Below are positions 1-64,000 of a stretch of 64,000 nt of DNA, one piece after another; the stretch's first letter is position 1; each line of letters starts with the position of its first letter. Origin of the DNA: Kibdelosporangium persicum (GTDB lineage: Bacteria; Actinomycetota; Actinomycetes; Mycobacteriales; Pseudonocardiaceae); NCBI RefSeq assembly GCF_013280595.1, contig NZ_JAAATY010000004.1:1-64000 (forward strand), read 5' to 3'. The translations under genes and the position numbers were made by a program. The notes below the pieces were generated by a model, which saw only the letters and a program-made list of their open reading frames with translations, did no database searches and was not told where the DNA came from.

Positions 1-25
1 CTAGTGTCCTGAGTCATTAATTCGC
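1..25. repeat. Left terminal inverted repeat of the IS630-type element
   Basis: Begins with CTAGTGTCCTGAG. It pairs with the right repeat at 1108-1132, with one mismatch at base 14. TA at 2-3 is the presumed target duplication. Confidence 0.85.
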
Positions 26-1131
26 GCGCAGTGTGTAGGGTGTGGCATGCCTAACCCGAAGCTGCCTGAGTTGGTGTTGTCGGGCGTTGAGACACGGACG
101 TTGCAGGGGTGGACGCGGCGCCGCAAGACGGCGCAGGCGTTGGCGTTGCGGTCTCGGATCGTGTTGCGGTGCGCGGAGGGCGGGTCGAACAGCGAGGTCG
201 CCGCGGAGCTGGGGATCCAGCGTGGGACAGTGGCGAAGTGGCGTTCGCGGTTCGTCGCCGATCGGCTGGACGGGTTGCTTGACGAGCCTCGCCCTGGGCG
301 TCCTCGCACGATCACCGACGAACAGGTCGAGGAGGTGATCGCCAAGACGCTGGAGTCGACGCCGGACAACGCCACGCACTGGTCGACACGGTCGATGGCC
401 GCTGAGTCCGGGATGACTCAGACCGCGGTGTCGCGGATCTGGCGCGCCTTCGGGCTCCAGCCACACAAACAGGAATCCTGGAAGCTGTCCAAGGACCCTC
501 TGTTTGTCGACAAGGTCAAGGATGTGGTCGGGCTCTACCTCGCGCCGCCCGAGCGTGCGGTGGTGTTGTGCGTGGACGAGAAGTCTCAGATCCAGGCGCT
601 GGACCGCACCGCACCAACCTTGCCGCTGCTGCCCGGCACACCGCAGCGCGCCACGCACGACTACGTCCGGCACGGCACCTCCAGCCTGTATGCCGCGCTG
701 GACATCACCACCGGCAAGGTCATCGGCCGCTTGCACGCGCGGCACCGCGCGATCGAGTTCAAGAAGTTCTTGGCCGCCATCGACAAGGAAGTGCCCGCGG
801 ATCTGGCGGTGCACCTGGTGATGGACAACGCCTCGACCCACAAAACACCGGCCGTCCGACGTTGGCTGCTTGCCCATCCCCGGTTCGTCGTGCACTTCAC
901 TCCGACTTCCAGTTCCTGGCTCAATCTCGTCGAACGGTGGTTCTCCGAACTGACCACCAAGAAACTCCAACGCGGAGCCCACACCAGCACCCGCGCGCTC
1001 AACCGCGACATCCGCGCCTGGATCGAGACCTGGAACGACAATCCCCGGCCCTACGTCTGGACTAAGACCGCCGACCACATCCTTGACTCCATCGCCCACT
1101 ACTGCAGGCGAATTAATGCCTCAGGACACTA
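2..1131 (+). mobile_element. IS630-type insertion sequence, apparently complete
   Basis: Terminal inverted repeats lie at both ends: bases 1-25 and the reverse complement of 1108-1132 match with one mismatch, and the match continues to 31 bp with three mismatches. Both ends carry TA flanked by C on the left and G on the right, the dinucleotide target duplication typical of IS630/Tc1-mariner elements. One transposase gene fills almost the whole element. The right end lies inside the 3' end of an arsR-type gene. Sequence left of base 1 is not visible, so the target-site duplication can be judged only from its innermost base on that side. Confidence 0.9.
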
Positions 1132-1132
1132 G
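47..1132 (+). CDS. IS630-family DDE transposase
   Basis: A 361-residue transposase that should cut and paste its own element. The N-terminal half carries two winged/HTH DNA-binding modules: roughly residues 20-75, containing SNSEVAAELGIQRGTVAKW, and 105-145. The C-terminal half is the DDE catalytic core, with the first Asp in VLCVDEKSQ, the second in HLVMDNASTHK, and the Glu in SSWLNLVERWFSEL. There is no frameshift or internal stop, so it may still be active. The ATG at 47 lies just inside the left repeat. The stop TAG at 1130-1132 uses the target-site TA plus one flanking G, so the reading frame depends on the insertion site for its end. Confidence 0.93.
   Translation: MPNPKLPELVLSGVETRTLQGWTRRRKTAQALALRSRIVLRCAEGGSNSEVAAELGIQRGTVAKWRSRFVADRLDGLLDEPRPGRPRTITDEQVEEVIAKTLESTPDNATHWSTRSMAAESGMTQTAVSRIWRAFGLQPHKQESWKLSKDPLFVDKVKDVVGLYLAPPERAVVLCVDEKSQIQALDRTAPTLPLLPGTPQRATHDYVRHGTSSLYAALDITTGKVIGRLHARHRAIEFKKFLAAIDKEVPADLAVHLVMDNASTHKTPAVRRWLLAHPRFVVHFTPTSSSWLNLVERWFSELTTKKLQRGAHTSTRALNRDIRAWIETWNDNPRPYVWTKTADHILDSIAHYCRRINASGH
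1108..1132. repeat. Right terminal inverted repeat of the IS630-type element
   Basis: Ends CTCAGGACACTAG, mirroring the left end. The TA at 1130-1131 forms part of the stop codon of the transposase on the plus strand and of the arsR-type gene on the minus strand. Confidence 0.85.
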
Positions 1133-1443
1133 TCCGCGTCCAGCACCGCGCGCACCAGGCCGGGGAACCGGGTCTCCAGTTCGTCGAGACGCAGGGTGTT
1201 CATCCGCTGCCTGCCGTCGTCGTACTGGCGGAGGATGCCGGCCTTGCGCAGGGTCCGGAAGTGATGGCTGAGGGTCGACGCCGCGATCGACAGGCCGAAC
1301 GTGCCGCACGGCCGGTCGCCCTCGGCGATCAGCAGCCGCACGATCCGGCGCCGCGTGGGGTCGGCCAGTGCCTTCAGCACGTCGTCGACCTCGACGGAGT
1401 TGATCTCTGGGTGGGACACCGGCGCCCAACGCCCCATGGGCAT
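1129..1443 (-). CDS. ArsR-family HTH regulator, C-terminus cut by the IS
   Basis: 104 residues with a winged-helix ArsR/SmtB fold: ALADPTRRRIVRLL (helix 1-2), then the recognition region STLSHHFRTLRKAGIL, then the wing DDGRQRMNTLR. It represses or senses by DNA binding; no clear metal ligands are seen apart from one Cys. The last residues, VRAVLDAD, run straight into the IS inverted repeat, and the TAG stop is made by the TA at the junction. A few native C-terminal residues are therefore probably lost, while the DNA-binding domain is complete. The start may be the ATG at 1443, the ATG at 1437 or the GTG at 1419. It is divergent from the secreted protein at 1540 and probably its regulator. Confidence 0.8.
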   Translation of the reverse strand: MPMGRWAPVSHPEINSVEVDDVLKALADPTRRRIVRLLIAEGDRPCGTFGLSIAASTLSHHFRTLRKAGILRQYDDGRQRMNTLRLDELETRFPGLVRAVLDAD

Positions 1444-1467
1444 TCCTGACGAACCTCTCAGCTTCTC

Positions 1468-1522
1468 TTCGACGCTTTACGAAGACTGTACCCGCGCTCC
1501 GGTCTATTCGACACACATCGAA
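1468..1522. promoter_or_regulatory. Paired inverted repeats, candidate ArsR operators
   Basis: Two sites of the form TTCG-N8-CGAA lie in the divergent arsR/secreted-protein intergenic region, at 1468-1483 and 1507-1522. Both continue as TTCGAC on the left and CGAAGA on the right, so 12 of 18 positions are shared outside the spacer. Spacing is 39 bp start to start. Two near-identical dyads beside a divergent regulator are the expected picture for its operator. Assignment to this ArsR protein is inference. Confidence 0.55.
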
Positions 1523-1539
1523 GAGAACGGAGCTTCGTC

Positions 1540-2277
1540 ATGAGAACCCCCTTCGTCTTCATGGCTGTGGCGGCGGCATGCGTGCTCTCCGCCGCTCCCG
1601 CGGCCGCGTCCGACTACTACCCGCATCCCGCGCCGCTCGGCCCCGAACGTCCTTACGAGGCAACCGTGCCCGGCCCGGACAACTTCGAGTCAGGCACGGC
1701 GTACGTCGAACGGCTGGGCACCGGCATATCGGTCACGTTCGACGGCCACCGTTCCACCGCGACGGGCGAGAAGCCGGCGGCGCCCCGCGAGTTCGTGTTC
1801 CTGTTCGACAACTCGATCCGCTTCGACCTGACCGCGTTCCCGACCTGCTCACGCGAGCAGTTCGCGGCCTCGGCCTGCCCGCCGGGCTCGAAGGTGGGCG
1901 CCGGGCATGCCCGGTTCTACCCGACCGGCACCGCCGACGTGGCGGTCTACAACACCAAGTTCGCCAACGGCATGCGTGGCGTGCTGATCACGATCCCGGC
2001 CACCGGCGCGGTCTTCGAGAACACCCTCGAACCGGTTGTCGGCCGTTACCAGCGCGACTACACCTGGGGCCTGCACGAGATCATCCAGCCGGACAACACC
2101 CCACCGGCGCAACGCGGCTCCACCACGAGCTTCCTGGTCACGTTCGGCGCCACCTGGCAGGGCGAGGACTTCGTGAAATCCCATGCCAGGCCGGGCAAGG
2201 AGCTGCACCTGGGCGTATGGAGCCACTACGTGACGGGTCAGCGGACCCTCAAAGAAGGCACGACTGTCATGCCGTGA
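1540..2277 (+). CDS. Secreted protein of unknown function
   Basis: 245 residues. Residues 1-24 form a Sec signal peptide (hydrophobic stretch VAAACVLSAAPAAA, likely cleaved after AAAS). The mature part has no recognised catalytic motif. It shows FVFLFDNSIRFD, FPTCSREQF and ACPPGSKVGAG, a pattern I remember from other actinobacterial secreted proteins of unknown role; the two Cys may form a disulfide. GGAG sits about 10 bases before the ATG. It stands alone, followed by a strong hairpin, and is probably controlled by the divergent ArsR-type regulator. I do not assign a function. Confidence 0.8.
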   Translation: MRTPFVFMAVAAACVLSAAPAAASDYYPHPAPLGPERPYEATVPGPDNFESGTAYVERLGTGISVTFDGHRSTATGEKPAAPREFVFLFDNSIRFDLTAFPTCSREQFAASACPPGSKVGAGHARFYPTGTADVAVYNTKFANGMRGVLITIPATGAVFENTLEPVVGRYQRDYTWGLHEIIQPDNTPPAQRGSTTSFLVTFGATWQGEDFVKSHARPGKELHLGVWSHYVTGQRTLKEGTTVMP

Positions 2278-2284
2278 CCCGCAC

Positions 2285-2334
2285 AAAAAACTCCTCCCGG
2301 CACCCCCGAGCGTGGCTCGCGGTGCCGGGAGGAG
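2285..2334 (-). terminator. Rho-independent terminator of eccC
   Basis: Perfect 14-bp stem (2291-2304 with 2321-2334, arm CTCCTCCCGGCACC) and a 16-base loop. Read on the minus strand, the stem is followed by TTTTTT at 2285-2290, so it is canonical for eccC. On the plus strand it could also serve the converging secreted-protein gene. Confidence 0.85.
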
Positions 2335-2353
2335 TTCCCGTCAGGACGTTCCG

Positions 2354-5300
2354 CTAGTCGGGCTGCAACCAGGAGACCTGGGTGAGCTGCTGGCCCTGCT
2401 TGCGGGTGATCAGCACACCACGGCCGGGCGGGAGCTGCTTGGACTTGTACGTACCGAGCAGCACACCCTCGTCCTTGCTCGCGCTCATCACCATGCCGGG
2501 GCTGGAGAGTTCCTTCAGCTTGCCGATGATCGGGTCGAAGGACGCCCGCGACGCGCCACCGGAACGGCGGGCGACGATCATGTGCATACCGACGTCCTTG
2601 GCCTGCGGCAGGAACTCCTGCAACGGCTGTAGCGGGTTGCCGGCCTGGGTGGCCACCAGGTCGTAGTCGTCGACGATGACGAACAGTTCCGGACCCGTCC
2701 ACCAGGAACGGCTCTTCAACTGCTCCTGCGTGGTGTCGGGACCCGGCAGCCGCTTCTTCAGCGAGCCGACGACGTCCTTCATCATCTCGTTGAGCTGGTT
2801 GGCCGAGACCGCGTAACCCAGCAGGTGCCCGGTGTTGATGAAGCCCAGCATGGTGCGGCGGTAGTCGACCAGCAGGATGACCACCTGGTCCTCGGAGTAC
2901 CGCTCCATGATCCCGCGCACGATGGTGCGCAGCAGGTTCGTCTTGCCGGACTCGCCGTCGGCGAACGCCAGGAAGTGCGGCTCGGCGTCGAAGTCGAGGT
3001 AGACGGGCGCCAGCTCGTCCTCGTTCACGCCGATCGGGATCAACCTGGTGTTGCGGTGCTTGTCCTGCTTGAGCAGGTCGTCGTACGCCATCATGTCCGG
3101 CAGCAGGCGCACCGGCGGCGCCACCGGCCCGCGCCAGCACTGGCGGATCTTGTTCGCCGCGTCCTGCACACCGGCACCCACGTCCTCGGCGTTCGACGAA
3201 CCGTCGATCCGCGGCAGGCCGACGAGGAAGTGCAGCTTGTCGCGCGACAGACCACGACCGGGACGACCGGCTGGCACGTTCACCGCGACCCGGCGGTCGA
3301 TGTCCGACTCGGTCGGGTCACCGAGCCGCAGCTCGAACCGGGTGCCCATCAGGTCCTTGACCGCCGGGCGGATCTCCGCCCACCGGTTGGCCGCCACGAT
3401 CACGTGCACGCCGTAGGACAGACCCTGCGCGACCAGGTTGACCACCTGGGCCTCGAGCGCCTCGAACTCCTGCCGGAAGTTCAGCCAGCCGTCGACGATC
3501 AGGAACACGTCACCGAACGGGTCGTCGGTCACCTGGCCCTGCCGCTTGCGGTTGCGGAACTCGACCATCGAGTCGATGCCCAGGTCACGGAACTGCTGCT
3601 CCCGCTCGGCGATCAGCGAGGTGATCTCGGCGACCATCCGGCGGGCCAGGTCCGGGTCCAGCCTGGACGCCACACCACCGACGTGCGGCAGGCCACGCAG
3701 CGAGGCGAGCGTTCCACCACCGAGGTCGAGGCAGTAGAACTGCGCTTCCTGCGGGGTGTGCGTCAGCGCCATCGACATCACGAGGGTCCGCAGCAGCATC
3801 GACTTGCCGGACTGCGGACCGCCGACGATCGCGGCGTGCCCGGCGGCACCGGAGAAGTCCGCCCACAGCAGATCACGACGCTGCTCGAACGGCTTGTCGA
3901 TGATGCCCAGCGGCACCTGGAGCCGGCCGTTGGCGAAGTGCCCCGGCACGGTCATGCCGCGGTCCTCCGTGGGCTGCAACGGCGACAGCAGCGTGTCCAG
4001 CGAGTTGGGTGTCTCCAGCGGCGGCAGCCACACCTCGTGCGCGGGCGGGCCCTGGTTGATCAGCCGCGAGACGATCACGTCCAGCTCGCTGGCCTCGGTG
4101 CCGCCTTCCGGCTTCTGCTCCTTGGGCTGCTCGACCGGCCTGATCGGCTCCTTGGGGATCTCGATGTAGTCCGGGACGAACAGCCGCGGCCGCTTGTCAC
4201 TGGTCACCGGTGCGGACGGGCCGGCCTGCTGCATGCCCGCCGGCCGGTACGGACCGGACACATAGGACGCCTTGAACCGCACCATGGTCGAGGTGTCGAA
4301 CTTCAGGTACCCCGAACCCGGGATGGACGGCAGTTCGAACGCGTCCGGGACGCCGATGGCCGCACGGGATTCCGCGGCGGAGAACGTCTTCAGGCCGATC
4401 CGGTACGACAGGTGCGAGTCCAGGCCGCGCAGCTTGCCTTCCTCCAGCCGCTGCGACGCCAGCAACATGTGCATTTGCAGCGACCGGCCCAGCCGGCCGA
4501 TCGCGACGAACAGGTCGATGAAGTCCGGCTTGGCCGACAGCAGCTCGGAGAACTCGTCGACCACGATGAACAGCGCGGGCAACGGGTCGAGGTCGGCGCC
4601 GTTCTCGCGCGCTTTCTCGTACTCCCAGACGTTCTTGAAGTTGCCGCCGTTCTTCAGCGCCTCCTGGCGCCGGTTCATCTCACCGGCCAGCGCGTCCTTC
4701 ATCCGGTCGACCAGCGTCAGGTCGCCCTGAAGGTTGGTGATGGTCGCGGCGACGTGCGGCGCGTCGTCCAGACCGAGGAACGTCGCACCACCCTTGAAGT
4801 CCACCAGGACGAAGTTGAGGATCGTCGACGAGTGCGTGGCCAGCATGCCCAGCACCAGGGTCCTGAGGAACTCCGACTTACCGGAACCGGTGGCGCCGAT
4901 GCACAGGCCGTGCGGGCCCATGCCCTCCATCGCCGCCTCTTTGATGTCCAGCTCGACCGCCTGGCCGAACTCGCCGACCCCGAACGGGACCCGGTAACGG
5001 TCGCGGACCGGGCGGGGCCGCCACGCCTGCTGCACGTCGAACGTCATCGGGTCGCCCGGGATGCCGAGCAGTTCCAGCAGCGTCGGATTGGACAGCAGCG
5101 GCTCCTCCTCGCCGGTGTCCGCGGCGCCCGTGCCGAGCCGGTACGGGGAAAGCTTGCGCGCCAACGCTTCCGCCTCGGCGATGCTCAGCGTGTCCGGCGC
5201 GCCGAACCACTCGACGCCGCTCGCGCTGCGCGCACCGAGCCGCTTGGGCTCGACGACCAGGCGCAGACCACGCCGCGCGGTCAGGTTGCCCAGCGAGTCC

Positions 5301-6349
5301 GACAGGTCGAGCAGGGTGACGCCGATCAGGCCCTCCTCGAGGAGGATCTGCTCCTCACGGGTGACGTCGCCGTCGTCGATCACGATCACGATGTGCGGCT
5401 GGTCCGGCTGCGGCGGCGCGTTGCGGGTGAACCGCTGCCGGTCGCGCAGCTGCTCGTCGAGCCACTGCTCGACCTGGGCGAGCGAACCGGCCATCAGCCG
5501 CATCTGGCCGATGCCGTCGACCATCGTGGGGTGCTGGGCGTGCGGCAGCCACTTCGCCCACTCCCACTCCGCCTTGGCGCGCCCGGCGGTCACGACCGCG
5601 ACCAGCACGTCGTCCGGCGTGTGGAACGTCACCAGCTGGGCGAGCATCGCCCTGGCCAGGCCGCGGGTCAGCTCCTTGTCCCCGGTCATGCTGACCGCGG
5701 CGAAGTTGCGGATCGCCAGCGAGATCGGCAGATCCGGGACGATCGAGTGGCCGCGCACGAACCGGCGCAGGGCCAGCGTGGCGATCGGCTCCAGCTCGTC
5801 GACCGGACCGGTCTGCGGCGGGACGAGCCTGGTGGCCAACCGGGTGGACGCGCGCCCGACCCGCAGGTGGCAGAAGTCGGCGTCGGCCTGACGGCGCTCC
5901 CACATCCGCCGGGAGGTCGCGATCGACCACAGCGCCTGCGGGTCCGGGTGGATCCACTCGCGCTCGGACCGCTGGTCACGGGCGGCCTCACGGGCCCGGT
6001 CGCGCATCTGGCCGAGGTAACGCAGGTAGTCCTTGCGGTCCTCGTTCATCTCGGCCTTCTTCTGCCCGCCGCCACGGCCACCGCCGCCCGCGAACATGCC
6101 GACCATCGAGAACATCATCATGACCGGGAACAGCAGCGTCATCGGGTTGCGCGCCTGCGGGCCGCCGAGGGTGAACATCACGACGACCATGCCGAGCATG
6201 GCCACGATCATGACCACCGGCATCATCTTCATCAGGATGCTGCCGGGGATGACGCGTGGTACCTCGGGCGGTGGCTCGAGGTGCACCTCGCCACCCGGGG
6301 GGCGGGGTGCGGCAAGGCGTGGCAAACGCTTGAACTGCAGCGTGCTCAC
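2354..6349 (-). CDS. eccC: Type VII secretion FtsK/SpoIIIE ATPase EccC (fused a/b form)
   Basis: 1331 residues, the motor ATPase of an ESX system at the inner membrane. Two N-terminal membrane segments (about residues 41-63 and 69-88) are followed by three FtsK/SpoIIIE domains. Walker A motifs: GATGSGKS near 485, GGPQSGKS near 840 and ADGESGKT near 1128. Walker B: LFIVVDEFSELL in domain 1, and weaker forms FLIVDGW and FVIVDDYD in domains 2 and 3. This fits the rule that domain 1 is catalytic and the others bind substrate signals. It is a single polypeptide, not the split EccCa/EccCb of ESX-1. GTG start with AGAGGGG eight bases upstream; divergent from eccD, and ends at a strong terminator. 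Confidence 0.96.
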   Translation of the reverse strand: MSTLQFKRLPRLAAPRPPGGEVHLEPPPEVPRVIPGSILMKMMPVVMIVAMLGMVVVMFTLGGPQARNPMTLLFPVMMMFSMVGMFAGGGGRGGGQKKAEMNEDRKDYLRYLGQMRDRAREAARDQRSEREWIHPDPQALWSIATSRRMWERRQADADFCHLRVGRASTRLATRLVPPQTGPVDELEPIATLALRRFVRGHSIVPDLPISLAIRNFAAVSMTGDKELTRGLARAMLAQLVTFHTPDDVLVAVVTAGRAKAEWEWAKWLPHAQHPTMVDGIGQMRLMAGSLAQVEQWLDEQLRDRQRFTRNAPPQPDQPHIVIVIDDGDVTREEQILLEEGLIGVTLLDLSDSLGNLTARRGLRLVVEPKRLGARSASGVEWFGAPDTLSIAEAEALARKLSPYRLGTGAADTGEEEPLLSNPTLLELLGIPGDPMTFDVQQAWRPRPVRDRYRVPFGVGEFGQAVELDIKEAAMEGMGPHGLCIGATGSGKSEFLRTLVLGMLATHSSTILNFVLVDFKGGATFLGLDDAPHVAATITNLQGDLTLVDRMKDALAGEMNRRQEALKNGGNFKNVWEYEKARENGADLDPLPALFIVVDEFSELLSAKPDFIDLFVAIGRLGRSLQMHMLLASQRLEEGKLRGLDSHLSYRIGLKTFSAAESRAAIGVPDAFELPSIPGSGYLKFDTSTMVRFKASYVSGPYRPAGMQQAGPSAPVTSDKRPRLFVPDYIEIPKEPIRPVEQPKEQKPEGGTEASELDVIVSRLINQGPPAHEVWLPPLETPNSLDTLLSPLQPTEDRGMTVPGHFANGRLQVPLGIIDKPFEQRRDLLWADFSGAAGHAAIVGGPQSGKSMLLRTLVMSMALTHTPQEAQFYCLDLGGGTLASLRGLPHVGGVASRLDPDLARRMVAEITSLIAEREQQFRDLGIDSMVEFRNRKRQGQVTDDPFGDVFLIVDGWLNFRQEFEALEAQVVNLVAQGLSYGVHVIVAANRWAEIRPAVKDLMGTRFELRLGDPTESDIDRRVAVNVPAGRPGRGLSRDKLHFLVGLPRIDGSSNAEDVGAGVQDAANKIRQCWRGPVAPPVRLLPDMMAYDDLLKQDKHRNTRLIPIGVNEDELAPVYLDFDAEPHFLAFADGESGKTNLLRTIVRGIMERYSEDQVVILLVDYRRTMLGFINTGHLLGYAVSANQLNEMMKDVVGSLKKRLPGPDTTQEQLKSRSWWTGPELFVIVDDYDLVATQAGNPLQPLQEFLPQAKDVGMHMIVARRSGGASRASFDPIIGKLKELSSPGMVMSASKDEGVLLGTYKSKQLPPGRGVLITRKQGQQLTQVSWLQPD

Positions 6350-6536
6350 GGTGTGGGCCCCTCTTCGACGCTTGGGAAGACGTGTTTGTGCGGAACCGCC
6401 AGCGGAGGTGATCCCGGTGCGGCCATACTAGGGGCGCCCACCGACAGGGATACGGCATTCGGTGAAGAAGTATCCCGCCAAGTGGGCGACCGCATAGGGT
6501 CAAGCAAGGTTGAAGATGGTCTCGAAGGGGGCAGGC

Positions 6537-7934
6537 GTGGCTACCGGTACGACGGTGTTCAGCAGGGTGACAGTCGTCGCGCCGAGAACGCGCATCGACG
6601 TCGCGCTACCGGCTGACGTGTCAGTGGCCGACCTGCTGCCGATGCTGCTGGACATGGCGAAGGAGACGTCGCAGGACGGCGGCGCCCGGCACGGCGGCTG
6701 GTGCCTGGCCAAACTGGGCGACAGCCCGCTCGACCCGAGCCGCACGCTCGGCTCGCTCGGCATCGTCGACGGCGACATGCTGCAGTTGCGCAAGCGCAAC
6801 GAGAACCCGCCGCCCCCGCTGTACGACGACGTGGTCGACGCGATCGCGGAGTCCAGCCCGGACAGCTTCCGGCCGTGGACCAAGCAGACGGCCAACCGCA
6901 TCGGGTACATCGCCGGTGCGCTGGCGTTGGTCATCGCGGCCGTCACGGTGTTCCTCGCCGGTCCCGTCGGCGGCGGCTCCCAGCTCGCCGCGGCGATCGC
7001 GGCCGGTGCGACCGCGGTGGTCGCCGTGGCCGCGGGTGCCGTGGTCGCGCGGGCGTACCAGGCGACGACCGCGGGCGTGCTGATCGCCGCGGCCGGTGGA
7101 CTGCCGATGGCCTTCGTGAGCGGCATCTACATCGTCCCCGACGGCCTGGGCGCGGCGAACTACCTGCTCGGCTCGGCGCTGATGGGCATCGTGGCGTCGG
7201 CGTCGATCCTGCTGATCGGTGCGGGCGTGACCACGTTCGTGGCGGCGGGCACGGCGTCGGTGTTCGGCATCCTGGCGTTCACCGTGGGGACGTTGATCGA
7301 CCACCCGGCGCCCGGCATCGCGGCCGGAACGGCGGCCGCCGCGCTCGCGGGCATCTCGATGCTGCCGAGGCTGACGATCCAGCTGGCGAAACTGCCGCTG
7401 CCGAACGTGCCGGGCAGCGCGGAGGACCTCAAAGAGGACACGGCCATGCCGGACTACCGCGCGATCGAGCGCCGGGCCGGACTGGCACACGAGTACATGA
7501 CCGGCATGATCGTCGGCAGCGGGACCGTCGCCGCGATCTCGGCGATGATCAGCGCGACAGCCCCCGGTGTCTGGGGCGTCATCACCGCGGTCGTGGTCAC
7601 GCTCGTGCTGTTACTGCGCGGCCGGACGTACGCCAACGGCAGCCAGGCGGTCGCCCTGCTGGCGACCGGGATGCTGTCCGGGGCGGGCGTGCTGATCGGC
7701 TGGCTGATCGTGGCCGGCTCGTTCGACCGGCTGCTGTGGGTGTTCGGCTCGCTGATGCTGATCGCGGCGGCCGCGCTCGTGCTCGGTGTGATCTTCCCCG
7801 AGCAGCGGTTCTCGCCGCCGCTGCGGCGGGCTGTCGAAGTGTTCGAGGCGATCTGCATCGCGGCCGTGCTGCCGCTCGCGCTCGCCGTGATGGACCTGTA
7901 CTCGACGTTGCGGCACTTGGACTTCAGGATCTGA
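6537..7934 (+). CDS. eccD: Type VII secretion channel protein EccD
   Basis: 465 residues. An N-terminal ubiquitin-like domain (about 1-90, with TRIDVALPADVSVADLLPML and GDMLQLRKR) is followed by about eleven membrane helices from residue 105 to the end, as in EccD of the T7SS core complex. The GTG at 6537 follows AAGGGGGC and gives the usual EccD N-terminus; in-frame TTG at 6510 and ATG at 6516 are alternatives. The stop TGA overlaps the mycP start by one base, so the two are translationally coupled. The 187-bp gap to eccC must hold both divergent promoters. Confidence 0.93.
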   Translation: MATGTTVFSRVTVVAPRTRIDVALPADVSVADLLPMLLDMAKETSQDGGARHGGWCLAKLGDSPLDPSRTLGSLGIVDGDMLQLRKRNENPPPPLYDDVVDAIAESSPDSFRPWTKQTANRIGYIAGALALVIAAVTVFLAGPVGGGSQLAAAIAAGATAVVAVAAGAVVARAYQATTAGVLIAAAGGLPMAFVSGIYIVPDGLGAANYLLGSALMGIVASASILLIGAGVTTFVAAGTASVFGILAFTVGTLIDHPAPGIAAGTAAAALAGISMLPRLTIQLAKLPLPNVPGSAEDLKEDTAMPDYRAIERRAGLAHEYMTGMIVGSGTVAAISAMISATAPGVWGVITAVVVTLVLLLRGRTYANGSQAVALLATGMLSGAGVLIGWLIVAGSFDRLLWVFGSLMLIAAAALVLGVIFPEQRFSPPLRRAVEVFEAICIAAVLPLALAVMDLYSTLRHLDFRI

Positions 7935-9355
7935 TGGCTACCCGGACGCGAACCAGGATCGCGGCGCTCACCGCCGCCGCGGGGCTGTTGCTGGCCCAGC
8001 CGGCCTTCGCGCAGCAGCAGAAACAGCCGCCACCGGCCTCCGGCCCCGTACCACCGAAGGTGGACGTGAACCGGCCGGTGATCACCGACACCGCGGCGCC
8101 GCCTGCCACCCCCGACTACGCGCTGAAGGGCGGGTGCATCGGCTCGCTGAGCAACGGCCAGTTCGCCCTGCCGAACAAGCCGTGGGGCCAGCAGCAGTTG
8201 CGGATCGAGGAAGCGCACGCGTTCGCCACCGGCAAGGGCCAGATGGTCGCGGTGATCGACACGGGTGTGCGTGAGCACAGGTACTTCGAAGGCCGCGTGG
8301 TCAAAGGGCCTGACTACGTCAACAAGAACCAGAACTCGTTGGAGGACTGCGACGGGCACGGCACCGAAGTAGCCGGGATCATCGCGGCGAACAGCCCGGA
8401 CCTGGGCAGGATCGGGTTCACCGGGGTGGCGCCGGACGCGAAGATCCTGGCGATCCGGCAGTCGAGCGAGCTCTACAAGGGCACGCCCGCGCCGACCCCG
8501 CAGGACCCCCGGCCGCAAGAGCAGTCGGCGGGTGACCTCAGGACGCTGGCGCAGGCGGTCCGGCACGCGGCGGACAACGACGAAGTCACCGTGATCAACA
8601 TGTCGGTGGACAACTGCCGTGAGGCGAAGTTCGCGATCTCCGAGCCGGAGAAGGACCTGCAGCGGGCGCTGCGGTACGCGGTGGACAACGACAAGGTCGT
8701 GGTGGCCTCCGCGGGCAACGTGGGGAAGAACTGCACGGACGCGAAGAACGGCCCGGACCCCAACCAGCCGACGCACATCGTGACTCCGCCGTGGTTCGCC
8801 GACGACGTGATCTCGGTGGCGGCGGTGAACCGCAACGGCAACCTGGCACCGTTCAGCGTGCAGGGCCCGTGGGTCAGTGTGGCGGCGCCGGGCACGGAGA
8901 TCATCTCGCTGGACCCGGGTGGCGAGCTGGCGAACCTGACCATCCAGGGCGACCAGCGGGTGCAGATCCAGGGCACGAGCTTCGCGGCGCCGTACGTCGC
9001 CGGGCTCGCGGCGCTGATCCGCGAACGCTTCCCGAACCTGACCGCCCGTCAGGTGATGAACCGGATCAAGATGACCGCACAGCACCCGGCGGCGCCCGGC
9101 GGCCGGGACAACCTGGTCGGCTACGGCATGATCAACCCGATCGCCGCGCTGACCGCGATGGTTCCGCCGGAGTTCGGCATCCCGGCCGACAAGGCGGAGA
9201 CCATGCCCGCGAGCATGCCGCCGATCCGGCCGAAGAACTGGACCCCGATAACTGTGGCGCTGATCGGCGCGGGCGGTGGCGTGGTCCTGTTGTTGCTGAC
9301 GCTGTTCGTCATGCACGCCGTCCGCCGCAACAAGGACGATCCCGCCGAATCCTGA
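7934..9355 (+). CDS. mycP: Mycosin, T7SS-associated subtilisin-like protease
   Basis: 473 residues. It has a signal peptide (about 1-25, ending AQPAFA), an N-terminal extension with QQLRIEEAHAFATGKGQMVA, an S8 protease domain, and a C-terminal membrane anchor (about 440-465) followed by a basic tail. The catalytic triad is visible: Asp in VIDTGV, His in DCDGHGTEVAGI and Ser in GTSFAAPYVAGL, with the oxyanion Asn in SAGNVG. Mycosins sit outside the membrane, cap and stabilise the ESX complex, and cleave some substrates. Coupled to eccD. No eccB follows; the gene ends at a long repeat region. Confidence 0.95.
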   Translation: MATRTRTRIAALTAAAGLLLAQPAFAQQQKQPPPASGPVPPKVDVNRPVITDTAAPPATPDYALKGGCIGSLSNGQFALPNKPWGQQQLRIEEAHAFATGKGQMVAVIDTGVREHRYFEGRVVKGPDYVNKNQNSLEDCDGHGTEVAGIIAANSPDLGRIGFTGVAPDAKILAIRQSSELYKGTPAPTPQDPRPQEQSAGDLRTLAQAVRHAADNDEVTVINMSVDNCREAKFAISEPEKDLQRALRYAVDNDKVVVASAGNVGKNCTDAKNGPDPNQPTHIVTPPWFADDVISVAAVNRNGNLAPFSVQGPWVSVAAPGTEIISLDPGGELANLTIQGDQRVQIQGTSFAAPYVAGLAALIRERFPNLTARQVMNRIKMTAQHPAAPGGRDNLVGYGMINPIAALTAMVPPEFGIPADKAETMPASMPPIRPKNWTPITVALIGAGGGVVLLLLTLFVMHAVRRNKDDPAES

Positions 9356-9358
9356 GAC

Positions 9359-9722
9359 GATGACCGCTGCACTCAGCATGCTGAATGCTGAGTGCAGCGT
9401 TGTCTGTTGTCCGGGAGGGTGAGCGTGGGTCCGGAGTGGGATGGCCGCTGTATTCCGCATGCTGAGTGTTGAGTGCAGCGTTGTCCGTTGTAGCAAGGGC
9501 GAGTTTGAGTCCGGAGTGGATGGCGGCTGCACTCAGCATGCTGAATGCTGAGTGCAGCGTTGTCTGTTGTCCGGAGGGTGAGCGTGGGTCCGGAGTGGAT
9601 GGCGGCTGCACTCAGCATGCTGAGTGTTGAGTGCAGCGTTGTCCGTTGTAGCAAGGGCGAACTTGAGTCCTGAGAGGATGGCCGCTGCACTTCGCATGCT
9701 GAGTGTTGAATGCTGAATGCAG
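9359..9722. repeat. 79-81-bp tandem repeat array with strong hairpins
   Basis: Four full units start at 9359, 9440, 9519 and 9598, and a partial one at 9677 (periods 81, 79, 79, 79). Units 1 and 3 share one tail variant (TGTCCGGAGGGTGAGCGTG type) and units 2 and 4 another (TGTAGCAAGGGCGA type), so a two-unit block of about 158 bp has itself been duplicated. Each unit holds a palindrome; in unit 1, CGCTGCACTCAGCAT pairs perfectly over 15 bp (9365-9379 with 9385-9399, loop GCTGA). All frames crossing it give low-complexity shadow peptides, so I call it non-coding. On the plus strand it follows mycP and could act as a transcript end. Confidence 0.9.
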
Positions 9723-10355
9723 GGCCGCCGGGAGGCTCAGTTCCCGCAGGACCGGGGAGTTGACCGACGCGCATGTGTCGACCTCGGTGGCTGGCGGGTC
9801 GGGCTGCTCGCTCGACGTCTCGGTGTACGTCTCGTGCCAGGACATGTGCTTCACCAGCACTTTGCGGAACGCCGCCTGAACTTCGTGTTCTGTATTCCCG
9901 AACTCCGTGTTCTGTATTCAGAGTGCAGGCATGGGAGACCGCCCAGCGGCTGTCCTGCGCTGCCCTGAACATTGAATTCAGAGTGCGGAATTCAGGATGG
10001 CCGACGTTCGCACCACCAGCGGCAAGGCGGGCGGAGCGGCAGACCAAGGCGGCTGAGCAAGGCACGCAGAAGGGCTGACCAAGGCGGGCAGAGGGGCTGA
10101 CCAAGGCGGGCAGAGCGGCTGAGGCAGAGGGGCTGAGCGAGGCGGCTGAGCAAGGTGGCAGAGAAAGCCTTGCGTCTCAATCTCTTGCGGGGATCGGCCT
10201 CCGACGGGGCCTCGCTGTGCCATCTGCTGGCGTGGCGGTGACCGTCGTTTTTATGCGTGCTGGTCGTTTCGACTGGGCGGAGTGCCGTCCAGTTGCGACA
10301 CGACTGCGACGCGGCGGAGACGGCGGGCTGACCTGAGGGCAGCACCGTCGGTGCC
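9723..10355. other. Gene-free stretch with further short tandem repeats
   Basis: No supported gene was found. The segment holds two copies of a 22-bp unit around GTGTTCTGTATTC (9878-9899 and 9900-9921), then a G-rich run where GGGCTGACCAAGGCGGGCAG occurs twice exactly (10072 and 10094) among looser relatives from about 10020 to 10170. The last 150 bases before the acyltransferase presumably contain its promoter, but I see no confident one. Confidence 0.7.
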
Positions 10356-11564
10356 ATGACGAATGTTCAACCGGCGGTTCGCCCGGTCGCCGCGCGCAGG
10401 GCCCAGCTACCCGCGCTGGACGGGTTGCGCGGGATCGCGATCCTGGGGGTGCTGCTGTTCCACACCGGTCACCTGCCCGGTGGGTTCCTCGGGGTGGACC
10501 TGTTCTTCGCGCTGTCCGGTTATCTCATCACCGATCTGCTGCTGCGCGAGGTCGAAGCCACCGGCACGGTGTCGCTGGTCGCTTTCTGGGGCCGGCGGAT
10601 TCGTCGGTTGCTGCCCGCGCTGGCGGCCATGCTCGCCGCGGTCACCGTGTTGGTGTGGCTGGTGGCATCGCGGGATGTCGTACGGACCACGCTCACGGAT
10701 GGCCCGTGGGTGCAGTTGAACCTGCTCAACTGGCACCTGCTGGCGGAGTCGGCCGGTTACTGGGACCGGTTCGGGTCGGCGCGGGTGTTCGAGCACCTGT
10801 GGAGCATCGCGGTCGAGGAGCAGTTCTACCTGGTGTGGCCGGTCCTGGTGCTGATCATCGCCCGGTGTGGGTGGCGGGCGGACCGCTGGGTCGTGGTGGC
10901 CGCGGTCGTGGCTTCGGCCGGATCTCTGGCGTTGATGATCACGCTGGTCAGCTCGGCGGATCCGAGCCGGGTCTACACCGGCACCGACACCAGGGCATTC
11001 TCATTGTTGCTGGGTGCGATGGTCGCCACGCGGCAGGCGCGTGTCCTTCTGGCCCGGGTCACCGGTCGAGTGGCGGGTGCGGTGCTGGCGTCGTTGGCCG
11101 TCGGGATCGGTGTGCTGTGGTGGTTCGCCGACGGGGTGAATTCGCTGTGGCTGTTCACCGGCGGGCTCTTCGCGCACTCGCTGGCCGCTGCGCTGCTGAT
11201 CGGGTTGTGTGTGCGGGCGCCGGACACGGCTGTCGCCAATGTGCTTGCCTGGCAACCACTGCGGTGGCTGGGGCTGATCTCCTACAGCCTTTATCTGTGG
11301 CACTGGCCCGTTTCCGTGCTGCTTTCCGAGCTGTGGACCGGACTCGGTGCGTGGGCTCAGACCTTCGTGGTGTGCGCCGTGTCGATCGGCCTGGCCACGC
11401 TGTCGAAGTATCTGGTCGAGGACCCGATCCGGTTTCGCGCGCAGTGGGCCACGGGACGGAGCGGCGTGTTCGCGTTCGCCGCGGTCATGGCGGGCATGGC
11501 CGTGTTGTGGCTGGCACTGCCCGCCCCGGCACCGCCGACGATCGACATCACCGGACTCAACTGA
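10356..11564 (+). CDS. Membrane acyltransferase, acyltransferase-3 family
   Basis: 402 residues with about ten membrane helices across the whole length. Family signatures: the N-terminal block LPALDGLRGIAILGVLLFH with the catalytic His, then EHLWSIAVEEQFYLVWP, then YSLYLWHWP and the arginine-containing end VEDPIRF. Such proteins move acyl groups to sugars or peptidoglycan on the outer face of the membrane. Related OatA-type enzymes carry a C-terminal SGNH domain. This one stops after the membrane part, while a free SGNH lipoprotein is encoded 750 bp downstream, so the two may work together (inference). No strong ribosome site is seen before the ATG. Substrate unknown. Confidence 0.88.
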   Translation: MTNVQPAVRPVAARRAQLPALDGLRGIAILGVLLFHTGHLPGGFLGVDLFFALSGYLITDLLLREVEATGTVSLVAFWGRRIRRLLPALAAMLAAVTVLVWLVASRDVVRTTLTDGPWVQLNLLNWHLLAESAGYWDRFGSARVFEHLWSIAVEEQFYLVWPVLVLIIARCGWRADRWVVVAAVVASAGSLALMITLVSSADPSRVYTGTDTRAFSLLLGAMVATRQARVLLARVTGRVAGAVLASLAVGIGVLWWFADGVNSLWLFTGGLFAHSLAAALLIGLCVRAPDTAVANVLAWQPLRWLGLISYSLYLWHWPVSVLLSELWTGLGAWAQTFVVCAVSIGLATLSKYLVEDPIRFRAQWATGRSGVFAFAAVMAGMAVLWLALPAPAPPTIDITGLN

Positions 11565-11598
11565 TCACCCCCACGAACGATTCCGGATCTGCCCCCGA

Positions 11599-12072
11599 TC
11601 ACGTGATCAGGGGGCAGGTCCGTTCCTTCTCCGATTCGGGAGTCGACAGGGTGAACCTGACTCGCACTTTCATGGCCCGCGATCCACCACTCTGCACGTG
11701 GACGGCGAGCGCCGTGCACACGAGCTGGTCGATGCCAAGGCTGGTCACGTCGCGCACGGTGAACGGCACGAACAGCTGGATCGCACCGGGTTCGGTGGTC
11801 ACCCCGACGCGGGTGACCGTGCCCGGCTTGATCTCCGTGCGCAGGCCCGAGTCACTGGGCCCGGTCAGCAGCAGTGCCACCGCCTCGGAAATCGTGCCCA
11901 GGTGCTCGGTCTCTCGCAGCTGCGGTCGGAGCTGATGCCGCGCGTCGACGAAGTACAGCGTCACTCCAGGCGCGACGCCGGTCGGGGCCTCACCCCCGGC
12001 GGCCGGTCCGGCGGGCTCGATTCCGCAACCCGCGAGTAGGAGCCCTGCCACCACCAGCCAGATCCGTTTCAC
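11599..12072 (-). CDS. Lipoprotein with a GerMN-like sensor-associated domain
   Basis: 157 residues. Lipobox LLLAGC near residues 13-18, then a linker and an alpha/beta domain (GVTLYFVDARHQLRP, ISEAVALLLTGPSDSG) resembling the GerMN fold found in LpqB-type lipoproteins that partner sensor kinases. Its GTG start overlaps the TGA stop of the upstream kinase remnant by four bases (GTGA), so it was once translated from a two-component operon. With the kinase decayed, it may be orphaned. GerMN is a recognition by pattern, not proven. Confidence 0.72.
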   Translation of the reverse strand: MKRIWLVVAGLLLAGCGIEPAGPAAGGEAPTGVAPGVTLYFVDARHQLRPQLRETEHLGTISEAVALLLTGPSDSGLRTEIKPGTVTRVGVTTEPGAIQLFVPFTVRDVTSLGIDQLVCTALAVHVQSGGSRAMKVRVRFTLSTPESEKERTCPLIT

Positions 12073-12215
12073 CGGTCCTCCAGATCCCGTGGCAACGTCA
12101 GCACGAACCGCGCGCCGCCGCCGTGCAGGCGGGCGCTTTCCAGCGAGATCGCCAGTCCGGGCCCGCTGCCTGGGGGATCGCCTTCGATGAGCTGTATCAC
12201 CACCACATGATCAGT
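12069..12215 (-). pseudogene. 3' remnant of a sensor histidine kinase
   Basis: The minus-strand frame ending at 12069 reads GPGLAISLESARLHGG then GARFVLTLPRDLEDR, which is the tail of a HATPase_c domain (G2 box, then the last strand). Compared with the normal pattern GSGLGLAI...ARLHGG...GGGARFVLTLP it lacks several residues between the G2 box and the final strand. Nothing kinase-like remains upstream, where the SGNH gene begins. The frame still ends in a GTGA overlap with the lipoprotein. The upstream limit of the remnant is approximate. Confidence 0.68.
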
Positions 12216-12316
12216 ATGGACAGAGCCTGGCCGCGTCGCCGGGCTCGTGGTTTCTGCGACACAACCGCGACAGAGCGGCGCAGCGGCCGGGACACACCGA
12301 CGGCACGGTCGAGACC

Positions 12317-13072
12317 ATGACCACGACACGACGTCTCGTCCTCGGCCTGACCGGGCTGCTCCTGACGACCGCGGCCTGTTCGGGCCCGTCCACCACCACC
12401 ACCGCGGCCGCCGTGGGCACAGCGGCTGCGGAACAGTCCAAGGTGCTCCTCCTGGGCGACTCCATCGCGGTGGGTCAGGCGCTGCCATTGGCCGCCGCGT
12501 TCGCAGCCGGTGGTGTCGACTTCCAGTCCATCGCCGCCGAAGGCGGGGGGAACGTCGTCGGACCGGCCTCCGACGAGCGCTGGAAGGAACTGCCCGGGCA
12601 CATCTCCGCCGCCAAACCCTCCGTGGTCGTCTACCAGATCACCACCTACGACTGGGGCAGCGAGCCGGAGCAGCAGGCCGCCTACGAGAAGCTGCTGAAC
12701 ACGGTGACCGGCGCCGGCGCGAAACTGGTCTTCGTCACGATGCCACCGATCAGGCCGGGCGACTTCTACCAGCCACACATGGCCGAGCTGGCGCGCACCC
12801 CGGACGTTGCCCGCACGGTCGCGGCGCGGTCGTCAGGCCAGGCCGTCGTGCTCGACGCCGGCGAGGTGTGGGGCACCACCTACCAGCAGACCAAGGACGG
12901 CAAAGCCGACCGCAGCGCCGACGGCATCCACACCTGCCCGCAGGGCGCCGCTCGTTTCACCGGTTGGCTTCTCACCCAACTGGCGAAGGTGCTTCCGGGC
13001 TTCACACCCCCGGCTGCGGAAACCTGGGCCAACACCGGCTGGTCGGCCGACAAGCACTTCAAGGGCTGCTGA
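12317..13072 (+). CDS. SGNH/GDSL-type hydrolase, probable lipoprotein
   Basis: 251 residues. A lipobox LLTTAAC ends near residue 21, followed by a Thr-rich linker. Catalytic blocks: LLLGDSIAVG (Ser of block I), a Gly in EGGGNV, TTYDW in place of the usual N-containing block III, and DGIHTCPQG supplying the Asp/His pair. It should be anchored outside the membrane and de-esterify or transfer acyl groups on a glycan. It lies just after an acyltransferase-3 gene that lacks this domain. A G+C-rich hairpin follows at 13086-13116. Confidence 0.82.
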   Translation: MTTTRRLVLGLTGLLLTTAACSGPSTTTTAAAVGTAAAEQSKVLLLGDSIAVGQALPLAAAFAAGGVDFQSIAAEGGGNVVGPASDERWKELPGHISAAKPSVVVYQITTYDWGSEPEQQAAYEKLLNTVTGAGAKLVFVTMPPIRPGDFYQPHMAELARTPDVARTVAARSSGQAVVLDAGEVWGTTYQQTKDGKADRSADGIHTCPQGAARFTGWLLTQLAKVLPGFTPPAAETWANTGWSADKHFKGC

Positions 13073-13085
13073 CCGGACACCGCAC

Positions 13086-13116
13086 CGGCCGCGCGGGTGG
13101 ACCACTCGCGCGGCCG
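13086..13116 (+). terminator. Hairpin after the SGNH gene
   Basis: Perfect 10-bp arms (13086-13095, 13107-13116; arm CGGCCGCGCG) with an 11-base loop, but no T tract after it, so termination strength is uncertain. Confidence 0.5.
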
Positions 13117-13173
13117 TCGTACCTCGGCGGAGGTGGATCTCGATCATCCACTCACCTGAGTGCCGTTGCAGTA

Positions 13174-13398
13174 CTAGTCGGACCGGTAAGCCGCGATGGC
13201 AAGAGCCGCGCCCACAACGGCCACCGTGAGGTTGGCGTACAGCTCGTACCCGGCAAGAAAGTCGATGTTGGGAATCACCCAGCGGTTCACGGAGTTCAGC
13301 ACGAACCCGAAGAACGGCTGGTAGAACAAGTGATCAATGGTCCCGCTGATCCCGACAAGCAGCAGCAGGATGCCCAGCGCCGACACGACCTTCCGCAT
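13174..13398 (-). CDS. Small two-helix membrane protein, unknown function
   Basis: 74 residues if it starts at the ATG at 13398; the frame is open further upstream, but that part is not hydrophobic and looks non-coding. Two membrane helices: VVSALGILLLLVGISGT and LTVAVVGAALAIAAY, separated by a loop with YQPFFGF. It is divergent from the sensor kinase at 13515. I know no function for it. Confidence 0.6.
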   Translation of the reverse strand: MRKVVSALGILLLLVGISGTIDHLFYQPFFGFVLNSVNRWVIPNIDFLAGYELYANLTVAVVGAALAIAAYRSD

Positions 13399-13514
13399 GG
13401 TGCCCAACGCTACGAACCCGACCCGCCCCAGGGATCGGCCGGAGGAACCGCGCGGTCCGACCAAAGTATCAACTTTCCGGCCGGGCCCGGCCACCCGCGT
13501 ACAGTCCGGGAAAT

Positions 13515-14630
13515 ATGAAGCGCCGCCGCGGTGTCCGTGACTGGATCGTGGACACGTTGCTGTTCGTGTTCGCGGCGTTGATCGGGCTGCTCGCGGCGAA
13601 CGAGCGGCTGAACGGCAACGCCCCGATGCCGGATCCGCGGTGGCTCTTCGACGTCGACCAGATGTTCGGTCTGCTGGCGTGCGGCTCGATCTGGGTCCGC
13701 AAACGCTGGCCGGTCCAGCTCTGCCTGATCCTGCTGGCCGTTTCGACGTTCTCCGAGCTGACCGCGGGCGCGATGATCGTGTCCCTGTTCACCGTCGCGG
13801 TGCATCGGCCGCCGAAGGTCTCGGTGCCGGTGTTCGCGCTGAGCATCGTGTCGGGGATGATCTTCGTGCTGGTCCGCCCGGAGGCGGGTGAGCCGTTGGC
13901 GACGATGGTCTGGGGCACCTTGCTCCAGGGCAGCGCGGTCGGGTGGGGTCTGTTCATCCACCACCGCCGTCAGCTGATCATCTCCTTGAAGGACCGGGCG
14001 GATCGGGCCGAGACCGAGGCGCGGCTACGGGCGCACCAGGTCCGGGAGGAGATCGCCAGGGAGATGCACGACGTCCTCGGCCATCGCCTTTCGCTGCTGA
14101 GCGTGCACGCGGGCGCGCTCGAGTACAACCCGGCCGCGCCGGCCGACGACATCGCCAGAGCCGCCAAGGTGATCAGGGAAAGCGCGCATCAGGCGTTGCA
14201 GGATCTCCGTGAGGTCATCGGGGTTCTGCGGGCTCCTGTCGGTGAACTGCCGCAGCCGACGTTGGCCGACATCTCGACCCTCGTCACGGAGTCACGCCGG
14301 GCGGGCATGAACGTCCGGCTGTGCCAGCAGCTCACCGGGACGGTCCCGGACCTGCTCGGCCGCACGAGTTACCGGATTGTCCAAGAAGGACTGACGAACG
14401 CCCGCAAACACGCGCCGGGCGCGGAGGTCCAGGTGACGCTCACCGGGCAACCGCGGGAGGGCATGACCGTCGAGGTCGTCAACACCCTCGACGAGCCGGT
14501 CGTCGAAGGCGCGGACGGCCAGGGCCTGAAAGGACTGGGCGAACGGGTGGCGCTGGCCGAAGGACGGCTGGAGCACGGGCCGACCACCGCGGGGTGGCGG
14601 CTCAAGGCATGGCTACCGTGGCCCGCGTGA
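13515..14630 (+). CDS. DesK/NarL-type sensor histidine kinase
   Basis: 371 residues. Five or so membrane helices in residues 10-150 form the sensor part, followed by a short coiled linker. The HisKA_3 dimerisation domain carries the phospho-acceptor His near 185 (EEIAREMHDVLGHRLSLL). The HATPase domain has the N box in YRIVQEGLTNARKHA and the G box in GQGLKGLGERVAL. The stop overlaps the next gene as GTGA, so it is coupled to its response regulator. The signal is unknown; membrane-only sensors of this kind often detect envelope stress. Confidence 0.92.
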   Translation: MKRRRGVRDWIVDTLLFVFAALIGLLAANERLNGNAPMPDPRWLFDVDQMFGLLACGSIWVRKRWPVQLCLILLAVSTFSELTAGAMIVSLFTVAVHRPPKVSVPVFALSIVSGMIFVLVRPEAGEPLATMVWGTLLQGSAVGWGLFIHHRRQLIISLKDRADRAETEARLRAHQVREEIAREMHDVLGHRLSLLSVHAGALEYNPAAPADDIARAAKVIRESAHQALQDLREVIGVLRAPVGELPQPTLADISTLVTESRRAGMNVRLCQQLTGTVPDLLGRTSYRIVQEGLTNARKHAPGAEVQVTLTGQPREGMTVEVVNTLDEPVVEGADGQGLKGLGERVALAEGRLEHGPTTAGWRLKAWLPWPA

Positions 14631-15289
14631 CTACTTCCGTCCTGATCGTCGACGACGATCCGTTGGTCCGTGCGGGCCTCGTCATGATGCTCGGCGGCGC
14701 GCCGGACATCACCGTTGTCGGCGAGGCGAAGGACGGGACCGAAGTGATGCCGTTGGTCGACCGGCACGCTCCGGACGTCGTGCTGATGGACATCCGGATG
14801 CCCGCGATGGACGGCCTGTCGGCGACCGAGGTGCTACGGGCCCGTGCCGACGCGCCCGAAGTGATCATCCTGACCACGTTCGACGCGGACGCCCACGTGC
14901 TGCGTGCGTTACGGGCGGGCGCGGCGGGATTTCTGCTCAAGGACACGCCGCCTGGTGAGATCGTCGACGCCGTTCGCCGGGTGGCGCAAGGCAGTCCGGT
15001 GCTGTCGCCCGCGGTGACCCGGCGGCTGATCGACCGTGTCGCCGAGACCGACTACGACAGGCGCCGGCTGGACGCGCGTGACCGTCTCGCCTTGTTGTCC
15101 GAGCGGGAACGGGAGGTCGCCGTCGCGGTCGGGCACGGCAAGTCCAACGCGGAGATCGCCGCGTCGCTGTACCTGAGCGTTCCCACGGTGAAAACGCACG
15201 TGTCCAGCGTGCTGACCAAACTGGACCTGAACAACCGGGTCCAGATCGCCTTGCTGGTGCACGACGCGGGGCTACTCGACGGTCAGTGA
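14627..15289 (+). CDS. NarL/LuxR-type response regulator
   Basis: 220 residues from the GTG at 14627, which overlaps the kinase stop; an in-frame ATG at 14609 would add six residues. The receiver domain has acidic residues in LIVDDDP, the phospho-acceptor Asp near 55 in VVLMDIRMP, and Lys in LLKDTPP. A C-terminal LuxR HTH follows: LSEREREVAVAVGHGKSN then VPTVKTHVSSVLTKL. Partner of the upstream kinase. Its 3' end overlaps the converging TetR gene by 18 bases. Confidence 0.92.
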   Translation: MTTSVLIVDDDPLVRAGLVMMLGGAPDITVVGEAKDGTEVMPLVDRHAPDVVLMDIRMPAMDGLSATEVLRARADAPEVIILTTFDADAHVLRALRAGAAGFLLKDTPPGEIVDAVRRVAQGSPVLSPAVTRRLIDRVAETDYDRRRLDARDRLALLSEREREVAVAVGHGKSNAEIAASLYLSVPTVKTHVSSVLTKLDLNNRVQIALLVHDAGLLDGQ

Positions 15290-15946
15290 CCGGACGATGT
15301 CGAGCATCTCGGCGCGGTAGACCGCCGCCGGGTCGTTCGACACGGAACCGAGGTGCCCGAATACCTCCAGCGTGACCAGGCCGTGCATCCGGCCCCACAC
15401 CCGCAAGGCGAGTGCCATGGCGGCCGGCGAGAGGTCCGGGATGTCCGGCTGGAGCCTGTCCCGGTAGCTCGCCGGGAAGTCGCTCCACGTGAACCCGGTG
15501 TCAGTGGGCCGGCAAGCGTTTGCGACCAGCTGGTTGAGCCCGCCGCAGATCCGGCGTGCGGCCTGGTCGATCGGGTTCTCGTCGGCGGGCGGCTGGTAGC
15601 CGGGCACGGGATCGCCGTAGATCAGCCGGAAGCCCTGGGGGTTGGCCAGCGCCCACTCCCGCAGCGCGTGGCCCCACGCCAGCAGCTTCTCCTCCGGTGA
15701 CGTCGCGGCGTCGCGTGCGGCTTCCAACGTGTCGGCGAGCGAGTTCCCGACGTCGCGGATCAGCGCGGTGACCAGGTCGTCGCGGGTCGGGAAGTAGCTG
15801 TAGATGGCACGCGCGGTCATGCCCATCTCCCTGGCGATGCCGCGCAGCGAGATCGCCCCCGGGCCGTCGGCCGCCATCTGGCGCAGGGCGATCTCGGTGA
15901 TCTCCCGGGTCGTCTGTGCGCGAAGCCGTTCCCGCCTGGTCGGCAT
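15272..15946 (-). CDS. TetR-family regulator
   Basis: 224 residues from the ATG at 15946. N-terminal TetR HTH: REITEIALRQMAADGPGAISLRGIAREMGMTARAIYSYFPTRDDL, spread over residues 12-57. The C-terminal ligand domain is of the type with a WHG-like core (LRVWGRMHGLVTLEVFGH). It is divergent from the DUF1330 gene, so it probably represses itself and that gene. Earlier in-frame codons exist but lack conserved residues. Confidence 0.88.
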   Translation of the reverse strand: MPTRRERLRAQTTREITEIALRQMAADGPGAISLRGIAREMGMTARAIYSYFPTRDDLVTALIRDVGNSLADTLEAARDAATSPEEKLLAWGHALREWALANPQGFRLIYGDPVPGYQPPADENPIDQAARRICGGLNQLVANACRPTDTGFTWSDFPASYRDRLQPDIPDLSPAAMALALRVWGRMHGLVTLEVFGHLGSVSNDPAAVYRAEMLDIVRSLTVE

Positions 15947-15970
15947 GACTTGATCCACAGTTGACACGCT

Positions 15971-16017
15971 ACACCGTGGCGCGGAATCATCGGAGTATAG
16001 AAAGTACACACCGTGTC
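15971..16017. promoter_or_regulatory. Direct repeat in TetR/DUF1330 intergenic region, candidate operator
   Basis: ACACCGTGGC at 15971-15980 and ACACCGTGTC at 16008-16017 are near-identical direct repeats 37 bp apart between the divergent genes. They could be TetR half sites. Evidence is limited to position and repetition. Confidence 0.35.
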
Positions 16018-16038
16018 ATCTTTATCCGGAGGAGAGCA

Positions 16039-16335
16039 ATGCCCGCGTATCTGTTGGTGGAGGCCGAGGTCAGGGACATGTCGGCGGTGCCCGCGTACAA
16101 CGAGATCGCTCAGCGCTCGATCGCCCAGTACGACGGTCGCTACCTCGTCAAAGGCGGGTCAGCCGAGTTGGAGGACGGTACGTCGTTGCCCGAAGGCAAA
16201 GTCGTCGGCGTCATCGAGTTCCCGTCCATGGCGCGGCTCAAGGAATGGCACACCTCGCCGGAGTACGCCGAGGCCATGAAGATCCGCGACCGGGCGGTCG
16301 ATGTCCGATTGCTCTTTGTCGACGGAAACGTCTGA
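16039..16335 (+). CDS. DUF1330 family protein
   Basis: 98 residues matching the small ferredoxin-like DUF1330 fold: MPAYLLVEAEVRD, YLVKGGSAELEDG, GVIEFPSMARLKEWHTSPEY and VRLLFVDG. A very strong ribosome site (GGAGGAGA) precedes the ATG. Function unknown in the family; dimeric alpha-beta barrels of this sort often act on small reactive compounds. Likely target of the divergent TetR. Confidence 0.85.
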   Translation: MPAYLLVEAEVRDMSAVPAYNEIAQRSIAQYDGRYLVKGGSAELEDGTSLPEGKVVGVIEFPSMARLKEWHTSPEYAEAMKIRDRAVDVRLLFVDGNV

Positions 16336-16389
16336 CCGGTCACCCCCTACGATTCGATTGGCTTCGAGTTCTCGGGGGTGACTGGGTAG

Positions 16390-18102
16390 ATGACGCTGCG
16401 CGTCGCCGTGGACTTCGGGACGTCCAGCACGTGTGTCGCCGTGTCGGTGAACGGCCGCGAACCACAGGTCGTCGCGATGGACGGGCGCCCGGTGCTGTCC
16501 TCGGCGGTGTACGCGTCGCCGGACGGCACGTTGTTCGTCGGCCTGGAAGCCGAGCGTCAGGCCGCGGTCGACCCGTCGCGTTACGAGCCCAATCCCAAGC
16601 GCCGCATCGACGAGCCGGAACTGCTCCTGGGCAACAGCGTGGTCCCGGTCAGGGAAGCCATCCGGGCCGTGCTCACGCGCGCGGTGCAGGAAGCACGCCG
16701 GTTCGCGGGCGGCGCGCCCGTGGACCAGTTGGTCCTGACGCATCCGGCTGACTGGGGCGGCATCCGCACCCGGGTCCTGCGTCAGGCGGCGAACGGGCTG
16801 TCCGAACGTATTTCCCTTGTGCCCGAACCAGTCGCGGCCGCGGTCTTCCACGCCGAGAACCTGTCGGGCCAGGGGGACACGATCGCGGTGCTCGACATCG
16901 GCGGCGGCACCGTCGACGTGAGCGTGGTCAGCCGGGCGGGCGCGCCGGGCCACGGTTTCCGTGTGCTGGCCACAAAAGGCGATCCGTCGTTCGGCGGCGC
17001 GGACGTCGATCAGGCGCTGCTGCAACACGTCGGCCGCCTGGTGTCCAACACGGACCCGGACGCGTGGCGGTCGCTGATCGAAGGCCGCGAGCTCGCCGAC
17101 CGCAGGCGCAGGCGCGTGGTGTCGCAGGATGTCCAGGGCGCCAAGGAAACCCTGTCGCGGCACACCTACACCGACGTGCCCATGCCGGTTCCGTTCGCCG
17201 ACGCGCATGTGACCCGCTCCGACCTCGAGCAGCTGATCGCGGCACCGCTCGGACGGGCGGTCGAGCTGACGGCCGCCGCGATCCGCGAGTCCGGTGTGCG
17301 GGCCAACCAGGTCTTCCTCGTCGGTGGTTCCAGCCGTATCCCGATGGTGGCCCGGATGGTGCACGAACGGATCGGGATCGTGCCGACCACGCTCGACCAG
17401 CCGGAGACCGTCGTCGCCCGTGGGGCGCTGAAAGCGGTTCCCGGCGAGCCGGTTCCGACCGTCCGGGTCACGCCGGTGCAGCCGCCACCACGTCCGCTGC
17501 CTCCGCCACCGCCACCACAGCAGTTCGTGCCTCCTCCACCACCTCCTGCCCCTCCCAAGCGCGGTAAGACGCCGTGGGTCATCACGGGCGGCGCCGCTGT
17601 GGTGGTGGCCGTGGTGGTCGTCGTCCTCGTGCTGACGTCAGGCGGAACTCCACCGGCGCCTCCGCCGCCGTCCGGCCGCACGATCGCCCAGTTCGACTAC
17701 GAGTTCACGATGCCGCCTGACTGGAAGCAGGTCGCGTCGGACACCACGTACCGCGAGGTCCGGGTGAAGCCCGAGGGTGCGGAACAGGGGCTGGACACGA
17801 TCATCGTCCAGGAGCTGGCGCTGGCCTTCGACCCGGCGGCGGACCGGGAACGCGCGGTCGGCGGGCTGCGCCAGCAGTACGAGAAGTCGAACCTCAGGCT
17901 GTCCGGCCTGAACGAAAACGGCCGGTTCGCCGACCGGGACGTGGTCTCCTACCGCCAGGAGGTCGACAACGCGACCGTCGAGTGGTTCGTGCTGTTCGAC
18001 AAGCGAGCCCAGGTCAGCGTGGGGTGCGAGTACACCCGGAGCGGCCGTGACCGGGTGATGGCGGCCTGCGACCAGGTGGTCCGCACGATGAAGGTGAAGT
18101 AG
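16390..18102 (+). CDS. Hsp70-like T7SS-associated membrane protein (Rv3446c type)
   Basis: 570 residues. Residues 1-355 form an actin/Hsp70-type ATPase: phosphate-1 loop VAVDFGTSSTCVAV, phosphate-2 loop VLDIGGGTVDVSVV near 168, and adenosine motif FLVGGSSRIPMV near 312. The peptide-binding domain of DnaK is absent. In its place are a proline-rich linker (about 365-390), one membrane helix (about 396-418) and an outer domain beginning FDYEFTMPPDWKQV, which matches the T7SS-associated Rv3446c family. It lies next to the Esx genes as in the mycobacterial ESX-4 locus. The likely role is coupling nucleotide state inside to substrate or complex handling outside (inference). Confidence 0.85.
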   Translation: MTLRVAVDFGTSSTCVAVSVNGREPQVVAMDGRPVLSSAVYASPDGTLFVGLEAERQAAVDPSRYEPNPKRRIDEPELLLGNSVVPVREAIRAVLTRAVQEARRFAGGAPVDQLVLTHPADWGGIRTRVLRQAANGLSERISLVPEPVAAAVFHAENLSGQGDTIAVLDIGGGTVDVSVVSRAGAPGHGFRVLATKGDPSFGGADVDQALLQHVGRLVSNTDPDAWRSLIEGRELADRRRRRVVSQDVQGAKETLSRHTYTDVPMPVPFADAHVTRSDLEQLIAAPLGRAVELTAAAIRESGVRANQVFLVGGSSRIPMVARMVHERIGIVPTTLDQPETVVARGALKAVPGEPVPTVRVTPVQPPPRPLPPPPPPQQFVPPPPPPAPPKRGKTPWVITGGAAVVVAVVVVVLVLTSGGTPPAPPPPSGRTIAQFDYEFTMPPDWKQVASDTTYREVRVKPEGAEQGLDTIIVQELALAFDPAADRERAVGGLRQQYEKSNLRLSGLNENGRFADRDVVSYRQEVDNATVEWFVLFDKRAQVSVGCEYTRSGRDRVMAACDQVVRTMKVK

Positions 18103-18363
18103 ATGACGCAGAGCTTCGACGACGCGGTGGCCAAGTTCTCCGGTGAGGTCGAGGACGCGGTGAGCCGGGCCCGCCGGGCCGCGGCCGAGGCCCGCGACCT
18201 CACCGCCCGGTTCCGCGAGGAGACCCGCGAAGGGGCGGCCGAGAGCGGGGACGAGGAGCCGGAGGCGGCCCAGGTTCCCCCGTCGACGGATGAGGACGAC
18301 GATTTTTCACAAGAGCAAATCATGACCCGCGACCAGCGGTCCAATCGGCATAACCGCAGGTGA
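18103..18363 (+). CDS. Small acidic protein of the ESX-4 locus, unknown function
   Basis: 86 residues. The ATG follows the stop of the Hsp70-like gene directly, so it is in the same operon. The N-terminal 45 residues are predicted helical and coiled (SFDDAVAKFSGEVEDAVSRA, ARDLTARFREE); the rest is acidic and disordered (EESGDEEPE, STDEDDD) with a basic end. No known domain. Confidence 0.7.
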   Translation: MTQSFDDAVAKFSGEVEDAVSRARRAAAEARDLTARFREETREGAAESGDEEPEAAQVPPSTDEDDDFSQEQIMTRDQRSNRHNRR

Positions 18364-18549
18364 GAATGAGGTTTGCGGCATTCGCATTCGCACCGTCATA
18401 GCCCGGTTCCCGGTGCGTGCGTTTACAAGAGCAACGACCTGGAGAAGTTCTGCGGACAAGGGGGAACCAAAGCTGGCAAGGTCTGCGTCGGAAGGGTTGT
18501 ACGGACAAAGAACGTGCAACCAGAACTTCGACGAAGGGGGCAACTCCCA

Positions 18550-18861
18550 ATGTCAGGCTACGTAATCACGCCGGAGATGCTGCAGAAGGCATCGCAGGAC
18601 ACCGCCAACGTCCGGGAGAACTCGCAGGCCCACATCGCGCAGCTGCGGAACAACCTCGCGCAGCTCGAGGGTGCCTGGAAGGGCGAGGCCTCGGTGGCGT
18701 TCCACTCGCTGGTCCAGCGCTTCAACACCGCCGCCGAGAAGGTCCTGCAGGACCTGCAGACCATCAGCGAGAGCCTGATGACCGCGGCCAAGAACTACGG
18801 CCTGCAGGAAGAGCAGGCGTCGCAGGCCTTCAAGTCCCAAGAGGGCAACTTCGCGTTCTGA
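18550..18861 (+). CDS. WXG100 protein, EsxA/EsxU-like
   Basis: 103 residues with a helix-turn-helix hairpin and the turn motif W43-K-G45 (GAWKGEAS). Near the end is the secretion signal Y-x-x-x-E (YGLQE, Tyr83 to Glu87), read by the EccC ATPase. Such proteins leave the cell as dimers with a partner; the partner is the next gene. GAAGGGGG lies about 10 bases before the ATG. The 186-bp gap upstream suggests its own promoter. Confidence 0.93.
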   Translation: MSGYVITPEMLQKASQDTANVRENSQAHIAQLRNNLAQLEGAWKGEASVAFHSLVQRFNTAAEKVLQDLQTISESLMTAAKNYGLQEEQASQAFKSQEGNFAF

Positions 18862-18920
18862 CAGCCCCGCAGACTTCATTTCCGCAGTAGCACAGAACTT
18901 TTGTTTGGGAGGAATTTCAA

Positions 18921-19214
18921 ATGCCTAACGGTGAGATCAAGGTAGAATTCGCGGCCGTCGAGGCCGCAGGCGCCCAGATCAAGGGAACCGCCAGCAAGAT
19001 GGACCAGGAGCTCGACACGCTGCGCAGCCAGCTGGCCCCGCTCGAGGCGGCCTACACCGGTGCCGCCAAGGAGGCCTGGCACCAGGTCCAGACGAGCTGG
19101 AACAACGCGCAGAACGAGCTGAACCAGGTCCTCGCGCAGATCGGTGCCGCGACCACCCAGGCCGCCTCCGACTACCAGAGCACCGAGTCCGGCGTCGCGA
19201 AGCTGTGGGGCTGA
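18921..19214 (+). CDS. WXG100 protein, EsxB/EsxT-like, with YTG in place of WXG
   Basis: 97 residues, two amphipathic helices. The turn reads Y45-T-G47 (LEAAYTGAAKEAW) where most members have Trp. The C-terminal export motif is present as YQSTE (Tyr85 to Glu89). Ribosome site GGGAGGAA seven bases before the ATG. It is the expected dimer partner of the upstream WXG100 protein, and is followed by a strong terminator. Confidence 0.9.
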   Translation: MPNGEIKVEFAAVEAAGAQIKGTASKMDQELDTLRSQLAPLEAAYTGAAKEAWHQVQTSWNNAQNELNQVLAQIGAATTQAASDYQSTESGVAKLWG

Positions 19215-19233
19215 GCGCGACCCGCTGAAAACC

Positions 19234-19263
19234 AAAAGGACCCCGGGCCACCGGGGTCCTTTT
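19234..19263 (+). terminator. Bidirectional rho-independent terminator after the esx pair
   Basis: 13-bp perfect stem (19234-19246 with 19251-19263; arm AAAAGGACCCCGG), four-base loop, ending in TTTT on both strands. It serves the esx transcript and the converging lipoprotein gene. Confidence 0.9.
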
Positions 19264-19272
19264 CTTGTGCCC

Positions 19273-20145
19273 TCATCGCGCGTTGGCCATCTTGGTCCAA
19301 AATTCGTCCCTGGCCGTCTTGTCGGGCAACGCGGTCACCTCGGCGGGCGCGGGCAACGGCGGGAAGTCGCTCGCCTCGGCCGGGCCGCGCGCCTCATAGC
19401 CCACCTCGACCTGGACTTTGCCGCCCCGGCCGGCCACCTCACCGCGGACTTCGGCCTTCCGCAGCGTGCCGTCGGCGTTGACGACGATCTTGACCGGGAT
19501 CAGCCTGCCCATCATGTCCGGCTCGATCAGCGCGACGACGTCCGCGGGGATGGTGATCACCGAGTTGTCCACGAAGGACTTCAGGGTGATCTCGGTCCGC
19601 ACCTCGGTCGCACCGTCGTTGAGCCGCACCGCGGCCCTGCCCAGCCCCGGCGGCGCGGCCTCGGTCGTCGTGTCCAGCGCGTCCATGATCTTGCACAACG
19701 TCTGGATGCCGGTGATCGCGCACGGGAACCCGCTGTAGGGCACGGCCGGCATGGACGCCCACTGGGTCGGCACGATCTGGGGGACGTACTTCGGGCCCAG
19801 CCTGACGTACTCGAGTGGATCACCGGCCGGTTGGTAGACGTCGTAGTCGAACCCCGGCGGCGTCTTCGACTTCCTCCGGGAGACCAGCGCGGGCGGGTCG
19901 CCCTTCCTGGCGATCTCGACGTCCGAGCCGCTCTTGCGCTCGTTGACCGCCGCATAGAAGAACAAACTGCCGCGAAAGTCCTTCGCGTCCTTGACGTACT
20001 GCCGCATCACGCCGAGGGCCGTTTCGTACGCCTTGTTCCCGGCCTTGCGCTCGTCGTCGGGAGACGCCACCGGCGTTCCCTCGACGGCCTGGCCGCAACC
20101 CGTGGCGAGCAGGCTGACGGCCAGTGCCACGATGGTCAGGCGCAT
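19273..20145 (-). CDS. Lipoprotein of unknown function
   Basis: 290 residues from the ATG at 20145, which has AAGGGGG seven bases upstream; an earlier start at 20166 is less likely. Lipobox LLATGC at about residues 12-17. The mature part has two paired Cys (FPCAITGIQTLCKIMD) and a C-terminal beta-rich part (VKIVVNADGTLRKAEVRGEV, VQVEVGYEARG) resembling LppX/LprG-type or DUF-type mycobacterial lipoproteins only in general style. It sits between the esx genes and rplM, on the opposite strand. Confidence 0.75.
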   Translation of the reverse strand: MRLTIVALAVSLLATGCGQAVEGTPVASPDDERKAGNKAYETALGVMRQYVKDAKDFRGSLFFYAAVNERKSGSDVEIARKGDPPALVSRRKSKTPPGFDYDVYQPAGDPLEYVRLGPKYVPQIVPTQWASMPAVPYSGFPCAITGIQTLCKIMDALDTTTEAAPPGLGRAAVRLNDGATEVRTEITLKSFVDNSVITIPADVVALIEPDMMGRLIPVKIVVNADGTLRKAEVRGEVAGRGGKVQVEVGYEARGPAEASDFPPLPAPAEVTALPDKTARDEFWTKMANAR

Positions 20146-20229
20146 CACAGTCCCCCTTATGCTCACGCTGGTCGGGAGGCTAGCGCAGGCCCGGCGGACC
20201 GGCTTCCCGGTCGTTTAGAGGGGGGCGTT

Positions 20230-20259
20230 TTGACCCTCCGGGATCGCACCAGGTATCTT
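20230..20259 (+). promoter_or_regulatory. Candidate sigma-70-type promoter of rplM-rpsI
   Basis: TTGACC at 20230-20235 and TATCTT at 20254-20259, with an 18-base spacer. This is a good match to the housekeeping actinobacterial consensus, 115 bases before the rplM start. Confidence 0.5.
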
Positions 20260-20374
20260 CTATCGTTGTTGTGCGGCGCGGCGTGTGACTACTCGCGCCC
20301 TAGGTGGGTCCGACCTGCCGTGGGTTCGGCCCGCACAGGTACCCAGACGCAAGTTTTGACGATGAGGTAGACCC

Positions 20375-20818
20375 GTGCCCACGTACAGCCCGAAGCCCGG
20401 CGAGGTGGCCCGCGCCTGGCACGTGATCGATGCCGAGGACGTGGTGCTCGGCCGCCTTGCCACGCAGGTCGCAACCCTTCTGCGCGGTAAGCACAAGCCC
20501 ACGTATGCCCCGCATGTGGACACTGGTGACTTCGTCGTCATCGTGAACGCCGAGAAGGTGGTCCTCACCGGCAGCAAGCGGGATCAGGCCTTCGCCTACC
20601 GGCACAGCGGTTACCCCGGCGGACTGAGCAAGAAGTCCTTCGGTGAACTGCTGGACACCCGCCCCGACCGGCTCGTCGAGAAGGTCGTCAAGGGCATGCT
20701 GCCGAAGAACAAGCTCGGCCGTGCCCAGGGCAAGAAGCTCAAGGTCTACGCCGGCCCTGAGCACCCGCACACGGCGCAGCAGCCGACGCCCTTCGAGATC
20801 ACCAAGGTTGCCCAGTGA
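20375..20818 (+). CDS. rplM: 50S ribosomal protein L13 (uL13)
   Basis: 147 residues, normal length. Signature regions: [47 protein letters not shown] and [16 protein letters not shown] start with a GAGGT site upstream. The stop overlaps rpsI as GTGA, the classic rplM-rpsI operon. Confidence 0.98.
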
Positions 20819-21345
20819 GTGAAGAGAACCTGACCACCGAGAACGTCGAGGCCCCCGAGGCCGTCGACGCCCCCGAGGCCCCCGAGTACGCAGCCGACCA
20901 GCCTGAGTACACCGAGGAGGCCCCCGCGGCCGCCCCGGTCGTGCGCGTGCCCGCCCCCGGCGAGGTCGCTCAGACCGTCGGCCGCCGCAAGGAGGCCGTG
21001 GTCCGCGTTCGGCTGACCCCGGGCAGCGGCCAGTTCCGGCTGAACGGCAAGAGCCTCGAGGAGTACTTCCCGAACAAGGTGCACCAGCAGCTCATCCGTG
21101 AGCCACTGGTGACCGTGGACAAGCCCGAGCTGTTCGACGTGCGCGCCAACCTCCGGGGCGGCGGCATCACCGGCCAGGCCGGTGCGCTGCGCCTGGCGAT
21201 CGCCCGTGCGCTGATCGAGCTCGACGCCGAGGACCGTCCGGCGCTGAAGAAGGCCGGCTTCCTGACCCGTGACCCGCGGGTGAAGGAGCGCAAGAAGTAC
21301 GGTCTGAAGAAGGCCCGCAAGGCGCCTCAGTACAGCAAGCGCTGA
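20815..21345 (+). CDS. rpsI: 30S ribosomal protein S9 (uS9)
   Basis: 176 residues. The conserved part begins near residue 52 ([14 protein letters not shown]) and ends with the usual basic tail [17 protein letters not shown] then KR-terminated QYSKR, which reaches the ribosomal P site. The first 50 residues are an acidic Ala/Glu/Pro extension, as in other actinobacteria. GTG start inside the rplM stop. Confidence 0.98.
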
Positions 21346-21362
21346 CACTACTCAGCCCGCAC

Positions 21363-21397
21363 AACGGGAGCAGCAGGTTGTCTCTGCTGCTCCCGTT
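21363..21397 (+). terminator. Terminator/attenuator between rpsI and glmM
   Basis: Perfect 14-bp stem (21363-21376 with 21384-21397; arm AACGGGAGCAGCAG), 7-base loop, followed by CTGCTCTT. It ends only 21 bases before the glmM start, so it may also modulate glmM. Confidence 0.8.
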
Positions 21398-21418
21398 CTG
21401 CTCTTCAGGGAGGTTTCA

Positions 21419-22753
21419 TTGAGCCGGTTGTTCGGCACGGACGGCGTGCGTGGGCTGGCGAACGTCGACCTGACACCGGAACTGGCGCTGGCGGTGTCCG
21501 CGTCGGCGGCCCGCGTGCTGGCTGAGCACGACCGTTCGCACCGCCCGGTCGCGGTGGTCGGGCGGGACCCCCGGGCCAGCGGTGAGATGTTGCAGGCGGC
21601 GGTGGCCGCCGGCCTGGCGTCCGCGGGCGCGGACGTGCTGCAGGTGGACGTGGTGCCGACGCCGGGCGTGGCGTACCTGGTCGACAACCTCGGTGCCGAC
21701 CTCGGCGTGATGATCTCCGCCTCGCACAACCCCATGCCGGACAACGGCATCAAGCTCTTCGCGGCCGGCGGGCACAAACTGCCGGACGACGTCGAGGACG
21801 AGATCGAAGCCGGGATCGACGCGAAGCCGCAGCGGCCGACCGGCGCGGGCGTCGGCCGGATCTACACCGTGCCGGACGCGCTGGACCGCTACATCGAGCA
21901 CCTGCTGAAGGCGACCCCGCAGCGCCTCGACGGCCTGAAGATCGTCGTCGACTGCGCGAACGGCGCCGCCTGGGCCGCCGCCCCCCGCGCGTACCGCGAG
22001 GCAGGCGCCGAGGTGATCGCGATCCACGCGTTGCCGGACGGCGAGAACATCAACGACAACTGTGGTTCGACCCACATCGACGCGCTGTGCGAGGCCGTCG
22101 TCGCCGAGGGCGCGGCACTGGGCGTCGCGCACGACGGCGACGCCGACCGTTGCCTGATGGTGGACGCCCAGGGCAACCTGGTGGACGGCGACCAGATCAT
22201 GGCCGTGCTCGCCCTGGCGATGAAGGACCGCGGCGAGCTCGTGGACAACACGCTGGTCGCGACCGTGATGAGCAACCTGGGGCTGCACCTGGCGATGCGC
22301 GATGCCGGTGTGAAGATCCGCACAACGGCCGTCGGCGACCGCTACGTGCTGGAGGAGCTGCGTAACGGCGGCTACTCCCTGGGCGGCGAGCAGTCCGGTC
22401 ACGTTCTGCTGCCGAGCCACGCGACCACCGGCGACGGCCTGCTGACCGCGATGGGCGTCATGGCGCGTGTCGCTGCGACTGGCAAGTCACTCGCCGAGCT
22501 GGCCGGTGTGATGCGGCGCCTGCCGCAGGTGCTCGTGAACGTGAAGGTGGCGGACAAGGCGGCGGTGGCCAACGCCTCGTCGGTCAGCGACGCCGTGGCG
22601 CAGGTCGAGGCCGAACTGGGCGACAGCGGCCGCGTGCTGCTGCGTCCGTCGGGCACCGAGCAGCTCATCCGGGTGATGGTCGAAGCGACCAGCGAAGCGG
22701 CGGCGGAAGCCGCGGCGAACCGTCTGGCCGGAGTGGTCTCGGCAGTCTCCTGA
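21419..22753 (+). CDS. glmM: Phosphoglucosamine mutase
   Basis: 444 residues. Converts glucosamine-6-phosphate to glucosamine-1-phosphate for UDP-GlcNAc and peptidoglycan. Motifs: FGTDGVRG at the N-terminus, the phospho-serine loop [16 protein letters not shown], the metal loop [13 protein letters not shown], sugar loop GGEQSGH, and phosphate loop [14 protein letters not shown]. The start is TTG at 21419, nine bases after GGGAGG, giving the standard N-terminus MSRLFGTDG. Confidence 0.97.
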
Positions 22754-22943
22754 ACCCACACTGATGACGGGGGCGGACTGGCTACGCTGAGTGCGTGACT
22801 CACGGTCCGTCTCCGAACCAGCACTGTCAGCATCCGGAACCTCGGCCACTTTCCGGGCCGCCGAAGCCGTCCCCGCCAGGCAATCCGATGCCGTCGGGAT
22901 ACCGGTCCTCCACCGCGGCAGCCACTGAGGTGGAGGTGATCAG

Positions 22944-23537
22944 ATGACGTACGGTCCGCCGCCCAACCAGGGCTGGCAGCAACCGCCGCCGCCACCACCC
23001 GGCTGGGGCCCGCCGATCAGGGGTCCCCGGAAACCGCCACTGCCAGGCCTTGTCGTCACGTTAGGCATCCTGGCGATCGTCTTCGGCTTGTTGTCCGGTG
23101 GTGTGCAAGGGCCCGCGGACATCACCGCATTCGTGATCAAGGTGCTGGTGGGCCTGATGGCCCTGGTCGGCGGAATCATGGTGCTGAACCGGGCACGGGC
23201 CGGTGCGGTCCTGCTGACGATTTCCGGTGGGCTGAACACTCTCGTCTTCGCGCTGTCGTTCTTCACCTCGCTCGGACGGGCACCTCGCTTCACCAGACTC
23301 TTCTCGCTCTTCAACGACGGTCTTCCGCTGCTGCATGCCCTCCTGGGCATCGCCGTGCTCGTGCTGTCCTTGTTGCCGCAGGTGACCAAGGCCTTGAGCC
23401 AGCCCGGCCCGCCGCGTCCACCGGGACCGCCGCCAGGTCCGCCTCCCGGCTACGGGCCGCAGCAGCCTCCCGGATTCGGTCCACATCCCGGCCATGGACC
23501 GCCATTCCAGCAGCCACCACCGCCTTCTCGGCGGTAA
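22944..23537 (+). CDS. Proline-rich membrane protein, unknown function
   Basis: 197 residues. N-terminal tail rich in Pro/Gly/Gln, then about four membrane helices (LPGLVVTLGILAIVFGLL, VIKVLVGLMALVGGIMVL, GAVLLTISGGLNTLVFAL, LLHALLGIAVLVLSLLP) and a C-terminal proline-glycine tail. The start is well supported by GGAGGTGA five bases before the ATG. It precedes the T7SS cassettes, and proline-rich membrane proteins are common in such loci, but a link is inference. Upstream, 22754-22943 contains no gene I can support. Confidence 0.72.
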   Translation: MTYGPPPNQGWQQPPPPPPGWGPPIRGPRKPPLPGLVVTLGILAIVFGLLSGGVQGPADITAFVIKVLVGLMALVGGIMVLNRARAGAVLLTISGGLNTLVFALSFFTSLGRAPRFTRLFSLFNDGLPLLHALLGIAVLVLSLLPQVTKALSQPGPPRPPGPPPGPPPGYGPQQPPGFGPHPGHGPPFQQPPPPSRR

Positions 23538-23665
23538 TCGGGCCGTTCACCCTCCGCGACCAAGGTGGCCTGGGTACATTCCTTACCGGACGAACACGAT
23601 GGCACCGATCGCGCTCCCCGCGCGTCGAAGTCGAGAACGTAGCCGAAGTGGAGTAAGGGGGAGCC

Positions 23666-23989
23666 ATGCCGGACGGCAAAGCCGACGTCAAGATGAATCC
23701 CGAGGAACTGAAGGCCCTGGTTCCCCAGATGCAGGACATCAGCCTCGGCCTCAGCCGGCTGGTCACGCACATCAAGGACGCGAAGGCTCAGCCCAACCAC
23801 TTCGGCCGGACGAACAACGCCGCCGCCGCGGGCAACTTCGTGCGGCAGAGCGTCGACACGCTGGCGGGGTCGGTCACCCAGGCCCAGCAGTACGCCGCCT
23901 CGCTGGTCACCGCGCTGCAGCAGTCGGTCGGGATGACGACGGAGACCGAGCAGCAGAACAAGCAGTCCTTCCACAACCAGGCGGTGTGA
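23666..23989 (+). CDS. Small EspC/WXG-like helical protein (cassette A, gene 1)
   Basis: 107 residues, helical throughout, with the turn HFGRTNNAAAAGNF and then QSVDTLAGSVTQAQQYAASL. This resembles the EspC/DUF2580 class of T7SS partner proteins (FG followed by a Gly-containing helix start) but has no Trp. AAGGGGGAG precedes the ATG. It is followed four bases later by the large cassette protein, and its counterpart in cassette B is the gene at 26814. In M. tuberculosis the position between glmM and glmS holds Rv3440c, of similar size (memory). Confidence 0.7.
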   Translation: MPDGKADVKMNPEELKALVPQMQDISLGLSRLVTHIKDAKAQPNHFGRTNNAAAAGNFVRQSVDTLAGSVTQAQQYAASLVTALQQSVGMTTETEQQNKQSFHNQAV

Positions 23990-23993
23990 GCAC

Positions 23994-26246
23994 ATGGCAC
24001 TTCGTGGTGTTCAGGACTCCGCCGACGACCTGCTGAAGCCGCCTGAGGTCGATCAGACCACCGCGCGCAAGATGATCGACGACGCGATCGCGCGGTGGAA
24101 CAAGGAGCTGTCGAGCGGCAGCGGCAACGGGGAGCTCTACAAGCGCTGGCAGCACCACCCGGTCTCGGGCAACCGGTTCATGAAGGAGCCCTGCTGGGGC
24201 GACCACAAAGACCAGCCCGAAGGCGAGCTGCTGGAGAAGCTCAAGGCGATCGAGTTCGGGCCCATCCTGGAGACCGCCCGGCGGCTGACCGACTCGGCCA
24301 CCTTCACCGGCGACGTCCAGGAGGCGCTGAAGAACGTCTCCGCCCGGGTGGCCGACAACTGGCAGGACAACAACGGCCAGACCGCGGTCGACAAGATCAA
24401 CGCACTGGCCACCGCCTCGACGAAGTTCCAGGACACGGCCAACCGGTTCGCCACGAACCTGGCCGGGTTCGCCAACGAGTCCCGCAAGTGCATCCAGCGC
24501 CTGGTCGACTTCGCCGGCCGGGAGAGCGATCAGTACTTCAACTACCTGGGCGATGACAACCACGTCGACATCGACCACTTCGCCGAGGCCATTGACGAGA
24601 TCGACGAGTCCCTGCAGAAGGGCCACACCGATGGTCCGATCTGGCAGCAGGTCCCGTACAACCTGGAGATCGCGCGGAGCAACACGCCCGGTCTGATCAT
24701 CTGGCAGAACTTCGAAACCTGGTACTCCGACGTCGAAAAGGGACGCCTGGACACGTTCTGCGAGAACTACACCAACGCCGTCGGGACGTTCCGCAAGCTG
24801 ATCCGGGAATGCCACGACACGATCGACCGGCACCTGCAGAACCTGATGGACTCCTCGGCAGGGCTGGGTTTCACCCCGTTCGCCAACCTCGACGAGCTCG
24901 CCAAGGGCGGTGGCGACCAGCCGAAGGACCCGCCGCCCAAGGAGGAACCACCGAAGGAGAAGGAGCCGCCACCGGCCGAGAAGAAGAACGGTGGCGGCGG
25001 TCCCGTCGACTCGGGCGGCCCGCCTCCTGGCTCGGGTGGTCCGCCTCCGGGCAGCACCCCGCCGCCGCCCCCGCCACCTCCGCCGCCCTCGACGGACGAC
25101 CCGAAGGCGGTCGACCCGAACGCCCCCGGCACCACCGATCCGAGTGACGTGCCCGGCGCGCCGGTCGACGGCGGACCGGGCACGAACACCGGCGGTGAGA
25201 CGGTCACCATCGAAGACGGTGGCAAGAAGATCTCGGTGACCAGCCCGGACAGCGAGGGCCACGTCAAGGTGACCGTCGACGACGGCACCGGCCAGCCGAA
25301 GACCTACGACATGGACTTCAGCCAGCCGACGGGCCAGCAGCCGGGCATCGGCACACCGGGCGCGGGAACCCCGGGTGCTCCGGGCACGTCAACGCCGGGC
25401 CAGCAGGAGCCGGTGCAGTTCGGCCCGGACGGCCAGCCGGTGCAGACGATGCCCGCGCCTGCCGGAGGCGACCCGGCTGCCGAGACGCTGACGCCCGGTC
25501 CGGACGGCAAGATCGTCCTGGAGGACGGCAACGTCACCATCACCGCCGAGCACCCGCCGGGCCAGCCCGACGTGGTCCTGCTGACGGTCGACGACGGCAC
25601 CGGCGACCCGACGACGTACACGCTGGACTACAGCGACCCGGCCAACCCGCAGGTCGACCAGCCCGAGCCGGCCGCCGCGCGGCAGGACGTCCAGGCCGAG
25701 CGTCAGGTCGCGCAGGCGCAGGGCTTCGCCGGCCCGTTGGGCGCCGACGCGCGTCCGGACTTCGCTGGCGCGGTCGCGAGTGCGACCCCAGGCGTTGCCG
25801 AGGCGCCCTTCGGCGGGACGCCGAACGGAATGCCGCCGGAGGCTCTCGCCGGTTCGGACCAGCCGGTGCAGACGACCAGCACCCAGGCGGTGGGCGGCGA
25901 CTTCGGCGGTGGTTCCGGCGACGGCGGTTTCTCGGACTCGTCCTGGTCCACCCAGGGCGACCTGCTGTCCGGTGGGGACGACGACTACAACCAGGTCGCG
26001 CCCGCCGCGGGTGAGGCCGGGCTGGCCGCGATCCCGGAGGGCGGCCAGCAGGCCAATCCGAACCAGGCTGGTGGCGCCGGCATGGGCGGTATGCCGATGA
26101 TGGGTGGCATGGGTGGCGGCGGTGCCGGTGGTGGCGATTCCGAGCGCAGCGGCGGACAGTGGTCGGTGACGGGTGACCTGTTCGCCGACGACGATCTCAG
26201 CGAGCCCGCCCGGATCGCCGGTGTTCTCGACGAAGACGTCAGATAA
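23994..26246 (+). CDS. Large T7SS-substrate-like protein (cassette A, gene 2)
   Basis: 750 residues. Residues 1-300 are helical and WXG/PPE-like, with GELYKRWQHHP (47-55), IEFGPILETARRL, and a widened turn W123-QDNN-G128. Then come a proline/glycine-rich linker (about 305-400) and two copies of a short beta module: VTVDDGTGQPKTYDMDF near 425 and LTVDDGTGDPTTYTLDY near 530. A Gly/Met-rich tail follows, with WSTQGDLLSGGDDD and, at the very end, QWSVTGDLFADDD. It is a clear paralogue of the 486-residue protein at 27136. Probably exported or cell-surface (inference). The M. tuberculosis equivalent by position is Rv3439c. Confidence 0.72.
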   Translation: MALRGVQDSADDLLKPPEVDQTTARKMIDDAIARWNKELSSGSGNGELYKRWQHHPVSGNRFMKEPCWGDHKDQPEGELLEKLKAIEFGPILETARRLTDSATFTGDVQEALKNVSARVADNWQDNNGQTAVDKINALATASTKFQDTANRFATNLAGFANESRKCIQRLVDFAGRESDQYFNYLGDDNHVDIDHFAEAIDEIDESLQKGHTDGPIWQQVPYNLEIARSNTPGLIIWQNFETWYSDVEKGRLDTFCENYTNAVGTFRKLIRECHDTIDRHLQNLMDSSAGLGFTPFANLDELAKGGGDQPKDPPPKEEPPKEKEPPPAEKKNGGGGPVDSGGPPPGSGGPPPGSTPPPPPPPPPPSTDDPKAVDPNAPGTTDPSDVPGAPVDGGPGTNTGGETVTIEDGGKKISVTSPDSEGHVKVTVDDGTGQPKTYDMDFSQPTGQQPGIGTPGAGTPGAPGTSTPGQQEPVQFGPDGQPVQTMPAPAGGDPAAETLTPGPDGKIVLEDGNVTITAEHPPGQPDVVLLTVDDGTGDPTTYTLDYSDPANPQVDQPEPAAARQDVQAERQVAQAQGFAGPLGADARPDFAGAVASATPGVAEAPFGGTPNGMPPEALAGSDQPVQTTSTQAVGGDFGGGSGDGGFSDSSWSTQGDLLSGGDDDYNQVAPAAGEAGLAAIPEGGQQANPNQAGGAGMGGMPMMGGMGGGGAGGGDSERSGGQWSVTGDLFADDDLSEPARIAGVLDEDVR

Positions 26247-26258
26247 GGGAGTCCGTGC

Positions 26259-26792
26259 GTGTTCGAGATCGACTACTCCGATCCTGAGGTACGCCGCATC
26301 CTCGCCCAGTACGAGGACGTGACGGCCCAGTTCGAGTCGACGGCCGACGAGATCACCGTGGCGTACCACGAGCAGGCCGCGAAGATCGAGGAAGAGCACC
26401 AGGCCCGGATCGAGGAGAACCGCGAGTTCTACGAGCGGCTCGAGCAGGAGAAGCAGCAGCAGGACCAACAGCCTCCGTCGCCGTGGACCGCGCCGCAGCG
26501 GGAGACCGTGATGTCCTTCGGCGAGTTCGAGGACGAGCAACCCAAGCCGGACGCCTGGTCGACGCCGACGCCGCCGATGGGATTCCCGCCCGCGCCGCCG
26601 ATCCCCGAACCGGTGCCGGAGGCGGAGGCGATCCGGTCGCCCGCGCCGGAGCCGGTGATGTCGTTCGGCGGTTTCGACGACGACGATCCCGCGCCTCCCG
26701 TCCGGCAGCCGCCGCAGACCGGCGGCGGTGGCAGGCGGCGCGCACGGGACGAGGACGACGAGGACATGTCTGGGCAGAGCTGGCTGCGCTGA
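26259..26792 (+). CDS. Coiled-coil protein with C-terminal SWLR tail (cassette A, gene 3)
   Basis: 177 residues. Residues 1-70 form an acidic coiled coil (TADEITVAYHEQAAKIEEEH, EENREFYERLEQEKQQQ). The rest is disordered, with two copies of VMSFG-[EG]-F-[ED]-D-[ED]. It ends SGQSWLR. The gene closing cassette B is shorter but ends similarly (YSNTWMQNR), so this is a matching third member. GTG start after AAGGGAG. Confidence 0.65.
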   Translation: MFEIDYSDPEVRRILAQYEDVTAQFESTADEITVAYHEQAAKIEEEHQARIEENREFYERLEQEKQQQDQQPPSPWTAPQRETVMSFGEFEDEQPKPDAWSTPTPPMGFPPAPPIPEPVPEAEAIRSPAPEPVMSFGGFDDDDPAPPVRQPPQTGGGGRRRARDEDDEDMSGQSWLR

Positions 26793-26813
26793 AGGGCGTA
26801 GAGGGGGCGACTC

Positions 26814-27149
26814 ATGACTGGGCGCAAGGACAGGCTTGAGGTCAACACCGAGCTTGTCGCCGCGATCAGCAAGGAGATGGCCGAGTTCGGCGCCGCGTTG
26901 AGCACGGCGCGGGAGTACGCGCACGCGGACAACGGGTTGACCGCGGACAAGTTCGGCACGATCGCGGCGCGCACAGGCGTTGGTCAGACGTACACGCGAT
27001 TACGGGAGACCCTGCGCGGCGTGCTGGACAAGGCGGCCCCGACGGTGGATGCCTTGGCCGAGGCGCTCGCCAAGGCGAAGGAGCGGACCGCCGAGGCGGA
27101 CGCCGAGGTGGCCGCGCGGATAGCGAGGGCCGGCGATGGCCTCCGATGA
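26814..27149 (+). CDS. Small EspC/WXG-like helical protein (cassette B, gene 1)
   Basis: 111 residues, all helical: VNTELVAAISKEMAEFGAAL, then TADKFGTIAARTGVGQTYTR and a long Ala/Glu helix. The KFG turn matches the HFG turn of the cassette A protein. The start has GGGGGCGA upstream. Its 3' end overlaps the large gene by 14 bases, so it is translated together with it. Confidence 0.7.
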   Translation: MTGRKDRLEVNTELVAAISKEMAEFGAALSTAREYAHADNGLTADKFGTIAARTGVGQTYTRLRETLRGVLDKAAPTVDALAEALAKAKERTAEADAEVAARIARAGDGLR

Positions 27150-28596
27150 CATCGTCGCCTCGCTGAAACCGGTCTCCGGCAAGGACATCGACTCGACCAC
27201 CGAACTGCTCGACACGTTCATGTGGTTCCGGGACAACCTGTCCACCCGCACCGGCCGGTTCGGTGAGCTCTACCAACGCTGGAACGGCCATCCCGCCAGC
27301 AGGATGGGCGCCCGCGGGTGGTCGGCCCGGCCGTGGAATCCGGACGACGACCGGATGATCGACGACCTCGGTGGCATCGACTTCGGGCCGATGCTCGGCG
27401 ACGTCGAGCGGTTCGGCAACCTGCGTGCGGCGTCGGACGAGATGCACGGCACCGTGAAGTCGATCCGCGACCGGTTGACCGACGCGTGGTCCGGGCCCGC
27501 GGCGGACGTCGCGGTGGAGAAACTCGACCAGCTCGGCAAGGCCTCCTTGACGTTCCGGGACACGCTCAACCAGTTCGCGGCCGCACTGGACGCGGCCAGG
27601 ACGACGACCAAGGACGCCGTCACCGAGCTGAGAACCGCCGTGCGGGGCCAGATCAAGCGGTTCGACCTGTCCGAGGGCGTCGACGTGCGCCGTCAGCAGG
27701 TGGATCGGCTCGACATCGCCATGGCCGGTGGGCCACCGTTCGGTCGTCCGTACACAGTGGAGGAACTGACCCGTCCGTCCACTGTGGATCTCAATCGGGG
27801 CGGGGTCGGCCAGTGGTGGAGCAACGAGACGATCAACGCGCTGGATGCCATGTGCGACAGCTACTTCAACGCGGTCACCTCGCTGCGCAAGCTCGTCGGG
27901 GAGACCACGACGGCGATCGCCAACTCGTGGACGGCCCTCGACGAAGCCCTGAAACGCATTCAGGCGACCGCCGACCTCGATCCGTACGGCAGGATCACGC
28001 CCTCGGCGGCGGCCGCCGCACCGCGGATCGGCATCCACGCGCAGTCCGCTGACCGGGTCGGTGTCACGGTCGACGGCAAGCGGTACGAGATGGACTTCGG
28101 CCGCCCCGAACCCACCGCGCCCCCGGCGCCTGCCCCGCCGCCACCGGCGGCGGCGGCGGTCAACCCGGCCATGGGCGGCGGACCGTCGCCGAGTGGCGGA
28201 GGCTTCCCGGGTGGCGGCGCTGGTGGCGCGGGCGGAGGCGGTGGCGGAGGCGGGCCGTCGAACGTCGGCGCCGCGACGGAATCGCCGTTGCCGCCGGGCG
28301 CGATGGCAGGCGTGCAGACGCCGACGGCCACGGACACCCCCGAGGGAAGGCCGGCTGGTCCGGTCGGGGCCGCGCCCGCCGGGCCTCCCGGTGGCGCCGC
28401 TCCGATGGGCGCCATGCCGATGGGCGCGATGGGAGCCATGGGCGGCGGTGGTCAGCAGGGCAGCGGTGACCAGGACCGGCAGAGCAAGTGGCGTACCCAG
28501 GGCGACCTGTTCGACGACGCCGTGGACCCGGCTGTGCCCATGGTGATCGGCGACGACGACCCGTACGGCCCCTTCAGCCCGAAGGGACAACAATGA
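27136..28596 (+). CDS. Large T7SS-substrate-like protein (cassette B, gene 2)
   Basis: 486 residues, paralogue of the 750-residue protein: GELYQRWNGHP (44-52), IDFGPMLGDVERF, and a canonical turn W118-S-G120 (LTDAWSGPAADVAVEKL). Helical to about 290. It has one beta module VGVTVDGKRYEMDF (two in cassette A), then a Pro/Gly/Met-rich tail and KWRTQGDLFDDAVD near the end, matching the GDLF tails of cassette A. Secretion by the nearby ESX system is inference from the architecture. Confidence 0.72.
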   Translation: MASDDIVASLKPVSGKDIDSTTELLDTFMWFRDNLSTRTGRFGELYQRWNGHPASRMGARGWSARPWNPDDDRMIDDLGGIDFGPMLGDVERFGNLRAASDEMHGTVKSIRDRLTDAWSGPAADVAVEKLDQLGKASLTFRDTLNQFAAALDAARTTTKDAVTELRTAVRGQIKRFDLSEGVDVRRQQVDRLDIAMAGGPPFGRPYTVEELTRPSTVDLNRGGVGQWWSNETINALDAMCDSYFNAVTSLRKLVGETTTAIANSWTALDEALKRIQATADLDPYGRITPSAAAAAPRIGIHAQSADRVGVTVDGKRYEMDFGRPEPTAPPAPAPPPPAAAAVNPAMGGGPSPSGGGFPGGGAGGAGGGGGGGGPSNVGAATESPLPPGAMAGVQTPTATDTPEGRPAGPVGAAPAGPPGGAAPMGAMPMGAMGAMGGGGQQGSGDQDRQSKWRTQGDLFDDAVDPAVPMVIGDDDPYGPFSPKGQQ

Positions 28597-28889
28597 TCGA
28601 CGAGTCCGACCCCGCGGTCATGGCCACGCGAGCCCAGTTCGCCGAGATCTCCGCACGGCACCGTGCCGGTGTCGCGCAGTCCCTCGCCGAGTACCAGCAG
28701 GTCGAGGCGGCCAACAAGGCGTACCGGGACGAGGTCGCGCGCCGTGAGGCCGAACAGGCCGCTGCTCAGCGGACACCCGAGCCGCAGCAGAAGAACCCGT
28801 GGCTCAGCCGCCGGGCCGCGCCACGGTCCGAGGACAGCGACGGCGACGAGACCGGCTACTACTCAAACACCTGGATGCAGAACCGGTGA
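28593..28889 (+). CDS. Short helical protein with C-terminal TWMQNR tail (cassette B, gene 3)
   Basis: 98 residues. The ATG overlaps the stop of the large gene (ATGA). Residues 1-60 are a coiled helix (AEISARHRAGVAQSLAEYQQ, YRDEVARREAEQAA), followed by a polar tail ending YSNTWMQNR. Equivalent in position, build and tail to the 177-residue protein of cassette A. The 3' end overlaps the converging hydrolase gene by 27 bases. Confidence 0.65.
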   Translation: MIDESDPAVMATRAQFAEISARHRAGVAQSLAEYQQVEAANKAYRDEVARREAEQAAAQRTPEPQQKNPWLSRRAAPRSEDSDGDETGYYSNTWMQNR

Positions 28890-29672
28890 CTGCTGGATCA
28901 CGGCGCCCTTGACGTCGTTGTCCAGCAGTTCGTCGAACTTGTCCGTGCCGGTCAGGTGCTTGAGGAAAAACGCGGTCAGCAGCGCGCGGGAGATCCGTTG
29001 GGTCCGGCGTTCGCCCTTGCCCGGCAACAGGAACTGGCTCCAGTGCCGACCTTCGGTGAACCCGAGGTGCCCGGCTTTGGGCAGCTCACGGACCTGCACC
29101 GGCCCGGCCCACGCGCGGGCGATCTTGTCGGCGTTGGCCACCGCGGGCGCGACCAGGTCGAGCCCGGCGGTCACGTGCAGTCCGGGCATCCGGCAGTGCC
29201 GGGCGGCCTCCACGGCGGACGGCCGGGCTTCGGCTGCGGCCAGCGTCGCCACGGCACGGACCCGGGGGTCCTCGGCGGCGGCCAGCACGGCAGCGCCTCC
29301 GCCGAAACAGTGCCCGGCGAGACCCAGCCGATCGGGTGAAATACTGACCTGTCCGTCGCCGAGCCGTACGCTCACGCACGTCTGCAACGCGGTCCGCAGA
29401 TCGGCCGCGAACAGCCGGTGCGACCCGAGCGGCCCCTGGTGGGTGCTCGGCGCGGCCACGACGATGCCGTACGTGGCCAGGTGACGCATCAGACCGTGGT
29501 AGCGCAGCGGCGGCTGTAGCCAGCCATGGCCGAACGCGATCGCCGGCAGATCCCGCCCTGACCTGGGCGTGAAGAGCACGCCTGGCTGCCCGGCCAGGCC
29601 GAGGTCACCCCGCAGTACCGCGTGCGGGCCGGGAAGTGCCAGCTCGTAGGCCAGCTGCTTGGCGCGTGCCAT
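28863..29672 (-). CDS. Dienelactone-hydrolase-like alpha/beta hydrolase
   Basis: 269 residues, cytoplasmic. Nucleophile elbow GLAGHCFGGGAAV with Cys in the serine position, as in dienelactone hydrolases; acidic residue in TAGLDLVAP; His in LPKAGHLGF. FGHGW likely forms the oxyanion hole. Substrate unknown. It sits between the T7SS cassettes and glmS on the opposite strand; a conserved hydrolase-like gene at this place in mycobacteria (Rv3438) is remembered but was not checked. Confidence 0.8.
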   Translation of the reverse strand: MARAKQLAYELALPGPHAVLRGDLGLAGQPGVLFTPRSGRDLPAIAFGHGWLQPPLRYHGLMRHLATYGIVVAAPSTHQGPLGSHRLFAADLRTALQTCVSVRLGDGQVSISPDRLGLAGHCFGGGAAVLAAAEDPRVRAVATLAAAEARPSAVEAARHCRMPGLHVTAGLDLVAPAVANADKIARAWAGPVQVRELPKAGHLGFTEGRHWSQFLLPGKGERRTQRISRALLTAFFLKHLTGTDKFDELLDNDVKGAVIQQSPVLHPGV

Positions 29673-29737
29673 GGGGCGACGTTATCCGATCCGCTCCGGT
29701 CGCACCCGCTCGCCCATGAGGCATACCCTCGACGGCC

Positions 29738-31576
29738 GTGTGCGGAATCGTGGGATACGTAGGACACCGGTCGGCGTTGACTGTCGTCCTCGATGGACTC
29801 AGGCGCCTGGAGTACCGCGGCTACGACTCGGCCGGGGTCGCGGTGATCACCGGGAACGGCCTGGCCGTCGAGCGGAAGGCCGGCCGGCTGGCCAACCTGG
29901 AGGCCGAACTCGCCGGACGGGACGGGTTCGTGGGCACCGCCGGGATGGGGCACACGCGCTGGGCGACGCACGGCGCCCCCATCGACCGCAACTCCCACCC
30001 GCACCGCGATGTGACCGGCAAGGTCGCGGTGGTGCACAACGGCATCATCGAGAACTTCCACGCGCTGCGGCTGGAGCTCGAAGCCGAGGGCGTCGAGTTC
30101 ACGAGCGACACCGACACCGAGACCGCCGCGCACCTGATCGCGCGCTCGTACGCCGGTGACCTGCCCGCCGCGGTGCGGGAGGTGTGCCGTCGCCTGGAAG
30201 GCGCGTTCACGCTGGTCGTGACACACGCGGACCAGCCGGACATGGTCGTCGCGGCCCGCCGTTCGTCGCCGCTGGTCGTCGGCATCGGCGAAGGGGAGAT
30301 GTTCCTCGCCTCCGACGTGTCCGCGTTCATCGAGCACACCCGGGAAGCCGTGGAGCTCGGCCAGGACCAGGTCGTGGCGATCACGCGGGACGGCTACGAC
30401 GTGACCGGCTTCGCCGGCGAACCGGCGCCGGCCAAGCACTTCAGGGTCAACTGGGACCTGTCGGCCGCGGAGAAGGGCGGCCACGACTACTTCATGCTCA
30501 AGGAGATCGAGGAGCAGCCGGAGGCGCTCGCGAACACGTTGCGCGGGCACTTCGTGGACGGCCGGATCGTGCTGGACGAGCAGCGGATGGCCGACCAGGA
30601 CCTGCGGGAGGTCGACAAGGTCTTCGTGGTCGCGTGCGGCACGGCGTACCACTCCGGCCTGGTGGCCAAGTACGCGATCGAGCACTGGACCCGGCTGCCC
30701 GTGGAGGTCGAGCTGGCCAGCGAGTTCCGTTACCGCGACCCGGTGCTCGACCGGGACACGCTGGTCGTCGCGATCTCCCAGTCGGGTGAAACCGCGGACA
30801 CGCTCGAAGCCGTCCGGCACGCGCGTGGGCAGAAAGCCCGCGTCCTGGCGATCTGCAACACCAACGGCGCGCAGATCCCGCGTGAGTCCGACGCCGTGCT
30901 GTACACGCACGCCGGCCCGGAGGTCGGTGTCGCCGCGACCAAGACGTTCCTTGCCCAGATCGCCGCGAACTACATGGTGGGCCTGGCTTTGGCGCAGGCA
31001 CGCGGGACGAAGTACAACGACGAGGTGGCGCGCGAGTTCCGTGAACTCGAGCGGATGCCCTCGGCCGTCAGCCAGGTCCTGCGGACGGTCGGCAGGGTGC
31101 GGGCGCTGGGCCGTCAGCTCGCGGATTCCAAGGCAGTGCTGTTCCTGGGGCGGCACGTGGGCTACCCGGTCGCCCTCGAAGGCGCGCTGAAACTCAAGGA
31201 ACTGGCGTACATGCACGCCGAGGGCTTCGCCGCGGGCGAGCTCAAGCACGGCCCGATCGCGCTGATCGAACCGGACCTGCCGGTCGTGGTGGTCATGCCG
31301 TCACCGAAGGGCCGGGCCGTCCTGCACGCCAAGCTCGTGTCCAACATCAGCGAGATCCAGGCACGCGGCGCACGCACGATCGTCATCGCGGAAGAGGGCG
31401 ACGAGACCGTCCTGCCGTTCGCGGACGAGCTGATCGAGGTTCCTCAGGTGCCGACCTTGTTGCAGCCTTTAGTGTCCACCGTGCCGTTGCAGGTGCTCGC
31501 CGCGGAGATCGCCTGCGCACGCGGCTATGACGTCGACAAGCCCCGCAATCTGGCCAAGTCGGTCACGGTTGAGTAG
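29738..31576 (+). CDS. glmS: Glutamine-fructose-6-phosphate aminotransferase
   Basis: 612 residues, full length. Makes glucosamine-6-phosphate from fructose-6-phosphate and glutamine, the first step to UDP-GlcNAc. The N-terminal glutaminase has the catalytic Cys directly after the start (CGIVGYVGH), with GMGHTRWATHG and HNGIIENF. Two SIS isomerase domains follow, with SQSGETADT, CNTNGAQIPRESD and the C-terminal KPRNLAKSVTVE. GTG start at 29738. No ribozyme leader is evident in the 65 bases upstream. Confidence 0.98.
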   Translation: MCGIVGYVGHRSALTVVLDGLRRLEYRGYDSAGVAVITGNGLAVERKAGRLANLEAELAGRDGFVGTAGMGHTRWATHGAPIDRNSHPHRDVTGKVAVVHNGIIENFHALRLELEAEGVEFTSDTDTETAAHLIARSYAGDLPAAVREVCRRLEGAFTLVVTHADQPDMVVAARRSSPLVVGIGEGEMFLASDVSAFIEHTREAVELGQDQVVAITRDGYDVTGFAGEPAPAKHFRVNWDLSAAEKGGHDYFMLKEIEEQPEALANTLRGHFVDGRIVLDEQRMADQDLREVDKVFVVACGTAYHSGLVAKYAIEHWTRLPVEVELASEFRYRDPVLDRDTLVVAISQSGETADTLEAVRHARGQKARVLAICNTNGAQIPRESDAVLYTHAGPEVGVAATKTFLAQIAANYMVGLALAQARGTKYNDEVAREFRELERMPSAVSQVLRTVGRVRALGRQLADSKAVLFLGRHVGYPVALEGALKLKELAYMHAEGFAAGELKHGPIALIEPDLPVVVVMPSPKGRAVLHAKLVSNISEIQARGARTIVIAEEGDETVLPFADELIEVPQVPTLLQPLVSTVPLQVLAAEIACARGYDVDKPRNLAKSVTVE

Positions 31577-32123
31577 AACGCTCCGCCGTCAGCTTCTCCG
31601 CAGTCGCATGTGCCGCACGCTCGTCGTGGTCGTGCGGATCGCTCACCGACAGTCCCGGTGAGACCTCCGTACCCGCGACGGGCCCTGCGGACTGCTGCAG
31701 TGTGTGCGTCAGTTCGTGGGCGAGCGTGTGATAGCCCTCGCTCGAACTCGGGTTGTACACGCCACTGTTGAAGAAGACGTCCTGGCCGGTCGTGAACGCC
31801 CGCGCGCCGAGCTCGTTGGAGAGGTTGGCCGCGGCGGAATCCGTGTGCAGCCGCACGTCACCCAAGGACTGCCCGAGACCGCTTTCCATCTGGGTCCGCA
31901 GCTGCGCGGGCAGCGGGCTGCCGCCACCGAGCTGACCACGAATCCGGTCGGCGACGTCATCACCCGGCAGGCCTTGCGACTCGCCTTCGACGAGCCTCGC
32001 GACCATCTGGTTGCCGCCGGCCAGAATCGCACTGGTGGCGTCGTCCCGCGCCGGCTCCGGCGTGGCGTGCGCCCGCGGCCGTTCGCTCACCGGCTCCTCG
32101 GCGCGGATACGGTCAGGCTCCAT
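31563..32123 (-). CDS. eCIS-core (DUF4157) protein with HExxH motif
   Basis: 186 residues. The core DUF4157 pattern is clear: LGQSLGDVRLHTDSAAANLS, GARAFTTGQDVFFNSGVYNP, and YHTLAHELTHTLQQ with a zinc-protease HELTH at 136-140. The family is linked to extracellular contractile injection systems and their toxins, but no phage-tail-like genes are in this window. The last residues overlap the glmS 3' end by 14 bases. It is preceded four bases upstream by a small gene on the same strand, so the two form an operon. Confidence 0.88.
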   Translation of the reverse strand: MEPDRIRAEEPVSERPRAHATPEPARDDATSAILAGGNQMVARLVEGESQGLPGDDVADRIRGQLGGGSPLPAQLRTQMESGLGQSLGDVRLHTDSAAANLSNELGARAFTTGQDVFFNSGVYNPSSSEGYHTLAHELTHTLQQSAGPVAGTEVSPGLSVSDPHDHDERAAHATAEKLTAERSTQP

Positions 32124-32127
32124 GGCC

Positions 32128-32427
32128 TCAGGCTAGGCTCCGGGGCGACCATTTCATACGGATCGCTATCACAAGCACCCTCCGGTCCGGCCGTTGCTGG
32201 TACACGGTGACGATGAACGTGCCCGCTTTGGCGCCCCTTCGGGCGAGGTAGTCCTCGGCACAGGCACGCGTGTACGTGATCAGCCAGGCCTGCTTGCTCT
32301 CGGGCGGCTGGCTGAAACACCACCCTTGGTCCTCCACCGTCTCGGTGAACTCATGAACGCGGTGTCCTTTCGACAGCTCGCGGCGGTACTCGATCTCATG
32401 CGTGTAGTTCCAGGCGCTCACATCCAC
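32128..32427 (-). CDS. Small protein upstream of the DUF4157 gene
   Basis: 99 residues, GTG start at 32427 (a second GTG at 32421). No signal peptide or membrane helix. Notable features are many aromatic residues (SAWNYTHEIEYRREL, GWCFSQPPE) and the pattern TFIVTVYQQRPDRRVLVIAI near the end. No family recognised. Tight coupling to the HExxH protein suggests a partner or immunity-like role (inference only). Confidence 0.62.
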   Translation of the reverse strand: MDVSAWNYTHEIEYRRELSKGHRVHEFTETVEDQGWCFSQPPESKQAWLITYTRACAEDYLARRGAKAGTFIVTVYQQRPDRRVLVIAIRMKWSPRSLA

Positions 32428-32472
32428 CGGATGATCCGGCTTGGATTTCGGCGACGTGATTCGTGATCACCT

Positions 32473-32560
32473 GGTGCCGGAACGCGTATTTCATGGTGCC
32501 GGAACGCGTATTTCATGGTGCCGGAGTGGTGGACACGCGGTGCCGGAACGGTGGACACGA
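32473..32560. repeat. Four 22-bp tandem units upstream of nnr
   Basis: Units start at 32473, 32495, 32517 and 32539, all beginning GGTGCCGGA. The first two are identical and end CGCGTATTTCAT; the last two end GTGGTGGACACG or CGGTGGACACGA, so the array is of the form A-A-B-B. It ends 24 bases before the nnr start. Confidence 0.85.
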
Positions 32561-32583
32561 CGGGAGGTCGTACGGTTGTTGAT

Positions 32584-33975
32584 ATGCGCGGAGTGTGGAC
32601 GACGGATCGGGTGAAGGCCGCCGAGCGGAAGCTGTTCCAGACCGTGCCCGAGGCGACCTTGATGCGGCGGGCCGCGTTCGGGGTCGCGGTCTGTGCCGCC
32701 GAGCTGAAGCCCAAAAGGGTGCTGCTGCTGGTGGGGGCGGGCAACAACGGCGGCGACGCGCTGTGGGCCGGTGCGTTCCTGCGGCGCAGGGGCATCGCGG
32801 TCGACGCGATCCTGCTGAAACCCGAGCGGGCGCACGAGGAAGGGCTCAGGGCCTTCCGGGCGGCGGGCGGCCGGATCGTGACCGGGCCGGGGCCCGCGGA
32901 CGTCGTGATCGACGGGATTGTCGGCATCTCCGGCAAAGGCGCGCTGCGGCCGGCCGCCGCGGAACTCGTCGCCCAGGTGACGGCCCCGATCATCGCCGTC
33001 GACCTGCCGAGCGGCGTGGACCCGGACACCGGGGCCGAGGACGGGCCCTGCGTGGACGCGGCCATCACGGTCACCTTCGGCGGGCGCAAGCCGGTGCACG
33101 CGCTCAGCCCGAGGTGCGGTGAGGTCCGCGTGCTCGACATCGGGCTGGCCGAGGCGCTGGGCGAGCCCGACTTCGGCATCATCGAACGCCGTGACGTCGC
33201 CGAGGCCTGGCCGATCCCCGGCCCGAAGGACGACAAGTACACCCAGGGCGTCACGGGCATCGCGGCCGGATCGGCGACCTATCCCGGCGCCGCGGTCCTG
33301 TCCGCGAGCGGTGCCGTGCTGGCGACGTCCGGGATGGTCCGGTACGCCGGGACAGCCGCAGAGGTCGTGAGCCAGCGGTGGCCGGAAGTCGTTGCCACCG
33401 GGGCGATCGAAGACGCCGGCCGGGTGCAGGCCTGGGTCGTCGGGCCGGGCATCGGCACGGGCACGGCGGGCCGCGAGCTGATGAGTCACGTCCTCGGTGT
33501 CGGCGTCCCGGTCTGTGTGGACGCGGACGGGATCACGCTGCTGGCCCAGCATCCGGACCTCTGGGACCGCCGGGACCCGGACACCGCGGTCGTGCTGACG
33601 CCGCACGACCGCGAGTTCGCCCGGCTCGCGCCGCTGGGCGAAGACCGTGTCGAGTCAGCGAAATCCCTCGCGCGGCGGGTCAACGCCGTCGTGTTGCTCA
33701 AGGGCTACAACACGATCGTCGCGGCGCCGGACGGCCGCGTGCTCGTCAACCAGGCGCCGTCGTCCTGGCTGGCCACTGCCGGTTCGGGGGACGTGCTGTC
33801 CGGCATCCTCGGTGCGCTTCTCGCCGCGGGCATCGACCCGTGGCTCGCGGCGGGCTGCGCCGCGTACGCCCACGCGCACGCGGGCACGTTGGCTGCCTCT
33901 GGTGCGCCCGCACCCGCCTCAGCGATCGCCGGCGCCCTGCCCGGCACCATCCGACGCATAACCGGCCAGCGGTGA
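32584..33975 (+). CDS. nnr: Bifunctional NAD(P)H-hydrate epimerase/dehydratase
   Basis: 463 residues, two fused repair enzymes that restore hydrated NAD(P)H. The N-terminal YjeF epimerase has LVGAGNNGGDALWAG near 50-64 and VDLPSGVDPDTG. The C-terminal ADP-dependent dehydratase has VVGPGIGTG, VLTPHDREFARL, LLKGYNTIVAAPDG and the nucleotide loop TAGSGDVLSGILGALL. The ATG at 32584 is chosen because the family starts MRGVWT-like; the frame is open upstream, but that part is encoded by the 22-bp repeats. Confidence 0.94.
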   Translation: MRGVWTTDRVKAAERKLFQTVPEATLMRRAAFGVAVCAAELKPKRVLLLVGAGNNGGDALWAGAFLRRRGIAVDAILLKPERAHEEGLRAFRAAGGRIVTGPGPADVVIDGIVGISGKGALRPAAAELVAQVTAPIIAVDLPSGVDPDTGAEDGPCVDAAITVTFGGRKPVHALSPRCGEVRVLDIGLAEALGEPDFGIIERRDVAEAWPIPGPKDDKYTQGVTGIAAGSATYPGAAVLSASGAVLATSGMVRYAGTAAEVVSQRWPEVVATGAIEDAGRVQAWVVGPGIGTGTAGRELMSHVLGVGVPVCVDADGITLLAQHPDLWDRRDPDTAVVLTPHDREFARLAPLGEDRVESAKSLARRVNAVVLLKGYNTIVAAPDGRVLVNQAPSSWLATAGSGDVLSGILGALLAAGIDPWLAAGCAAYAHAHAGTLAASGAPAPASAIAGALPGTIRRITGQR

Positions 33976-34018
33976 CGCCAGGCGCACAGGCTGGCTCAGC
34001 ATGACTACAGTCCTGTGC

Positions 34019-34939
34019 TCATCCCCGGAACGCTCCTCGGTAGGCCGCCGGACTGGTACCGACGACGCGTTTGAACCTCTCACGGAAGGCGGTCGGCGAG
34101 CCGAACCCGACCCGGGAACCGATCAGTTCGACCGGGTCGGACGTCGACTCCAGCAGGTACTGAGCGCGGCGGACGCGCGCGAGGTGCAGCCACTGCAGTG
34201 GTGACGTGCCGACCTGCTCCCGGAACCGGCGGTTGAGCGTGCGCGTGCTCATCCCGGCGTGCCCGGCAATGTCCTCAAGGGACAAATCACGGTCCACATT
34301 GTCCTCAAGCCACCGCAACACCGGTTCCAGCTCCGATCCCTGCGGCGTCGGCGGTTGCCTGTGCACGATGAACTGCGCCTGCCCGCCTTCCCGTTCCAAC
34401 GGCATCACGCACACGCGCGCGGCATCGGCCGCGACCGCCGAGCCGTGGTCCCGTCGGATCAGGTGCAGGCACAGGTCCAGTCCCGCCGCCGCGCCCGCCG
34501 AGGTCAGGAACTGGCCATTGTCCACATAGAGCACGTCGGGATCCACGGTCACAGCGGGGAATCGTCGCGCCAAGACGGGCGCGGCGGCCCAGTGTGTCGT
34601 CGCCCGCAGGCCGTCCAACAGGCCGGTGGCGGCCAGGATGAACGCGCCCGAGCAGATCGACGCGATCCGGGTCCCCGAGGCCGCGGCGGACCGCAGCGCC
34701 TCGATCACGTCGGCCGGTACCTCGGCCCCGGCGTCGGAACAGCCCGGCACCATGATCGTGTCCGCGCTCGCCAGCGCGTCCAGCCCCCAGGGCGGCCGCA
34801 GTTTGAAGGCCCCGGCGTCGATCATCGACGTGCCGCACACCCGGACCTCGTAGCCCGGTGTGCGGGTGAAGACCTCGATCGGGGTCGCCAGGTCGAACGG
34901 GATGACCTTGTCGAGCGCCAGGATCGCCAGCACGTGCAT
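34019..34939 (-). CDS. GlxA-type regulator (DJ-1/PfpI domain plus AraC HTH)
   Basis: 306 residues from the ATG at 34939. Residues 1-180 form a DJ-1/PfpI class I amidotransferase-like domain, with Cys in IASICSGAFILAATGLLDG. The C-terminal AraC DNA-binding domain has HAGMSTRTLNRRFREQVG and VGFGSPTAFRERFKRVVG. Usually a transcription activator responding to amino compounds. Divergent from the small gene pair at 35023-35539, its likely target. Confidence 0.92.
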   Translation of the reverse strand: MHVLAILALDKVIPFDLATPIEVFTRTPGYEVRVCGTSMIDAGAFKLRPPWGLDALASADTIMVPGCSDAGAEVPADVIEALRSAAASGTRIASICSGAFILAATGLLDGLRATTHWAAAPVLARRFPAVTVDPDVLYVDNGQFLTSAGAAAGLDLCLHLIRRDHGSAVAADAARVCVMPLEREGGQAQFIVHRQPPTPQGSELEPVLRWLEDNVDRDLSLEDIAGHAGMSTRTLNRRFREQVGTSPLQWLHLARVRRAQYLLESTSDPVELIGSRVGFGSPTAFRERFKRVVGTSPAAYRGAFRG

Positions 34940-35022
34940 GCCGCCATTATGGCGAGAATCCGTTGATACCTGTCCTTCTCGCCAGTGTTCGCGGGCACGC
35001 CGAGTGGTTACCGTCACGCTCA

Positions 35023-35126
35023 TGATCGCTCAGTTCGTGCTGTTCAACGGCTTCGACGCGGTGAACCCGGCGGGATTGCCACTCCAGGAGAACCTGGTCA
35101 TCGTGCCAGGAGGGGTGACGGCGTGA
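35023..35126 (+). pseudogene. 34-codon remnant resembling a DJ-1/PfpI protein
   Basis: The frame starts MIAQFVLFNGFDAVNPAG, very like the first strand and loop of DJ-1/PfpI proteins (pattern VLFDGFDPLD), then jumps to LVIVPGGVTA and stops. About 150 residues of a normal protein are missing between. The TGA overlaps the GTG of the next gene (GTGA), so it may survive as a leader peptide for that gene. No strong ribosome site is visible. Confidence 0.5.
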
Positions 35127-35539
35127 CCAAGTTCCTGCTCTCGGTCCACGTCATCGCCGCGATCATCGCGGTCGGCCCGGTGGCCGTCGCGGCCAGCATG
35201 TTCCCCGCCGTGGCCCGCAAAGGTGACGTTGTCGTACTCACCACGTTGCATCGAATCTGCCGGGTGTACGCGGTTGTCGGTATCGCGGTTCCGGTGTTCG
35301 GGTTCGCCACGGCGGGTGTGATGGGGGTGATGGGTGACGCCTGGTTGATCGTCTCCATCGTGCTGACGGCGATCGCCGCGGGCGTGCTCGCGTTGCTGGT
35401 TCTGCCGGTGCAGGCCGAGGTTCTCGCCGCTCCGGCCAGGAACGCCCGGCTGGCGATGTACACCGGGATCTTCAACCTGTTGTGGGCCACCGTGACCGTG
35501 CTGATGATCGTCCGCCCCGGGTCGACAACGGGCGCTTGA
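35123..35539 (+). CDS. Four-helix membrane protein, DUF2269-like
   Basis: 138 residues, four membrane helices (LLSVHVIAAIIAVGPVAVAA, VVGIAVPVFGFATAGVMG, WLIVSIVLTAIAAGVLAL, TGIFNLLWATVTVLMIV). The N-terminal His in SVHVIAAI and the helix layout resemble DUF2269 proteins. The GTG at 35123 follows AGGAGGGG. Likely regulated by the divergent GlxA-type protein. Function unknown. Confidence 0.75.
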   Translation: MTKFLLSVHVIAAIIAVGPVAVAASMFPAVARKGDVVVLTTLHRICRVYAVVGIAVPVFGFATAGVMGVMGDAWLIVSIVLTAIAAGVLALLVLPVQAEVLAAPARNARLAMYTGIFNLLWATVTVLMIVRPGSTTGA

Positions 35540-35571
35540 AGTTCTGGTGAGTGGGTCTGACAGCCCGGCCT

Positions 35572-35609
35572 GTCCAGGGGGATCCGCCTGCTGGCGGGTC
35601 CCCCTGGAC
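35572..35609. terminator. Large hairpin between converging genes (terminator)
   Basis: 17-bp stem (35572-35588 with 35593-35609) with one G-T-type mismatch and a TGCT loop. It lies between the converging membrane protein and eno genes and should end both transcripts, though T tracts are lacking. Confidence 0.8.
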
Positions 35610-35613
35610 GCCG

Positions 35614-36972
<1,359 letters not shown>

Positions 36973-37056
36973 TCAACACCGGTCCCCTGATCCACAAGGC
37001 AGGCTTTGGTACCTGCAGGGGAGGCGATCAACCACGGACAGTGCCAAGGTGGGTGG

Positions 37057-38586
37057 GTGAAATGGCGAGGATTGGTACTTTGCACGATTGGTCTCCTGGG
37101 GTTGATGGCCAGCCCGGCGAATGCCGCACCAGCCACCACGGTCCTCACCGATCGCGGGCCCGTTCGAGGCGCCGTGACCGGCGACGTCCGTTCGTTCCAA
37201 GGGATTCCGTTCGCCGCGCCGCCGACCGGCGACTTGCGGTGGCGGCCGCCGCAGCCCGCGGCGAGGTGGCGGGAACCGTTGGACGCCACCAAACCGAGGG
37301 GCATCTGCGCCCAGTTGCCGTCCTTCGGGCCCGGTGAGCTGCAGAACGAGGACTGCCTCTACCTCAACGTCACCACACCCAAACGGACGCACCGGCCGTT
37401 GCCGGTGATGGTGTGGTTCCACGGCGGCGCCTTCACCAGCGGCGCCGCGTCCATGTACGACCCGGTCAAGCTTGTGACACAAGGTGACGTGATCGTCGTG
37501 ACGGTCGCGTACCGGCTTGGCCCGCTGGGGTTCCTGGCCACGCCTGACCTGACCGCGGAGGCCGGCAACCAGTCCGGCAACTACGGTCTGCAGGACCAAC
37601 TGGCCGGACTGCGCTGGGTGCGACGCAATGCGGCCGCGTTCGGCGGGAATCCCGGCAATGTCACGATCTTCGGTGAGTCGGCGGGCGCCGCGAGCGTGTG
37701 TGACATGATCGTTTCGCCGTTGGCGCGAGGCCTGTTCCACAAGGCGATCGGGCAGAGCTTCAGCTGTGACGCCAACACATCGACGCCTGAGGCGGCCTAC
37801 GCCGCGGGTGCCGAGCTGTCCGGGAAAGTCGGGTGCACGGACCTGGCGTGCCTGCGGGCCACGCCGGTCAAGGAGTTGCTGGAGGCGTGGCCGGGCGGGT
37901 TCCCGGTCGTCGGCGGCCGTGAACTGCCCTTGCAGCCACCGGACGCCATCCGGCAGGACAAGTACAACCACGTGCCCCTGGTGTGGGGCAGCAACCTGGA
38001 CGAGATGCGGCTGTTCGTCGGCCTCCAGTACGACGGCGCGGGCAATCCGGTGACCGCACAACAGTACGAACAGATCACCCGGGAGACCTTCGGGCCCGCT
38101 GCCGACGAGGTACTGGCCAGGTACCCGGTCGGCGACTACGCCAGCCCGAGCGTCGCGTTGGCGACCTGGCAGACCGACGCCCCGGGGCCGCTGTCCACGT
38201 GCAGCCACCTCAACAGCTACAAGTTGTTCACGGTTAAGCCTTTCCCGGTTCCGGTGTACGCGTACCAGTTCACCGACCGGACCGCGCCGCCCATCGTCGA
38301 CTGGCCGGGATTCGACGAAGGCGCGGCGCACGCCTTCGAGCTCAACTACATCTGGAACCCGCTCTTCGGCCCGCCGTTGTCCGAACGCCAGGAAGCGTTG
38401 TCGAAGGCCATGGTCGGCTACTGGACTTCGTTCGCGCACACCGGGAATCCCAACGACCGTGGCCTGCCGGAGTGGAAAAGCTACAAGTCCGATGACGACG
38501 TCCAGGATCTCGGGCTCGGCACCCTCCGCCCGACAAACCCGGCGGTGGGCAGCAATTGCGCTTTCTGGGCGGGATTGCGGCGTTAA
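37057..38586 (+). CDS. Secreted carboxylesterase, type B
   Basis: 509 residues from the GTG at 37057 (AAGGTGGG upstream). Signal peptide: LVLCTIGLLGLMASPANA. Type-B esterase features: FQGIPFAAPPTGDLRWRPP, EDCLYLNVTTP, oxyanion loop WFHGGAFTSG, nucleophile FGESAGAAS, and late motifs SNLDEMRLF and GAAHAFELNYIW for the acid and His regions. Probably extracellular, hydrolysing aryl or lipid esters. Four Cys allow the usual disulfides. The stop overlaps the DoxX-like gene end by four bases. Confidence 0.92.
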   Translation: MKWRGLVLCTIGLLGLMASPANAAPATTVLTDRGPVRGAVTGDVRSFQGIPFAAPPTGDLRWRPPQPAARWREPLDATKPRGICAQLPSFGPGELQNEDCLYLNVTTPKRTHRPLPVMVWFHGGAFTSGAASMYDPVKLVTQGDVIVVTVAYRLGPLGFLATPDLTAEAGNQSGNYGLQDQLAGLRWVRRNAAAFGGNPGNVTIFGESAGAASVCDMIVSPLARGLFHKAIGQSFSCDANTSTPEAAYAAGAELSGKVGCTDLACLRATPVKELLEAWPGGFPVVGGRELPLQPPDAIRQDKYNHVPLVWGSNLDEMRLFVGLQYDGAGNPVTAQQYEQITRETFGPAADEVLARYPVGDYASPSVALATWQTDAPGPLSTCSHLNSYKLFTVKPFPVPVYAYQFTDRTAPPIVDWPGFDEGAAHAFELNYIWNPLFGPPLSERQEALSKAMVGYWTSFAHTGNPNDRGLPEWKSYKSDDDVQDLGLGTLRPTNPAVGSNCAFWAGLRR

Positions 38587-38930
38587 TACGGGGTAAGGAC
38601 TAGCGTGGCGCCTGCCAAAGCCAGGTAGGCGCCCGGATAACCGATGTTGTGGTACACGCGCTTACCGACGTGCACGACGACAGCGCCGGTGAAGAACAGC
38701 ACCAGGCCGATCGCGGCCGCGACGCCGAGCACGTGGATTCCCAGCAATCCGGCGGAAAGCCCGGCCGCTCCGGCGAGTTTCAGCAGCCCGAGCGGGAGAA
38801 TCCACGATCGCGGCAGGCCGAGTTCGGCCGAGTTGGCCAGCACGAACCTGGCACCGGCGAAGTCCGCGACCGCGGCGTACAGGTTCACCGCGATCGTGAC
38901 GACCGTGACGATGACGTAAGCGACCGACAT
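38583..38930 (-). CDS. DoxX-like membrane protein
   Basis: 115 residues, four membrane helices. The pattern LPRSWILPLGLLKLAGAAGL, then GLVLFFTGAVVVHVGKRVYHN, is typical of the DoxX-like family. Its role is unclear, perhaps redox-linked. It is second in a two-gene operon with the ABM-like protein (three-base gap). Confidence 0.82.
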   Translation of the reverse strand: MSVAYVIVTVVTIAVNLYAAVADFAGARFVLANSAELGLPRSWILPLGLLKLAGAAGLSAGLLGIHVLGVAAAIGLVLFFTGAVVVHVGKRVYHNIGYPGAYLALAGATLVLTPY

Positions 38931-38933
38931 GGA

Positions 38934-39239
38934 TCAGCCGAACATCCGGTAGGCGCCAAGGATTTCGTACGCCTGCGGGGAAGGAACCGGGCCTGCGGCC
39001 GCTTTCGCCACTACGGCCTGTAGCCGGCGGGCCGCTTCGATGCCCGGCAACGGGTTCTCGGCGCCGTCGGCCAGTTCCAGCAGCGCGGTGAACTCCGCGC
39101 TGCCGGAGCGGCGCAGGTAGGCGTAGCGAATGCCTTGCGGCTGTTCGGCTTCCACGGCTTCGAAAGCGGCGTGCACGGCGTCCGTCACCGCGGAAACCTC
39201 GTTGGGTGCGACGTGGTACTGGATCAGGAGAAGTGCCAT
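38934..39239 (-). CDS. Small ABM-like protein
   Basis: 101 residues from the ATG at 39239. The pattern MALLLIQYHVAPNEVSAVTD and FTALLELADGAENP suggests a ferredoxin-like dimeric barrel related to antibiotic-biosynthesis monooxygenases, but no catalytic residues are known. Operon with the DoxX-like gene; divergent from the LysR gene 60 bases away, which probably controls it. Confidence 0.68.
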   Translation of the reverse strand: MALLLIQYHVAPNEVSAVTDAVHAAFEAVEAEQPQGIRYAYLRRSGSAEFTALLELADGAENPLPGIEAARRLQAVVAKAAAGPVPSPQAYEILGAYRMFG

Positions 39240-39299
39240 GAGCCCACGGTCGTCCGGTTTTCGGCTTGCGTCCAATACCTGCGTCTATAACCTGGCGGC

Positions 39300-40217
39300 A
39301 TGGATGTGGACACCCGGCTGCTGCGCTACTTCGCGGTGGTGGCCGAGGAGGGCAACCTCACCAGGGCGGCGCAGCGGCTGTTCGTCTCGCAGCCCGCGTT
39401 GACCAAGCAGGTCAAGCAGTTGGAGAACCTCCTCGGCGTGCGGCTGTTCACCCGCTCGCGCGCCGGAATGGCGCTCACCGAGCCGGGCCGCACGCTGGCG
39501 GAGCGCGTTCCGGCCCTGCTCACCGACTGGGACCGGGTGCTGCGGGACACCAAAGGCGCGGCGAGCCGGGCCGCGCGAGTACTCAGGGTCGGTTTCCTGG
39601 CCAGCGCGGCCAACGAGGCCACGCCGGAGATCATCGCCGCGTTCGCGCGGCGCAGGCCCGGCTGGCGGGTGGAGATGCGGCAGGCCACGTGGTCGAACCC
39701 GAGCGCGGGCCTGTCCGACAGTGACGTCGACGCGGCGCTTCTGCGGCTTCCGTTCCCCGGCCAGGAGAACTGGCACGTGGAGGTGCTGCTGACCGAGCCC
39801 CGTTGGGTCGCGTTGCCGTCCGCGCATCCGCTGGCCGCGCGTGACCGCATCGAGTTCCGGGAACTGTGGGACGAGCCGTTCGTCGCCGCCGCGCCGGAAA
39901 CCGGGTGGTGGCGCGACTACTGGCTGGCCACGGACGAACGGGAGGGCACGCGGCCGCGGATCGGCGCGGTCACCGACACCCCGGACGACTGGCTGAGCGC
40001 GATAGCCAACGGCTACGGCATCGCGTTGGCGCCGGAGTCGGCGGCACGGTTCTACGCCCGTCCAGGCGTCACGTACCGGCCGGTCGACGGCGTGACGCCG
40101 ACGCAGGTCGGCGTGGCATGGGCGGACGACACGAACCCGGTGGTCCGAGACTTCGTCAAGTGCTGTCTGGGCTGCGGCGCCTCAGGCGCGCTTCACGCCG
40201 AGGGTCATCAGGCGTGA
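39300..40217 (+). CDS. LysR-family regulator
   Basis: 305 residues. N-terminal LysR HTH: LLRYFAVVAEEGNLTRAAQR then LFVSQPALTKQVKQLENLLG. A periplasmic-binding-like effector domain starts near residue 92 (LRVGFLASAANEATPEII). Likely controls the divergent DoxX-like operon. The C-terminus overlaps the converging TetR gene by 36 bases. Confidence 0.92.
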   Translation: MDVDTRLLRYFAVVAEEGNLTRAAQRLFVSQPALTKQVKQLENLLGVRLFTRSRAGMALTEPGRTLAERVPALLTDWDRVLRDTKGAASRAARVLRVGFLASAANEATPEIIAAFARRRPGWRVEMRQATWSNPSAGLSDSDVDAALLRLPFPGQENWHVEVLLTEPRWVALPSAHPLAARDRIEFRELWDEPFVAAAPETGWWRDYWLATDEREGTRPRIGAVTDTPDDWLSAIANGYGIALAPESAARFYARPGVTYRPVDGVTPTQVGVAWADDTNPVVRDFVKCCLGCGASGALHAEGHQA

Positions 40218-40814
40218 CACGTATTGCGCCAGTTCAGCCGGTGTCCACGGTTGCTTGTCGACGATGAGCATCCGGCCGCAGCTCTCGCAGATCGAGGCGA
40301 GCAGCTCGGCCAGCACCGGGGCTTTGCGCTCGGTGTCCTCGACGTCGGTGGTGGCCAGGTACATCACCACCAGGTCGCGTAACCTGCCGAGGACCGTCTC
40401 CCGTGCGGCACGCACCCGTTTGGCCACAGGCGAATCCGAGGTGCGGGACGACTCGAACACCACCCGCCACGAGTCCGGCGTCTCGGTCGCCGCGATCAGG
40501 AACGCCTCAAGGCCCTGTCCGATCAGTGTTTCGAGGTTCTCGAAGTCCGGCGTCTTCGGCAAAGCCGCGATCACGGCGTCGAAGAGCCGTTGCTCCTCCC
40601 TGCCGAGCAAGGCCAGTAATAACTCGTCGCGGTTCTTGAAGCATTCGTACACCACGGGTTTCGTCACGCCGGCCGCGTCCGCGACCGCTTGCATCGATGT
40701 CCCGCGATAACCGTGTGCCAGGTAGACCTGCAGCGCCGAGTCAAGAATGAGGGGCCTTCGTTTTTCCGGGCCCAAATGCGCCGCCCGCCGGCGAACCGCC
40801 CTGTCTTGCGCCAC
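40182..40814 (-). CDS. TetR-family regulator
   Basis: 210 residues, GTG start. TetR HTH in residues 22-68: LILDSALQVYLAHGYRGTSM, VADAAGVTKPVVYECFKNRD. Short ligand domain after it. It lies downstream of the MarR gene on the same strand (55-base gap), so co-transcription is possible. Target unknown. Confidence 0.88.
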   Translation of the reverse strand: MAQDRAVRRRAAHLGPEKRRPLILDSALQVYLAHGYRGTSMQAVADAAGVTKPVVYECFKNRDELLLALLGREEQRLFDAVIAALPKTPDFENLETLIGQGLEAFLIAATETPDSWRVVFESSRTSDSPVAKRVRAARETVLGRLRDLVVMYLATTDVEDTERKAPVLAELLASICESCGRMLIVDKQPWTPAELAQYVSRLMTLGVKRA

Positions 40815-40869
40815 TGATCGAACTTACAGTATCCCCCGCGTGAGTGATGGCATTACCACGCCGGTTTGT

Positions 40870-41304
40870 CTACGCGGACAACGTCGCGGTGCATCTGGCC
40901 AGCAAAGAGCGCAGGGTTTTCAGCTCGTCGGCGGTGAACGCGGCGGCGAGTCCGCGCTCGACCTCGATCGCTCGTGCGTCGGCCTTGTCGAACGCGGCCT
41001 GGCCGGCTTCGGTCAGCCGTGTTTCCAACATGTTGCGGTGCCACGGATGCGGCGTGCGCACGATCAGGCCCGCCGATTCCAGGTTCTGCAGGATCGTGGT
41101 CATCGTCTGCGGTGTCACCAGGCACAACCTCGCCAGTGCGGCGGCTGAGATGCCCGGGTTGTCGTTGAGGAACAGCAGCGCCGAGTACTGCGGGACGGTG
41201 AGCCCGCTCGGTTTCACGGCGGCTTGCTTGGCGGTCGTCAGCGCGTCGACGGCCGCCTTCAGGTCCGCTCCGAGGCGCTCTTCGATCGGCATCCGCACGT
41301 TCAC
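40870..41304 (-). CDS. MarR-family regulator
   Basis: 144 residues. Winged helix typical of MarR: LTVPQYSALLFLNDNPGISA, LARLCLVTPQTMTTILQNLE, wing AGLIVRTPHPWHRNMLETRLT. Divergent from the secreted beta-propeller gene, which is its probable target. Confidence 0.9.
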   Translation of the reverse strand: MNVRMPIEERLGADLKAAVDALTTAKQAAVKPSGLTVPQYSALLFLNDNPGISAAALARLCLVTPQTMTTILQNLESAGLIVRTPHPWHRNMLETRLTEAGQAAFDKADARAIEVERGLAAAFTADELKTLRSLLARCTATLSA

Positions 41305-41312
41305 ATGCTACG

Positions 41313-41340
41313 TCTGATAAGTTCCTTGACCATCATCAGA
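41313..41340. promoter_or_regulatory. Inverted repeat in MarR/propeller intergenic region
   Basis: TCTGAT at 41313-41318 and ATCAGA at 41335-41340 form an inverted repeat with a 16-base spacer in the AT-richer gap between the divergent genes. A MarR operator is possible, but arms of six bases could arise by chance. Confidence 0.3.
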
Positions 41341-41382
41341 ACTCTTACTACCGTTCGTATCCTACTCAAGATGGGGGTTCGA

Positions 41383-42258
41383 ATGAAACGGCTTCTCCTG
41401 CTGGTCCTGGTCGGTTTGCTGGCGATCAGCGGAACCGCGACGGCGCTGCCGCGCGTGATCAACGGCTATGGCGAGACGCTGCACCCCGAAGGCGTGGCGT
41501 GGGACCCGACCAGGCAGGCGTTCCTGGTCAGCTCGATCGTGCGCGGCACGATTTCCGTTGTGGGCAGCGACGGTCAGGCCCGCACGCTCGTCAGCGACCC
41601 GGCGTTGGCGCAGCCGCTGGGCGTGCACGTCGACGCGGTGCGCAACCGCGTGCTGACCGCGTACAGCCAAGGTCTCGGCATCTTCGAGCTGTCGACCGGC
41701 CGGACGCTGCACCTGGTCAAGTTCGGCAAGGCCGCCAACGACCTGGCGATCGACTGGTTCGGCAACGCCTACGTCACCGATCCACAGGGCGAGACGCTGT
41801 ACAAGGTGGACGTGACCGGCACCGCGACTCCGTTCGCCACGGACAAGCGCTTGGCCGGTGTCGCGTTCGGGATGAACGGTGTCGCCTGGCACCCGGCCGG
41901 ATTCCTGCTCGTCGTGCACTACGAGACCGGCAAGCTCTACAAGGTCACCCGCAACCGGGTCACCGAAGTGGCCCTCGACAAGCCGCTCGTCGGCGGCGAC
42001 GGCATCGCGTTCCAGCGGGACGGCTCGTTGGTCGTCGTGACGAACAAGCTGGGCACGCCCGGTGAGGACGCGGTGACCGTGCTGCGGCCCAAGGGCCTGT
42101 GGTCCGGCGCTGAGGTGACCAAGCGCACAGCGTGGCCGATCCCCGCTCCGACTACCGCCGCAGTCACGCCGTACGGCACATACGTGGTCAACGGCAGGCT
42201 GGACTGGCTCCTGCACGAGCAGAAGCTCTCGAACGAGTTCTTCCTCAGCCGTATCTAG
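41383..42258 (+). CDS. Secreted SMP-30-like beta-propeller protein
   Basis: 291 residues from the ATG at 41383, preceded by GGGGG; another ATG lies at 41371. Signal peptide LLLLVLVGLLAISGTATA. The mature part consists of repeated propeller blades, e.g. GVAWDPTRQAFLVSSIVRG, LAIDWFGNAYVTDPQGETLY and GIAFQRDGSLVVVTNKLG, as in SMP-30/gluconolactonase-type proteins. Metal-site residues are not certain. Probably MarR-regulated. Confidence 0.8.
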   Translation: MKRLLLLVLVGLLAISGTATALPRVINGYGETLHPEGVAWDPTRQAFLVSSIVRGTISVVGSDGQARTLVSDPALAQPLGVHVDAVRNRVLTAYSQGLGIFELSTGRTLHLVKFGKAANDLAIDWFGNAYVTDPQGETLYKVDVTGTATPFATDKRLAGVAFGMNGVAWHPAGFLLVVHYETGKLYKVTRNRVTEVALDKPLVGGDGIAFQRDGSLVVVTNKLGTPGEDAVTVLRPKGLWSGAEVTKRTAWPIPAPTTAAVTPYGTYVVNGRLDWLLHEQKLSNEFFLSRI

Positions 42259-42287
42259 GACAAAGCTCGAAACAAAGATGTGCGAGC

Positions 42288-43382
42288 ATGGGCGACGTTA
42301 TGTCCGGTCACTCCGCGCTCCGTGCTGAGGCAGTCGTCGACCTCGACGCGCTGCGGCACAACGTCGCCCTGCTCGCCGAACGGGCCAAGGTGCCTGTGAT
42401 GGCCGTCGTGAAGGCCGACGGGTACGGCCACGGCGCCGTCCAGATAGCCAAGGCAGCTCTGGAGGCAGGCGCCACCTGGCTTGGCTCGTGCTCCGCGGCC
42501 GAGGCCGTCGACCTGCGTAAGGCGGGTATCGAGGCGCCCATCCTGGCCTGGCTCTACGCGGCCGGCGAGGACCTGTCGGACGCCGTCGCGGCGGGTGTCG
42601 ACCTCGGCGTGTCCAGCCTGGACGAGCTGCGGATGGCCGAAGGCGCCCCGATCCACCTCAAGATCGACACCGGGCTGAACCGCAACGGCTGTTCCGCCGA
42701 GCAGTGGCCAGAGCTGGTCCGGGCCGCGCGTGACCACGACGTCCGGGCGATCTGGTCGCACCTCGCGTCGGCCGACGAGCCCGGCAACCCGTCCGTCGAC
42801 CGGCAGGCCGAACGGTTCGAGTGGGCGTACGAAGTCGCGCGGGCCGAGGGACTCGAGCCGATGCGGCACCTGGCGAACTCGGCGGCCACGCTGACCAGAC
42901 CGGATCTGGCGTACGACATGGTCCGTGTCGGAATCGCCATGTACGGGCTCAATCCCGTGCCGCGGCACGAGGACCTGCGGCCGGTGATGACCTTCCGGTC
43001 CAGTGTGGCCGGTGTGAAACGCATCCACGCCGGGGAAGGCGTGTCCTACGGGCACACGTGGATCGCCGAGCGGGACACCACGCTGGCGCTCGTGCCGGTC
43101 GGCTATGCGGACGGCGTGCCGCGCGGGCTTTCCGGGCGGCTGGAGGTCTTCGTCGCCGGACAGCGGCAGCCTGTGGCCGGCCGGGTCTGCATGGACCAGA
43201 TCGTCGTGGACTGCGGTGACGACAAGGTGTCCCCGGGTGACGAGGTGATCCTGTTCGGACCGGGTGACCGGGGCGAGCCGACGGCCCGGGAGTGGGCCGA
43301 CAAGCTGGGCACCATCGACTACGAGATCGTCACCAACATGTACCGGCCGCGGGTCCGCCGCCGCTACCTGGGAGCGCGATGA
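42288..43382 (+). CDS. alr: Alanine racemase
   Basis: 364 residues (ATG at 42288; ATG at 42300 is also possible). PLP enzyme giving D-alanine for peptidoglycan. The PLP Lys is in VMAVVKADGYGHGA, the catalytic Tyr in GEGVSYGHTWIAERDT, and KIDTGLNRNG and GRVCMDQIVVD are the usual conserved parts. The stop overlaps the next start (ATGA), so alr, the hydrolase and tsaE form one operon. Confidence 0.96.
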   Translation: MGDVMSGHSALRAEAVVDLDALRHNVALLAERAKVPVMAVVKADGYGHGAVQIAKAALEAGATWLGSCSAAEAVDLRKAGIEAPILAWLYAAGEDLSDAVAAGVDLGVSSLDELRMAEGAPIHLKIDTGLNRNGCSAEQWPELVRAARDHDVRAIWSHLASADEPGNPSVDRQAERFEWAYEVARAEGLEPMRHLANSAATLTRPDLAYDMVRVGIAMYGLNPVPRHEDLRPVMTFRSSVAGVKRIHAGEGVSYGHTWIAERDTTLALVPVGYADGVPRGLSGRLEVFVAGQRQPVAGRVCMDQIVVDCGDDKVSPGDEVILFGPGDRGEPTAREWADKLGTIDYEIVTNMYRPRVRRRYLGAR

Positions 43383-44467
43383 ACGGCCGGGTCGCGGGTC
43401 TGATCGGCGGTGCGATCGGCGTCGTGGCGACGGGCGCCGCCATCGGGACTGCTGTCGTTCGGTCGAAACGCCGCGATATAGCGGACATGTACGCCGACGA
43501 GCCGTTGGGGCTGCTGCCGCCGAGCCGGACGAGCACGGTCGCGGCGGACGACGGCGTGCCTTTGTCGGTCGAGGAAGTGGACCCTGACGACGGCGGCACC
43601 CCGGAGATCACCGTCGTTCTGGTGCACGGCTTCGCGGTGAACCGCAAGTCGTGGCACTTCCAGCGCCGGATGTTCGCCGAGCAGACCGATCCGCGCGTCC
43701 GGCAGGTGCTCTACGACCAGCGCAGCCACGGCAAGTCGGCCAGGGCGAGCGAAGCGACCAGCACGATCGACCAACTGGGCCGGGATCTGGCCGCGGTGCT
43801 GCGCGCGATGGTGCCGAAGGGCCCGATCGTCCTCGTCGGGCACTCGATGGGCGCGATGACGGTCATCGCGTTGGCCGAGCAGGAACCCGACCTGTTCGCC
43901 GACCGCATCCGTGGCGTGGCGCTGATCGGCACGTCCGCGGGCGAGATCGGCGCGAGTGGCCTGCCCCGGCCGTTGCTGTCCCGCTACAACCCGTTGACCA
44001 GGGGCGTCGGCACACTGGCCGACTGGCAGCCCGGCCTCGTCGAACTGGTCCGGGCGGCTGGCGGCCAGCTGACCCGGCGCGCGGTCCGGTTGATCGCGTT
44101 CGGCAGCCGCGGTGTCAGTCCCCGCCTGGTGGACTTCATGATGGAGATGCTCGACGTGACCCCGGTGCGGGTGCTCGCCGACTTCATCGACACGCTCGGC
44201 AGCCACAACCGGTACAAGGCCCTGGCCGGTCTGCAGCACTGTTACGTGCTCGTGCTGAGCGGCGACCGGGACCGGATGACGCCGTTCTCGCACGCGGAGC
44301 GGATCGCCGAGGAGTTGCCGGACGCGAAGCTGGTCCGGTTACGCGGGGCCGGGCACATGGTGATCCTGGAACAACCCGATCAGGTCAACGCGCACCTGAT
44401 CGATCTGGTTCGGCAGTGCGCCAGCGGTCGTGGCGCGGGACGTAGATGGTGGCGGCGCAGGGCATGA
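43379..44467 (+). CDS. Alpha/beta hydrolase with N-terminal membrane segment
   Basis: 362 residues. An N-terminal hydrophobic helix (VAGLIGGAIGVVATGAAIGTAVV) is followed by an alpha/beta hydrolase domain: oxyanion HGFAVNRKSW, nucleophile LVGHSMGAMTV, Asp in LSGDRDRMTPF and His in LRGAGHMVILEQP. Found between alr and tsaE as in other actinobacteria. Substrate unknown. Coupled by ATGA overlap to alr and by 22-base overlap to tsaE. Confidence 0.9.
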   Translation: MNGRVAGLIGGAIGVVATGAAIGTAVVRSKRRDIADMYADEPLGLLPPSRTSTVAADDGVPLSVEEVDPDDGGTPEITVVLVHGFAVNRKSWHFQRRMFAEQTDPRVRQVLYDQRSHGKSARASEATSTIDQLGRDLAAVLRAMVPKGPIVLVGHSMGAMTVIALAEQEPDLFADRIRGVALIGTSAGEIGASGLPRPLLSRYNPLTRGVGTLADWQPGLVELVRAAGGQLTRRAVRLIAFGSRGVSPRLVDFMMEMLDVTPVRVLADFIDTLGSHNRYKALAGLQHCYVLVLSGDRDRMTPFSHAERIAEELPDAKLVRLRGAGHMVILEQPDQVNAHLIDLVRQCASGRGAGRRWWRRRA

Positions 44468-44934
44468 TCTCCCTTCCAACTCCGGACGACACAGTCGAGT
44501 TCGGACAGCGGCTCGGCAGGCTACTGGGCGCGGGCGACCTGGTGTTGCTCGCCGGCCCGCTCGGTGCCGGGAAAACCGTGCTGGTCCGCGGAATCGCGGC
44601 AGGTCTCGGCGTCAAGGGCCGGGTCAGCTCGCCGACGTTCGTGATCGAGCGGGTGCACAAGCCAGGGCACGAAGGCGGCGTTCCGCTCGTGCACGTGGAC
44701 GCGTACCGGCTGATCGGGCACGTCGAGGAGGTCGACGACCTCGACCTGGACTCGGACCTCACCGAGGCGGCGGTCGTGATCGAGTGGGGCGAGGGCCTCG
44801 CCGAGCAACTGGCCGACGACTACCTGGTGGTACGCCTGGAAAGGCGCCCGGACGACACCCGGATCGCCCACCTGGAACCACACGGCGCCTGGACCCGGCG
44901 CCTGAACCTGCTCGTGAGTGGTTATCCGGGTTAG
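44446..44934 (+). CDS. tsaE: tRNA t6A biosynthesis ATPase TsaE
   Basis: 162 residues; an alternative ATG at 44464 would overlap the upstream stop as ATGA. The Walker A is in LAGPLGAGKTVLVRGIA, the switch-like threonine in SSPTFVIERVHK, and the later motif in VIEWGEGLAEQL. TsaE hydrolyses ATP to support TsaB-TsaD in making N6-threonylcarbamoyladenosine at tRNA position 37. The last eight codons and the TAG stop lie inside a copy of the 46-bp palindrome. Here tsaE is parted from tsaB by about 10 kb. Confidence 0.94.
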   Translation: MVAAQGMISLPTPDDTVEFGQRLGRLLGAGDLVLLAGPLGAGKTVLVRGIAAGLGVKGRVSSPTFVIERVHKPGHEGGVPLVHVDAYRLIGHVEEVDDLDLDSDLTEAAVVIEWGEGLAEQLADDYLVVRLERRPDDTRIAHLEPHGAWTRRLNLLVSGYPG

Positions 44935-44956
44935 AACACGGAAAAACACTCACGAG
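44911..44956. repeat. 46-bp palindromic element, copy 1
   Basis: Ends CTCGTGAGTG and CACTCACGAG, centre GGGTTAGAACAC; inner arms are imperfect in this copy. It spans the tsaE stop (TAG at 44932-44934) and the stop of the converging Lrp gene (TGA on the minus strand at 44950-44952). Copies 2 and 3 lie at 61210 and 61775. It may act as a terminator for both genes. Confidence 0.88.
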
Positions 44957-45912
44957 GTGACCAGGGTGGCGCCGCGCTTGACGGTGCGGATCACCGGGAC
45001 TGTCTCGATGTGGTTGATCGCCTTGAGCGAGGCGACTTTGGTGGTCAGGTACCGGTAGAAAGCCGGGACGTCACGGCACACGACCGCGGCGACCAGGTTG
45101 GTGGTCCCGGTCGTCGCGCCGGCGAAGGCGACTTCCGGGTGCCCGGCCAGCGCTTCGCCGATGTCCGCGATCTCCGCGGGCGGCACGGACATCCACATCA
45201 TCGCTTCACACGTGAAGCCGAGCATGCGTGTGTCCATGTCCACGTCGAAGAACAAGGCGCCGATGTCCCGCAGGTGCTCCAGCCGTCTGCGCACGGTCGA
45301 CTCCGACCAGCCGGTGGCCTCGGCCAGTTCGGTGAATCCGGCCCGGCCGTCCTGCTCCAGCAGGGCGAGCATGCGGTGGTCGGCCTCCGCCAAGGTGACC
45401 ACTTCGTCGGTCGGGTGGATCCGCGGCCGTAGCCGGGCGGCCTGCTCCTCGGGCAGGCTGTCGACCAGCCCGAGGTGCCCGGCGGGCCCACCGAAGAACA
45501 CGTGCAGCAGGCTGTGCGCGGTCACGTCGTTCACCCTCGGTGTGCGGGGAAGCTGCCGCAGGAGAAAGGTGTCCGTGTCCTCCGCGTTGCGCGACTGCGC
45601 GACGCACCCGATCTCGGTACCGCCGGAGTACAGCCGCACCCAGTAGGTGTCCGCCCGCCGGGCCAGCGCGGACGCGACGGGCACAGCCGTGGCCGGTGCG
45701 CACTTGATCCGGACGAACCACCGGACGTGCCCGACGCGCGGTGGGCTCGTCTGGCCGACCACGCGGACCGCGAAAGAGGCCCGCAGCCTGCGGTAACGCC
45801 GGGCGACGGTCTGATCGGACAAGCCGAGAGCGGCGGCGATCCGGCTGAACGGCGCCCGTCCGTCGATGTTCAGCGCGTGGATCAACGCCCGGTCGATCGA
45901 GTCGATTTCCAC
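44950..45912 (-). CDS. Lrp/AsnC-family regulator with two tandem modules
   Basis: 320 residues from a GTG at 45912 (start uncertain; the frame is open to 45978). Two HTH domains: DSIDRALIHALNIDGRAPFS with LGLSDQTVARRYRRLRA near the start, and ADHRMLALLEQDGRAGFTEL with TGWSESTVRRRLEHL near residue 165. Each is followed by an effector-type domain. Such double Lrp proteins are common in actinomycetes. Divergent from the MFS exporter at 46026, which it probably controls. Confidence 0.88.
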   Translation of the reverse strand: MEIDSIDRALIHALNIDGRAPFSRIAAALGLSDQTVARRYRRLRASFAVRVVGQTSPPRVGHVRWFVRIKCAPATAVPVASALARRADTYWVRLYSGGTEIGCVAQSRNAEDTDTFLLRQLPRTPRVNDVTAHSLLHVFFGGPAGHLGLVDSLPEEQAARLRPRIHPTDEVVTLAEADHRMLALLEQDGRAGFTELAEATGWSESTVRRRLEHLRDIGALFFDVDMDTRMLGFTCEAMMWMSVPPAEIADIGEALAGHPEVAFAGATTGTTNLVAAVVCRDVPAFYRYLTTKVASLKAINHIETVPVIRTVKRGATLVTS

Positions 45913-46025
45913 CAGACAACCGTAGCGAAAGTCGAAAACCGCCGCCTGGCTTCCGGTTGTGGCGATCCCGGCCGCCAAGTGGTGATCCTCGGGACTGTAT
46001 CCACAGGTGTCCTAAGGAGAACGAC

Positions 46026-47399
46026 ATGGGGAAGTGGTCGCCGCTGGTAGCGGTGTGCCTCGGCGGGTTCATCCTGCTGGTCGACGTCACGATCGTGACG
46101 ATCGCGTTGCCGGACATGGCACGCACGCTGGACGCGTCGCTCAACGGCCTGCAATGGGTCATCGACGCGTACGCCCTCGCCTTGGCCGCGCTCGTGCTCG
46201 CCAGCGGTTCGCTGGCCGACCAGATCGGCCGGAAACGGACGTATCTGGGCAGTCTGGTGGTTTTCGGTCTCGCGTCCCTCGCTTGTGGACTCGCGCCGAC
46301 CACCGGGATTCTCGTGGTCTCGCGGGCCGTGCAGGGCATCGGCGGTGCCGCGATGCTGGCCACCACGTTGGCGATCGTCAACGTCACGTACCACGGCCGG
46401 GACCGCGGCATCGCGCTCGGCGTCTGGGGCGCGGTCGCCGGTGCGGCCTCGGCGACCGGCCCGGTGGTCGGCGGCCTGCTCACCGAGTTCCTCGGCTGGC
46501 GGTGGATCTTCCTGATCAACATCCCGGTCGCGGTCGTGGCGATCTGGCTGACGGCCAAGGTCGTCAGCGAGTCCCGTAACCCGCACGCCAGGGGCGTCGA
46601 CGTGCCCGGCGTCGTGACGTTCACGGCGGGCACGGCCGCGATCACATTCGGTCTGATGGAGGCGGGTCAGCATGCCTGGGCGTCGGCCAGGGTGCTCGGC
46701 TGGATCGGTGCGGGCGTGGTGATCCTGATCGGTTTCGCCGTGCTGCAGGCGCGTAGTTCCAACGCGATGCTGGACCTCGGACTGTTCCGTCAGTGGTCGT
46801 TCCCGGTGGTCCTGCTCGCGGCCATGGCGTTCTCGTTCGCCGCGTTCGCCTACATGCCGTTCCTGTCGGTCTGGTTGCAGCAGCGGCTGGGCATGCAGGC
46901 ACTGGCCGCAGGATTGGTCCTGCTGCCCATGAGTCTGGCCGCGTTCGTGGTCGCGGGCACGGTCGGCAGGCATCTGCACTCGGTCCCGTTCCGGTACACG
47001 CTCGGTGTCGGGCTCGGTCTGATCGGCTTGGGCGCCTTACTGTTGACGACCGGTGACAGTTGGGCGGTGACGTTGCCGGGAATGCTGGTCACGGGCCTCG
47101 GCGTCGGTGTGACGGGACAGGCGTTGCCCGGCGCGATCATGGCGACCGTCCCGCACCACCGGGCCGGGATGGCCTCCGGTGCGCTGAACACCTTCCGTCA
47201 GCTCGGATTCGCTTTGGGCGTAGCGGTTCTCGGCACGGTCGTCAGCCACGCGCCGACGTTCGACCAAGGCCTCGATTCGTCCTATGTGGTCGCTGGGATC
47301 GTCGGCCTGGTGGTCGCCGTGCTCGCGGTCGCGCTGGTCCGGTCACGCAATGCCGTCCACGATCCCGAGGTCGAGCAGGTCCTGCGGGCGGAGGCGTAA
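46026..47399 (+). CDS. MFS drug exporter, DHA2-like (14-helix type)
   Basis: 457 residues with up to fourteen membrane helices. MFS motifs: LVDVTIVTIALPDMARTL, motif A as GSLADQIGRKRTYL, motif C region GVWGAVAGAASATGPVVGG, then WRWIFLINIPVAV. AAGGAG lies six bases before the ATG at 46026. Likely exports small organic compounds or antibiotics. The last 57 bases overlap the converging carboxyltransferase gene. Confidence 0.93.
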   Translation: MGKWSPLVAVCLGGFILLVDVTIVTIALPDMARTLDASLNGLQWVIDAYALALAALVLASGSLADQIGRKRTYLGSLVVFGLASLACGLAPTTGILVVSRAVQGIGGAAMLATTLAIVNVTYHGRDRGIALGVWGAVAGAASATGPVVGGLLTEFLGWRWIFLINIPVAVVAIWLTAKVVSESRNPHARGVDVPGVVTFTAGTAAITFGLMEAGQHAWASARVLGWIGAGVVILIGFAVLQARSSNAMLDLGLFRQWSFPVVLLAAMAFSFAAFAYMPFLSVWLQQRLGMQALAAGLVLLPMSLAAFVVAGTVGRHLHSVPFRYTLGVGLGLIGLGALLLTTGDSWAVTLPGMLVTGLGVGVTGQALPGAIMATVPHHRAGMASGALNTFRQLGFALGVAVLGTVVSHAPTFDQGLDSSYVVAGIVGLVVAVLAVALVRSRNAVHDPEVEQVLRAEA

Positions 47400-48590
47400 C
47401 CGATCGGCCAGCTCCGGCGCCGCACCCGGCTCGCGTTTGAGGATCGCGGCGGCCAGTTCCGGTGCGATCACGGAGAAGTACGCGTCCGGTGTGATCCACG
47501 TCCGTCCGGCTCCGGCGAGTGCCAGCGCGCCGCCGGAGCCGCCTTCGCCGATCACCAGGGTGGTCACCGGGATGTGGGCCGCGGCCACCGCGGTGAACAC
47601 ACCGGAGATCGCCGCGGCCAGTCCCGCCGACTCCGACGCGGGATCGTTGGCGGCACCCGGGGTATCGACCAGTGTCAGCACCGGAATGCCGAGGCGGTCG
47701 GCCATCGTGATCAGGCGGCTGGCCGTGCGGTACCCGGCCGCACGGGTGGCGGTTCCGGTCTGGGCGGCGAACGCGATCGAACGACCGCCTCGCCACCCGA
47801 TTCCGCACAGCATTCCCGGGTCCACGCCGCCCGCCCGGTCGCCGCTGAGCAACTCGTAGGTGTCGAAATAGGACTCCAGGTAAGCCTGGGCACGCGGGCG
47901 TCCGGTGGCACGCGCCCGGGTGACCGCCTCCCAGCCGGTGGCCGGAACCTCGGTGTTGCCCAGGGCTTTCGGGACCTCGGCGGGCTCGGGCGTACCGCCG
48001 GTCAGCAACTCCAGCCACGCGGCCACAGCAGTGGGCAGTGACTCGGACGTCACCACGGCGTCGATGAGACCGGCCTGGTATTGGCCCTCCGCTGTGAAAG
48101 CCGGATGATCCGCGTCCTCGACAGATCGCACGCGGCGACCACCGAAGGCGACTTGCGCACCGGCGACACCGAGGATGACGTCCGCGCTCGCGCCGAGCGA
48201 AGCCCACACGCCGCCGGTCGTGGGATTGCGCAGCACGGCGATGTGCGGAACGCCGCTTTCGGAGTTGAGGTGGCATTCCCGGGCCACGCGCCGCAGTTGC
48301 AGCAGCGAGAACATGCCCTCCTGCATCCGGCTGCCGCCCGTCGCGAGCAGGGAGACCACGGGCAGCCCGTGCGCGCGGGCCGTGGCCAACGCGTGCACCA
48401 GGCGGTCACCCGTGGCGGTGCCGACCGAGCCGCCGAGGAACCGGAAGTCGAACTCGATCAGCATCACGTCGGTGTCGCCGATCAGAACCTGTCCGTAGGT
48501 CACCGACTCCTCGGCGCCGGTCGCCTGTCTGGCGCGGGCGACCGATTCGGGGTAGCCCGGCCAGTCCAGCGGGTCATTGGCCGAGGGCAC
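47343..48590 (-). CDS. Fused acyl-CoA carboxyltransferase (beta plus alpha halves)
   Basis: 415 residues combining both carboxyltransferase halves. The beta part has FDFRFLGGSVGTATGDRLVH, LATGGSRMQEGMFSLLQ and NPTTGGVWASLG; the alpha part has VDTPGAANDPASESAGLAAA and IGEGGSGGALALAGA. There is no biotin carboxylase, biotin carrier or zinc finger. It follows an acyl-CoA synthetase in the same operon (17-base overlap), so it may act on malonyl-CoA or a related acyl-CoA, either as a carboxylase subunit with parts encoded elsewhere or as a decarboxylase (inference). Confidence 0.82.
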   Translation of the reverse strand: MPSANDPLDWPGYPESVARARQATGAEESVTYGQVLIGDTDVMLIEFDFRFLGGSVGTATGDRLVHALATARAHGLPVVSLLATGGSRMQEGMFSLLQLRRVARECHLNSESGVPHIAVLRNPTTGGVWASLGASADVILGVAGAQVAFGGRRVRSVEDADHPAFTAEGQYQAGLIDAVVTSESLPTAVAAWLELLTGGTPEPAEVPKALGNTEVPATGWEAVTRARATGRPRAQAYLESYFDTYELLSGDRAGGVDPGMLCGIGWRGGRSIAFAAQTGTATRAAGYRTASRLITMADRLGIPVLTLVDTPGAANDPASESAGLAAAISGVFTAVAAAHIPVTTLVIGEGGSGGALALAGAGRTWITPDAYFSVIAPELAAAILKREPGAAPELADRLRLRPQDLLDLGIVDGIA

Positions 48591-49956
48591 GCTTTGTCAC
48601 CTTGCCCATGTCGTTGCGTGGCAAGGCGTCCAGGAACCGGACGACGCGCGGGCGCTTGTGCGGCGTGAGCAACGTGGCCACGTGGTCGATCAGATCCTGC
48701 TCAGCGGGCTTGTCACCCGCGGGCACAATCCAGGCCACGATCCGCTCACCGAGGTCCTCGTCCGGTTCGCCGGTCACCGCGGCCTCGGCCACCGCCGGAT
48801 GCTCCAGCAGGACGTTCTCGATCTCCCCGGCGCCGATCTTGTAGCCCCCGCTCTTGATCAGGTCGGTGGCCCGGCGGCCGACGATCCTGACGTAGCCGTC
48901 CGGGTCCACAGTGGCCACATCACCAGTGCGGAACCAGCCGTCCCGCAACGCTTGCGCGGTCGCGTCCGGACGGTTGAGGTATTCCAGGAACAGGTTCGGC
49001 CCGCGCACCTCGATCTCGCCGATCTCCCCGTCCGGCAACGGGTTTCCCTGCTCGTCGACGATCCGCAGGTCGACGCCGTCCACCGGCGGGCCGACCGTGC
49101 CCGGCCTGCGTTCCCCGTCCGCTCGGACACTGCAGTTCATCAGCGTTTCGGTCATCCCGTAACGCTCGACGATCCGCTGCCCGGTGGCCTTGAAGACGCG
49201 TTCGTGATCGCTGGCCGGCAGGGCCGCCGAGCCCGACACCAGCAGCCTCGCCCGACCGATTGCCTGGGCCAGTTGAGGATTCGCTTCGGCGTCGGTCGCG
49301 AGCCGGTGGTACATCGTGGGAACGCCGAACATCATCGTGGCGTCACCGGCGAGTTCCCGGGCGACGGCCTCGGTGGAGAACCTGCCGATGTGCCGCACTG
49401 ATCCGCCACGCCGCAACGGGCCGACAATGCCCAGGATCAGGCCGTGCACGTGAAAGAGCGGCAGCCCGTGCACCAGGATGTCGTCCCGCGTCCACTGCCA
49501 GGCCGTCGCCAGCGAGTCCAAATTGGACTTTATGGCCCGGTGGGGCAGCACAACGCCTTTGGGCGGGCCGGTCGTGCCGGACGTGTAGACGATGAACGCG
49601 GGATGTTCGTCCGGGACGTCGAAGCCGGGCAGCGGTGCGGACGCGGTGATGTCGATGTCCGCCTCACGCAGAATCACGTCCGGTGAACTGTCGGCGAGGA
49701 TGTGGTCGAGTTCGCGGGAACCGATCTTCGGGTTGATCGGGATCACCGGGATTCCGGTGACCAGAGCGCCGACCACGGCCACCGCGGTCTGGACCGTCGG
49801 TGCCGCCCACACGGCGACCCGCGCCTTGCCCTTGATCTGCGCGGCGACGGCGCCCGCTGCCCCGGCCAGTTGCCGGTAGGTCAGGTCCACCTTGCCTGCT
49901 GGACCGTCGAAGCGCAGTGCGGGGCGGTCGGAAGCCCGGGTCAGCTCACCAAACAT
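48574..49956 (-). CDS. Acyl-CoA synthetase, MatB (malonyl-CoA synthetase)-like
   Basis: 460 residues from the ATG at 49956. ANL adenylate-forming enzyme: P-loop-like FIVYTSGTTGPPKGVVL, VERYGMTETLMNC, GWFRTGDVATVDPDGYVRIV and the catalytic Lys in LPRNDMGKVTKRAL. The compact N-terminus and sequence style resemble MatB, which activates malonate. Middle gene of an SDR-synthetase-carboxyltransferase operon. The exact acid is not fixed by motif alone. Confidence 0.86.
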   Translation of the reverse strand: MFGELTRASDRPALRFDGPAGKVDLTYRQLAGAAGAVAAQIKGKARVAVWAAPTVQTAVAVVGALVTGIPVIPINPKIGSRELDHILADSSPDVILREADIDITASAPLPGFDVPDEHPAFIVYTSGTTGPPKGVVLPHRAIKSNLDSLATAWQWTRDDILVHGLPLFHVHGLILGIVGPLRRGGSVRHIGRFSTEAVARELAGDATMMFGVPTMYHRLATDAEANPQLAQAIGRARLLVSGSAALPASDHERVFKATGQRIVERYGMTETLMNCSVRADGERRPGTVGPPVDGVDLRIVDEQGNPLPDGEIGEIEVRGPNLFLEYLNRPDATAQALRDGWFRTGDVATVDPDGYVRIVGRRATDLIKSGGYKIGAGEIENVLLEHPAVAEAAVTGEPDEDLGERIVAWIVPAGDKPAEQDLIDHVATLLTPHKRPRVVRFLDALPRNDMGKVTKRALGQ

Positions 49957-49985
49957 GCAAGCCACTATGCCGGGACGGCGTGTGA

Positions 49986-50879
49986 TCAGCCCAGTGTGGT
50001 GAGAGACACCTCCCACAACCGCTCGGCCGTCTCCAGGTTGAGCGCGTACGGCGCGATGCCGTTGAACTCACCTTGCTGGTGCGGCTTGGCCTCGGCGCAG
50101 TCCTCGAAGTACTTGCCGCCGACACCGTCCAGCCGCGGCGAAGTGGCGACGTAGACGGACGTGGCCGCGCCCTGGGCAGGTGTCTTGCGGAAGGCTGAAG
50201 CGCCGACCTCGGTGCGGATCCGATCAATGTCCTCCTGCCTCATGTGCCGCTGCAGATTGGTCACGATGGAGCCCGGGTGCAGCGCGTTGGTGAAGATCCC
50301 GGCGTCTGCCCAACGCCGCGTGGCCTCGACGGCGAACAGGATGTTGGCCGTCTTGGACTGCCCGTAACCCAGGTACGGCGTGTACACGCGGTGCTCGAAG
50401 TGGATGTCGTCGAAGACGATCGGGGAGAAGAGGTGCCCGGTGGAGGAGACGGACACGATGCGGGCGCCGTCCGCGGCGGCGAGCGCCGGGTACAACCCGG
50501 TGGCCAGCGCGAAGTGGCCGAGGTGGTTCGTGGCGAACTGCAGCTCCCAGCCTTCCGGCGTCCGGGTGAGCGGCGGCGCCATCACCCCGGCGTTGTTGAT
50601 CAGCAGGTGCAGCGGGCCTGCCCAGTTCCGCGTGAAGGCTTTGACCGACTGCTGGTCGGTGAGATCCAGCGGGGCGACGTGGGCCTTGATCTCGTCGGCG
50701 ATCTGCTGCGCTGCCTTGACGTCGCGTGCCGCGATGATGACTTCCGCGCCCGCCTTGGCGAGCGCGCGGGCGGTCTCGATGCCGATCCCGGAGGCGCCGC
50801 CGGTCACGACGGCACGCCTGCCGGTGAGGTCGATTCCGGCGATGACCTCGTCGGCGGTGCTGGCCTGGCCGAATGTCAT
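49986..50879 (-). CDS. Short-chain dehydrogenase/reductase
   Basis: 297 residues. Cofactor loop VVTGGASGIGIETARAL, NNAGVMAPP, catalytic Ser in IVSVSSTGHLF and Y-G-Q-S-K at the active site. The long form resembles retinol-dehydrogenase-like SDRs. First gene of the operon leading to the MatB-like and carboxyltransferase genes; divergent from the TetR gene with two operators between them. Confidence 0.9.
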   Translation of the reverse strand: MTFGQASTADEVIAGIDLTGRRAVVTGGASGIGIETARALAKAGAEVIIAARDVKAAQQIADEIKAHVAPLDLTDQQSVKAFTRNWAGPLHLLINNAGVMAPPLTRTPEGWELQFATNHLGHFALATGLYPALAAADGARIVSVSSTGHLFSPIVFDDIHFEHRVYTPYLGYGQSKTANILFAVEATRRWADAGIFTNALHPGSIVTNLQRHMRQEDIDRIRTEVGASAFRKTPAQGAATSVYVATSPRLDGVGGKYFEDCAEAKPHQQGEFNGIAPYALNLETAERLWEVSLTTLG

Positions 50880-50906
50880 GGTCCGTCCCTACGGATAGAA
50901 TTGAAA

Positions 50907-50952
50907 CGGAGGAACCTCCGCTACCTCGCCAGGCTATACGGAGGCTCCTCCG
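50907..50952. promoter_or_regulatory. Two perfect CGGAGG-N2-CCTCCG palindromes, TetR operators
   Basis: Perfect dyads at 50907-50920 (spacer AA) and 50939-50952 (spacer CT), centres 32 bp apart, about three helical turns. They lie in the 98-bp gap between the SDR operon and its divergent TetR gene, a strong picture of paired TetR sites. The second lies 26 bases before the TetR start. Confidence 0.75.
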
Positions 50953-50977
50953 GTTTGCAACCCGTGAAGGAGGAGCC

Positions 50978-51523
50978 GTGCGCGCGGACGCGCAACGCAA
51001 CCGAGACCGCCTGATCGACGCCGCCGTGCGGGCGTTCGCCCAGGGCGGTCCGGAGGTGACCCTCGAGTCGATCGCCAAGGACGCGGGAGTGGGGATCGGC
51101 ACGCTCTACCGGCACTTCCCCACCCGCGAGGCCCTGGTCGACGCCGCGTACCGCACCGAGCTGGCCAGGCTGACCGACTCGGCTCCGGCGTTGCTCTCCA
51201 CCATGGAACCCGATGTCGCGCTACGGACGTGGATGGATCACTTCGTGGCGTACATGATCACCAAGCAGGGCATGGGAGACACGCTGAAGGCGTTGATCGC
51301 CTCCGGTGGCAGCCCGTTCGCGAACAGCCGCGAACTGCTGCTCGGTGCTCTGGGGCAGTTGGTGGACGCGAGCGTGCAGGCGGACAAGATCCGCTCGGAC
51401 ATCGAGGTCTGGGACGTGCTCGTGAGCATCAGTGGCATCGCGCTCGCCGGCTTTCACGAGGATCACGAGCAGCGTGGACGGCTGCTTGACCTGCTGATGG
51501 ACGGCCTGCGCTACCGCCCTTGA
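50978..51523 (+). CDS. TetR-family regulator of the SDR operon
   Basis: 181 residues from the GTG at 50978, with AAGGAGGAG just upstream; the longer frame back to 50873 runs through the operators and is not coding. HTH in residues 5-52: AQRNRDRLIDAAVRAFAQGG, IAKDAGVGIGTLYRHFPTRE. The C-terminal domain is of the SBI-type seen in SDR-linked regulators (GDTLKALIASGGSPF). Expected to repress itself and the SDR-synthetase-carboxyltransferase operon. Confidence 0.92.
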   Translation: MRADAQRNRDRLIDAAVRAFAQGGPEVTLESIAKDAGVGIGTLYRHFPTREALVDAAYRTELARLTDSAPALLSTMEPDVALRTWMDHFVAYMITKQGMGDTLKALIASGGSPFANSRELLLGALGQLVDASVQADKIRSDIEVWDVLVSISGIALAGFHEDHEQRGRLLDLLMDGLRYRP

Positions 51524-51629
51524 CCAGCTCCGTCGTCCACCACGACGGCAGGTTTGACCTCGCTGAGCTGATCACGAACCAACCGCGCGTGCCGTCGATC
51601 AGCCGGGAGGCCCCGGTAGCGTCTGTCGC

Positions 51630-52193
51630 GTGACCGCTGAGCAGAACAAAGCTGAACTCACGCGCTGGACCATCCACGACGAGCGGGTGGTTGATGACAC
51701 GCGACGACTCCGGTTGAGTATCGCCTCGGTCGAACTGCCGGATGGCACTCAGTTTGAGCAATATGTTCTGCGAATTCCTCAAGCTGCGATGGTGGTCGTC
51801 ATTGACGATCAAGACAGGGTGCTCATGATGTGGCGGCACAGGTTTATCATTGACAGTTGGGTGTGGGAACTGCCAGGGGGATATGTCGACCCCGGGGAGG
51901 ATCCGGCGGCGACAGCTGCTCGTGAGGTCGAAGAGGAGACCGGTTGGCGTCCCCGCAATGTGCGTGAGCTTGTGTCGTTCCAGCCGATGGTCGGCTCGGC
52001 GGACGCGGAGAATCTGCTGTTCGTCGCCAACGGCGCGGACTACATCGGAGAACCTGAAGACGTCAACGAAGCGGAACGTATCGCGTGGATTCCACTGGCA
52101 TCTGTTCCTGAGCGGATAGCCAGGGGAGAGATTGTGGGTGCCGCTTCGCTGGTTGGCCTGCTTCAGGTGATCGCGTCCCGGGGAACTGGTTAG
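51630..52193 (+). CDS. NUDIX hydrolase
   Basis: 187 residues. Complete Nudix box near residues 88-111: GGYVDPGEDPAATAAREVEE then ETGW. The N-terminal LRLSIASVELPDGTQFEQYV and WRHRFIIDSWVWELPGG resemble ADP-ribose pyrophosphatases. GTG start. Its stop overlaps that of the converging HTH regulator by four bases. Less GC-rich than its neighbours. Confidence 0.92.
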   Translation: MTAEQNKAELTRWTIHDERVVDDTRRLRLSIASVELPDGTQFEQYVLRIPQAAMVVVIDDQDRVLMMWRHRFIIDSWVWELPGGYVDPGEDPAATAAREVEEETGWRPRNVRELVSFQPMVGSADAENLLFVANGADYIGEPEDVNEAERIAWIPLASVPERIARGEIVGAASLVGLLQVIASRGTG

Positions 52194-53680
52194 GAAGTGC
52201 GTGGCACTGGGATGCCCGCCCTTGTCATGTGCTGATACAAGCGAATCACCGCCGCGCTCGTTCGGCAGGGCTCCAGCCGTTTGCCAACGTCAGCAAGGTA
52301 GGCCACCGTACGTACGGATCGCACTGTTCCCGTCATCCTGATTGCCAGCGACGCCGTGACGCAGGCCTCTTCGACCCGGCGTTGGTCGGCGAGAGTCGAC
52401 GCCAGAAGTGCGGTGTTGAAAAGTCGTCCGCGTTCATAGCCGTCGCTCATTTCCAGAGAACGGCGAGCAAACTGCTCGGCTTGCTGCGAATGTCCGAGCT
52501 CTCGGAACGTGTGCGCGAACTTGGCCGCGAGGTATGCCTCATCAAAGTAGCCGAGCCACTGCGGCAACTCGTCATGCTGGTGCGCCGCGAAGTGCTTCTC
52601 GGCATCGTGCAGAGCCGTCATGCTTCCTTTCTTGTCGCCTTGGAGTGCCAGGGCGTGGGCTTCCATCACCGCAGTCTCTGCTTCCAACCGGGCAAGGCCG
52701 GCCCTTTTCGCGGTCTGGCGAGCAGCGAGCGCGAGATCCGCGGCAGCGTCCGCTGAACCAAAGAACGCAGCGTGATGACTCATCGCGGCGAACATCTCCG
52801 CCGCCAGCGCATCGTTTCCGGCTTCATTGCACAATCGGAGGGCGCGGCGGAGATGCTGCCGCCCTTCCCCGGCTTGCCCTGTATCGTAAGCCATCCAACC
52901 GGCAAGCTGGTGCAGTTCGGCCGTCGCGCAGTACAGGTCTTGTTTGACCGCCGTTTTACTTCTCCCGTTTCGAAGCAAGGGCTCTACGGTCGATTCCAGA
53001 TAAGACCGGGCAGCCGCCTTGACATGCCCATGTCCGCCGCCGTGTCTGTTGTCGAGGCGACGGAATGTTTGTGTCATTTCTCGAATCATGTCCACTTCGG
53101 GGCTGCCGACGGTGTTTGATGGAGCGGTCGGGTGTTTCTTTGTATTGGTCGTCAGTAGCGATTCGCCCACTATTGTCGTGCTTGCGCTGGCGGCGACCTT
53201 GAGGAAATTTCTGCGCTGCACATCGTCTCCTTCTACGTTCGTAGGTGATGGAGACAGGCTGGGGTTTGCCGAGGGCGTGAGGTGTGCGCCGCAGGACCCG
53301 GTCGACAGTTTGAACCACAGGTAACGCTGAGGAATTCGCAACACCCGCGCCCAGCGATCAAGTTTGACGAGATCGTTCGCGGGGGACCTGCCGCTCTCCA
53401 ACCTGCTGATCTGAGTTTGTGTCAGGCCCAGCCACGCGGCGACTTGGGCTTGCGTGAGGCCAGCAGGATAAGCCTTCCTGTACGCGCGCAGCACTTGCCC
53501 GAATTGACGTGCATCCAACGCTTCTCGCAGCACGGGGGAATCCCAGAAGTCGCCCTGAACCGCAGGAAATCCTATTTTAGGTGTCTGACGCGTACAAGGG
53601 CTACACATTCCCGACCTGTTGTCCGCGGCGAGCCGCGCCGCGCACGTGCAGCATGTCCGGTGCCGGAGCGTACCCATCAT
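52190..53680 (-). CDS. XRE-type HTH regulator with zinc-ribbon start and TPR-like tail
   Basis: 496 residues from the ATG at 53680 (GGGCGGGAT upstream). It begins with a Cys-rich piece (RTCCTCAARL, SGMCSPC) that could bind zinc. A Cro/CI-type HTH follows near residues 60-100: LTQAQVAAWLGLTQTQISRL. After a linker, the C-terminal 300 residues are helical repeats (DTGQAGEGRQHLRRALRLC, ALALQGDKKGSMTALHDAEK), as in large actinomycete regulators. Pairing with a NUDIX gene is common in these bacteria (memory). Target unknown. Confidence 0.85.
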   Translation of the reverse strand: MMGTLRHRTCCTCAARLAADNRSGMCSPCTRQTPKIGFPAVQGDFWDSPVLREALDARQFGQVLRAYRKAYPAGLTQAQVAAWLGLTQTQISRLESGRSPANDLVKLDRWARVLRIPQRYLWFKLSTGSCGAHLTPSANPSLSPSPTNVEGDDVQRRNFLKVAASASTTIVGESLLTTNTKKHPTAPSNTVGSPEVDMIREMTQTFRRLDNRHGGGHGHVKAAARSYLESTVEPLLRNGRSKTAVKQDLYCATAELHQLAGWMAYDTGQAGEGRQHLRRALRLCNEAGNDALAAEMFAAMSHHAAFFGSADAAADLALAARQTAKRAGLARLEAETAVMEAHALALQGDKKGSMTALHDAEKHFAAHQHDELPQWLGYFDEAYLAAKFAHTFRELGHSQQAEQFARRSLEMSDGYERGRLFNTALLASTLADQRRVEEACVTASLAIRMTGTVRSVRTVAYLADVGKRLEPCRTSAAVIRLYQHMTRAGIPVPRTS

Positions 53681-53999
53681 ATCCCGCCCTTGGTCGATCA
53701 CTGGCGAAACAAGTGTACTGGCCCATGCGGTGCGCGTGACCTGTGAACATACTTGACGGGTATACGACGCCATCCGTATGCGCGTGTGTCGTTTTTCGTT
53801 GAACCTGATCTGGGGAACAATTCGTTATGTCGGAGACGGGATGAGATGAGATCGAACGCAGCTGTGACCGTGCGGATCGGGTCTCTCGCCTGGAAGTTCG
53901 CTGTTACGTGCAATTGGATGTGAACCGTCATGATACTGATTTCCGCTGAACAGCACCGAACCGGCGTTGTCGCTGGGCACGGGTCGCGCAGGTGATGAC
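53681..53999. other. Gene-free divergent region
   Basis: 319 bp between the divergent XRE gene and the small proteins at 54000. AT-richer than average, notably 53780-53900. It must contain promoters, but I see no clear one. A minus-strand open frame here has no protein-like features. Confidence 0.55.
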
Positions 54000-54356
54000 A
54001 TGTCACAGCCCACGCTCATATGGTGGGGGACCAATCCTGACGGCGGACTCTATTACGCCGATCGTGTGCATGTGGTGTGGAGCAGTCAACCGAGCACCGC
54101 CTTGTGCGAGCTCCCTGTCGCGTTGGTCTGGGAACACCGTCCGGCGCGGCCGCTCCGCTTGTGCCCGGAGTGCTGTCTTAGGGCGATGGGTGGTCTGTTT
54201 CCGGCGATTGCGGGCCAGGTTGCCCTGAACGACTCCACGGCGACTCGGCGGAGTTCACCCAGTTCCAGTGATTCACCAGGTTTCTCATTCTCACACCAGG
54301 AGAACAACGTTGTCCCACACCACCGCACAGTCCACTGTCGACGGAAACCCGACTGA
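54000..54356 (+). CDS. Small Cys-containing protein, unknown function
   Basis: 118 residues from the ATG at 54000, with AGGTGAT upstream. The first 70 residues look genuine: TLIWWGTNPDGGLYYADRVH, TALCELPVALVWEHRP and LRLCPECCLRAM, giving a C...CPEC pattern able to bind zinc. The end is low in structure and overlaps the next gene by 47 bases, so the true protein may function mainly through its first part. Confidence 0.55.
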   Translation: MSQPTLIWWGTNPDGGLYYADRVHVVWSSQPSTALCELPVALVWEHRPARPLRLCPECCLRAMGGLFPAIAGQVALNDSTATRRSSPSSSDSPGFSFSHQENNVVPHHRTVHCRRKPD

Positions 54357-54648
54357 GTCGGCCACTACGCGGCATGCTGCCGATGGATCCGACTTCGCCA
54401 CGGATGTGGCGGATATGATCGCGGATCATGCGCCTCGGGTGTTCGCGGTCGTCCTCGAATACGGTGACCAGATTGATGCCAAGATTGTTGCCTGGGGACT
54501 CGCACTCGATGACGGCGCGTACATGGCCACAGTCGACGGCAGGAACCAGTACGCCATGGCAGTGCCTGAAAGTGCCCTGAAGTATGTCACCGCGCGCCCG
54601 GACACCACTCCACATCTCGTGTGGGTTGACGCTGGCGCAGCAGGGTGA
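54310..54648 (+). CDS. Small conserved-type hypothetical protein
   Basis: 112 residues. The TTG start at 54310 is supported by CAGGAG seven bases upstream; an ATG at 54268 would be longer but without a ribosome site. The second half is well structured: RVFAVVLEYGDQIDAKIVAW, GAYMATVDGRNQYAMAVPES, TPHLVWVDAG. I recall similar small proteins in other actinomycetes, without function. Forms a pair with the gene at 54000. Confidence 0.62.
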   Translation: MSHTTAQSTVDGNPTESATTRHAADGSDFATDVADMIADHAPRVFAVVLEYGDQIDAKIVAWGLALDDGAYMATVDGRNQYAMAVPESALKYVTARPDTTPHLVWVDAGAAG

Positions 54649-54676
54649 CGGCCGTCGCAGCACGCCCCGAACGGCA

Positions 54677-55006
54677 CTACCGAGCGGCGAGCTTGAGGTG
54701 TGGTTCGAGCTCACGCAACAAGGCGGGCTTCGGGCGGGCGCCGACTATCGAGTGCACCAGTTCGCCTCCGCGATAGAGGTTCAACGTCGGCGCGCCCATG
54801 ATGCGCTGGTCGCGGGCCGTGGCGACTTCCGCGTCCACGTCCACCTTCACGATCTCCAGCACGTCGGCGAGTTCCGTTTCCAGCTGGGCCAGCACCGGCG
54901 CGACCATTCGGCACGGCGGGCACCACGTCGCCCAGAAGTAGACGAGCACCGGTCGCTGCGCCGAGGCCAGGTGGGAGGTGAAGGTCGAGTCGGTCAGCGC
55001 GAGCAC
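54677..55006 (-). CDS. Thioredoxin
   Basis: 109 residues from a GTG at 55006. Active site WCPPC in VYFWATWCPPCRMVAPVLAQ (Pro in place of the usual Gly), and the cis-Pro loop IMGAPTLNLYRGGELV. Cytoplasmic dithiol reductase. Its start overlaps the MerR gene by 13 bases, so it is controlled by that regulator. Confidence 0.9.
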   Translation of the reverse strand: MLALTDSTFTSHLASAQRPVLVYFWATWCPPCRMVAPVLAQLETELADVLEIVKVDVDAEVATARDQRIMGAPTLNLYRGGELVHSIVGARPKPALLRELEPHLKLAAR

Positions 55007-55365
55007 GGGCGGGTCCTTTCCGAGGCGGTGTCCAGCTGGGCGGCGAGGCGGTCGCGGATCTCGCAGAGCCGGGTGATCCCGGCGTCCAGCTCGGCCAGTT
55101 TGCGGCGGTAGACCTCGACCGAGGCCGGGCAGGCGTCCCCGGAGGCGTGTCCGGCCCGCAGGCACTCCACGAACGGCCGGGTCTCCTCCAGGGCGAAGCC
55201 GATCGCCAGCAACGACCTGATCTCCTGGACGAGCCGCACGTCGCTCTCGTCGTACTCGCGGTGCCCGTTGGCCGCGCGCCGCGCGGAAAGCAGGCCCTGG
55301 GCTTCGTAGTACCGCAGTGACCGTGTGCTCGTTCCCACCAGCCGGGCCAGCTCGCCGATCCGCAT
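54994..55365 (-). CDS. MerR-family regulator
   Basis: 123 residues (ATG at 55365; ATG at 55368 possible). MerR HTH: MRIGELARLVGTSTRSLRYY then EAQGLLSARRAANGHREYDE, followed by a coiled dimer helix. Cys residues at about 68, 79, 101 and 121 could sense redox or thiol-reactive compounds, which fits control of the coupled thioredoxin gene. The stretch between HTH and helix has the pattern FVECLRAGHASGDACP. Confidence 0.9.
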   Translation of the reverse strand: MRIGELARLVGTSTRSLRYYEAQGLLSARRAANGHREYDESDVRLVQEIRSLLAIGFALEETRPFVECLRAGHASGDACPASVEVYRRKLAELDAGITRLCEIRDRLAAQLDTASERTRPCSR

Positions 55366-55384
55366 CATGACCACAACGTTAGGC

Positions 55385-55402
55385 CTTGACATCGACGTCA
55401 AG
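55385..55402. promoter_or_regulatory. MerR-type dyad upstream of merR-trx
   Basis: CTTGAC at 55385-55390 and GTCAAG at 55397-55402 around a near-symmetric ATCGAC centre: 18 bp with one broken pair. It lies 20 bases before the MerR start, in the position of a MerR-family operator-promoter. Confidence 0.6.
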
Positions 55403-55425
55403 TCCAGGCTGCGTACTCTTGGTCG

Positions 55426-56064
55426 GTGCTCGTTCTCGCCCTTGACACCGCGACGCCCGCGGTCACCGCTGGTGTCGTCGACTTCGACCACGAAGGTCTG
55501 GCCCGTACGCTGGCCACCCGGGTCACGATCGACGCCCGCGCGCACGGCGAGCTGCTGACTCCGCACACGAAGGAGGCGCTCGCCGAGGCCGGACTGGACT
55601 TCGCCGACCTGGACGCCGTCGTGTGCGGCTCCGGGCCGGGCCCGTTCACCGGGCTGCGCGCCGGAATGGTCACCGCCGCCGCGCTCGGCCAAGCGCTTGG
55701 TAAGCCCGTCTACCCGGTCTCGACGCTCGACGCCCTCGCCGCGGACTATGCGGAGGTGCACCGCCTTCTCGTGGTCACGGACGCCCGCCGCAAAGAGGTG
55801 TACTGGGCGCGCTACGAGAACGGCCACCGCGTCGAGGGGCCGGACGTGTGCAAGCCCGCCGGGCTGGAGGACGTCGAGGTCGATCTCGTCGTCGGCGCCG
55901 AGCTGCTGCAGCGTGCCGTCGAGCCGGCGTCACCGAGTCCCAACGGCCTGGTCATGGCGGCCTCGCCCCTGTTCGGGCGGACGCCGCCGCCGTTGACCCC
56001 GCTGTACCTGCGCAGGCCGGACGCGGTCGAACCAGGCGCGCGTAAGCGGGTGAGCCGGGCGTGA
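55426..56064 (+). CDS. tsaB: tRNA t6A complex protein TsaB
   Basis: 212 residues, GTG start. ASKHA-fold partner of TsaD without catalytic activity of its own: LVLALDTATPAVTAGVV, ARAHGELLTPHTKEAL, VCGSGPGPFTGLRAGMVTA, VVTDARRKEVYWARY. First gene of tsaB-rimI-tsaD; its stop overlaps the rimI start (GTGA). The promoter would overlap the merR-trx control region 24-60 bases upstream. Confidence 0.95.
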   Translation: MLVLALDTATPAVTAGVVDFDHEGLARTLATRVTIDARAHGELLTPHTKEALAEAGLDFADLDAVVCGSGPGPFTGLRAGMVTAAALGQALGKPVYPVSTLDALAADYAEVHRLLVVTDARRKEVYWARYENGHRVEGPDVCKPAGLEDVEVDLVVGAELLQRAVEPASPSPNGLVMAASPLFGRTPPPLTPLYLRRPDAVEPGARKRVSRA

Positions 56065-56525
56065 CCGTCCGGCTCGCACCCCTGCGCGGCGAGGATCTTC
56101 CCCGCTGCGCCGAACTGGAGAAGATCCTGTTCCCGGGTGAGGACCCGTGGAGCGTGCAGGCGTTCCAGTTCGAGCTGGAGAACGGCAACTACTACGTCGG
56201 CGCGCACGCCGAACCGGTCGGGCTGGTCGGTTACGCGGGGATCGCCGAGCTCGGCTCGCCCGGCAACTTCGAGTGCGAGATCCACACGATCGGGGTGGAC
56301 CCGGCGTTCCAGGGCAAGGGCGTCGGCAAGGCGCTGCTGCGGGACCTGCTGGACCGTGCGGACAAGCTGCACGCCCCGGTGTTCCTGGAAGTGCGGACCG
56401 ACAACGTGCCCGCGATCAAACTCTACGAGACACACGGCTTCGAACAGATCGGTCTGCGCAGGCGGTACTACCAGCCGTCGGGCGCGGACGCGTACACCAT
56501 GGCCAGGCCGGGGAGACCCCAATGA
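56061..56525 (+). CDS. rimI: Ribosomal-protein-alanine N-acetyltransferase-like RimI
   Basis: 154 residues, GNAT fold. Acetyl-CoA loop [20 protein letters not shown], then [20 protein letters not shown] and [15 protein letters not shown], the standard RimI pattern. Acetylates N-terminal amino groups of proteins. Overlaps with both neighbours show one operon. Confidence 0.94.
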
Positions 56526-57571
56526 GTGAGAAGATAATTCTCGGCATCGAGAGCTCGTGCGACGAGACCGGCGTCGGTATCGTCCGGCTGTCCGAGGATG
56601 GCGGCATCACGCTGCTCGCCGACCAGGTCGCGTCCAGTGTGGACCAGCACGCCCGGTTCGGCGGTGTGGTGCCGGAGGTCGCCAGCCGCGCCCACCTCGA
56701 GGCGATGACCCCGACGATGGAACGGGCGCTGGACGAAGCGGGCCTGTCGCTGTCCAATGTGGACGCCATCGCGGTGACGTGCGGGCCTGGTCTCGCCGGT
56801 GCGCTGCTCGTCGGCGTGTCCGCCGCGAAGGCGTACGCCGCCGCGCTGGACGTGCCGTTGTACGGCGTCAACCACTTGGCTGGGCACGTGGCCGCGGACA
56901 CCTTGCAGCACGGGCCGTTGCCGGCGGAATGCCTGGCTTTGCTGGTGTCCGGCGGGCACACGCAGCTGCTGAAGGTCGAGGACCTGGCCGGGAAGATCAC
57001 CGAGATCGGCTCCACGATCGACGACGCCGCGGGCGAGGCCTACGACAAGGTCGCCCGGATCATCGGCCTGCCGTACCCCGGCGGCCCGCCGATCGACAAG
57101 GCCGCCAAGCAGGGCGACCCGGACGCGATCAAGTTCCCGCGTGGCCTGACCGGTCCGCGGGACCCGAAGTTCGACTTCTCCTTCTCCGGCTTGAAGACCG
57201 CGGTGGCCCGCTGGGTCGAGGCCCAGGAGGCGGACGGCAGGCCGATCCCGGTCGACGACGTCTGTGCGTCCTTCCAGGAGTCCGTGGCGGACGTGCTGAC
57301 GGCCAAGGCGGTCCGGGCGGCCAAGGAACTCGGCATCGGCACGCTGGTGATCTCCGGTGGTGTCGCGGCGAACTCGCGGCTGTCCGGGCTGGCCCGGGAG
57401 CGGTGCGAGGAAGCCGGGATCGAGCTTCGCGTGCCGCGGCCCCGGCTGTGCACCGACAACGGCGCCATGATCGCCGCGTTGGGCGCGCATGTCGTCGCTG
57501 CCGGTGTCCGGCCTTCTTCGCTTGAGCTGCCGACAGATCCAGGCCTGCCGGTCGACACCGTGTATGTCTAG
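56522..57571 (+). CDS. tsaD: tRNA N6-threonylcarbamoyltransferase TsaD
   Basis: 349 residues. Catalytic partner in t6A37 formation. Metal site H-x-x-x-H in [14 protein letters not shown] near 117-121, nucleotide regions [15 protein letters not shown] and [11 protein letters not shown], late motifs [26 protein letters not shown] and [12 protein letters not shown]. The ATG overlaps the rimI stop. The 3' end overlaps the converging amidase gene by four bases. Confidence 0.97.
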
Positions 57572-59469
57572 CGCCAGAACGACGGGAGGACGTCGACGTC
57601 GTCGGCGTTGACGAACATGATCCGGTGTCCGAACTGGATTTGCAGGTACTTCGTCTTGCCGCGGACCACGGTGTGGTTCGCGGCGTCGAAGGTGGTCGCC
57701 CAGTAGTACTCGGACGGCAGGACCTGGCCGAGCGAGTACCGCTCACCCGCGGAGAACGTGTACTGCAGCGGCGTGACGGCCTGTGCCGGGATGTGCGACG
57801 GATACGCCGCTGCCTCGGGATATGCCCGGCCGTACACCTGAACCGTGGCCTTGCCCTTCTTCGGGGTGACCACGAGCCCGGTCGCGCCAAGGGCATTGGG
57901 CGCCTTGCGCGGGTTGTGGAACCAGCCCTTCTGGCCCAGGTACCAGATCGCGGTCCAGTCGCCACGGACTTCGGCGACCGCGAACTGCTGCCCGGTCTCC
58001 ACGCGGCTGCTGTGGTCCGAGATCTCCATGGTGCCCGGTGACCCGTCCGGCCGGAGCCCGGCGTCCTTCAGCAGAGGCGCGTCCGCCCGGGGTTCGGTGT
58101 GCAGGATGACCGAAGTGGAGCCACGCGGCGGGCACGGTTCGCCGGGGGTGACGCAGCCGATGAACGCGGGCTTGTTGGTGGCGAAATCCGGCTTGATCGT
58201 GACCAGGCCGAGGTTGCCGGTCGGCCGCAGCGGCGCGCCGAGCAGGTCGAAGTAGTGCGCCCAGTCCCAGTAGGGGCCCGGATCCCAGTGCATTCCGCGC
58301 ACGGTGGCCGGGATCGTGCCCGGGACGTTGTCGTGCCCGATGATGTGCGCGCGGTCCAAGGGAATCCGGTACTTCGCCGCCAGGTAACGCACGAGCTTCG
58401 CGGACGAGCGGTACATCGCCTCGGTGTACCAGGTGCCGAGCTTGGCGAAACCCTCGTGCTCCAGGCCGATCGACTTGGCGTTGACGTACCAGTTGCCCGC
58501 CTGCCAGGCCACGTCCTTGGCCTTCACGTGCTGGGCGACGTGCCCGTCGGCCGAGCGCAGTGAGTACTGCCAGCTCACGTAGGCCGGGTCCTGCACCATC
58601 TTGAGCACGCCGTCCCACTGGCCCTCGGTGTCGTGGATGACGATGTACTTGATCTCCTGCGACTCCGGCCGGTTCGCCTTGTCGTGGTTGCCGTAGTCGT
58701 TGTCCGGAAGTTCTTGGTACGGCGCGGGAATCCACTCGCAGGCCAGCGTACGCGGGCATTCCGTGTTGTCCGAAGTGGAGTTTCGGAGACCGAGTTCGCC
58801 GAGCAGTTGCTTGTTCGGCTGGACCGTGGTCGCCGGGAGTCTCACGCGCTGGCCGTCGTCGGTGAGACGTTCGGCGCCCGTGTTGATCGTCGCGTACACC
58901 TCGTCCGCGAAAGTCGCCGCGGAGCCGGTGTCGCCCGCTCCCGCGTACCGCGCCACGGCGCCGTACCAGTCGGCGGGATTGTCGCTGACGATCCCGATGT
59001 CCCTCTGGTACTTGGCGAGCAGTGCCGCGCCGCCACGGATGTTCTGCGCGGTGTCGGTCCGCAGCTTCTCGGTGGACACGCCCGTCAACGCGGCCGCGTC
59101 GTGCACGGTCAGCAGTTTCTGGAGTTGCTCGTCCACGGGGCCTGGTTTGGGCAGGCGCGGCGGCCGTGCTTCGTCACCGCGAGGGTCCTCGGTGCCGTCG
59201 TCGTGATGGGTGCCGCCCGCGTTGGCGGTCCGTACGTCGGTGAGGTGCATCGGGCCGTAACCGGCGCTGGTGCTCGGGGTCCCGGCGTTGGCGTCCCAGC
59301 GGGACTCCAGATAGGACACTCCGAGCAGGACGCTTTCCGGCACGCCGAACTCGGCCGCGGCAGCGCTGAACGCACGCTGGCGGGACAGGTCGGCTGGTTC
59401 GGCACTGGCCGCCGTGGTCACGCCGAGCACGAGGCCGGTGACCGTGGCCAGGACGAGGGCAGGGCGCAT
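57568..59469 (-). CDS. Secreted N-acetylmuramoyl-L-alanine amidase with extra N-terminal domain
   Basis: 633 residues. Signal peptide ([19 protein letters not shown]). Residues 30-200 resemble a lytic-transglycosylase-like region ([45 protein letters not shown]). An amidase_2/PGRP domain spans about 270-420: [14 protein letters not shown] with the first zinc His, [23 protein letters not shown]-terminal SH3-like tail ([17 protein letters not shown]) follows. It should cut or remodel peptidoglycan outside the cell; the catalytic Glu in YLESRW suggests a second activity, unproven. Confidence 0.9.
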
Positions 59470-59563
59470 GGCGTTCTCCCGTAGACGAGGTCACGCATAC
59501 TCTGCGGGCGTCGCGCCCTGCCCGTCAATAACTTGCGTCCAATCAGCCTGTTTAGTGGCTGAA

Positions 59564-61111
59564 TTACGCCTGGTGGAGGCTGGGGTCGCGGTCGGCGACC
59601 ACAAAACTGACGGCAGTCGTGGCCTCGGCACCAGGCTGCCGTACGTACGGCAGGATCCGGTAGTCCGCCCGCAGTTCGTCGGCGGTGAACTTGGTCCGGA
59701 TGTACCCACGCCGGTTCTTGTGGAACTTGACGTGGGGGTTCTCGGCGAGCACCGCGGCGTTCGGGTTGTCGTTGCCGTCACCGCCGCTCGTGATCGACGT
59801 GGTGACGAACTCGGTGCCCAGGCCGCGGGAAGTCGGGTCGGTGTAGTCCGACTTGATCTCCGCTGCCCAGTGCCGGTGCACGTCGCCCGTCAGCACAACG
59901 CCGTTACGGGTCTTGCCGAGGCCTTCGGCGATCCGGTCACGGTTGGCCTTGTAGCCGTCCCAGGCGTCCATGTTGTAGCCCTGCGGCGCGCCGGGCGTGA
60001 GGTCGATCTGCGAGAAGAACACCTGCTGGCCAAGGACGTCCCAGCGGGCCCGGGACCGGCGCAGGTTGTCCAGCAGCCACCGTTCCTGCTCCTCACCGGT
60101 GATCGACCGGGTCGGTTCGAGGCGCACGTCGCAGTTCGCCTTGACGCCGTCGCCGCAGGCCTGGTCGTCGCGGTACTGCCGGGTGTCGAGCATGTGGAAG
60201 TTGATCAGCCCGCCCCACTGGACGGTCCGGTAGAGCCGCATGTCGATGCCCCGCGGCCGGGCGGTGCGGCGCAGCGGCATGTTCTCGTAGTACGCCTGGA
60301 AGGCGTTCTTGCGGCGGTCGAGGAAGTTCGGGTCCGGCTGCTCAGGAACCTCGTCAGCCCAGTTGTTCTCGGTCTCGTGGTCGTCCCACACGACCAGCCA
60401 GGGCGCGGTCGCGTGCGCGAGCTGCAGGTCCGGGTCGGTCTTGTACTGCGCGTGCCGCAGACGGTAGTTCTCCAACGTCCGCGTCTCCGGCCCAAGCACC
60501 TTGCGGACATCGTTGGCGCCCGCGGCGTACTCGTACTGGTAATCACCGAGATGCAGGATCAGGCCCGGCTCGTCCTCAGCCAGTCGCTTGTAGGCGGTGA
60601 AGTGCCCGGCACCGAAGTGGCTGCAGGAGGCGAAACACATCGTCAGGTCGGTGCGCGTGATGCCAGGCGCGGGCGCGGTCCGGGTACGGCCCGCCCGCGA
60701 GATGTGGCCCTGGGTACGGAATCGGTAGAAGTACTCCGCACCAGGCCTCAGCCCTTCCACCTCGACGTGGACGCTGTGCGCGAACTCCGGCCGCGCGACC
60801 TCCGCGCCGCGCCGGACCGTCCGGCGGAAGTTCTCGTCGGTCGCGATCTCCCACTCGACCAGGTAGGACCGATCCGGCATCCCGCCAAGACCGTTGTCCG
60901 CCAACGGGTTCTGCGCCAACCGGGTCCACAGCACGACACTGTGGTGATCAGGGTCGCCGGACGCGACACCAAGGGTGAACGGGTCCGTGAGCTTGTCCGC
61001 AGACGCACTCGCCTGCGTCGTGCCTAACGCCGTCAAACCTACGGCCGCCGCTCCGCCGAGCAGGACGGAACGACGTGAAGGTGTGGTGGGGACGGACACA
61101 GTACCTCCCAT
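59564..61111 (-). CDS. phoD: PhoD-type alkaline phosphatase, Tat-exported
   Basis: 515 residues. Twin-arginine signal SRRSVLLGGAAAVGLTALG at residues 12-30. An N-terminal fibronectin-like PhoD_N domain (DPFTLGVASGDPDHHSVVLW) and a metallophosphatase domain with LHLGDYQYEY, VWDDHETENNW, FHMLDTRQYRDDQ and LTGDVHRHWAAEI follow. Binds iron/calcium and releases phosphate from phosphodiesters and teichoic acids outside the cell. Usually under PhoP control; I see no clear pho box. Confidence 0.93.
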   Translation of the reverse strand: MGGTVSVPTTPSRRSVLLGGAAAVGLTALGTTQASASADKLTDPFTLGVASGDPDHHSVVLWTRLAQNPLADNGLGGMPDRSYLVEWEIATDENFRRTVRRGAEVARPEFAHSVHVEVEGLRPGAEYFYRFRTQGHISRAGRTRTAPAPGITRTDLTMCFASCSHFGAGHFTAYKRLAEDEPGLILHLGDYQYEYAAGANDVRKVLGPETRTLENYRLRHAQYKTDPDLQLAHATAPWLVVWDDHETENNWADEVPEQPDPNFLDRRKNAFQAYYENMPLRRTARPRGIDMRLYRTVQWGGLINFHMLDTRQYRDDQACGDGVKANCDVRLEPTRSITGEEQERWLLDNLRRSRARWDVLGQQVFFSQIDLTPGAPQGYNMDAWDGYKANRDRIAEGLGKTRNGVVLTGDVHRHWAAEIKSDYTDPTSRGLGTEFVTTSITSGGDGNDNPNAAVLAENPHVKFHKNRRGYIRTKFTADELRADYRILPYVRQPGAEATTAVSFVVADRDPSLHQA

Positions 61112-61209
61112 TTCCGGGCTCTACTGGTGTGTCACCCTCACCCGGCGGTTCGACCACCACCTCAAGATCCGGTTATCCCAGGATGAACAGTCCGTACCCA
61201 CCCACCCCC

Positions 61210-61255
61210 CTCGTGAGTGTTTGTCAGGGTTAGAACACGGATAAACGCTCACGAG
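61210..61255. repeat. 46-bp palindromic element, copy 2
   Basis: Same ends and centre (GGGTTAGAACAC) as the copies at 44911 and 61775. Outer arms extend to CCCCTCGTGAGTG / CGCTCACGAGGGG (61207-61258). Located upstream of phoD and after the truncated gene. Confidence 0.9.
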
Positions 61256-61277
61256 GGGTGAGCGGCCCAGGACAGCG

Positions 61278-61817
61278 TCATACCTCGTCCGTGGAGATGA
61301 GCGTGCAGCCGTTCAGCTTGCGTACTTGGCTTATCGCACACACCCATCGGACGGCTGGGTCGTCGTATGCGACAAGTCGCCGTTCTCCGTTGAACGGGAC
61401 CGTGACCACTCCATTGCTTCGGTAGATGGGGCCGTGAACCCCGACAACCGGAAACTCCTGTGCCCAAAGCAGCGCTGCGCCCCGCCTGAGCGCCGGGCAC
61501 AGCCGACTGGCCACCCCAACGCATCGCCTGCACACAGGCGGTTCGGTGACCGCCATGTCCTCGGGCCAGTTCTTCCAGTCCTCGCGGTGGTCCTTGAGCA
61601 GCCACAGAACACCGTGTTCCGAGCGCTCGGCCTGATCGCCGCAGACCTGGCAGAGCAGCCTCAGCATCGCGCGGCGTTGCCGCAGCGGATGCACGATCCC
61701 GAAGTTCGGTCTGCCCTGCTGTGGACGACAACCCCAGCGTGCAAACAGAAACGGCGCTTCTCGCCGACGTGAGGCTCGTGAGTGTTTATCAGGGTTAGAA
61801 CACTGATATACGCTCAC
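61278..61817 (-). pseudogene. 5'-truncated gene for a Cys-rich actinomycete protein
   Basis: The frame gives 179 residues, but the first 15 (from a GTG) are a translation of palindrome copy 3, and the next dozen match the groEL terminator region. Genuine sequence starts near residue 33: FGIVHPLRQRRAMLRLLCQV, then CGDQ, PPVCRRCVGVASRLCPAL, and AYDDPAVRWVCAISQVRKL. I remember this as a Cys-rich actinomycete family in which a further 40-50 residues precede this point, so the native 5' end is missing. The C-x-x-C pairs suggest zinc binding. Function unknown. Confidence 0.65.
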
Positions 61818-61820
61818 GAG
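61775..61820. repeat. 46-bp palindromic element, copy 3
   Basis: Left arm CTCGTGAGTGTTTATCA, centre GGGTTAGAACAC, right arm TGATATACGCTCACGAG. Best-preserved copy; the right arm departs from perfect pairing at two positions. It lies between the truncated gene and the groEL terminator. Confidence 0.92.
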
Positions 61821-61836
61821 GGAGGGGGCGAAACGA

Positions 61837-61870
61837 AACGGCGCTCCTCGCCGGAGCGAGGAGCGCCGTT
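61837..61870 (-). terminator. Rho-independent terminator of groEL
   Basis: Perfect 15-bp stem (61837-61851 with 61856-61870; arm AACGGCGCTCCTCGC), CGGA loop, then TCGTTTCG on the minus strand. Lies 31 bases after the groEL stop. Confidence 0.85.
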
Positions 61871-61876
61871 CGCGTC

Positions 61877-63524
<1,648 letters not shown>

Positions 63525-63544
63525 TTACAACCTCTCTTTATGAC

Positions 63545-63586
63545 AAACACCCCGGGGGCCCCGGTGAAGGGGCCGCCGGGGCGTTT
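63545..63586 (-). promoter_or_regulatory. Imperfect hairpin between groES and groEL1
   Basis: Arms 63545-63561 and about 63570-63586 pair with a few mismatches (AAACACCCCGG against CCGGGGCGTTT). It could lower readthrough from groES to groEL1 or act as a processing site; not proven. Confidence 0.45.
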
Positions 63587-63605
63587 GACGTGGAGTGGTA
63601 GCGCG

Positions 63606-63899
63606 TCAGTTGATGACGGCCAGCACGTCGCGGGCGGAGAGGATCAAGTACTCCTCGCCGTTGTACTTGACCTCGGTGCCGCCGTACTTGGAGTAGATGA
63701 CGACGTCGCCGACGCTCACGTCCAGCGGGACGCGGTTGCCGTTGTCGTCGATGCGGCCCGGGCCCACTGCCAGGACCTTGCCCTCCTGGGGCTTCTCCTT
63801 GGCGGTGTCCGGAATGACGAGACCGGACGCGGTCGTCGCCTCGGCCTCGCTGGCCTGGACGACGATCTTGTCCTCGAGCGGCTTGATGTTCACGCTCAC
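63606..63899 (-). CDS. groES: Co-chaperonin GroES
   Basis: 97 residues from the GTG at 63899, seven bases after GGAGGT; an ATG at 63914 lies within that ribosome site and is not the start. Conserved: [13 protein letters not shown], the mobile loop [59 protein letters not shown]. Forms the lid of the chaperonin. Starts the groES-groEL1 operon. Confidence 0.98.
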
Positions 63900-64000
63900 C
63901 GGTGTGACCTCCATGGGTCTTCCAAAGCGTTGGCAGGTACCTACAGCGGCTCCTGGCCACCCCGCCGTCGCGGGTGCCGGGGCGGTGTCGGGTGCCGTGC
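63900..64000 (-). other. Leader region of groES, cut by the window end
   Basis: 101 bases upstream of groES. No CIRCE element (TTAGCACTC with its inverted partner) or HAIR element is visible in this piece; either may lie beyond the window. Confidence 0.5.

Follow-up and report, generated by a model that had tools for sequence, protein, structure and literature searches.

A three-gene cassette with type VII secretion features between glmM and glmS of Kibdelosporangium persicum, and the apparent joint exchange of its front parts across Pseudonocardiaceae

Two cassettes between glmM and glmS

The window analysed here is a stretch of 64,000 nucleotides from Kibdelosporangium persicum (contig NZ_JAAATY010000004.1, positions 1 to 64,000), and the interval of interest lies between glmM (21419..22753, plus strand), which is the left flank and the species marker, and glmS (29738..31576, plus strand). 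A small proline-rich membrane-like gene is found in this interval (22944–23537), together with six open reading frames, all on the plus strand, whose sizes and order are those given in an earlier note on this DNA: two cassettes, A and B, each with a small gene 1, a large gene 2 and a short gene 3. The right flank is a dienelactone-hydrolase-like gene on the minus strand (28863..29672).

Cassette A opens with A1 (23666..23989), a small EspC/WXG100-like helical partner of 107 residues. The large protein A2 (23994–26246, 750 residues) is composed of a head (residues 1–310; 23994..24923), a WXG-type helical region that is of type I in the window, and a tail (residue 402 to the end; 25197..26243) with two beta-type repeats, a Gly/Met-rich stretch and the end DSERSGGQWSVTGDLF. 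A3 (26259–26792, 177 residues, GTG start) has a head as well, the coiled stretch of residues 1–75 (26259..26483), and a conserved tail (26484..26789) that closes with DEDDEDMSGQSWLR. A1 and the two heads make up a module that differs between species, apparently by joint exchange, and the A2 tail is conserved throughout the genus. Cassette B consists of B1 (26814..27149, 111 residues), B2 (27136..28596, 486 residues), with a WSG turn, a single beta-type repeat and the tail KWRTQGDLF...PMVIGDDD, and B3 (28593..28889, 98 residues), whose end DETGYYSNTWMQNR is degenerate and falls outside the strict gene 3 motif. The gaps A1/A2, A2/A3 and A3/B1 measure 4, 12 and 21 bases, and B1/B2 and B2/B3 overlap by 14 and 4 bases; because of these short gaps and overlaps on one strand, the six genes likely form an operon.

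The core of an ESX-4-type locus is situated approximately 10–20 kb from the cassettes within the window, with eccC (FtsK/SpoIIIE ATPase; 2354..6349, minus strand), eccD (6510..7934) and a mycP-type subtilase (7931..9355), the latter two on the plus strand. On the same strand follow an Hsp70-like protein with a transmembrane segment (16390..18102), which we take to be of the Rv3446c type, a small protein of 86 residues (18103..18363) with an acidic C-terminal motif as in gene 3 (DEDDDFSQEQIM), and two WXG100-type genes (18514..19214; individually 18514–18861 and 18921–19214), the second of which, the one scanned, lies above the Pfam WXG100 cut-off. The sole copy of eccB found in the genome sits on a different contig.

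The two cassettes had been proposed to have arisen by duplication followed by divergence, and A2 and B2 are indeed paralogues, with 28% identity over 279 columns in BLASTP (E 4e-22) and A2 recovered at 2.2e-20 when B2 was compared with the whole genome. The motifs GELYxRWxxHP and I[ED]FGP[IM]L are common to both, as had been noticed; the WXG turn that had been claimed for both is present in B2 as WSG, but A2 has WQD at the invariant tryptophan (W123). No significant similarity was found between A1 and B1 in a pairwise comparison (E 0.15), and A3 and B3 match at E 0.003 across 35 residues, so the paralogy of the small genes rests on gene order and family alignments. Twelve cassette B heads form one clade with a support of 92 (seven are from Kibdelosporangium, the window's among them, four from genus g43 and one from genus g28), and cassette B is present in seven of eight Kibdelosporangium genomes, four of six g43 loci and one g28 locus. 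An old duplication is the best explanation of cassette B, and this second cassette is limited in lineage, in line with the earlier note, to which the doubling looked lineage-specific.

Distribution of the cassette

All 150 Pseudonocardiaceae genomes surveyed have glmM. The glmM–glmS intervals of 100 of them and of K. philippinense were compared, giving 101 loci, or 102 with the window; 80 were chosen by glmM alone, 20 through matches to B2 and one (L060) via a search with A2, with L061 excluded as coming from the same genome as L100 and L136 truncated by the end of its contig. K. aridum (G128) and K. banguiense (G144) group with the window genome as the same genus. A large protein of the gene 2 type is present in 101 of 101 loci, 98 of them through the tail profile and three (L053, L138 and L155, whose tails fall below that profile) added by hand after inspection by eye. 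One cassette was found in 73 of the 102 loci, two in 25 and three in four. A gene 1 lies beside 131 of the 135 large proteins, although a crude filter later discarded 13 of these picks, at least one wrongly (L150), and at least one wrong pick was kept (L047_4735). A gene 3 adjoins 125 of the 135, with an end of the acidic W-L type in 113. The third gene, which had been thought lineage-specific, belongs instead to the cassette across Pseudonocardiaceae.

In an order-wide search, the gene 2 profile matched 67 of 199 genomes at 1e-6. Outside the family, gene 1 and gene 2 occur between glmM and the hydrolase gene in L170, L175, L178, L182 and L183, and a gene 1/gene 2 pair lies 3' of glmM in L171, where only the left flank is in view; we take these six to be Mycobacteriaceae. 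Most Mycobacterium-like loci are without gene 3, and their gene 2 forms are without the WRTxGxLF tail. Beyond Pseudonocardiaceae, gene 3 was found in L174 and, with a weaker case, in L183, and its absence from the Mycobacterium-like loci looks like the exception. In L173 and L174, which belong to another family, the cassette adjoins eccC, an EspC-like gene and a WXG100 gene, and the cassette of L174 includes a gene 3 with the end DDDDEQPSHWLT.

Type VII secretion features of genes 1 and 2

The reading of these proteins as type VII secretion system (T7SS) proteins was borne out by profile comparisons with the PDB. The gene 1 profile (68 sequences) reached EsxA at 5.5e-8, CFP-10 at 6.5e-6 and PE25 at 3.2e-4, and the gene 2 head columns reached Thermomonospora EsxA/EsxB at 2.7e-7, EsxA at 3.7e-5 and CFP-10 at 8.9e-5, in lists where coiled-coil designs and unrelated chains stand at similar E-values. 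Among the Pfam families, EspC and WXG100 each matched 10 of the 68 gene 1 sequences, and WXG100 matched 34 of 69 gene 2 heads, in which a tryptophan is invariant. Scanned singly against Pfam and NCBIfam, none of the six window proteins rose above cut-off, with B2 giving a sub-threshold WXG100 match in NCBIfam. The PPE family (PF00823) matched neither A2 nor B2 of the window, and one of the 69 heads at E 0.001. Near its start, A2 carries the letters KPPEVD. Four of 69 large proteins matched Big_9, an Ig-like Pfam family, and these matches possibly represent the beta-type repeats. No toxin family was matched in the Pfam scans of the window proteins and the gene 2 set.

The motif YxxxD/E lies within the last 36 residues of 80 of the 118 gene 1 sequences that were kept; A1 and B1 do not have it at the usual place, where threonine replaces the tyrosine, and neither do 36 of the other 116. 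An AlphaFold2 model of B1 is a helical hairpin (helices 12–38 and 44–109, with a break at 55; pLDDT 79, pTM 0.52). The earlier note had looked to structural models for such a hairpin, and here the fold itself was obtained, but Foldseek returned nothing for it at E <=0.001 (best 0.52), CFP-10, PE25 and EsxA being reached by TM-score alone (0.64–0.71).

The end of gene 3 and a small protein of the ESX-4 locus

The acidic end motif of gene 3, DDDxFSxxxWL, is shared with the small protein of the ESX-4 locus. It is present in strict form in 77 of 113 gene 3 ends, the remainder, B3 included, being degenerate, and near the end of the ESX-4 small protein in 19 of 21 loci from a search of 100 genomes that included the window's own. 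Among 3,117 control open reading frames of the comparison loci it was found in 10, which proved on inspection by eye to be six ESX-4 proteins and four overlooked gene 3s, and in the window itself (open reading frames of 60 codons or more and high GC3, both strands) the only carriers are the gene at 18103–18363 and A3. A profile comparison of gene 3 with the ESX-4 small protein (hhalign) aligned the 19 columns of the motif alone, with a probability of 95% and an E of 2.9e-8, leaving the fronts of both proteins outside the alignment. The link to ESX-4 that had been suspected from the window gains from this common motif and from the cassette that lies within an ESX locus of another family.

Scans of gene 3 against Pfam returned five families, each in one of 51 members and at E 0.00055 or worse, which were taken as noise. 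The end of FtsZ in the same genome, DDEVDVPPFMRR, is loosely like that of gene 3; the notion of gene 3 as a possible mimic of the FtsZ tail was left as a likeness.

Exchange of the front parts

Between the window and the locus of genome G063 (L039), glmM is 95% identical and B1, B2 and B3 are 84%, 79% and 80% identical, whereas A1 and the A3 front have 24% and 22% identity. Within A2 the first ~320 alignment columns are mostly at 15–30% and the last part is at 81–91%, and the last part of A3 is at 76–94%. The closest pair is K. aridum and G063, with 96% nucleotide identity and a dS of 0.14 in glmM and a dS of 0.09 in B1 and 0.25 in the A3 tail, and here dN amounts to 0.91 for A1, 0.99 for the A2 head and 0.84 for the A3 head. 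Sliding identity along this pair has two troughs, of ~47–52% over A1 and the A2 head and of 50% over the A3 head, and elsewhere stays at 84–97%, bar a graded return of 63–80% inside A2 and the gap upstream of A1. Since the A2 tail is more diverged than the flanks (dS 0.52), the breakpoints may lie within it.

Tree tests were made for groups that had been named post hoc, after the data were seen: in the flanks K. aridum and G063 are united (97/98) and a clade by head type is rejected (p 1.3e-5); in A1 with the A2 head, G063 is placed with G091 and G026 (100/100) and K. aridum plus G063 is rejected (p 3e-43), and the A3 head gives the same two outcomes (100/100; p 1e-8). The tail tree neither united nor rejected K. 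aridum plus G063 (p 0.35), and against the head-type grouping the tails gave no firm verdict (p 0.08). As far as sequence comparison goes, the tree tests show a replacement of the head in Kibdelosporangium, a feature of cassette A that is missing from the earlier note. The eccC of the window is 95% identical in G063 and in K. aridum, two genomes with different heads, so the exchange is not tied to that machine, and the proposal that heads were swapped to fit a different EccC is unsupported. The ESX-4 small protein is 80% identical between G063 and the window despite their different A3 heads, and it is therefore outside the exchange.

The same pattern was met across the family in 263 comparisons with glmM at >=86%, of which 131 had glmM at >=90% and gene 2 tails at >=60%. 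By head identity, these 131, which are not independent as genomes recur between pairs, fall into 34 low (<40%), 13 middle and 84 high (>=60%) comparisons. In the low class the heads are 25–33% identical (median 27.5), gene 1 has a median of 23.9 (19–33, n=32) and the gene 3 front, taken as its first 70 residues, one of 24.6 (13–38, n=28), against medians of 76.7 (61–92) for the gene 2 tail and 67.1 (51–98) for the last 45 residues of gene 3; in the high class, gene 1 stands at 86.3 (66–100, n=69) and the gene 3 front at 84.3 (56–100, n=73). All 28 low-head comparisons in which every part was measured, drawn from genera g1, g8, g21 and g20, are low in both gene 1 and the gene 3 front. By genus, the low pairs number 13 in g1, 11 in g8, four in g16, three in g21, two in g31 and one in g20. 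Both loci carry a single cassette in 18 of the 34, where a mix-up of copies is impossible. The Spearman correlation with head identity is 0.93 for gene 1 (n=112) and 0.91 for the gene 3 front (n=114), as compared with 0.52 for the gene 3 end and 0.49 for glmM. On this evidence, the three front parts (gene 1, gene 2 head, gene 3 front) move as one unit between close relatives, with the rear parts staying alike.

Clustering of 135 heads (45%, single linkage) gave 36 head types, and the 23 types of the 73 loci with one cassette need at least 28 changes when mapped on the glmM tree of these loci. Genera g21 and g8, with six loci each, were compared directly. For glmM and the gene 2 tail the genus is the dividing line (100/100 and 99/97), and a grouping by head type is rejected (p 1e-174 and p 3e-8). 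For the head, gene 1 and the gene 3 front the dividing line is the head type (100, 100 and 98), and a grouping by genus is rejected (p 5e-7, p 9e-4 and p 0.015). Heads of the same type are on average 42% identical across the two genera (29–59) and heads of different types 28% (23–32), so that the ranges touch. By these tree tests, both genera segregate for the same two head types.

A proposed cargo complex with a cognate adaptor

We give a probability of roughly 0.55 to the reading in which each cassette would encode one T7SS cargo complex, with gene 3 as its cognate adaptor carrying a constant docking tail. Gene 1, as the small helical partner, would form a helical bundle with the WXG-type head of gene 2, to be read by the secretion ATPase, and the long Gly/Pro/Met-rich tail of gene 2, with its beta-type repeats and constant WRTxGxLF end, would be the passenger in export. 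Gene 3 would be a dedicated adaptor, its variable coiled front binding its own bundle of gene 1 and head and its constant DDDxFSxxxWL end docking on a partner linked to T7SS, one that may also bind the small protein of the ESX-4 locus. The need for the three fronts (gene 1, gene 2 head, gene 3 front) to match would explain why recombination replaces them as a set, and the tails would be kept as they meet constant partners. The secretion machine is most likely ESX-4. The physical complex, its export, the docking target of gene 3 and selection for many head types are what we infer from comparing genes and genomes.

Joint exchange of several parts, and many head types (36 clusters among 135) that are common to different genera, would also be seen with a polymorphic effector and its immunity protein, where the variable head is the active part that reaches neighbours and the producer is shielded by gene 3 or gene 1. 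This is unlikely, since the variable part is a WXG-type helical region rather than a catalytic domain, the Pfam scans found no toxin family, and gene 3 changes in its front only and shares its end with an ESX-4 protein, which would be odd for immunity.

A regulatory complex inside the cell or in the envelope, not secreted as cargo, has been suggested for Rv3439c (Ppr2), which a review describes as a yeast two-hybrid binder of the Rip1 PDZ domain (PMC6963305). The relatives of the cassette between glmM and the hydrolase gene and the loose likeness of the gene 3 end to that of FtsZ would suit such a role. The ESX-type partner, YxxxD/E in most of its relatives and the ESX locus context argue against it, as does the fact that the Mycobacterium-like forms are without the WRTxGxLF tail, and it seems rather unlikely for the cassettes described here.

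The many old head types at one glmM–glmS slot hint at a source of selection for diversity outside the cell. In a speculative identity system, in which we place little belief, the exported heads with their cognate partners would mark the strain, or would serve to escape phages or rivals that use the heads; balancing selection would hold the many old types, species and genera would trade them at a fixed site in the chromosome, and gene 3 would be the adaptor that plugs each new head into the same ESX-4 machine.

The interpretation in the earlier note, duplicated ESX-4 substrate or surface cassettes with a local doubling and a local third gene and no allelic exchange, is partly supported, its duplication and T7SS features having been confirmed; taken as a whole it is improbable, as the third gene is family-wide and the exchange pattern is left out. 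Rapid evolution of weakly constrained heads beside constrained tails, with no exchange, could draw on a within-type head dN/dS above that of glmM (for example dN 0.20 and dS 0.54 between the window and K. philippinense), but it is contradicted, and very improbable, given the glmM dS of 0.14 against a dN of ~0.9 in A1 and the A2 and A3 heads of K. aridum and G063, the few intermediates (34 low, 13 middle, 84 high), the strongly supported tree conflicts, the types that recur in two genera and the two sharp troughs of nucleotide identity.

Comparison with known systems

To our knowledge, little has been learned about ESX-4 cargo outside mycobacteria, and in the literature collection searched there was no account of the head exchange or of the gene 3 motif. 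The cargo complex proposed here resembles the PE/PPE and EspC-type pairs of mycobacteria in joining a small helical partner to a larger protein with a WXG-type front and a Gly/Pro-rich tail, and further in the gene 1 profile, which reaches PE25 and CFP-10, and the YxxxD/E of most gene 1 relatives. It differs from them in that PPE was matched in just one of 69 heads (E 0.001), in a third gene with an acidic W-L end, and in that the front varies rather than the tail. A second T7SS pair in the same genome (contig C30, L003/L005) is similar, as an EspC-like gene with YKSGD adjoins a large protein that has a Met/Gly-rich stretch and an end, PPVIGEEDD, resembling PMVIGDDD of B2; unlike the cassettes, this pair adjoins the only eccB found, and the gene 3 motif is absent from the ends that were fetched.

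At the glmM–glmS position of M. tuberculosis lies the pair Rv3440c–Rv3439c (Ppr2), and we take Rv3439c, judged by its place, to be the orthologue of gene 2. What is alike is that related genomes have a gene 1 and a gene 2 in this position, and the difference is that most loci of the Rv3440c–Rv3439c kind are without gene 3 and have a different tail. A partner has been reported for Ppr2, namely the PDZ domain of the site-2 protease Rip1 (PMC6963305).

The LXG toxins with their Lap partners, and TslA with TlaA1/TlaA2, each join a large substrate to two small helical proteins cognate to it (PMC10730906), and this composition, together with polymorphism between strains, is shared by the cassette. 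In those systems the polymorphism sits in the toxin domain, and the helical targeting domain is what they have in common; here, where no toxin domain was found, it is the helical head with its partners that varies, and the C-terminal end is constant. A matched helical set that varies before a constant far end would amount to a natural domain-swap experiment on partner fit in T7SS, and the presence of DDDxFSxxxWL in both gene 3 and the ESX-4 small protein predicts a common docking site linked to ESX-4.

ESX-4 locus and neighbouring sequences

The ESX-4-type locus of the window (2354-9355) contains eccC, eccD and mycP, and no eccB was seen within it. The sole eccB match of the whole genome lies on another contig (G000:C30:1846-3381), where it adjoins another EspC-like/WXG pair. 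After mycP, the stretch at 9373-10065 holds minus-strand open reading frames with recurring similar peptides (TTDNAALSIQHAECS and the like), and because of this repetition the stretch is likely to be a DNA repeat array. Two further reading frames can be mentioned here, namely a transposase-like one at the window edge (47-1132, plus strand), which we take to be of the IS630 type, and one at 31563-32123 (minus strand), the protein of which contains a HELTHTLQQ-type motif, presumably as in DUF4157 proteins.

Relatives of the cassette genes

Gene 2 relatives distant from glmM were present at the loci L179, L180 and L181 (genomes G104, G025 and G052, respectively), and these are possible donors of heads. 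The relative at L179 has the usual tail and is followed by a gene 3-like reading frame. At another locus, L048, a gene 3-like reading frame (6765-7277, ending in DDEDLSAQRWMR) lies directly 3' of glmM without a preceding gene 2, and a B-type cassette comes after it. In genome G028, the acidic FSQ motif occurs twice in the ESX-4 small protein (L194, about 1474-2004).

The end of A3, the gene 3 product of cassette A (DEDDEDMSGQSWLR, window 26748-26789), bears a loose likeness to that of the organism's own FtsZ (L184, DDPDDEVDVPPFMRR), with an acidic run, a hydrophobic residue, an aromatic-hydrophobic element and an Arg being common to both.
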